Below, one piece after another: positions 1 to 27,297 of a DNA stretch of 27,297 bases (the first letter of the stretch is position 1; each line of letters begins with the position of its first letter). The notes below the pieces were generated by a model, which had not been told where the DNA came from, made no database searches, and saw nothing but the letters and a program-made list of their open reading frames with translations. A program made the translations under genes and the position numbers. The stretch is from a virus: the IMG/VR virus record IMGVR_UViG_3300044998_000215, positions 1 to 27,297 of that record; one strand, written 5' to 3'.

Positions 1-1260
1 CCGATCCGCCACCGCCAACGCATTGGCGATAATCTCGCTATCATTGCGGATTTGCGCCCCTTCCCACAGTGCCATGCACCGCCCCAATTTCGGCGCGGAT
101 ACTTTGCCATATGTCCGTGCCACCAAATTTGCCAATTCGATCGTCCACTCCCACGATTCACCCAATCGGATTTGTGCCTTTTCGACTTTGGCAATTAACC
201 CTACCTCTTTTTGTTTGAGCGATTCGCCCGATGCCGTATCCCCGCCCATCCGCATAAGCGGGGTACGGGTAATTTGGCTCATCTGTTCGACAATAAAGTT
301 TGCTTGGTCAATGTAAGGCACGAGCGATGACGCAGGGAGCTGTTTCATGTCCACCATATCATCTCGTGTCAGACCAATATCCTCACCAGCTTCGTTCCGC
401 CTTGTCGCCACAATCGTTATCCCAGGCTCCACCGCCTCATTTGGGGTGAAGCCAATTGCTACATTCACAGGAAAAGCCGCCAGTTCGCCCGTCATGGTCA
501 TGCTCACCAACGTCCGATTCAGACTATCCTGCAACCCCAATACATTATCAATTTCGCTCATCCCCCGCCAATACCGCGACCGCCCATTGTTGCGAAAATG
601 TACTATCGGCAATTCGCCCACGCGCCATTCAACATCGGCATCATCCGCCTCAATCAATGACCACGTACTAAGCCAATATTTCCGCACACGATTTTTGGTA
701 TAAACGTTTGCCCGCTGTTCCAAACGAACCGCAGGCGTGCCTTTTTCATCCACAACCGCCCGATTCTCCCACCACACCTTCACCGCCCCAATCATTTCGG
801 TGTTGGTCATATCATAAATCGGCACGATTCCCGTGCTACCATTCCACGCCAATTCGTGCGTCAGCATCGGCTTCTGATGCTCGTTATGATACGCCACCAT
901 CACAAAAGTATCTCCATCGCGGATCACCGCCTCATGCACATCCATCTGCAAAGACGGCATGGAGTTGTACCACAGCACATCATCAATCCATGCCGTTACC
1001 TGATCCTTATCATCCCCGCCAGCATCCACACCCGCCAGCTTCAAACGGTCAGCCATAGTTTGCACAATCGCGCCACAATAATTAATGTTAAATTCCGTTT
1101 CATCCGACACATGCAACATCGCCTTCATGCGTGCCGTCAAATTTGCCCGATGGTCGCCCGCCGCATACCGCCGATACAGCGCCACCCGCTTCCCCCAGTC
1201 GGCGACCTCACTAGCCCATGTCGCCGATAGTCCAAATTCTAACGCAATTTGTTCAAACAT
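1..1260 (-). CDS. Portal protein, N-terminal 420 codons (cut by left edge)
   Basis: The portal forms the dodecameric ring at the capsid vertex through which DNA is pumped. The frame opens with ATG at 1260, eight bases inside the end of TerL, and stays open to base 1, giving 420 codons without a stop. It starts MFEQIALEFGLSATW. The middle, with segments such as AVIRDGDTFVMVAYH and WLSTWSLIEADD, looks like the SPP1 gp6-type portal family, and its place directly after TerL is the canonical one. If the left edge is joined to the matching sequence at 26896, the complete protein would be 472 aa, a normal portal length. The family call rests on recognition by eye and on gene order; the truncation is certain. 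Confidence 0.85.
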   Translation of the reverse strand, partial: MFEQIALEFGLSATWASEVADWGKRVALYRRYAAGDHRANLTARMKAMLHVSDETEFNINYCGAIVQTMADRLKLAGVDAGGDDKDQVTAWIDDVLWYNSMPSLQMDVHEAVIRDGDTFVMVAYHNEHQKPMLTHELAWNGSTGIVPIYDMTNTEMIGAVKVWWENRAVVDEKGTPAVRLEQRANVYTKNRVRKYWLSTWSLIEADDADVEWRVGELPIVHFRNNGRSRYWRGMSEIDNVLGLQDSLNRTLVSMTMTGELAAFPVNVAIGFTPNEAVEPGITIVATRRNEAGEDIGLTRDDMVDMKQLPASSLVPYIDQANFIVEQMSQITRTPLMRMGGDTASGESLKQKEVGLIAKVEKAQIRLGESWEWTIELANLVARTYGKVSAPKLGRCMALWEGAQIRNDSEIIANALAVADR

Positions 1261-2737
1261 ATTTTTTCGTCTCCACGCTAATAGGTCGTCTTTCGTTGCT
1301 ATCTAACATCACCCACGCCCCCGCCGTAGCATCCACTTGGTCGTCATGCACCCCATTGGGGAATGTGACAAACTCATCAATAAACACATCCGTCCACACC
1401 CCATCAATGACCTTTATCACCCCACTAGCCAATTTAGCCGCCACTGGAAGCGCCCGTGTCAACTTATCGGTATCCACATCAAACCCCATAATAGTATGTC
1501 CACGTAACGCAGGGTCTTTATTCAAATCCCCCACCGCACGGCTCATATACCCCTTTTTTTCGATGCCCTGCCTCACCGCCGTCCCATCCCCCAATATGAC
1601 GCGCCTCATAAACGGCACAACATCCGCCCAATCCCGTTGTATCCGCGCCACATCCATGACGTAAAACAGACCATCCACCCCCTCACCAATCTTGACCCCC
1701 ACCGTATAATCTGCACTATTGTGGGCGCTCATCGCCAAATCCCAATACCGTACCGCCCGTTTGATAATCGGCGCTTCCGATGGTGCAGGATAAAACCACG
1801 CCCGCTTAAATATCCCGCCCTCGCTAGGCGTTGGCTTTTGTTGATAGAGTGCCGACCAGCTATAATCACCGAGCGTTGTTTTAATATCCATCAGCTTATT
1901 GATAGGATACCGCGCATCCCAAAGCGCCTGACCGACCGCCCGCCCCAACGGGTCATTATCCTCTGCAATCGCAGGCAATACCACCACCCGCCACCCCTCT
2001 GCATGATATTTCAACAAACGCCCAACCAAATCATCCAAATGCCACCGCGTCATCATGACAATCTGCACACCATTCGGCTCAAGCCGTGTATACAAGTCAT
2101 CTGTATACCCATCCCAAACCTTATCCCGATACGTATCAGATTCCGCCTGCGCCCGATTTTTAATCGGGTCATCAATGATTAACACATGCGCCCCCTTACC
2201 CGTTGCGCTACCACCCACACCCAACGCATCCATCCCACCACCCGCGGTTGTATCCCACGCATCCGCCGCCCGCGAATCGCCCGCAATGCTCACCATCGGA
2301 TACAACCGTCTATACACCTCAGACCGCATCAAATTGCGCCCATATCGGCTATTTTTACGCGCAAGGTTGGCGGCATAACTCACCAACATCACCCGCCATT
2401 GAGGATTGCGCCCCAACAAAAACGCGGGGAATAACTTGCTCACCGTCATCGTTTTACCATGACGTGGCGGCATACTGATAATCACTTTGTTCACCCCATC
2501 GCGCCCACCCGATTCTAAAAACTTGACGGTATCCATCAACACATCGTCAATTACCCGCAAATGTTCGGCATGTTGATAACCCCGCCACACCATCCGCTTA
2601 AAACTTGTAAAGGGATTCACATCCGTAGGGACGGTATACATGCCGTCCATCGGTGGGGTTAATCCCGTGTGGACGGATAATAATAACCGATATGCGACCT
2701 CACGGGCGATGTCCTTAGCCGTTAACCGTTGCACCAT
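1253..2737 (-). CDS. terL: Terminase large subunit (packaging ATPase and nuclease)
   Basis: TerL is the motor that pumps DNA into the procapsid and cuts the concatemer. Numbered from the GTG at 2743 (496 aa), the N-terminal ATPase shows a Walker A variant PPRHGKT at about 92-98 and Walker B VLIIDD ending at 191-192. The C-terminal RNase H-like nuclease has YWDLAMS (Asp335) and HDDQVDA (Asp467, Asp468, Asp471), the expected acidic cluster. I prefer the ATG at 2737, preceded by GAGGCGGG, giving 494 aa; the GTG two codons earlier is possible. The gene overlaps the end of TerS by 23 bases and the start of the portal by 8. All catalytic motifs are intact. Confidence 0.96.
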   Translation of the reverse strand: MVQRLTAKDIAREVAYRLLLSVHTGLTPPMDGMYTVPTDVNPFTSFKRMVWRGYQHAEHLRVIDDVLMDTVKFLESGGRDGVNKVIISMPPRHGKTMTVSKLFPAFLLGRNPQWRVMLVSYAANLARKNSRYGRNLMRSEVYRRLYPMVSIAGDSRAADAWDTTAGGGMDALGVGGSATGKGAHVLIIDDPIKNRAQAESDTYRDKVWDGYTDDLYTRLEPNGVQIVMMTRWHLDDLVGRLLKYHAEGWRVVVLPAIAEDNDPLGRAVGQALWDARYPINKLMDIKTTLGDYSWSALYQQKPTPSEGGIFKRAWFYPAPSEAPIIKRAVRYWDLAMSAHNSADYTVGVKIGEGVDGLFYVMDVARIQRDWADVVPFMRRVILGDGTAVRQGIEKKGYMSRAVGDLNKDPALRGHTIMGFDVDTDKLTRALPVAAKLASGVIKVIDGVWTDVFIDEFVTFPNGVHDDQVDATAGAWVMLDSNERRPISVETKKYV

Positions 2738-3329
2738 CGCCACCCGCCTCGCGCAATAAAACCGCTAATTCCTGTGCCACATCCGCCAACGCAATTCCAT
2801 GAACCCGCATCATCTCCATCACATCGGCGGGCAGTTGTAACGCCCCCTCGACCTTAACATCATTTGCCAATGTATACCCCCGCCCCTTGCCCCGATACCG
2901 CAACCAAAACTCAACCGCCCGTTGGTCCCCACTCAATATCATCTTTTCCAGATGCCCCTCCGCAATGTCCGTTACATATTCGACCGCATCCGCCCGTATA
3001 TCTTTAAGTTCAGGATACCGTTCCATATACGCATAAACCGTTTGGCGACTAACTCCCAACGATTGCGCCGCCATAGACAAATTTCCTCGCGTCTTTTCCA
3101 GCGCATCTTTTACCATCTTTTTAGTAAGTTTTAATCGCTTCGGGGTGGGAGCAGGTTGTTTTTTCTTCAATTGGTTATATGTTGCCGATGCCTTATCATC
3201 CGATTTAACACGCGCCAAAATCGAATCGGATAGTTCTTTAAGAGTATTAAGCTCCTCAATATCCCTTGTGTTAAGCATTTTTTCGGCTATCTCAACCAAT
3301 TGTGTTAAATCATCTTTGACATCTGTCAT
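2715..3329 (-). CDS. terS: Terminase small subunit (DNA recognition)
   Basis: TerS binds the packaging site and loads TerL. The 204-aa product begins MTDVKDDL; the ATG at 3329 follows GGACAG at a plausible distance, and the frame upstream opens only at a TTG (3341). The first 70 residues are helical and charged. Near residues 75-105 there is a clear helix-turn-helix of Fis/TerS type, MAAQSLGVSRQTVYAYM. A conserved-looking AVEFWLRYRGKGRGY follows, typical of TerS proteins of the helix-turn-helix class. It is the second gene of the packaging operon, starting 82 bases after the membrane protein gene ends at 3411. Function is inferred from the motif and from its position directly before TerL. Confidence 0.88.
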   Translation of the reverse strand: MTDVKDDLTQLVEIAEKMLNTRDIEELNTLKELSDSILARVKSDDKASATYNQLKKKQPAPTPKRLKLTKKMVKDALEKTRGNLSMAAQSLGVSRQTVYAYMERYPELKDIRADAVEYVTDIAEGHLEKMILSGDQRAVEFWLRYRGKGRGYTLANDVKVEGALQLPADVMEMMRVHGIALADVAQELAVLLREAGGDGATVNG

Positions 3330-3410
3330 TGTACTGTCCAATCATGTCCATCTAGGACTTACTGTTTTTTCGTTCAATTTGTAATATGCGAAACACTATT
3401 CTATAAATCT

Positions 3411-4139
3411 TTATTCCCCCGCCTTATGCACTGGTAAAGGTGCTACTGGGTCGGGCGCGTCCCCATTTGTAGCCACATAATCCGTCTTATCCGTCTCGAC
3501 CATCGGCATCAACGGCAAATCATCCAGCCGAGCTTGTGTCGCCTGTGCGGTGGTGAGTACCGTTTCCATCATACCCACCAACGGCGCAATCGTTGCCTGC
3601 ATTGTGACAGGCAATTTTTCCATCGCCGTGGTTATGTGTTTGAGTTCCCGTTGCATCTCCAATAGGGCGCTATTGGTTTTTTCCAATTGTTGCCTCATTT
3701 CTAAATCATGCTTGGTTTCTAAATCATTTATTTCCAACTGCCTTTTGTTAATAACCCCCAGCGTCTCGTTTGTCTTGCGTACCCCATCAGGCACACCCCG
3801 CAAATCTTTAGATATTGTCAGCAAGTCCGCCAACGCCGTGCTGGTCGTGTTCTGATACGCCACCGAAGTTATCCTATCCTGCGATACCGTTTTATAAAAC
3901 TCCGCTTGCGCCAACCCCTGTGACTCAATATTCATCTTTAACCCATTGATGAGTGTCATCCACTGCTGATTATCATCCTTGCGAATCTTATCCCAAGATT
4001 GTCTCTCAGATAAATCGCTTTTTTGTTGATTATCCAAATACGTCAGAAACCGCCCCGCTATCATGCTAAAAATGACAACCAACGCAAACGGCACACCCAC
4101 GCGTTCCACCAATGTCCATAAATCAATACCATCAATCAT
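3411..4139 (-). CDS. Membrane-anchored coiled-coil protein, first gene of packaging operon
   Basis: The function is not recognised. The start MIDGIDLWTLVE at 4139 has GAGG nine bases upstream; an earlier in-frame ATG (4154) would add five residues but lacks a good binding site. Residues about 14-35 (VGVPFALVVIFSMIAGRFLTY) form one membrane span. The rest is long, charged and helical, with repeated Leu spacing and two stretches rich in Glu/Gln/Lys, consistent with a coiled coil held at the membrane. The tail is acidic and Pro-rich. It is expressed from the putative late promoter at 4175-4208 and precedes TerS. Its late timing and topology would suit a lysis accessory (spanin- or holin-associated) or a superinfection-exclusion protein; neither is shown. 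Confidence 0.8.
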   Translation of the reverse strand: MIDGIDLWTLVERVGVPFALVVIFSMIAGRFLTYLDNQQKSDLSERQSWDKIRKDDNQQWMTLINGLKMNIESQGLAQAEFYKTVSQDRITSVAYQNTTSTALADLLTISKDLRGVPDGVRKTNETLGVINKRQLEINDLETKHDLEMRQQLEKTNSALLEMQRELKHITTAMEKLPVTMQATIAPLVGMMETVLTTAQATQARLDDLPLMPMVETDKTDYVATNGDAPDPVAPLPVHKAGE

Positions 4140-4174
4140 AAAAAAACGCCTCATAAAAAGCCCGCCATAATCAC

Positions 4175-4208
4175 ATCATACCCCACCCATGACATTTGTA
4201 ACGCTCAT
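4175..4208 (-). promoter_or_regulatory. Putative late promoter P-late1
   Basis: The minus strand reads ATGAGCGTTACAA, then a 15-base spacer ending GGTGGGG, then TATGAT at 4180-4175. The same arrangement occurs at 15145-15178 and 26589-26622, and in weaker form at 24779-24812. It lies directly after the terminator at 4222-4248 and 36 bases before the first start codon of the packaging operon. Confidence 0.65.
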
Positions 4209-4221
4209 GTATATATAAAAT

Positions 4222-4248
4222 AAAAAAGCCCCTTGTCATAGGGGCTTT
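4222..4248 (-). terminator. Intrinsic terminator ending the early operon
   Basis: Nine base pairs, AAAGCCCCT against AGGGGCTTT, close a 6-base loop. On the minus strand the stem is followed by TTTTTTATTTTATATAT. It lies 28 bases beyond the stop of the winged-helix gene and before the late promoter. Confidence 0.9.
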
Positions 4249-4275
4249 ATCAAATGTCATTTTAATTGTGGGGTG

Positions 4276-4533
4276 TTATGTCATTAGAGTATAACCCCTC
4301 CGTGACCTATCGCCACCAACGCGGGTTATAATGTCCAGTTGCGCCATCCGCCTCATCACCCGTCTTAGATGTTGCTCACTATACCCAACGTCCGTAAATA
4401 CCACCAGTTGATACGGATAAACCCTATCCATTCTTCTGATTTGTACCAGCCGTTGCATCGCCTCAATCACCCGCATTTCTACAGGCGATAATGACGATTG
4501 TTTTGCGATGTTTGGTGATGATGCAGGTGTCAT
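4276..4533 (-). CDS. Small winged-helix DNA-binding protein
   Basis: An 85-aa protein beginning MTPASSPNIAKQ. After an unstructured N-terminus, residues about 17-80 form a compact winged-helix-like domain: VEMRVIEAMQRLV as the first helix, TDVGYSEQHLRRVMRRMAQ as the turn and recognition helix, and the wing ending RRGYTLMT. This resembles the replication or regulatory winged helices often placed beside phage helicase or primase genes. It is the last gene of the early operon, 59 bases after the DUF3987 gene and directly before a strong terminator. It could be a replication accessory protein or a late-gene regulator; the sequence does not decide. No cysteines and no enzymatic motif are present. 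Confidence 0.78.
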   Translation of the reverse strand: MTPASSPNIAKQSSLSPVEMRVIEAMQRLVQIRRMDRVYPYQLVVFTDVGYSEQHLRRVMRRMAQLDIITRVGGDRSRRGYTLMT

Positions 4534-4592
4534 ATCCTATCGTTGCTCCAATAACTCCCCCCATTATACCATAATTAGCCCGTCCGTGCTAT

Positions 4593-5999
4593 CTATTGAC
4601 CATTGTCATCATCTTCGGCATCCATCCGCGCCAATTCGCGCTCAACATCACGGCGCAAATCCTCTGACAAATTCCAAAGATAAGATGCGCGGTTGCTATC
4701 GGAATATGGGTATATCGTCCGGGCGATAACCCGGTACCGTAGTTCAAACACCTTTTTGCCCCCCTCATCATCTTTTGATAACACACCACCATCCACCAAA
4801 TTCGATAAAATCCGCTCAATCGTGCGCCTATCACCCGACACCATGCGGGCGATATCAACCAGCGTCCGCGCCGATTTTGACCCGCGCAAATAATGGATGA
4901 TGTCGCGCTCGATCTGATTATCAACACTATTGACCATTGCCGTCCGTGCGCGATGCGCCGATGCCCGCCAACGTTCGGCAATGATTTGAGCATGAGCCCA
5001 ATCATCGGTGTTGATGACCTTATCCCCGCGTGCCACACACATCAACATCGCAATTTTCAGCGCCTGCACACCCAACCGCCCATACGTACCGCGCAAGCGG
5101 TCGTCCAGCCACGCATCAGGCGCACACATGGCATGGAGCGCATCGGCGTAGGCGTTATACATCTCCAGCGCCTCATCGCTAATGCCGATTTCCAGCGTTT
5201 GTAACCCATATTGGTTGGGCATCGGCAATGAGCCATATAATGCCGTTAACCCGTCCAGCATCTTCTGTGGCGAGGCTACGGTCTTATCCGTACCGCGCCG
5301 ATTATGCACCCGTTGAATGCGGTCATTTTCAGGTGTGACCATCGCAAACCGCGCATAAAATCCCGTGTCGCGCTCACCGAATATCACGCCCAAATTGGCG
5401 GGCGTGGTGGCGAACAACAACGTGAGCGATGGATTTCGGATGACCGTCAAACCATCGCGCTTAAACTCGCGTTGCATCGTTGGCGGATTATCGTAGGCTT
5501 CGAGATAGAACTCTTCTGTGCCACCCATGTAATCCTTTCCAAAAATTTTTGATGCTTCATCGGCAATTTGGATTTTTTGCCCCGCGAAAGTAACCCCCCG
5601 CCGTTGGATTTCGGCGGTTTGCGGGTTGTTGACGGCTAAGGTTTCAATGTTCGTAGGCAACAACCCCGACATCTTACTCATCAACATTTCTGGTGTCATC
5701 AACGCAGGTATCAACAGATGAGGCGCGACCTTTTCGATTGCCGTTTTCGCCAACGCCAACGCCGTTGACTTGTGATAATACGTGGTATGCGCCACCAGCA
5801 TCACATACAAATTCGGATAGATGTCGGCAAAATCCATTTTTAGCACCGAACGTCGCGCTACGACCGCCGACATCACCGCCAGACCAACCGCTTCGAGCAT
5901 GATCTCATCAGTCATGCTCGCACGGTTTTTGGCAAAACTCATCCATTCATCCAACCATCCCCGTCCGCCAGACGGGTTTACACTAGGGATTTTGTTCAT
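4593..5999 (-). CDS. DUF3987-type replication protein (primase/helicase-like ATPase)
   Basis: A 468-aa protein starting MNKIPSVNPSGGRGW at 5999, with GAGGTG just upstream; an earlier ATG (6038) would overlap the previous gene further. Residues about 60-80 (LYVMLVAHTTYYHKST) take the place of Walker A: Lys77, Ser78 and Thr79 are kept but both P-loop glycines are missing. Walker B-like IADEAS (Asp147, Glu148) and a sensor-like strand SLTLLFATTP follow, as in DUF3987 phage and plasmid proteins. The C-terminus carries a winged helix (about 385-425, SARTLVDIARMVSGDRR) suited to DNA binding. The role in phage DNA replication initiation is inferred from the family and from the ParAB neighbourhood; the enzyme reaction is not demonstrated. 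Confidence 0.82.
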   Translation of the reverse strand: MNKIPSVNPSGGRGWLDEWMSFAKNRASMTDEIMLEAVGLAVMSAVVARRSVLKMDFADIYPNLYVMLVAHTTYYHKSTALALAKTAIEKVAPHLLIPALMTPEMLMSKMSGLLPTNIETLAVNNPQTAEIQRRGVTFAGQKIQIADEASKIFGKDYMGGTEEFYLEAYDNPPTMQREFKRDGLTVIRNPSLTLLFATTPANLGVIFGERDTGFYARFAMVTPENDRIQRVHNRRGTDKTVASPQKMLDGLTALYGSLPMPNQYGLQTLEIGISDEALEMYNAYADALHAMCAPDAWLDDRLRGTYGRLGVQALKIAMLMCVARGDKVINTDDWAHAQIIAERWRASAHRARTAMVNSVDNQIERDIIHYLRGSKSARTLVDIARMVSGDRRTIERILSNLVDGGVLSKDDEGGKKVFELRYRVIARTIYPYSDSNRASYLWNLSEDLRRDVERELARMDAEDDDNGQ

Positions 6000-6318
6000 C
6001 GCCCACCTCATTCCAGTGTTGCGTAAGGATGGTGTCAAACCGCCCGTTATTCGTCTGTTGGCGCATTTGCCAATCGCCTATGCCACCATGCCAAATCATG
6101 TAAGCAATCATCTCTTCGTCATTCCGCCAAACCTTATGAGACCCTAACATCGCGTACCCCTCGCTATTTTCGGCGTGGCTTGCCCATTGGCGCAGGTCGG
6201 CATCCCAGCGCACAATCACCGTGCGATTAGGTGTCTTTTCACAGATTGCCACAATTGCGGGTGTTTGTTTCATGAGTGATACCCGTTGGCTCATCCATTC
6301 AATAAGACCGTCCATCAT
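5983..6318 (-). CDS. Unknown early protein, 111 aa
   Basis: The family is not recognised. The product starts MMDGLIEWMSQR with its ATG overlapping the previous stop codon (ATGA), and overlaps the replication gene by 17 bases, so translation is probably coupled. It is rich in Trp (six) and aromatic residues, with no membrane segment and no cysteine pairs. A central stretch, RTVIVRWDADLRQWASH, suggests beta structure. Its fixed place immediately before the replication protein suggests a replication-linked role, but nothing more can be said from the sequence. Confidence 0.75.
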   Translation of the reverse strand: MMDGLIEWMSQRVSLMKQTPAIVAICEKTPNRTVIVRWDADLRQWASHAENSEGYAMLGSHKVWRNDEEMIAYMIWHGGIGDWQMRQQTNNGRFDTILTQHWNEVGDEQNP

Positions 6319-6821
6319 TCATCCTCACTTTCTGCCGCCATATTGCGCTGATACGCCACCGCTTCGATGAGTTCGGCTAAAATATCCGCCTCATCTAGCC
6401 GTAAATCCCCCGCCATCATCATATCCACAAACACAGCGGCATCTTCGGGGTGGACGTTTATTTTATCTTCGAGTTGATCAATCAACATCTGGCGTAACAA
6501 CGCCATCGTTTTTTCCTCATCCGCGCCGATTTGCCCAAACCGAGCGCCCGCATCATACCCCTCGTCCCACTTGCGAGAGTTTTCGACCACCAGCTTATCG
6601 CGTTGTTCGCGCAGAGTGATAATCGTTTCATTCATCGCCCCCAACATATTCGATAAGTTTTGGATATGCCCTTGCAATACTTGCACTACCGCCCACACCT
6701 TATTCACATCGTCACGGACGGCGGGGTGATCATCAAACATGCGTGCCAACAATTGCCGTGCATCCTCAATGACGGTGATGTCCACCGTCACCTTGTTTTC
6801 TGTTTTCATTTCGGTAGTCAT
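6315..6821 (-). CDS. Unknown coiled-coil early protein, 168 aa
   Basis: The family is not recognised. The product begins MTTEMKTENKVTVDI; its ATG overlaps the preceding stop codon by four bases. Residues about 45-100 are helical with regular hydrophobic spacing and many Asn/Glu/Lys/Arg residues, a likely coiled coil. The C-terminal half is very acidic and ends AAESEDE. There is no catalytic motif and no membrane segment. The composition and length would suit a small scaffold or inhibitor-type protein acting on a partner, but this is a guess. It is one of four tightly overlapped unknown genes between ParB and the replication protein. Confidence 0.78.
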   Translation of the reverse strand: MTTEMKTENKVTVDITVIEDARQLLARMFDDHPAVRDDVNKVWAVVQVLQGHIQNLSNMLGAMNETIITLREQRDKLVVENSRKWDEGYDAGARFGQIGADEEKTMALLRQMLIDQLEDKINVHPEDAAVFVDMMMAGDLRLDEADILAELIEAVAYQRNMAAESEDE

Positions 6822-7225
6822 GCCTTCACCTCACATAATAATTGTTGATAGGTTGGCGGGGTGACATTTTGCGCCACCCAATTTGTCACACGACTGACCA
6901 CCTCAGCATCCAGCCGTGCAATTGTCTGTTCAGGCGTTTCGATGACTTTCAGCTTGCCCACAGGCACGGGGCGATATGTCCGTCTGCGATACAAACTTGC
7001 ATCCGTACCCAGTGGCTGATTGACCACCTCCGCCACCGCGCCCGCCGTCTCAATCGGCTTGACGACCATCGGCACGCCCACACGCGCAGGTGCTTTGACC
7101 TCACGGCTGAACACCCCGCGCAACACCTCACCATCAAATTGCAGGTGGACAATAGTCCACCCACCATTAACCATCTGATTCAAAATTTCATCCGTCACCA
7201 CTTTGACGGTCTTATGCTCTATCAT
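6818..7225 (-). CDS. Unknown early protein, 135 aa
   Basis: The family is not recognised. I chose the start MIEHKTVKVVTDEIL at 7225 because AAGGTGA sits five bases before it. The frame remains open to an ATG at 7288, which would give 156 aa and would place the hairpin at 7262-7280 inside the coding sequence. The N-terminal half alternates beta strands and helices (GGWTIVHLQFDGEVLRGVF resembles a small beta hairpin); the C-terminal half contains RRRTYRPVPVGKLKV and a helix with AQNVTPP. There is no membrane segment. The stop overlaps the next start (ATGA). Confidence 0.75.
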   Translation of the reverse strand: MIEHKTVKVVTDEILNQMVNGGWTIVHLQFDGEVLRGVFSREVKAPARVGVPMVVKPIETAGAVAEVVNQPLGTDASLYRRRTYRPVPVGKLKVIETPEQTIARLDAEVVSRVTNWVAQNVTPPTYQQLLCEVKA

Positions 7226-7261
7226 GATTTCACCTTGTAAAACATTTTCTAACAGGTTGTA

Positions 7262-7280
7262 CGGGTAGGAGTTGCCCACC
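7262..7280 (-). promoter_or_regulatory. Leader hairpin upstream of the 135-aa gene
   Basis: On the minus strand GGGTGGG pairs with TCCTACCC across a short loop (7 pairs with one wobble). It lies between the 54-aa gene and the start at 7225, next to a copy of the TTTATGCGTCCTCAAT repeat module (7303-7318). It may affect translation of the next gene or may be part of the repeat. Confidence 0.4.
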
Positions 7281-7313
7281 CTCGCCATGACGAATAAATC
7301 ACTTTATGCGTCC

Positions 7314-7478
7314 TCAATTTGCCTTCTGCGCGGGGTGATAAGACCCCACCAGCCAATGCGCTTGCTCACGATATTTAATGTAATTGACAACGGCTTGCCC
7401 AATCGCTGTAAGACGATATTTACCCAACGCCACATCAGTCCTAATCCGTGCGCGTGTCCGACTGGTATAAATTCTCAT
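7314..7478 (-). CDS. Small basic protein, 54 aa, coupled to ParB
   Basis: A short frame that fills the gap after ParB. ATG at 7478 overlaps the ParB stop as ATGA and the frame runs to TGA at 7314, inside a copy of the intergenic repeat module. The product starts MRIYTSRTRARIRTDVALG and is strongly basic (about ten Arg/Lys), with a helical middle that may bind nucleic acid (LTAIGQAVVNYIKYREQ). No family is recognised. Support comes from the coupled start and from gap filling. The repeat seems to supply the stop codon, so the original C-terminus may have been longer or different. Confidence 0.6.
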   Translation of the reverse strand: MRIYTSRTRARIRTDVALGKYRLTAIGQAVVNYIKYREQAHWLVGSYHPAQKAN

Positions 7479-9211
7479 TCGTCACCGCCTGCATCGCGCC
7501 AAATTGCCGCTTGCGCTTCGACCAGTTGTTGATGCACATCGCTGATATATTCCAAAACGCGATTGCCGATTTCATCCAGTTCCTGCGCGATTTCGTCTGG
7601 CGCAAGCCCGCGCTCGACCATCCGTTGAACATCCAACGGGGTCATATCACGCAGACGGGTCAATTCAGACGGAACGGTGTGGTTATACATCCCACCCCAG
7701 CCAATGACCATCGCAATAAAATGGTGCAATAGCGTGTCTTGTGCGACATAACGCCGGTCTTTCGGCGGCGTGTATTTCAGGTCGGGTGGCACATAATCGG
7801 CAAAGTCGTTTTCGATTTGCCGAACCTCATCAAGATGCACTTGGTATTCTGGGTCATTATCCATATCAGACCCACCGCCAAAGGGATGTTGGATAGGATC
7901 ATCATCCTCACCAATGCCGATGTCGTGCATAACCCGTTTGATTGCGGTTGTTTCCAACGGTTTAAGCGTTTTTTTCGTATCAAATAGGCGATCATAGTCT
8001 GCGTGCGACATCGCCCGCCATGTACCATAGTCTGGGCAGATGGTGAACATTGCTTTCAACATCAACTCAATCGAGTAACTGAATAAGGGTTTGTTATCAA
8101 TCAAACCTATAAAAGTATGATTCTTCCAAAATATAAAAGCATTGGTGATGTTGCAATACATCCCATACCCGTGTTTCTCAATCATCCCCTCAAGTTTGGG
8201 GCGCATCAACTCGTCAAACCGTTGGCGTTGTTTGATTCGGCGATCGGATACTTCAACAATTGTTGAAGTATAAACACTGTTAACTTCTTGACCGCCATTA
8301 ACATCGCGGGGTTTTATGGTGTCGCGGATACGCCCCTCTGTGTAATTATTCATATCGGCTTCGTCCCATAAATTGTTTGGGATGCTCAACAACGCTCGAT
8401 ATTGATTAACCTGTGACAACGATTTCAATCCCGTCACTTGCAAAACGCGCTCGCCGTACCCTTTCTTGATGCGCCAGATGTTGCCATTCGCCACCTGTGC
8501 ATAAAACAGGCGCTCATGATCGAAGAAACTGATGTCATCAAACTTGACCCCATCATCACCGTGATACATTTCCATGATGAGCAACGCCAATTGGCGTGCC
8601 ATCCCAATCGCATTCAGCGGTTTACGTGCGCCATTTTCCGCCGCCTGCAACCATACATTTACTTCGCCAACCACCTGCGCGGGGATGGTATCAAACCCGC
8701 CAATCCATGTATGCAATAACCAATATGCCATATAGCGGCGCTCCCCCGTCACAATCACGTTGGCGCGTGTCACCTGTATCGGATTCGCCAACCCATCCCG
8801 TTTGATGGATGCGGCGAGGGCGCATAATGCCAAATATTCATCTGCAATCGGTGGAATATCCTTATCGGCATCGCGCCCATCCACAAATTTCTCAATCAGG
8901 CGCACCGTATCAATCGGCTCACCCAGCGTTAGTTCTGCATTCACCCTCCATTCGCGCAACATATCAGGGATTTTGCTCACATCACCCGTCCATCCTCTGC
9001 GGATCGATGCGGGGATGATACGGCGGGGTTGCTTCACATCAGGTTTGATGTCAGTGAGCGCAACAGGTCGCGCCACAATGCGGTTAGTCGTAGGCGCTTC
9101 GATGCCCCCATATACCGCACGGTCTGCTTCCTCAAGTGTAATGGATGGGGGAGTATCCCCCCCATCATTACCCGTCCGAAGTGGATTTTTAATGTTCATC
9201 TTTTTAGCCAT
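7475..9211 (-). CDS. parB: ParB-like partition protein, 578 aa
   Basis: ParB-type proteins bind a centromere and partner the ParA ATPase to segregate or control a replicon. The start MAKKMNIKNPL overlaps the end of ParA by eight bases (ATGGCTAA). The ParB/Spo0J N-terminal fold is visible at about 130-180: LAASIKRDGLANPIQV, then the signature VTGERRYMAYW. A central helical region follows (NAIGMARQLALLI; VTGLKSLSQVNQYRAL), fitting the helix-turn-helix that reads parS. The protein is about twice the length of chromosomal ParB and has an unrecognised C-terminal half with an acidic stretch (GIGEDDD) and a region ending VEAQAAIWRDAGGDE. A partition role is inferred from pairing with ParA; phage ParB-like proteins can have other roles. 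Confidence 0.85.
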   Translation of the reverse strand: MAKKMNIKNPLRTGNDGGDTPPSITLEEADRAVYGGIEAPTTNRIVARPVALTDIKPDVKQPRRIIPASIRRGWTGDVSKIPDMLREWRVNAELTLGEPIDTVRLIEKFVDGRDADKDIPPIADEYLALCALAASIKRDGLANPIQVTRANVIVTGERRYMAYWLLHTWIGGFDTIPAQVVGEVNVWLQAAENGARKPLNAIGMARQLALLIMEMYHGDDGVKFDDISFFDHERLFYAQVANGNIWRIKKGYGERVLQVTGLKSLSQVNQYRALLSIPNNLWDEADMNNYTEGRIRDTIKPRDVNGGQEVNSVYTSTIVEVSDRRIKQRQRFDELMRPKLEGMIEKHGYGMYCNITNAFIFWKNHTFIGLIDNKPLFSYSIELMLKAMFTICPDYGTWRAMSHADYDRLFDTKKTLKPLETTAIKRVMHDIGIGEDDDPIQHPFGGGSDMDNDPEYQVHLDEVRQIENDFADYVPPDLKYTPPKDRRYVAQDTLLHHFIAMVIGWGGMYNHTVPSELTRLRDMTPLDVQRMVERGLAPDEIAQELDEIGNRVLEYISDVHQQLVEAQAAIWRDAGGDE

Positions 9212-9992
9212 GTGCGGTCGCTCCCAACATCACCCGACCAACCAATGCCCACGCTTCGTCACACGCGGGCGATTCAGGCGCATAAGCGAAAATCGTCTTC
9301 TGCGAAAAACTCGCCTCGCTCCACACGGTACGCAATACCGTTGGCGGATACACCGCATCACCATAGGCATCTTTGAGCAATCCCAAACCCGCATTATGGG
9401 CGGAGGTGTTGCGATACATAGTCGGCTGAATCCCAATCACCTCAATCGGCATCGCCCCGTTAGGTAATGCTTCGTTGTGCGATGCGATGTGTTCCAGCGT
9501 GCGAGCCGTGCCATTCAATGACAAGGCTTCGAGTTGTGTCGGGTGGATGGTGTGGGTGGTGGCATAAAGCAACATCACATTCATGAGAGAGGGAGTAGGG
9601 GATGTATCCATCACCACCCAATCCACCAACCCCTCTAATTCTGCCAACCGTCTTTTCATCACCCACATATCATCAGTTGCAGATGGGATAAGGCGGGTCT
9701 TGATGTTCCCCGCCAACACGCTCAAGCGCCCTTTGACCTCATAATCCCCCGCCCAAACATCGGGCGATGGTGTGACCAACACATCCGCCCAATCTTCATT
9801 GTCAATCAACAACCCAAACAGGTTTTGATATTTCGTAGGCGATACGTCAAACGATGTTGTACCGTTGCCTTGTGGGTCGGTATCAACAAACAACACCCGA
9901 TTCCCGTCAATTGCCAACCCCGCCGCGATATGTACCGCCAACGTGGTTTTTCCAACGCCACCTTTTTCATTCATTGCAGTTAAAACCTTCAT
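9204..9992 (-). CDS. parA: ParA-family partition ATPase
   Basis: A 262-aa P-loop ATPase starting MKVLTAMNEKGG. The deviant Walker A motif KGGVGKTT is at 10-17, with both the signature Lys10 and catalytic Lys15. FVDTDPQGN (about 35-43) is the switch region and VDWVVMDTSPTPS the Walker B strand. It lacks an N-terminal helix-turn-helix, so it is the short kind (about 200-260 aa), which moves DNA cargo on the nucleoid with ParB. AAGGTG lies six bases before the ATG. The upstream gap of about 100 bases contains an inverted repeat that could be its operator or centromere. ParAB suggests that the element can persist as an extrachromosomal replicon. Confidence 0.95.
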   Translation of the reverse strand: MKVLTAMNEKGGVGKTTLAVHIAAGLAIDGNRVLFVDTDPQGNGTTSFDVSPTKYQNLFGLLIDNEDWADVLVTPSPDVWAGDYEVKGRLSVLAGNIKTRLIPSATDDMWVMKRRLAELEGLVDWVVMDTSPTPSLMNVMLLYATTHTIHPTQLEALSLNGTARTLEHIASHNEALPNGAMPIEVIGIQPTMYRNTSAHNAGLGLLKDAYGDAVYPPTVLRTVWSEASFSQKTIFAYAPESPACDEAWALVGRVMLGATAHG

Positions 9993-10091
9993 ATAACACC
10001 TTTCCGCACTTTCGTGCTATAATTCAAATATTGATATTGCACGTTGGGATGTGTGGCGGGGATATAACAATATCCCCTTTTTTCCATCACC
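9993..10091. promoter_or_regulatory. parAB upstream region with perfect inverted repeat
   Basis: GGGGATAT at 10058-10065 is repeated inverted at 10070-10077 with a 4-base spacer. Nearer parA lie the imperfect palindrome AAATATTGATATT and a GCAC/GTGC hairpin with a GAAA loop. T residues follow the large repeat only on the plus strand, where no gene lies upstream. I read it as a candidate operator or parS-like site rather than a terminator. Confidence 0.45.
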
Positions 10092-10295
10092 CTACAACCA
10101 TCCTTGTTTCGCTTCATCGGCTTCGTTGAGCCGTAGCCGTACCTTAATTTGCTGGTAAACCCGTGTCTTGACTGTCTTCTCATCGCAACGGGTGCATTTG
10201 TAAACATCCCCCGCCACCATAATTTTATCAACAACATGGATGACCGTCTCGGTACACACCAACACCCCGCGCTTACATTTTTTACAAGTGTTCAT
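10092..10295 (-). CDS. Small zinc-ribbon-like protein, 67 aa
   Basis: The product begins MNTCKKCKRG and has two CxxC pairs, Cys4/Cys7 and Cys34/Cys37, about 27 residues apart, each in a basic setting (CTRCDEKTVKTR). This is the pattern of a treble-clef or zinc-ribbon knuckle that would bind one zinc ion. The C-terminal part is a basic helix. Such small proteins usually bind nucleic acid or bridge to a polymerase or nuclease; which applies here is unknown. Its ATG overlaps the preceding gene by 14 bases, and together with the nuclease-like gene two positions upstream it forms the head of the early operon. Confidence 0.8.
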   Translation of the reverse strand: MNTCKKCKRGVLVCTETVIHVVDKIMVAGDVYKCTRCDEKTVKTRVYQQIKVRLRLNEADEAKQGWL

Positions 10296-10452
10296 TAGCT
10301 TCCTCCCCGACCTGCCCGCCAGTTACGGTCAATTTCGGTGATTTCGGTATCCACCACTGGCGCACAGTAAAAAAATTGGTCACTTGGTTATCCTCATCGG
10401 CGGGGTTGCCATTGCGGATGTCCATAAATGTGATGATAAATTTGTCACTCAT
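10282..10452 (-). CDS. Unknown small early protein, 56 aa
   Basis: The start MSDKFIITFMDIRNG at 10452 overlaps the nuclease stop codon as ATGA. The product is 56 aa, aromatic and beta-rich in the middle (TNFFTVRQWWIPKS), with an acidic end. No family is recognised. Its place between a nuclease-like protein and a zinc-ribbon protein, with overlaps on both sides, suggests that the three are made in fixed proportion. Confidence 0.7.
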   Translation of the reverse strand: MSDKFIITFMDIRNGNPADEDNQVTNFFTVRQWWIPKSPKLTVTGGQVGEEANEHL

Positions 10453-10862
10453 GCCACACCTCCAAATATCCGATAGTCTGATAAATACCCCGCCCACCGA
10501 TTCCGAGCGGTTGGGGTGATACGGCGGAACGATGTCTTTTTAATCCCCGCCAACAATGCCGATGGTATCGCGTAGGTCACAACCAGACCGCTATCCCCGA
10601 CCAATTGCAAAATGGTGATGTCGGTCTGGGTACAATCAGTTTTAGACCGCGTGCCATCCCACCGATTAAGGCAAAACTGCCAACCATCTTTACCGCGCCG
10701 TGCTGTTTTGATTTCCACCCGCACAACCTCACCAGTCGCAGGGTCTTTAACCCGCAAGTCACCCTGTTTTTTCTCGGTGGGGTAGGTGACAACGTACCCC
10801 ATTCTCATGAGCTGTGACTTGGCATATTCTTCACCAGCCATACCCATCAAAACATTTAACAT
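10449..10862 (-). CDS. PD-(D/E)XK nuclease-like protein (possible Holliday-junction resolvase type)
   Basis: A 137-aa protein starting MLNVLMGMAGEEYAK. It shows the core of the PD-(D/E)XK fold in the right order and spacing: an N-terminal helix with Glu11-Glu12, QGDLRV with Asp35, and VEIKTA with Glu50 and Lys52. This is the metal-binding set used to cut DNA in archaeal-type resolvases and in many small phage endonucleases. GAGGTG lies four bases before the ATG. It is the first gene of the early operon and diverges from integrase 1. It might resolve recombination intermediates, process replication ends or act as a small endonuclease; the sequence alone does not separate these. Confidence 0.82.
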   Translation of the reverse strand: MLNVLMGMAGEEYAKSQLMRMGYVVTYPTEKKQGDLRVKDPATGEVVRVEIKTARRGKDGWQFCLNRWDGTRSKTDCTQTDITILQLVGDSGLVVTYAIPSALLAGIKKTSFRRITPTARNRWAGYLSDYRIFGGVA

Positions 10863-10880
10863 AACACCTCACTATTCTTG

Positions 10881-10925
10881 TACAGACGCGCTTCTGCGCG
10901 TCCAAATTGAGGACGCATAAATGAC
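10881..10925. repeat. Composite repeat copy (GACGCGC hairpin plus TTTATGCGTCCTCAAT module)
   Basis: GACGCGC TTCT GCGCGTC forms a perfect 7-bp hairpin at 10885-10902. Immediately to the right is the reverse complement of the module TTTATGCGTCCTCAAT. The element sits in the gap between the divergent nuclease and integrase 1 genes. Other copies of both modules occur across the window. Confidence 0.7.
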
Positions 10926-10944
10926 ATTACCCGTCCTACTCTAT

Positions 10945-10972
10945 TTGTTCTAACTACAATTTGTTGTATAAT
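10945..10972 (+). promoter_or_regulatory. Putative promoter of integrase 1
   Basis: TTGTTC at 10945-10950 and TATAAT at 10967-10972 are separated by 16 bases, upstream of the integrase start at 11007. Confidence 0.6.
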
Positions 10973-11006
10973 TTGTGCATGTCAGATTAACTGTGGAGTT
11001 AAAATC

Positions 11007-11912
11007 ATGTCCAATCTAAACCTGAAAGATGCGCTTGGCATCTTCTACGACTCAATTACAAACACTAACACTCTCCGCACCTACAAAGAAACCCTCCGCC
11101 CAATGGCAGATTTTGTAGGCAACCGTCCGCTATCGGCAATCACAACCGCCGACCTTATCACCCATATCAATACTTATAAAAAACGCAACCTATCCCCCAA
11201 GACGGTTAACAAACACATCAAACACATCAAGTCATTTTTTAATTGGTTGGTCAACATTGGTGAACTTACCCAATCCCCAGCCAAACCCATCAAATCCATG
11301 CGGGTAGATAACTCCGTCCCAAAAAATAAGGCGATGCCCAAAGAGGACTTACAAAAAATCTTGGAATATACCCGATGGTTTCCGCGTGAGGATGCGTTCA
11401 TAAAATTCTTGGCAGACACAGCATGTCGCGCCAGAGGGGTTGCAGGCTTGCGTATTGGCGATATTGATTTTGACACCAATACAGCGACCGTCACCGAAAA
11501 GTTTGATAAAACCCGCATAGTCGCCTTCGGTGATGCCACCGCCAACGCGCTCCGCCGATGGTTAGCCATCCGTAAAGCGCCCAACGATTTTGTGTTCCAA
11601 AAAGGCAATCGGTCATTTAGTGCGGCGGCGGCGGGCAAAATGGTAAGGACGCTATGTATCAAAGTCGGGGTTAAGCCCCGCCAAACACATTCGCTTCGCC
11701 ATGCAAAAGCCTACGAATTAAGTGATGCAGGGGTGAGTGTTACGGTGATTGCAAAAGCATTAGGTGATACGGAGCAAATTGTGATGGAGTATTACATGCC
11801 CAAAGATATTGAGCGTGCGGTGCAGGCATTAAAGGCGATGTCCATCACCGAGCCAACCCCAGAAAAAGCACCTGATAATGTGATTGTTTTTCCGTCAAAA
11901 AAGACGGTTTAA
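11007..11912 (+). CDS. int: Tyrosine recombinase / phage integrase 1, 301 aa
   Basis: A site-specific recombinase that joins phage and host att sites through a tyrosine-DNA intermediate. Residues 1-95 form a SAM-like core-binding domain (TADLITHINTYKKRNLSPKT). The catalytic domain has Arg141 (ACRARGVAGLRIGDID), Lys165 or Lys168 (EKFDKTRIV), HxxR as HSLRH (His228, Arg231), and the nucleophile Tyr262 or Tyr263 in EYYMP. The usual second His/Trp is replaced by Asp254 (LGD), a known variant position. GGAG lies eight bases before the ATG, and a promoter is visible upstream. A tRNA 3' half lies 28 bases downstream, the classic position for its att site. Confidence 0.94.
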   Translation: MSNLNLKDALGIFYDSITNTNTLRTYKETLRPMADFVGNRPLSAITTADLITHINTYKKRNLSPKTVNKHIKHIKSFFNWLVNIGELTQSPAKPIKSMRVDNSVPKNKAMPKEDLQKILEYTRWFPREDAFIKFLADTACRARGVAGLRIGDIDFDTNTATVTEKFDKTRIVAFGDATANALRRWLAIRKAPNDFVFQKGNRSFSAAAAGKMVRTLCIKVGVKPRQTHSLRHAKAYELSDAGVSVTVIAKALGDTEQIVMEYYMPKDIERAVQALKAMSITEPTPEKAPDNVIVFPSKKTV

Positions 11913-11939
11913 TTCGGACATGCTTTTTTACAAATCTGG

Positions 11940-11982
11940 TCATAAGTCGAAGAGGTCATGGGTTCGAATCCCGTCACCCCGA
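11940..11982 (+). other. 3' half of a tRNA gene, probable att core
   Basis: A T-arm (ATGGG / TTCGAAT / CCCGT, 11958-11974) is followed by the acceptor strand CACCCCG and discriminator A (11975-11982). No matching CGGGGTG 5' strand or D-arm occurs upstream, so this is not a whole tRNA. Homology seems to begin in the anticodon loop; if T33 is at 11940 the anticodon would be CAT, but isotype assignment is unsafe. Phages that insert into tRNA genes carry this 3' part in attP, next to int. Confidence 0.8.
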
Positions 11983-11999
11983 TAGAGTTTATCTCTTAT

Positions 12000-12026
12000 G
12001 GACTGATTTTGTAAAGGTGTTAGTCC
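12000..12026. repeat. Inverted repeat beside the att core
   Basis: GGACTGA at 12000-12006 is matched by TTAGTCC at 12020-12026 (7 pairs, one wobble). It may be an arm-type recombinase or excisionase site, given its position 18 bases from the tRNA fragment. Confidence 0.4.
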
Positions 12027-12055
12027 GTAGTTGCAATTCAATTTTTAAGGTGCAT

Positions 12056-12082
12056 ACCCGTCATGACAGGCGGGTTTTTCTT
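12056..12082 (+). terminator. Intrinsic terminator, plus strand
   Basis: ACCCGTC pairs with GGCGGGT (one wobble) around a 6-base loop, followed by TTTTCTTTT. It would end transcription from integrase 1 and meets the minus-strand HTH operon head-on. Confidence 0.65.
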
Positions 12083-12106
12083 TTACCCCTCCACAGGGGA
12101 TTTTAC

Positions 12107-12226
12107 CTAAAACAGTGCTTCCAAAACTTTGATGATAAGTCCCACCACCACGCCAATCACAAGCGTCACCGCCACAACGGGCGCGACTTCCTGTGCCGTT
12201 TTAGTGTTTTTCAGTTTTGGCTTCAT
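12107..12226 (-). CDS. 39-aa single-span membrane protein
   Basis: A very small frame, ATG at 12226 to TAG at 12107. The start overlaps the stop of the SH3-like gene as ATGA, so it is probably translated by coupling. The product starts with a basic stretch (MKPKLKNTK), followed by TAQEVAP and a strongly hydrophobic span of about 20 residues (VVAVTLVIGVVVGLIIKVL), then ALF. With the basic end likely inside, it is predicted as a single-pass inner-membrane peptide. Candidate roles are a small holin, a type-I-toxin-like peptide or a subunit of the SH3-like membrane protein; the sequence does not decide. Confidence 0.65.
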   Translation of the reverse strand: MKPKLKNTKTAQEVAPVVAVTLVIGVVVGLIIKVLEALF

Positions 12227-12612
12227 TCATCACCTGCCTTCGGAGTAGGGGGGAACACATACACCATCGGCGCAAAACCTTCTGCACCGTTAATATCGGC
12301 AACCACCCACAATTCAATACCATCAACAACCTCACCCGCTTGCATACGGATGATAAACGCCCGGTCATTATCACCAGCCGTTGCCACAACACTACAACCA
12401 ACCTGCGGGCATTGCTTAAACTCAACACCTTCGGGGATGATAACCCACTCATCGGTTGTGTCTATTTGTTGCCCATAATTCGGGGCGTTGGGTGTGGGCG
12501 ATGGTGGTATGGATGACGACCCACCCCGATTCGAGGCAAAAATAAAAAGCACCAAGCCAATCAGCATCAAACACCCTATGCCTTTTTCTTTAGCCGTCTG
12601 TTTGCGTGTCAT
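12223..12612 (-). CDS. Membrane-anchored SH3-like protein, 129 aa
   Basis: The ATG at 12612 (MTRKQTAKEKGIG) is preferred over an upstream TTG. A basic N-terminus is followed by one membrane span, about 12-30 (GCLMLIGLVLFIFAS), then a Ser/Pro-rich linker (SSSIPPSPTPNAPNY). The C-terminal 70 residues look like a bacterial SH3 domain: two cysteines in a CPQVGC motif at the start, then VVATA, LWVVADINGAEGFAPMVYV at the end. Such domains commonly face the cell wall or periplasm. The gene overlaps the HTH gene by 23 bases and the 39-aa gene by four. A surface or lysogeny-conversion role is inferred from topology and from its position in the repressor-type operon. Confidence 0.72.
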   Translation of the reverse strand: MTRKQTAKEKGIGCLMLIGLVLFIFASNRGGSSSIPPSPTPNAPNYGQQIDTTDEWVIIPEGVEFKQCPQVGCSVVATAGDNDRAFIIRMQAGEVVDGIELWVVADINGAEGFAPMVYVFPPTPKAGDE

Positions 12613-12853
12613 CGCCAATTACCTTTTTCTCGAAAAACTCGTCATAACTGGTGATTCCAAAATATGCCATTAAAGCATCCACCGTATGAGCATCGAAGCG
12701 AGTTTGCAATCCTAAAGCATAAGCCCGCACGACTGACCGCGATAACCCCGTTGCCCGTTCCACATCCGCATATTTGATACGGATTCCCTCGCGTTTCTCT
12801 TTCTCTTGGATGAGGTCAATCACCCTCACCCGTGTTGCCCGTTTTATTGCCAC
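12590..12853 (-). CDS. Small HTH (XRE/Cro-like) transcriptional regulator
   Basis: An 87-aa protein starting at a GTG (12853) preceded by GGAGG at six bases. The sequence IKYADVERATGLSRSVVRAYALGLQTRFDAHTVDALMAYF has the five-helix Cro/CI-type fold, with the recognition segment TGLSRSVVRAYA. It is one DNA-binding domain without a cleavable C-terminal domain, so it is more like Cro or a small repressor than lambda CI. It is transcribed from a near-perfect sigma70 promoter (12889-12917) divergent from recombinase 2 and is the first gene of the HTH/SH3-like/39-aa operon. It is the best candidate lysogeny regulator in the window. Confidence 0.85.
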   Translation of the reverse strand: MAIKRATRVRVIDLIQEKEKREGIRIKYADVERATGLSRSVVRAYALGLQTRFDAHTVDALMAYFGITSYDEFFEKKVIGDDTQTDG

Positions 12854-12888
12854 ATAATGCCTCCATTCTGTTTGTAGATATTGAAAAG

Positions 12889-12917
12889 ACTATACACCTA
12901 ATCGTTTTAGTTGTCAA
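12889..12917 (-). promoter_or_regulatory. Sigma70-type promoter of the HTH operon
   Basis: On the minus strand a perfect TTGACA (12917-12912) and TATAGT (12894-12889) are separated by exactly 17 bases. It is the strongest consensus promoter in the window and lies 36 bases before the GTG start. Confidence 0.85.
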
Positions 12918-12938
12918 ACATTTGCTATGCAATTGGGC

Positions 12939-12954
12939 TATAATTTGTTATAAT
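12939..12954 (+). promoter_or_regulatory. Possible plus-strand -10 boxes for recombinase 2
   Basis: TATAAT occurs at 12939-12944 and again at 12949-12954. No good -35 box is at the right distance from either, so a promoter that needs an activator, or a chance AT-rich stretch, are both possible. Confidence 0.35.
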
Positions 12955-12973
12955 TAACACAAGTCAGAGAAAC

Positions 12974-13060
12974 AAAAACGCCTCTGCGTCAACAGAAGCG
13001 TTTTTGCCCGCGATGGTCTGTGGGGTGGGAAACCACCAACGGATTAGGGGCTTGTCATCT
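12974..13060 (+). ncRNA. Structured leader before recombinase 2
   Basis: A long hairpin, AAAAACGC with TCTG against CAGA and GCGTTTTT, spans 12974-13005. A second spans 13017-13043: TCTGT pairs with ACGGA outside, and GGTGG with CCACC across a GAAA loop. GATG (13012-13015) can close with CATC (13056-13059). No known riboswitch class was recognised. It lies in the 5' leader of recombinase 2, 54 bases or more before the start codon. Confidence 0.4.
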
Positions 13061-13113
13061 CTGATAAAACCAACTGTTCAAAGGTCAATGTGTCTCAGAA
13101 AGGACAAAATTAC

Positions 13114-14331
13114 ATGTTACCACAAACTATACACCAAAACACTCAAATTATGCAAGCCCCCCGCCCCACCCCCACCCACTGGACGCGATTCTTCTCCCCC
13201 ACCGATGCTATGCTATCGGTATACACCCACATCGAATCCCGCGCATCATCCCACACCCAAGAAAAGAACACCCGCAAAACTTACGAAATCAGCCTAAAAG
13301 CATGGCACGATTTCGCGGGCGATGAGCTTCCTACGCCAACGCTCATGCAAACTTATATCAATTACATGCTTCACCAAAAAGGATTAAAACCCTCATCAAT
13401 TATTGTTCGCCTCGCCCCCGTCCGTATTTATCTAAAGGCTTTAGCCAACCAACCCACCATCGGCTATCACGGACACGACCGCGACCTCATCACTGAATAC
13501 CGTGAGCAAATCCGCGCCGCGTTGGATGTCAAAAATCCACCACCCGCCAGCAAGTCGAATTACGGACCCCTATTCAATCCCGAATTTGTGCGACTTGAAC
13601 AAAACCAAGTTAATCTGGTTTTGCTCAAGATTGACCGCTCCACCCTGCAGGGCAAGCGCGATTACGCCTTGTTGATGACCGCTTTTTATACTGCGCTCCG
13701 CATTTCGGAGCTAACCCGCATTACGCTCAACAACATCACCCCTCTAGGCGATGCTTATCAAGTCGCCGTGCGTGGTAAGCGTGGCACAACCGACCCCGTA
13801 CCCTTATCAAAATTTGCCTATAACGCCATCATTGAATGGGTTACAGCCTACAATCAAGCCGTCTCATCCCCCTCTCCACAAAGTGGGGAGGGGCTAGGGG
13901 TGGGGCTTAATAATCTATCTTATGTATCCTCAATTCCCCCTCTCCATGCAATGGGGATGGGTGGGGCTAATCCCCCAGCCATCGAAGGCGATGTCCCCAT
14001 ATGGCAACCCCTCGAAGGCGCAAACACGCCGATGCAAGTCGGGCGCAAAATCGGCACAGGAGTATATGACCCATGCACGGGCTTGCTCCACAAGGGGCTA
14101 CGTGGCATCATCGCCAACCGTACCGCATCGGCATTAGGCGACCGTTACCGCATGGCGGCGCACGACACCCGCCGTACCGCCGCATATATCGCATACAAAG
14201 CGGGGATGCCCCTCACCGCCATTCAAAAATTGTTGCGACACAAAGACGCATCCACCACCTTGCACTACATCGGGCAATCCCCCGATTTAGCCGCCTCTGA
14301 TTTCGGCACTTACGGTGTCGTGTTCGGATAA
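13114..14331 (+). CDS. Tyrosine recombinase 2, 405 aa, with repeat insertion
   Basis: A second phage/XerC-like recombinase. The ATG at 13114 follows AGAAAGGA by nine bases; an in-frame GTG at 13090 lacks this. The N-terminal SAM-like domain (TLMQTYINYMLHQKGLKPSS) leads into a catalytic domain with the full set: Arg in TALRISEL, Lys in VRGKRGTTDPVPL, AHDTRR, LLRHKDASTTLHY with the second His and the Tyr nucleophile. Between the Lys strand and the AHDTRR helix is an extra stretch of about 80 residues, part of it encoded by palindromic intergenic-type repeats (13868-13957), giving SPSPQSGEGLGVGL. The insertion is in frame and all catalytic residues remain, so activity is possible. It may serve a second att site, integron-like switching or dimer resolution. 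Confidence 0.92.
   Translation: MLPQTIHQNTQIMQAPRPTPTHWTRFFSPTDAMLSVYTHIESRASSHTQEKNTRKTYEISLKAWHDFAGDELPTPTLMQTYINYMLHQKGLKPSSIIVRLAPVRIYLKALANQPTIGYHGHDRDLITEYREQIRAALDVKNPPPASKSNYGPLFNPEFVRLEQNQVNLVLLKIDRSTLQGKRDYALLMTAFYTALRISELTRITLNNITPLGDAYQVAVRGKRGTTDPVPLSKFAYNAIIEWVTAYNQAVSSPSPQSGEGLGVGLNNLSYVSSIPPLHAMGMGGANPPAIEGDVPIWQPLEGANTPMQVGRKIGTGVYDPCTGLLHKGLRGIIANRTASALGDRYRMAAHDTRRTAAYIAYKAGMPLTAIQKLLRHKDASTTLHYIGQSPDLAASDFGTYGVVFG
13868..13957 (+). repeat. Two palindromic repeat copies inside recombinase 2
   Basis: CCCCCTCTCCAC AAA GTGGGGAGGGG (13868-13893) and CCCCCTCTCCAT GCA ATGGGGA (13936-13957) are tandem copies, with TTATGTATCCTCAATT between them, a variant of the intergenic module. 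They match the copies at 14394, 17970 and 26630 but lie in coding sequence, in frame. Confidence 0.75.
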
Positions 14332-14356
14332 GCCTCTTAACCCCCTCCACCCCTAC

Positions 14357-14384
14357 GGACGTGCTTCTGCACGTCCTTTTTTTT
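14357..14384 (+). terminator. Terminator of recombinase 2
   Basis: A perfect 8-bp stem, GGACGTGC TTCT GCACGTCC, is followed by eight T residues and then G, 26 bases after the recombinase stop. The stem is also a copy of the GACGCGC hairpin module, so the repeat appears to serve as the terminator. Confidence 0.85.
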
Positions 14385-14393
14385 GTCCTTTAT

Positions 14394-14416
14394 TCCCCCT
14401 CTCTGCAAAGTGGGGA
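14394..14416. repeat. Palindromic repeat copy
   Basis: CCCCCTCTCTGCAAAGTGGGGA, a variant of the copies in recombinase 2 and at 17970. It lies between the two converging terminators. Confidence 0.6.
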
Positions 14417-14418
14417 CA

Positions 14419-14447
14419 CAAAAACACCCCTCGCGGGGGTGCTTTTG
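14419..14447 (-). terminator. Terminator after the 175-aa membrane protein gene
   Basis: CACCCC pairs with GGGGTG, extended by an A/T stem across a one-base bulge, and is followed on the minus strand by TTTTTGTGT. It would end the last minus-strand late unit, about 125 bases past the stop at 14574. The remaining gap, 14448-14573, is AT-rich and shows no gene. Confidence 0.7.
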
Positions 14448-14573
14448 CGTCGCGTTAGGATACGTACCCCCATGCGACACTATTAAAAATTTATGCGTTT
14501 TTTTCTCTGGTATACGCAACCCACCAACTCACAAAATTTGTCTATGTCTCAAACTACACAAAATCTTTGATTA

Positions 14574-15101
14574 TTACCCAACCGCCCCAACCGTAGGCTT
14601 AGAAACGTCCGTCTGACCACCGCCAAACCGTTTAGCGATTTCGACTACATTCCGCTCGACAATCGGCGCAACCACCCGTTCAAGTGTAGCGACAAATTCA
14701 TCATCCAAGTCTGTAAATTGTGTGGATGTCGCCACCTCTTTTAACCTGCCAACCCCCGCCCCAATCGCACTCGCAAAGGACGGCTGAAGATAGCTAGGCA
14801 CAGATGAATGCAATCGGTCCAAAGCAATGCCCACCACATTCGCCGATGTGCGCGACAAAATCACCGCAATCGAACCGATAGCAGTCGCCACCACAACCAC
14901 AATCGCAATCACCGCATCGCGTAATGTCACCGTAGCGCGTTCTTCGGCGCTCGGTACAGGTGATTCAACGGGCGAGACCAATTCGCCACCATCATCAACA
15001 ACGATAATCGGCGCTTCATCGGTGGAATCCTGCGCCATCGCCAACGGTGTGCCAATCACAAACAACATGACCACCGCAAATAGATTAAACAAAAATTTCA
15101 T
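14574..15101 (-). CDS. Signal-peptide membrane protein, 175 aa (lysis candidate)
   Basis: The ATG at 15101 (MKFLFNLFAVVM) has AAGGAG six bases upstream. A clear signal peptide covers residues 1-23, with likely cleavage after LAMA before QDSTDE. An acidic, Pro-rich stretch follows (PIIVVDDGGELVSPVESP), then one hydrophobic span at about 60-85 (DAVIAIVVVVATAIGSIAVIL), then a soluble C-terminal half with weak coiled-coil character. No endolysin domain is visible. It has its own late promoter (15145-15178) and terminator and is the last late gene before the lysogeny region, where lysis genes often lie. A holin-type or other envelope role is possible but not shown. Confidence 0.8.
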   Translation of the reverse strand: MKFLFNLFAVVMLFVIGTPLAMAQDSTDEAPIIVVDDGGELVSPVESPVPSAEERATVTLRDAVIAIVVVVATAIGSIAVILSRTSANVVGIALDRLHSSVPSYLQPSFASAIGAGVGRLKEVATSTQFTDLDDEFVATLERVVAPIVERNVVEIAKRFGGGQTDVSKPTVGAVG

Positions 15102-15144
15102 TTCATGCTCCTTTTTCCTAATCAGACGAAAAAAATCTATCCCA

Positions 15145-15178
15145 ATCATACCCCACCACTCACCGCCATAACGCGCAT
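15145..15178 (-). promoter_or_regulatory. Putative late promoter P-late2
   Basis: Minus strand: ATGCGCGTTATGG, 15-base G-rich spacer, TATGAT at 15150-15145, upstream of the 175-aa gene. It shares the TGGTGGGGTATGAT ending with the site at 26589. Confidence 0.65.
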
Positions 15179-15185
15179 TATGTTG

Positions 15186-15743
15186 CTACACAATATTGAC
15201 AATCGGACCAAACCGCGTAAGCGCCCCGTCCGATTCGCGCCGATACAAGACCCGTATCGTGTGCGCCCCCGCGCCCACATTAGAGATGATGTCAAACACG
15301 GTCGGGTTGCCTGTTTCATTGCTGATTTTGTTAAACACCCCATCCAAATAGATAGCACCCTTAAATCCCTCTGGAGGGGTGCTAAATCCAATATTGATCT
15401 GTGTCGGCGTGCCACCATCACGCCCCGCCGATACACTAACGGGTCCATTCATATCCAACATATCGGGCAGGTCATCCACAATGACCACACTTTCACCAAT
15501 GGTTGCCATATATTTGAGGATTGCCCTTAATGTGCCATTATTGATTGCCAATGATAACGCTTGATTATCATCCCACAACGATTGCTTGAGCAAAATTACC
15601 AAACTATATTCATCAGTTGCCAAACCCACCAGAGATTTAATTGTGGGGATAATGCCCGCCTCCACCGCCAACGGCACAAACGCCACATTCGCCACCATCG
15701 GCGCTCCCAAATTGGTTATTTCTGCGTATGGATTGATTGCCAT
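15186..15743 (-). CDS. Unknown structural-type protein, 185 aa
   Basis: The start MAINPYAEITNLG at 15743 has GGAG seven bases upstream; longer readings enter the previous gene. The N-terminal half is helical (LAVEAGIIPTIKSLVGLAT), the middle acidic (IVDDLPDMLDMNG), and the C-terminal half Gly-rich and beta-like (NVGAGAHTIRVLYRRESDG), with a carbohydrate-binding or fibre-tip look but no clear domain. It follows the collar-domain fibre and is probably a virion or fibre-associated protein. The family is not recognised. Confidence 0.75.
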   Translation of the reverse strand: MAINPYAEITNLGAPMVANVAFVPLAVEAGIIPTIKSLVGLATDEYSLVILLKQSLWDDNQALSLAINNGTLRAILKYMATIGESVVIVDDLPDMLDMNGPVSVSAGRDGGTPTQINIGFSTPPEGFKGAIYLDGVFNKISNETGNPTVFDIISNVGAGAHTIRVLYRRESDGALTRFGPIVNIV

Positions 15744-15753
15744 ATCAACTCTC

Positions 15754-16488
15754 CTAGTTACCAGTATAGATAAAATAATTTGCAAAAAATGTAGGCTGAA
15801 CGTTATTGTGTCCTGTCCCACTACCAGAAGTACCCGTAGAACCAGGATAATTAAAATCAGCCCCACTTCCCATGCCAACAATGCCTTGCCCTACAATTCG
15901 CTGCACATATTGGGTAAATGGGCTAGAGGGACCATGTGTATGCGGACCGTTTTCACCTGATGTTAGTGAATGGGTTTCCGCGCCCATTACCCCACCATTA
16001 ATATCGGCTTGCGCGTTAGTAATCCGATTTGCAGCCCCACTACCGGGGTTATCCATCCCCGCCAATACCCGCCCCCGCAAATCGGGCAATGGCATCCGCT
16101 TATTAGCCGAAAAATCCGCTGCCGCCGATGCTCCCCTAGTCGTTGGCGACCCCCCCGATGTCTGTATCACCAATTCGGTGTTTGTGTAATTTGTCCACAA
16201 AAACACAAACAAATCCCACATGTCCGCATTTGCCCGCGCAGTCGCCCCGCTAGATTGGTTCCCAATTGTCCGCCCATCCAGCCTTAACCATGCCGCCCCT
16301 TGATCAGCCACAGCTCCACTTTGTTTAATATCCCCCACCATCCACCCGATGGTTTTGGGTGTAGCCCCCCACGCCTCTAGCGTTTGCCCATCAGCCTTAT
16401 GTGCCATTGTGTTGTTAATGGCATTCACAAGCGCGTTCCATATCGTGGCGGTGATTAGATCACCCGTACTCCTTGTTGATAATGGCAT
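15754..16488 (-). CDS. Tail fibre / collar-domain protein, 244 aa
   Basis: Probable receptor-binding or fibre protein. The N-terminus MPLSTRSTGDLITATIWNAL is a short adaptor helix. The centre contains the phage tail collar motif, PLPDLRGRVLAGMDN, followed by GAETHSLTSGE and GPHTHG, whose His-x-His pattern can bind metal at the trimer axis in fibre tips. The C-terminus NNVQPTFFANYFIYTGN is the hallmark ending of this family. AAAGGTG lies ten bases before the ATG. It is in the tail module, after the hub-like protein. The host receptor cannot be inferred. Confidence 0.88.
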   Translation of the reverse strand: MPLSTRSTGDLITATIWNALVNAINNTMAHKADGQTLEAWGATPKTIGWMVGDIKQSGAVADQGAAWLRLDGRTIGNQSSGATARANADMWDLFVFLWTNYTNTELVIQTSGGSPTTRGASAAADFSANKRMPLPDLRGRVLAGMDNPGSGAANRITNAQADINGGVMGAETHSLTSGENGPHTHGPSSPFTQYVQRIVGQGIVGMGSGADFNYPGSTGTSGSGTGHNNVQPTFFANYFIYTGN

Positions 16489-16502
16489 ATCGTTTTACAC
16501 CT

Positions 16503-17951
16503 TTAATAAACTAACCTTGTAGTTTCGCTAATTTCACTCTGCCCCACCACCCCCAATAACCAAAACTGGGACACCTTAGCAGGCTCAAGATAACACGTCT
16601 GCACATGCTCATTCCCCACCCGCCATTGATGACGTTCCCCCACACACCAATAGTCATCATCTACAAACAGGCTATCAATCGTAATGCGATACCGTTCCCC
16701 AATTTTCCACACATCCGATACGGTCGCGCCCGTGTTTGGCACTTCTTTGAGGGTGATAGCTCTCACCGTCCCGCGCAATTCGTCCCGCCGTGATAGTTCA
16801 TACAGCGCGATCTGTTTTGCGCCATCATGTCCACCACCAGTCGCCAACGAGATATGAATCTCACGCCTGCCCAATTCGTTGATAGATGTGGTGTTTTCTT
16901 CTTTCACCGTGATCGAATTTTGCGCCTGTGTCGGCACGCCCGTTAACGTTAACGTATCTAACACCGCCACCGCTGTGCTTACATTTTGGATAGTGACAAC
17001 TGCCACCCCGCCCTTTTCGGCTATCGTGATATTTGCCGTTCCACTGCTAAATGTGGATGATACAGATAGAGATGTCGCCGCTACAAATTGCCCATTCAAT
17101 TTACGCAACCGCACTTCAATAATTTCGGTGGTGCTTGGTTGGATAGTCATTGGCTTATCCAATTCCCAAAGCGTCTGAGACACATCGCTCCTGCGCGGGG
17201 TGATGCTCACCCGAACCGAATTGGCAATATCTTCACCATAACGATATTCAATATTAGTCAATCCATATTGTTTTTCGGTAGCGCTGTCCAATGTCGCCAA
17301 TACCGCCGTATTGACAATTTTATGATGCCGATTCCAAAACCGAAATGTGCCATCCCTATCCATCCAAAACCACCCCCGCTCCGACTCGGATATTTCTTGA
17401 ATGACTTGCCACATATCAGCACCATTATCACCATACAAATCAAATTTCGTAGCTCCTGTCTCAAAGTCAGTCGGCAAACCCGGAAAGCCCCCCTGAAAAA
17501 AGACATCAGTGATAATGATATGAGCCCATGTGTTTGTTAATAAAGGGAAGTTTAGGGTGATTTGGTCAAAAATTTGCTTTATCCCCACACACGAAAAAGA
17601 TACCGTATGCTTTCCTGTCAATTCGCCAATTGGTTGCCATGTAATCATCGGCAAATCCAAATAACCCGTCCATAACGGGATAATCGTCCCGCCATAATCC
17701 GCTTCGATTTTCACCGCCCGAAACGGCTTGATGTTGCCATACAACGGTGATGACGGATTAGAAGGGTTAAAGCGCCCGTCCGTGTTGATGAGTGTCAAGT
17801 TGGCTGTGTTATCATCAGCCATTGCCCGAAACGTTTCGCGTGTCCCCAAAAACCACTCCGCTTCGATGACATAATCACTCACCTCATCATCCGCAGAAAA
17901 CACACCCGTTCCATCCCAATTTATCCAAAAACGAAAAGTTGTCTTACCCAT
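16503..17951 (-). CDS. Tail protein, distal tail/hub-like, 482 aa
   Basis: The start MGKTTFRFWINWDG at 17951 follows AAGGACGTAT; an ATG upstream at 17984 would extend into the repeat. The N-terminal third contains NTDGRFNPSNPSSPLYG and FRAVKIEADYGG followed by LWTGYLDLP, a pattern common in siphophage proteins just after the tape measure. The rest is beta-rich (many Thr/Val strands). No protease or lysozyme motif is visible. By position it is the distal tail or hub protein that links tube to fibre; the exact Dit or Tal equivalence is not settled. Confidence 0.8.
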   Translation of the reverse strand: MGKTTFRFWINWDGTGVFSADDEVSDYVIEAEWFLGTRETFRAMADDNTANLTLINTDGRFNPSNPSSPLYGNIKPFRAVKIEADYGGTIIPLWTGYLDLPMITWQPIGELTGKHTVSFSCVGIKQIFDQITLNFPLLTNTWAHIIITDVFFQGGFPGLPTDFETGATKFDLYGDNGADMWQVIQEISESERGWFWMDRDGTFRFWNRHHKIVNTAVLATLDSATEKQYGLTNIEYRYGEDIANSVRVSITPRRSDVSQTLWELDKPMTIQPSTTEIIEVRLRKLNGQFVAATSLSVSSTFSSGTANITIAEKGGVAVVTIQNVSTAVAVLDTLTLTGVPTQAQNSITVKEENTTSINELGRREIHISLATGGGHDGAKQIALYELSRRDELRGTVRAITLKEVPNTGATVSDVWKIGERYRITIDSLFVDDDYWCVGERHQWRVGNEHVQTCYLEPAKVSQFWLLGVVGQSEISETTRLVY

Positions 17952-17955
17952 ATAC

Positions 17956-18034
17956 GTCCTTTTTTTATTCCCCTCTCCATGCAATGGGGAGCTGAAGGGT
18001 AAAGATTAATAAACACATTTATGCGTCCTCAATC
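17956..18034. repeat. Composite repeat copy between tail genes
   Basis: From left to right: CGTCC plus a T run, CCCCTCTCCATGCAATGGGGA (17970-17990), a linker, then CATTTATGCGTCCTCAATCAC (near 18017-18034). This is the fullest copy of the element; the module order matches 26630-26680. Confidence 0.75.
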
Positions 18035-19952
18035 ACGTCCGTTGCCGTGCCACTTTTCGCAATTGGTCGTATAGAGCATTAACATCCTGCACCCCATTGA
18101 GTACCAACGTCCCAATGCTAATACCACCCATGCCCGCCATTTGCCTCTGGTTAAATATCGTGCCATTGGTTTGCGGCACAAACCATTCTTGTCCACGTTC
18201 ACCGACCTTATACGGCATCCCCGCCATCACGGGTCCACCGTCAGCGCGACCCCCTAAACCCGATTGTAAATTAATCAAGTTCGATGGCGATAAAATTTCT
18301 TTAGGGCTATCAAAAATACTGTTTTGTTCTGCCTTAATTAACCCAAGCCCCCGTAACACATTTTCAATACCAGAACTAATTTGACCTAAAAATCCCGTGA
18401 TCGAATTAACAACCCCCTCAACAATATTTTTGATGCCATTAAACACACTTTCAAATACATTGCGAATCGTAGTGAATAAAGGGCTATTGCTTAATTCAGC
18501 CAAAGCACCCAAAATAAAATATATCCCAATCTCAACCAGCTGACGTGCCGCAACCGTTGCCCTCTGGAATCCCCCTAACAACCCACCTTCACCGCTACCC
18601 AGCACCGCGAGCAAACCTGCAATTGCCGCCACCAACCACGTAATCGGGGATGTTGCCACCGCCACCGCCGCATTAAAGCCCCAAACCGCCACAGTTGCCG
18701 CATTCGTCCCAATCACCACCGCCCCCGCCATAATGGTTGCAAACCCATTGATTAACCAACCGACAGGGGTCAAAACCACCCCCAACGCCATAGCACCAAG
18801 CGCCAACCCTGCCAATGCGTGAATAGCTTCCGGGTTTTGAGCAACCCAATTTGACATCTCGGTTATCACTGGTTGCAAAGACAGCAACAAATCATTTAAG
18901 GCAGGCAACAACGCCATCCCAACCGTAATGCCTATGCCACTAATTCCCGATTTCAATTTGTCGAATTGTGCCGATACACTATCCAACTGAATAGCGCGTG
19001 CCGCCTCAGTTGCGCCGTTCACACCTGTCTTAAAATTATCAAAAAATTGTTTTGCATCTTGATCTGTCAAAATCAAACCAGCCCGTAGCGCCTCTTGGCT
19101 GGTAATCAATCCCGCAAAAGACCCATCACCATATTCACGGATTTTGGCATACGCGCCGTCTAAACCCAGCGCCGCGACCATCGCCTCGCCAGATTCGTAC
19201 CCCATTTCTCGTATCGCTTTTGACAAATCACCGGTTGGGTTAAGCAACGCGCTCATCGCCCCGCGCAAAAGCGTGGATGCTTCGGATGCGCTTACCCCTT
19301 TTGTGGTCATGAACGCCATATAACCACCGAGCGTATCCAATTCAATGCCCATCGCCGCCGCCATGCCCGTCACGCTAGGCATTGCCGCCGCCAATTCGTC
19401 CATAGTCAATACACCCATGCCCACCGTCCGCGTGAACACATCAGACACAAATGCCGCATCTTCTGCCGCAAATCCATAGCTATTCATTGTTGCAATCAGT
19501 GATGCGGTGGATGCCGCCAAACTCGCGGACCCTGCCTCACTTAAAGCAATGGATTGATTGAGGATGTCCATGTGCAAACTAGCATCAGCCACACCAGACA
19601 CAATATCATAAAATGCTTCTGCCACCGCCTGCGGACCCGCGATAGATTCGCTACCAATCCGCAATATCTCGGCATTCAACCCAACCATCTCATCACGACT
19701 GTTGCCCAAAATCGCCGCCGCATTGGTCATTGCACGGTCAAAATCCATCGCCGATTTTATCGCCAACCCAAAACCGCCAACCAATGGCGCGGATATGCGA
19801 ATCATATCCTGCCCTAAACTGGTCACAGATTTGCCCGCGTCCTTAATTTGGTCACTAAAGGATTTTGTTTCCCTTTTCGCCGTCTTAAGCGCATTGGTCA
19901 TGTTGTCTTCTAAGTTGAGTTCGCCATAAAGCGATATGACCTTTTCAGCCAT
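18033..19952 (-). CDS. Tape measure protein, 639 aa
   Basis: It sets tail length and is ejected ahead of the DNA. It begins MAEKVISLYGELNLEDNMTN and contains the typical tape-measure tail-sheath region, AMDFDRAMTNAAAILG, followed by AETFY-like and TMNSYGFAAEDAAF stretches. Several long hydrophobic spans occupy residues about 380-470 (LAGLALGAMALGVVL; NGFATIMAGAVVIG; SPITWLVAAIAGLLAVLG), expected to cross the host membrane. The C-terminus has ADGGPVMAGMPYKVGERG and ends with the common WFVPQTNGTIF motif. At 639 aa it predicts a tail of roughly 90-100 nm at about 0.15 nm per residue, a short siphovirus tail. It overlaps the GT frame end by eight bases. Confidence 0.93.
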   Translation of the reverse strand: MAEKVISLYGELNLEDNMTNALKTAKRETKSFSDQIKDAGKSVTSLGQDMIRISAPLVGGFGLAIKSAMDFDRAMTNAAAILGNSRDEMVGLNAEILRIGSESIAGPQAVAEAFYDIVSGVADASLHMDILNQSIALSEAGSASLAASTASLIATMNSYGFAAEDAAFVSDVFTRTVGMGVLTMDELAAAMPSVTGMAAAMGIELDTLGGYMAFMTTKGVSASEASTLLRGAMSALLNPTGDLSKAIREMGYESGEAMVAALGLDGAYAKIREYGDGSFAGLITSQEALRAGLILTDQDAKQFFDNFKTGVNGATEAARAIQLDSVSAQFDKLKSGISGIGITVGMALLPALNDLLLSLQPVITEMSNWVAQNPEAIHALAGLALGAMALGVVLTPVGWLINGFATIMAGAVVIGTNAATVAVWGFNAAVAVATSPITWLVAAIAGLLAVLGSGEGGLLGGFQRATVAARQLVEIGIYFILGALAELSNSPLFTTIRNVFESVFNGIKNIVEGVVNSITGFLGQISSGIENVLRGLGLIKAEQNSIFDSPKEILSPSNLINLQSGLGGRADGGPVMAGMPYKVGERGQEWFVPQTNGTIFNQRQMAGMGGISIGTLVLNGVQDVNALYDQLRKVARQRT

Positions 19953-20139
19953 GCTTTTTATTCCTATCGTTGATGAGTGCCAACAAGTCCATCACATCCC
20001 GTATCGGCAAACCATCTATATCGGTTGGTAAAACATGCAATTCCAGCGCCAACTGCGCCCGTGTAATCCGCCACCCTTCATCGTCTTCAAGCACCACATC
20101 ATCGGGCGCTTTTCTCAATAAAAAGATGGCGTAACTTAT
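19945..20139 (-). CDS. Tail assembly chaperone T extension, read by -1 frameshift
   Basis: An open frame in the -1 phase relative to the G gene continues from the A run at 20139 to a TGA at 19945, 64 codons, ending across the tape measure start. It begins ISYAIFLLRKAPDDVVL and contains DDEGWRITRAQLALEL, the kind of charged sequence found in GT extensions. It has no start codon of its own in a useful place, so it should be made as part of a 174-aa fusion with G. The gap it fills, between G and the tape measure, is where lambda-type phages keep T. Confidence 0.85.
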   Translation of the reverse strand: MSYAIFLLRKAPDDVVLEDDEGWRITRAQLALELHVLPTDIDGLPIRDVMDLLALINDRNKKHG

Positions 20140-20468
20140 TTTTTTTGGATGTCAGTCTGCGCATCACGGAGGGCAATCAGCAAACTCTGGAACTTATTCC
20201 CTTTCAAATACGCAAACGCCCCCACATCGCTCCAATCGAGCTGTGCGGGCGCATTTTTCACCATCCAATCAGATGGCACACTAACGAGGCATTTTGCCAA
20301 ATACCCCTCTATATCAGTAAATGCCGATGCGATCGCTTCCACATCGCCATCCTTTTCGGCTTTAATTAACCGCGCCATCGCCACCGATTTCGCTTTCTCA
20401 TCCCGCCACGAGATGTTATCAAAATCGAAAACAGGCGCGTCCACCATCTCCGCCATGTTGTCACTCAT
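20136..20468 (-). CDS. Tail assembly chaperone G, 110 aa
   Basis: Chaperone that binds the tape measure during tail assembly. It starts at MSDNMAEMVDAP (ATG 20468), overlapping the tail tube stop as ATGA. The product is helical and acidic, and carries a C-terminal DIQKK run encoded by CAAAAAAAATAA. The slippery A AAA AAA heptamer (20145-20139) directly precedes the TAA stop. Length and gene position, between tail tube and tape measure, are standard. Confidence 0.87.
   Translation of the reverse strand: MSDNMAEMVDAPVFDFDNISWRDEKAKSVAMARLIKAEKDGDVEAIASAFTDIEGYLAKCLVSVPSDWMVKNAPAQLDWSDVGAFAYLKGNKFQSLLIALRDAQTDIQKK
20139..20146 (-). promoter_or_regulatory. Slippery site for -1 ribosomal frameshift
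   Basis: Eight A residues contain A AAA AAA in frame with G, followed at once by the G stop UAA. A -1 slip gives the long T frame; a +1 slip gives only a short one. Confidence 0.85.
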
Positions 20469-20884
20469 GACCACACCGCTCCCGCAAACATATTAAGCGT
20501 AGGCGCATCAGCACCCTTCAATTCCAATTCAAACATCACCGCATCTTTCGTGACCGAAACCTCATGCGGTGCAGTTGTCACAATAAACACCTGCTCATGT
20601 TTCGGCTTGCCCGATACCGCCCCTTCGGGACCATAAACCACCGTCACCTTTTCGCCCACTTGCAACAACTGGATATATGTGGCAAGGAGTGCAGTTTCAT
20701 AAGCCAGTGAGATGCTCATATCTGTCTCAATCAGACCGGGTTCATACTGCTTATGGTCAGTCCCAGCGCCAGCCGTCACATCCACCGTGTCAGCTGACGG
20801 ATTGAGGCTAACCTTTTTCCAGAACGCCTTCACATCAGTCCCGTTAATGGTCAGATAAATATCGTTACCATTCAATTTAGCCAT
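20465..20884 (-). CDS. Major tail tube protein, 139 aa
   Basis: It forms the tail tube. It starts MAKLNGNDIYLTING at 20884, with TAATG overlap to the tail terminator stop. The fold is a beta barrel typical of tube proteins: DVKAFWKKVSLNPSADTVDV, AGTDHKQYEPGL, and a loop with GPEGAVSGKP that resembles tube inter-ring loops. No Ig-like decoration domain is present. Its place after the neck genes and before G is the usual one. Confidence 0.85.
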   Translation of the reverse strand: MAKLNGNDIYLTINGTDVKAFWKKVSLNPSADTVDVTAGAGTDHKQYEPGLIETDMSISLAYETALLATYIQLLQVGEKVTVVYGPEGAVSGKPKHEQVFIVTTAPHEVSVTKDAVMFELELKGADAPTLNMFAGAVWS

Positions 20885-21291
20885 TATTTCGCCTCCATGA
20901 CAATCTCATAATCGAATCCACTGTGATATATCGGCTTTGCGTTTTCGTCCCACTCCACCAGATACACCGTTTCCGTTTGAGTGATAGTGCAAATGTCCCA
21001 ATCGGCATCGCCCACAATCACCCCACCATCAAACAACCCACCATCGGCAAGCAAATTATCAAATTGTGCCGATAGCGTTAATCCATCCGCCAATCCATCC
21101 GTCACCGCCTTGACGGTTAAAATGATTTTTTGCCGATTATTCACGACCTCGCGTGTATTTCCGCCCGATACAAAATAAAATACGATGTACGGGCGATTAA
21201 CGCCTATAGGAGCATGGTCTGCATACACATCACCGACCGACCGCAACGCCTCAAAAACCGCCTTATATAATGACCGAATCGGGTGAATCAT
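20884..21291 (-). CDS. Tail terminator-like protein, 135 aa
   Basis: It caps the tail tube and joins it to the neck. The ATG at 21291 overlaps the previous stop (ATGA) and gives MIHPIRSLYKAVFEALR, followed by VYADHAPIGVNRPYIVFY, which matches the DUF3168/terminator pattern. The C-terminus has a beta strand (ETVYLVEWDEN) and ends YEIVMEAK. A longer reading that starts 17 residues earlier would lie inside the previous gene. Assignment is by pattern and position. Confidence 0.75.
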   Translation of the reverse strand: MIHPIRSLYKAVFEALRSVGDVYADHAPIGVNRPYIVFYFVSGGNTREVVNNRQKIILTVKAVTDGLADGLTLSAQFDNLLADGGLFDGGVIVGDADWDICTITQTETVYLVEWDENAKPIYHSGFDYEIVMEAK

Positions 21292-21704
21292 AGCTTCATC
21301 CACCCCTCTAGCGACCTCGCCAATTTGCCCCCACGCGACCATTTATCAAACGCAGGGCGCATATATGGGCGCGGGCGAATGCGTGTCGTCCCAAACTCTA
21401 ACCCCTCTGCATAATCCGTTCCAGCCGCCACCCAATACCGCAATTTGCTTTTTGGGATAACGCGAATACTCGCCCGCAATGCGCCCGTATCCACATTCGG
21501 CGGATTTCCTGCTGTAGACGCATAATGTACCTTACCATTCCCCCGCGGATACGCCCGCCCACGCGGACCCGTGTTAAACGATGTGACCACATCATTTTTG
21601 ATTTCTTCTGCCACACCGCGCAACCAATCGCCCAAATCGCCGTCCATCTTTTTGATGAGCGCCTCTAGCGGTCTGGTATCAATTGACCAATTGATCCCGC
21701 TCAT
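21288..21704 (-). CDS. HK97 gp10-like tail completion/neck protein, 138 aa
   Basis: It starts MSGINWSIDTRPLEAL and contains the family hallmark: a Gly/Arg-rich RGRAYPRG, then the NVDTGALRASIRV strand, GTDYAEGLEFGT, and a tail with RPRPYMRPAFDKW. This is the HK97 gp10-like family, which sits at the head-tail joint. The ATG overlaps the upstream stop (ATGA). Confidence 0.92.
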   Translation of the reverse strand: MSGINWSIDTRPLEALIKKMDGDLGDWLRGVAEEIKNDVVTSFNTGPRGRAYPRGNGKVHYASTAGNPPNVDTGALRASIRVIPKSKLRYWVAAGTDYAEGLEFGTTRIRPRPYMRPAFDKWSRGGKLARSLEGWMKL

Positions 21705-22048
21705 GTCGTCACCACCGCTTGGATATATAACCCTGTGACGATGGATAACGCCACCACGCGATATTCCACCCCTCCAACCGTGATTTTATCCCCGCCCAAC
21801 ACATCGGTATTAATCGGCAATATCACACGATACGACTCGGTAAGTTTTTGTTGATTGCCCACCGTAGCAGTTTGCCCTGTGCGCCCATCCATGCCACGTA
21901 TCAATCGGCACGCCACATCATCAGCCACCAGTCCCCACTGGTGCAACGGCTCACCCATCACACCCTGCACCAACGCCTCGCGCTCAATTCGGCAAACATC
22001 ATCCAAAAATCCTGCGAGCATCGTTTTAATACGCGCCAACGCCTTCAT
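21701..22048 (-). CDS. Head closure (stopper)-like protein, 115 aa
   Basis: It closes the DNA channel after packaging. MKALARIKTMLAGFLDD precedes CRIEREALVQGV, and the beta barrel YRVILPINTDVLGGDKITVGGVEYRVV is typical of SPP1 gp16/HK97 gp7-type stoppers. The start overlaps the connector stop by four bases. The lineage is set by pattern and gene order; no catalytic residue is expected. Confidence 0.8.
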   Translation of the reverse strand: MKALARIKTMLAGFLDDVCRIEREALVQGVMGEPLHQWGLVADDVACRLIRGMDGRTGQTATVGNQQKLTESYRVILPINTDVLGGDKITVGGVEYRVVALSIVTGLYIQAVVTT

Positions 22049-22404
22049 ACGTCACCATCCACAATATCGGCACGCCTCGCCCGCACAGCACGAACCGTAA
22101 TGGGCGCGACACCCGTGCTATAACCAAACTCCGCCGATTTGATGGCGAGCAACCGTTGCCACCCCACGATACCATCCTTGTAGTCCACCCGCAACCAATC
22201 CGCCGTAAAATTCGGATTCGCACTCATACGGGCGATGACATTTTTAATGCACATAATCACCGCCCCTTGCCACGTCCCCGCTTCGGCAATGCAAAACGTG
22301 ATTTCCTCATCCGAAAATATCATGGATGCTTCATCCACGTCCGATAAATGGAATCTCACGCGGGTGATGTCATTAGGTGTCGAGGGGGTGTACGTGAATG
22401 CCAT
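22045..22404 (-). CDS. Head-tail connector (adaptor)-like protein, 119 aa
   Basis: The ATG at 22404 (MAFTYTPSTPND) follows the previous stop by two bases; an upstream TTG at 22410 is less likely. It contains ITRVRFHLSDVDEASMIFSD, an adaptor-type pattern (gp6/gp15-like), then a helical core and a C-terminal wing (GVAPITVRAVRARRADI). It would sit under the portal. Identification by position and pattern. Confidence 0.82.
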   Translation of the reverse strand: MAFTYTPSTPNDITRVRFHLSDVDEASMIFSDEEITFCIAEAGTWQGAVIMCIKNVIARMSANPNFTADWLRVDYKDGIVGWQRLLAIKSAEFGYSTGVAPITVRAVRARRADIVDGDV

Positions 22405-22406
22405 GA

Positions 22407-22778
22407 TCAACCGCGCTCCACATATACAGTCACGACAACACCACCAACCACAGGGTCGCCTTGCGCCACACTAGCCGTCAATTTGCCCGCCACGATAAAC
22501 GCATCATACACAGCCGTCAAATTCGTGCCATCTGTACCCTGCAACAATCGGCGCGAGTAGATGAGCGCATCGCTATTGGTATTAGTGAGTGTCAAAATCG
22601 TTTGCGGTGGCGATGAGCTGGTGAGCGTCACGTCCGTAGTCGCCGGTTGTGATGTGTAATCCACATGCACCGCCAACACCCGTCCGTTGATCCCATCAAT
22701 AGATGTGGTGCTACCAGTAGCAGACCCCGCCGAGCCTGCCACATCTACCACCAATCGGATAACGTCAATCTTTGCCAT
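22407..22778 (-). CDS. Unknown virion-type protein, 123 aa
   Basis: The start is MAKIDVIRLVVDVAG at 22778. The product is rich in Val, Thr and Ser and almost wholly beta; it has VDYTSQPATTDVTLTS, then a helix-poor centre and TVYVERG at the end. Proteins like this are found between the capsid and connector genes of many siphophages and may be head decoration or a neck part. No exact family is recalled. Its position between major capsid and adaptor supports a virion role. Confidence 0.76.
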   Translation of the reverse strand: MAKIDVIRLVVDVAGSAGSATGSTTSIDGINGRVLAVHVDYTSQPATTDVTLTSSSPPQTILTLTNTNSDALIYSRRLLQGTDGTNLTAVYDAFIVAGKLTASVAQGDPVVGGVVVTVYVERG

Positions 22779-22797
22779 CTATTTTCACTTTCGTTCT

Positions 22798-22860
22798 GCC
22801 TGATACGGACGCGCTTCCATGCGCCCATATCAGGACGGATAACAAATATTATGCGTCTAC
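22798..22860. repeat. Composite repeat copy after the capsid gene
   Basis: GATACGGACGCGCTTCCATGCGCC followed after a gap by ATTATGCGTCTACAC. Imperfect copies of the hairpin module and the TTTATGCGTCCTCAAT module. It fills the only gap between the capsid and the next gene. Confidence 0.55.
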
Positions 22861-22861
22861 A

Positions 22862-23758
22862 CTACGCGACTTCGCCACCATAAACCCAACGCCAGTCGGT
22901 TACACCATACGACCAACGCGCGTCCGCTGTCACCACAAAATTGCCTGTGGTGGCTTTATACTCATAGGTGACTTCGGGCGCTTGACGGTCGAACCAATAC
23001 AAATGGCGTTTGGCACGGCGCGAATCCAACAAAAACCAATTGTTGGTATCGGTCAGCCAATCCCACACAATCACACGAATGTTGCTCAACACATTCGCAT
23101 CGTTGTTGTTAGTACCCGATTTTTGGGTACTCATCACAATTTCCAACGCGGTGTTTTCGAGGTCGGGTGGCACAAGCAGCACATCACCCATCGCGCCCAC
23201 AGGATTCCCCCGTGTATCAGGAAATTTCCGCATGGCGATACGTGCCGCGCTCAGTGCCGAATGGCTCAAAGCGGTTGTGCCGTTGTTGCTATATGTGGCG
23301 GAATTTTCCGCCCCGTATGGGTGGTCGGTGTCACACAGGAACTGACCATCACCGTATGTGGTGGTGTCGAAGGCAAGGTTAAACACCTTTGCCCCATAAT
23401 ACTGACGCGACCGTGCCGCACTTTCCGCCAATTCGCGCGTCAACGATGTGATGGTGAGCCAATCTTGGTCTTGCACCATTTCTTTGCTGATGCTGATAGA
23501 TTTGTTATAGGTGGCGTGCGTGAACGTGGTCAAATATTGCTCACTGATACTGTCAAATTCGCCCGCCCCGCCTTCCACCTTCGGCTTCATCAATCCCAAA
23601 CTACCGGTTGTAACCACCCGTTCATAAGCCTTTTGGGATGTTTGCACATTAAAAATTTCACCAACGATGTCGGGTGTCATTCCCATTTCGGCGATAAATG
23701 TTGCCATAACACCGGGCAAAATCAGGTTGGCAAATTGGTCTTCAATCATCGTAGCCAT
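22862..23758 (-). CDS. Major capsid protein (Mu gpT-like / HK97 fold), 298 aa
   Basis: It builds the icosahedral head. It begins MATMIEDQFANLILPG with AGGAG nine bases upstream. Features: LMKPKVEGGAGEFDSI as the E-loop region, QYLTTFTHATYNKSISIS, DGQFLCDTDHPYG, which is a signature of Mu gpT-like capsids, and a C-terminal NNWFLLDSRRAKRHLYWF. No protease gene was seen, and no clear delta domain at the N-terminus; scaffolding appears to be a separate gene (24205-24756). Assignment is firm at the HK97-fold level. Confidence 0.9.
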   Translation of the reverse strand: MATMIEDQFANLILPGVMATFIAEMGMTPDIVGEIFNVQTSQKAYERVVTTGSLGLMKPKVEGGAGEFDSISEQYLTTFTHATYNKSISISKEMVQDQDWLTITSLTRELAESAARSRQYYGAKVFNLAFDTTTYGDGQFLCDTDHPYGAENSATYSNNGTTALSHSALSAARIAMRKFPDTRGNPVGAMGDVLLVPPDLENTALEIVMSTQKSGTNNNDANVLSNIRVIVWDWLTDTNNWFLLDSRRAKRHLYWFDRQAPEVTYEYKATTGNFVVTADARWSYGVTDWRWVYGGEVA

Positions 23759-23770
23759 TTTATTCTGCTC

Positions 23771-24196
23771 CTATGCCAACGCGCAAACGTCAAAACGAAT
23801 AAGGATGTCGGTTGTGCTATCATTGAGGGCAACAATTTGGATGCACCCCCCCGTTGTGTCAGCCACATTCACCACCTGTGACGAATTAAGGTCATAGGTC
23901 GCAACGCCCAACACATGGCTAGTCGCATTGGCGCTTGCAGTCGCCCGCCACAATTGTGACGGTTTGGCAACATACACCTTAGCCAACGGTCCCCCAGCAC
24001 TACTGCCTGTAGTAATGGCTTCAGCCATCACGCCCACACACTCGCCAAAGCTCGCACCCGCCTTAGCGATCTTGTTGGATGACAACACCACCGCGTCACC
24101 AACTGCCAAAGTCTGGCTATCAGCCACAGGCAATTCGATAACATTAGGTGGCTGATTATTGCCATCGTTATCCCGTACAAAACTAAAATTAGGCAT
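23771..24196 (-). CDS. Capsid cement/decoration-like protein 2, 141 aa
   Basis: The start MPNFSFVRDNDGNNQ has GAGGG six bases upstream. The body is a beta barrel of the DUF2190/cement type: PVADSQTLAVGDAVVLSS, FGECVGVMAEAI, ATYDLNSSQVVNVA and a closing strand. It lies between scaffold and major capsid, as capsid-stabilising proteins usually do. It resembles in pattern, not in sequence, the protein at 26058-26471. Confidence 0.76.
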   Translation of the reverse strand: MPNFSFVRDNDGNNQPPNVIELPVADSQTLAVGDAVVLSSNKIAKAGASFGECVGVMAEAITTGSSAGGPLAKVYVAKPSQLWRATASANATSHVLGVATYDLNSSQVVNVADTTGGCIQIVALNDSTTDILIRFDVCALA

Positions 24197-24204
24197 TCAA
24201 TCCC

Positions 24205-24756
24205 TCATTTCTTGATAAATTTGGCGTAGTCCTCCGGAGATATTCCCATCCCTTTAGCCACTGCCAATTGTTCCGCCGTTAATTGTATTGCCGTCTTACC
24301 TTCACCACCGCCTGCACCCGCATCTAAATTCGGTGCAGGTGGGGTGGTGAGTTTTGTTTCATTGGCATCAAGCCATGCCGCTAAATCTTCGGGTGGCAAT
24401 TGTGGTATGAGGCTTCTAAAGTGTTCAGGTATCCGCTCCACCCGTGCTTTGTTGTTTGCCGTAATTCGGGCTTCCAACGCTTCCGCACGGGTTTGGTACG
24501 GTTTCACCTTGTTCAATTCGGCTTCACGGGCTTCCGCCAGTTCTTTCCATTTGCCCTGCTCCGCCAATTGTTTTTGTTGCATCTCATTCATCTGCGCTTC
24601 GAGCGCCTGCAATCGTTTGCGTTTTTCTGCCGCTTCGCCACGTAGTGACCGTATATACGTCTGCACAGCTTCGGGGAGAGTAGTCAAATCAATTGCATCA
24701 CCACCATCACCACTTTGTTGCTTTTGGGCATCAAGCCCGTTATTGTCATCACTCAT
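24205..24756 (-). CDS. Capsid scaffolding protein, 183 aa
   Basis: It guides procapsid assembly and is not in the mature head. MSDDNNGLDAQKQQSGD is an acidic disordered start, the long charged coiled coil runs over about 35-100 (RGEAAEKRKRLQALEAQM; ELAEAREAELNKVKP), and a Gly-rich linker leads to a C-terminal helix MGISPEDYAKFIKK that probably binds the capsid. The length and design match phage scaffolds. It is the first gene behind the weaker late promoter at 24779. Confidence 0.85.
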   Translation of the reverse strand: MSDDNNGLDAQKQQSGDGGDAIDLTTLPEAVQTYIRSLRGEAAEKRKRLQALEAQMNEMQQKQLAEQGKWKELAEAREAELNKVKPYQTRAEALEARITANNKARVERIPEHFRSLIPQLPPEDLAAWLDANETKLTTPPAPNLDAGAGGGEGKTAIQLTAEQLAVAKGMGISPEDYAKFIKK

Positions 24757-24778
24757 TTGGCATCAAGCCTCTCTCTAT

Positions 24779-24812
24779 AAAGTACCACGTACCATCAACA
24801 AATAACGCTCAT
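24779..24812 (-). promoter_or_regulatory. Putative late promoter P-late4 (weaker)
   Basis: Minus strand: ATGAGCGTTATTT, 15-base spacer, TACTTT at 24784-24779. It sits upstream of the scaffold gene in the gap after the gpF-type protein gene. It matches the upstream element and spacing of the other three sites, but the spacer is not the shared G-rich one. Confidence 0.5.
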
Positions 24813-24813
24813 C

Positions 24814-25830
24814 TTATGTTGATGAGCCAGCCAAAACATCCCGTAGTGATTTTTGTCTCACCATCTCACCAAACAGGTCGTCCCGATATGTCTCCACAAA
24901 ATCACGCAATTGCGCCCGCCCACTCTTGAGCGCCTCATACGCGCCCACACCCGCCAATTCGCGCTTCTCATCATCGGATAACCCCTCCCAATACGCCTCG
25001 CCCGTGACAATGGGTGGACGCATATTCGGGATTATTGTCGCTATGCTGATGCACCGCCCGTTATGATGGTCATTAACCGTCTCATTCGGACCCAACATCG
25101 TCCCATGCAACGCCAAACACGCCATGCAAATCCGACCATCCAATACCCCAATCCGTTGCCGATACTGAATAATATCGGCGTTTGCTTGGTCATATAAAAA
25201 TGTCGCCTGCCGATACGCTGATAATTGCAATGTCCGCATCATCGTGCTTGCTTGCGCGAGGGGCAAATTCTTAACCGTCATAGCAAGCGTTTCGGCTAAT
25301 TTATTAGGCGACCATCCCCCTGCCATCCCCGCTAAAATTTGATTATTAACCGTCTTTAGCACCACATCCGAGCTAATCCGCATCGCCCGCGCAAATTCAT
25401 CGCGCCCGACATAATCCACAATCGCATTGAGCGCCTCTGGATTTGGCACGTTATACCGTATCCCCAGTTTCGCCAGCTGATTATCATCAAACCCGCCTAG
25501 CGCCAATTGCCGATGTAACACCCGTGCGGCATTAATCCCGTTTTCCTGCATCTGTTGAGCAATACCCTGCAAGGCGATGTTTTGCCGTGCCAAATCATCA
25601 CCAAGCGTCACCGACAAACTCACCAAAAACGGATTATCCGCCGTCAATGGTTTGCCCTCACCCGCCAATCTATCGGCTTCGGCTTGCAAATCTTGAACCC
25701 GCCGTTCCAATTCAGGCGATGCACCCCGCGCCAAAAATGGACGAATTAACCGCGTGTACCCTCTATCAAGTACCCGCTCAATTAAATTCACTATCGGGTT
25801 AGGATCCTCACGCCCGCCATCATTGCTCAT
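24814..25830 (-). CDS. Minor head protein (SPP1 gp7 / Mu gpF type), 338 aa
   Basis: It aids head assembly and DNA ejection. It starts MSNDGGREDPNPIVNL and has a long helical part (LARGASPELERRVQDLQ) with the gpF-type core QLSAYRQATFLYDQ, then RICMACLALHGTMLGPNE and DHHNGRCISIA, where two cysteines and His/Cys spaced as in CxxC...HxxxxC make the family signature. It is separated from the portal by two small genes, a less usual order than portal-gpF directly. Confidence 0.9.
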   Translation of the reverse strand: MSNDGGREDPNPIVNLIERVLDRGYTRLIRPFLARGASPELERRVQDLQAEADRLAGEGKPLTADNPFLVSLSVTLGDDLARQNIALQGIAQQMQENGINAARVLHRQLALGGFDDNQLAKLGIRYNVPNPEALNAIVDYVGRDEFARAMRISSDVVLKTVNNQILAGMAGGWSPNKLAETLAMTVKNLPLAQASTMMRTLQLSAYRQATFLYDQANADIIQYRQRIGVLDGRICMACLALHGTMLGPNETVNDHHNGRCISIATIIPNMRPPIVTGEAYWEGLSDDEKRELAGVGAYEALKSGRAQLRDFVETYRDDLFGEMVRQKSLRDVLAGSST

Positions 25831-25833
25831 GGG

Positions 25834-26061
25834 CTATATCTTCTTTTTGGATAGAGGGGTGTATTTATCCTCTTTTTTGTCGGATAGTTCCCCGCCCACC
25901 AACACGACCAACGACACACTCACCCCTGTAGGGGTGTGCGCCACCTCAACGGTAAATGATTCGGGCGCATTCCCCGCCGCCACCCATTCATGACGCAAAT
26001 CATTGACCATGTTTTGGGCGCGAATGATCAAATCGGCACGCATCGCCTCAATGGTTATCAT
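25834..26061 (-). CDS. Unknown head-module protein, 75 aa
   Basis: The start MITIEAMRADLIIRAQ overlaps the preceding stop as ATGA. A helical half is followed by a beta hairpin (ESFTVEVAHTPTGVSVSLVV) and a Lys-rich tail ending KEDKYTPLSKKKI. No family is recognised. It is coupled to the cement-like protein before it and lies three bases before the gpF-type start. Confidence 0.72.
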   Translation of the reverse strand: MITIEAMRADLIIRAQNMVNDLRHEWVAAGNAPESFTVEVAHTPTGVSVSLVVLVGGELSDKKEDKYTPLSKKKI

Positions 26062-26471
26062 GGTTTTGCGACTCCGCCAACTTGAATATCAACCGCCAAA
26101 ATCGTGGTGCTGGTGGCGATTCCCAAAATGCTGACGTAGTTGCCCGTGGTCAAATCAGCATATGGCGCAATACCGCCCGCCGCCGCCGCCGATACGACAT
26201 ACACTTGCCCAACCACCAGCGTCCCGCCAGCCGTCAAGTTCCCCGCCGTGATAAATGTCACAGGTTGCCCACTGGATGCACCATGCAATGCAATCCCAAC
26301 GCATTTCGCTTTGGTGGCGGTATCGCCCTGTGCGGGCTTAAGCACAAAATTCGCCGACCCATCCTCATACAACGGTTGCCCTGCCGTGATGGTCGCGCCC
26401 GCCGTGCCAACTCGCGTTGTTGCATTTGCGCCCTTAACCACATTCGCCGGCGTGATAGATACATCTGCCAT
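26058..26471 (-). CDS. Capsid cement/decoration-like protein 1, 137 aa
   Basis: The ATG at 26471 (MADVSITPANVVKGA) has AAAGGA seven bases upstream; a longer reading to 26549 runs through the repeat and is disfavoured. It is Ala/Gly/Thr-rich and wholly beta: TAGATITAGQPLYEDG, KCVGIALHGASSGQPV and GNYVSILGIATSTTI, in the DUF2190/cement style. It heads the head operon, behind a late promoter (26589-26622). The role in capsid decoration is inferred from composition and context. Confidence 0.78.
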   Translation of the reverse strand: MADVSITPANVVKGANATTRVGTAGATITAGQPLYEDGSANFVLKPAQGDTATKAKCVGIALHGASSGQPVTFITAGNLTAGGTLVVGQVYVVSAAAAGGIAPYADLTTGNYVSILGIATSTTILAVDIQVGGVAKP

Positions 26472-26486
26472 AATAAAGTCCTTTCT

Positions 26487-26510
26487 GATACGGACGCGCT
26501 TCGACACGTC
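26487..26510. repeat. Hairpin-module repeat copy
   Basis: GATACGGACGCGCTTCGACACGTCC, with an imperfect GGACG/CGTCC stem, shares GATACGGACGCGCTTC with the copy at 22802. It lies in the leader of cement gene 1. Confidence 0.55.
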
Positions 26511-26588
26511 CATTAAACAAGGATGATAGAGGGTAGCCATCCACAACATAGCCTATAGCATCAGACAGCATCCCTCATATACACCCAC

Positions 26589-26622
26589 ATCATACCCCAC
26601 CACCCACCGCCATAACGCTCAT
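26589..26622 (-). promoter_or_regulatory. Putative late promoter P-late3
   Basis: Minus strand: ATGAGCGTTATGG, 15-base G-rich spacer ending GGTGGGG, TATGAT at 26594-26589. It lies between the portal terminator and cement gene 1. Confidence 0.65.
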
Positions 26623-26627
26623 CATTA

Positions 26628-26680
26628 TTCCTCCTCTCCAAAGTGAGGCTTGATAAAGGCATTTATGCGTCTTCAATCAC
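26628..26680. repeat. Composite repeat copy after the portal
   Basis: CCTCCTCTCCAAAGTGAGGC (26630-26650) followed by TTGATAAAGGCATTTATGCGTCTTCAATCACG. Same module order as 17956-18034, with a shortened linker. Confidence 0.7.
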
Positions 26681-26687
26681 GCAACAA

Positions 26688-26713
26688 AAAACACCCCATT
26701 CACGGGGTGTTTT
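26688..26713 (-). terminator. Intrinsic terminator after the portal
   Basis: Ten base pairs, AAAACACCCC against GGGGTGTTTT, loop ATTCAC; on the minus strand TTTTTTGTTG follows. It lies 23 bases past the portal stop and ends the packaging operon. Confidence 0.92.
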
Positions 26714-26736
26714 CATTTTCCTGCAATGGATGAGGG

Positions 26737-27297
26737 CTAAGGGGTAGGATTTACACCCCCACCCATACCAAACCCATTGACACTCCTAAGCAAATTTATT
26801 TGCTGTTGAATTTTTCGCTCAAGAATCCCCTGCACCGTCTCACCATCCCACCCAAACACGGGCGCGATTAGTTTAAGAAACGCCTCATCCCCGATCCGAT
26901 CCGCCACCGCCAACGCATTGGCGATAATCTCGCTATCATTGCGGATTTGCGCCCCTTCCCACAGTGCCATGCACCGCCCCAATTTCGGCGCGGACACTTT
27001 GCCATATGTCTTTGCCACCAAATTTGCCAATTCGATCGTCCACTCCCACGATTCACCCAATCGGATTTGAGCCTTCTCGACCTTAGCAATCAACCCCACC
27101 TCTTTTTGCTTGAGCGATTCCCCGCTTGCCGTATCCCCGCTTATCCGCATGAGCGGGGTACGGGTGATTTGGCTCATCTGCTCCACGATAAAATTCGCTT
27201 GGTCAATGTAAGGCACAAGAGATGATGCAGGTAACTGTTTCATGTCCACCATATCATCTCGTGTCAGACCAATATCCTCACCAGCTTCGTTTCGCCG
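26737..27297 (-). CDS. Portal protein, C-terminal 186 codons (cut by right edge)
   Basis: The frame enters from the right edge and ends with TAG at 26737; an internal ATG at 27252 is not the true start, since the reading stays open upstream. The 134 codons from the edge to 26896 repeat codons 287-420 of the left portal piece with about 30 base differences but only three amino-acid changes (Arg/Lys, Met/Ile, Gly/Ser). After 26896 it gives 52 more residues, ending VNGFGMGGGVNPTP, not present on the left. It is either the continuation of the left piece on a circle or a second portal. Confidence 0.85.
   Translation of the reverse strand, partial: RRNEAGEDIGLTRDDMVDMKQLPASSLVPYIDQANFIVEQMSQITRTPLMRISGDTASGESLKQKEVGLIAKVEKAQIRLGESWEWTIELANLVAKTYGKVSAPKLGRCMALWEGAQIRNDSEIIANALAVADRIGDEAFLKLIAPVFGWDGETVQGILERKIQQQINLLRSVNGFGMGGGVNPTP

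Follow-up and report, generated by a model that had tools for sequence, protein, structure and literature searches.

The 27,297-nucleotide stretch of viral DNA analysed here as a whole (IMGVR_UViG_3300044998_000215, hereafter the window) very probably comprises one full turn of the 26,895-bp circular genome of a temperate siphovirus, followed by 402 bp of wrap-around that entered a fork between two strains. The repeat at its ends is, with high confidence, an ordinary assembly effect and not the mark of two adjoining prophages. Its two copies, A on the left and B on the right, are in all likelihood the same part of a single portal gene as carried by two strains.

The terminal repeat

Positions 1-402 (copy A) and 26896-27297 (copy B) aligned without gaps and in direct orientation at the two contig ends, with 30 substitutions over 402 positions (92.5% identity) and at a significance far beyond chance (E = 1e-171). 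This reproduced what a sequence-only reading had described as a 402-base imperfect end repeat with about 30 substitutions and 92-93% identity. A single frame stays open across both copies; it lies on the minus strand and encodes residues 287-420 of the portal protein. In this frame, 23 of the 30 substitutions fall at third codon positions and three of the 134 residues change (M/I, G/S and R/K), which is the number of altered codons counted by that reading. The estimated dS and dN were about 0.30 and 0.023, respectively (Nei-Gojobori), values that make both copies look like working alleles maintained by purifying selection, in agreement with the earlier impression that both were functional and not sequencing errors.

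The distribution of the differences had gone unremarked in the sequence-only reading. All mismatches are confined to positions 100-402 (30/303, 9.9%), and positions 1-99 are identical to 26896-26994. If the 30 differences were spread at random over the 402 positions, such a clean initial stretch would be expected with a probability of 1.4e-4. The repeat is therefore not exact along its full length, consisting of 99 identical bases followed by a 9.9% divergent part. The identical stretch would be a shared node preceding the A/B fork, with the allele of strain A starting at position 100 and that of strain B at 26995. For copy A this assignment rests on the alignment and on the joined reading frame described below; copy B covers the same portal codons and would correspond to no second genomic locus. 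A strain fork would account for the inexactness, making the repeat a variant of wrap-around instead of the classical exact terminal repeat.

One portal gene across the closed ends

Closing the window end to end yielded a circle of 26,895 bp with one intact portal ORF of 472 residues. At the left end the gene breaks off beyond residue 420; residues 287-472 are encoded at the right end. The N-terminal 420 residues of this SPP1 Gp6-like portal (1-1260, minus strand) run through the junction into 26737-26895 (minus strand), which supplies the C-terminal 52 residues and the stop codon. The larger piece matched SPP1_portal and phrog_104. The gene pieces cut at the two ends thus join into one gene, and the full-length homologue is likewise one gene in the integrated relative G329 (see below).

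A second contig stops at the fork

Portal, ParA and capsid protein queries of IMG/VR recovered IMGVR_UViG_3300044961_000214 (17,818 bp), the only close relative found there. It aligned to window positions 9357-26994 at about 99.9% identity, a figure that also holds for the 10.45-26.99 kb interval, where the two contigs differ by only 8 substitutions. Its last 99 bases equal window positions 1-99 and 26896-26994, and it ends at 26994, the last base common to A and B (fork point 26994/26995). The same fork was thus probably met in that assembly too. Both contigs share the att core; the second one stops at the fork, and the two diverge between 9.36 and 10.45 kb. Within 9.36-10.36 kb, we counted 10 base changes, two short gaps and a 196-base indel. 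The 196-base segment occupies positions 989-1184 of the second contig, opposite window position 10356 and to the left of integrase 1, and is missing from the window.

Taken together, the pattern of differences and the stop of the second contig support that the window ends represent an assembly-graph fork entered by a shared 99-mer and not a physical repeat. The template would be circular DNA, whether excised, replicating or circularly permuted. The contig would start in the 99-base sequence common to two co-occurring strains and then take the portal allele of strain A; after a full circle, it would re-enter the shared 99 bases and continue into 303 bases of the strain B allele. From these data we infer a k-mer length of 99, a circular molecule, an Anaerolineae host and separate genomes for A and B.

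Direct terminal repeats of public contigs cluster at 55, 77 and 99 bp (CheckV, PMC8116208), which are likely assembler k-mer lengths arising on circular templates (PMC8116208), and assembly graphs branch where strains differ beyond k (PMC11443906). The window resembles the CheckV-type repeats in having a start and an end that would repeat because of a circular template, and 99 bp is among the listed lengths (PMC8116208). In contrast to those exact repeats, its repeat extends past the identical part into a second allele, with 90% identity over these 303 bp. A test for exact repeats at contig ends would reject the 402-bp repeat of the window.

Gene content

The genes of the window form one non-redundant set, with terminase, portal, capsid and tail genes in single copy, as in a temperate tailed phage. 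On the minus strand we found the large (1253-2743) and small (2715-3341) terminase subunits, a DUF3987 primase/helicase-like replication protein (4593-6038), a ParB-like protein (7475-9211) and a ParA-like ATPase (9204-9992). Tyrosine integrase 1 (11007-11912, plus strand) adjoins the att core. On the other attP arm lie a small HTH protein (12590-12853, minus strand), which in the relative marks the prophage end beside an intact tRNA-Pro, and a second tyrosine recombinase (13090-14331, plus strand), found at the same position in the G329 prophage. A single tail and head module (16503-25830, minus strand) encodes tape measure, major tail, neck, major capsid, scaffold/protease-like and MuF-like head morphogenesis proteins.

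No match to the window turned up in a megablast search of 50,697 phage records, and tblastn of terminase and portal against phages gave distant hits alone, at most about 41% identical. No Rfam family scored above its gathering threshold in the window. The window is probably a new temperate phage with a host among the Anaerolineae.

Several repeated elements were also observed. The second recombinase carries an in-frame insert (13867-13961) made of "TCCCCCTCTCC...GGGGA" repeats, at which its Anaerolineae relatives have about 30 residues fewer (gap at query residues 264-293). The motif ATTGAGGACGCATAAA occurs at positions 7303, 10906, 18018 and 26662, with a weaker copy at 13919, i.e. at five places with up to 3 mismatches versus 0.36 expected. 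Its four best copies are intergenic or located at gene ends, and each points toward the next gene; the motif is retained in the second contig and was not found in the G329 prophage. It could be an operator, a promoter element or a ParB site. In addition, a 37-base leader-like repeat, with copies up to 92% alike, precedes genes at 15145-15181, 26589-26625 and 4175-4211.

The att core and an integrated relative

The sequence-only reading had placed a tRNA site at 11.94 kb. The site was borne out, but not as a tRNA gene: ARAGORN called none in the window, and positions 11950-11982 (plus strand) match the last 33 nt of a tRNA-Pro gene, forming the attP core, as indicated by tRNA-Pro matches in genomes and by the att repeat of the relative. 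The 30-mer 11953-11982 was found exactly in six genome contigs, two of them from Anaerolineae, and the site was a tRNA-Pro in all four contigs where ARAGORN called a tRNA there. Extending the att pattern further 5' to 36 bases left zero genome matches, consistent with a host-shared core beginning near 11950. An integrase gene next to a tRNA 3'-end core common with the host tRNA is the arrangement of a temperate phage integrating in tRNA-Pro. Both contigs cross this core with phage genes on either side. In the Anaerolineae genome Prado097, a tRNA-Pro 3' end stands by itself, the remainder of the tRNA being absent; it is probably the distal att site of a different integrated element.

We have searched 396 Anaerolineae genomes for the portal, and nine of them encode a relative, the best being in G329. 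There, G329:C1:3508482-3549843 is a single, complete 41-kb prophage of siphovirus type, with a 35-bp direct repeat at its borders (3508482 and 3549809). The copy at 3549809 belongs to an intact tRNA-Pro(GGG), the repeat being the duplicated 3' end of this tRNA. The gene order, int1-parA-parB-(g4276)-terS-portal-g26058-MuF-scaffold-MCP-neck-tail-int2-HTH, where g4276 and g26058 are the homologues of window 4276-4533 and 26058-26549, is the one obtained by opening the circle of the window at its att core. In this prophage, the portal is one gene, flanked by homologues of the genes at the left and right ends of the window. The G329 prophage and the window thus have in common the tRNA-Pro att core, the order from int1 to HTH/int2, ParA/ParB and homologues of portal, head and tail proteins. 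They differ in size (41 vs 26.9 kb), in the additional genes of the prophage and in their proteins, which are mostly 25-50% identical; the large terminase of the prophage, a 500-codon ORF located between terS and the portal gene, belongs to a different type and did not match that of the window.

In the window, the two tyrosine recombinases (11007-11912 and 13090-14331) sit on opposite attP arms and are accompanied by ParA/ParB, and the same set occurs in the same order at the G329 prophage ends. Homologues of int1, int2, ParA and ParB also lie within one 100-kb region of G255 that contains a tRNA-Pro. In the stretches of G255 and G447 that were examined, the tRNA-Pro end was not found a second time.

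Alternative explanations

The sequence-only reading had offered two interpretations, a circle of about 26.9 kb assembled from two strains and a tandem pair of related prophages. The circle is backed by the single gene set, the portal closing across the ends, the stop of the second contig at the fork and the single-copy G329 relative, whose order is that of the circle opened at the att core. The tandem has no positive evidence, and neither contig calls for a second unit. In such an array at one tRNA-Pro site, the window would start midway through one unit, cross an internal att site and end midway through the next. An internal att site has phage arms on both sides and is an attP in make-up; the core at 11950-11982 therefore fits a tandem as well and does not decide between it and a circle. 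A dimer of near-identical prophages would also yield the same collapsed graph. The presence of two tyrosine recombinases would suit two prophages, but the G329 relative is a single unit carrying both, so they do not imply a second one. Moreover, the gene set of the window is not redundant, neither contig reaches recognisable host sequence, and the two copies part at the very place expected of a graph fork, on the base at which the second contig ends. We thus consider the tandem very unlikely.

Direct repeats of about 402 bp at both ends are of a size seen in linear phage genomes. It is barely conceivable that the end repeat is a genuine but imperfect terminal redundancy of linear virion DNA, or that it arose by duplication of part of the portal gene, since terminal repeats of this kind are copied from each other and identical, and here 9.9% of the bases differ past base 99. 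The repeat also sits inside one open portal gene, and in the G329 prophage the portal is full-length and occurs only once. Given this divergence and the single portal of the relative, we have rejected both forms. It is also highly improbable that the window is a chimera whose halves come from two different phages sharing the portal region alone. A mis-join of two related phages would yield the same ends, and identity to the second contig does fall to 97.7%, with the 196-base indel, left of about 10.45 kb; this rise in divergence indicates that strains with different left arms exist. However, homologues of both halves occur in the same order in one prophage (G329), and the second contig spans the middle of the window, so the contig would at most combine two strains of the same phage.

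Discussion

Beyond the circular genome and its strain fork, the comparison of the contigs suggests a tentative view of the population. The two contigs are near-identical over the 16.5-kb late/integration module (10.45-26.99 kb) and diverge left of it, and just beyond the other edge of the shared block A and B are 9.9% apart. Two co-circulating lineages may thus possess diverged portal/terminase/replication arms and a module that was recently exchanged. One edge of the exchange would lie inside the portal gene and have been captured at the assembly fork. In IMG/VR scans for arm B, the primase and ParB queries returned no relative and the ParA query only IMGVR_UViG_3300044961_000214; with arm B not found elsewhere, module exchange stays a lead.

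The practical weight of these results lies in genome completeness and curation, and they point to no new biological structure. A complete circular phage genome can be present without a long exact terminal repeat when two strains diverge at the break. For the phages themselves, the findings link a group of temperate phages that carry ParA/ParB and two recombinases to the Anaerolineae through a tRNA-Pro integration site.
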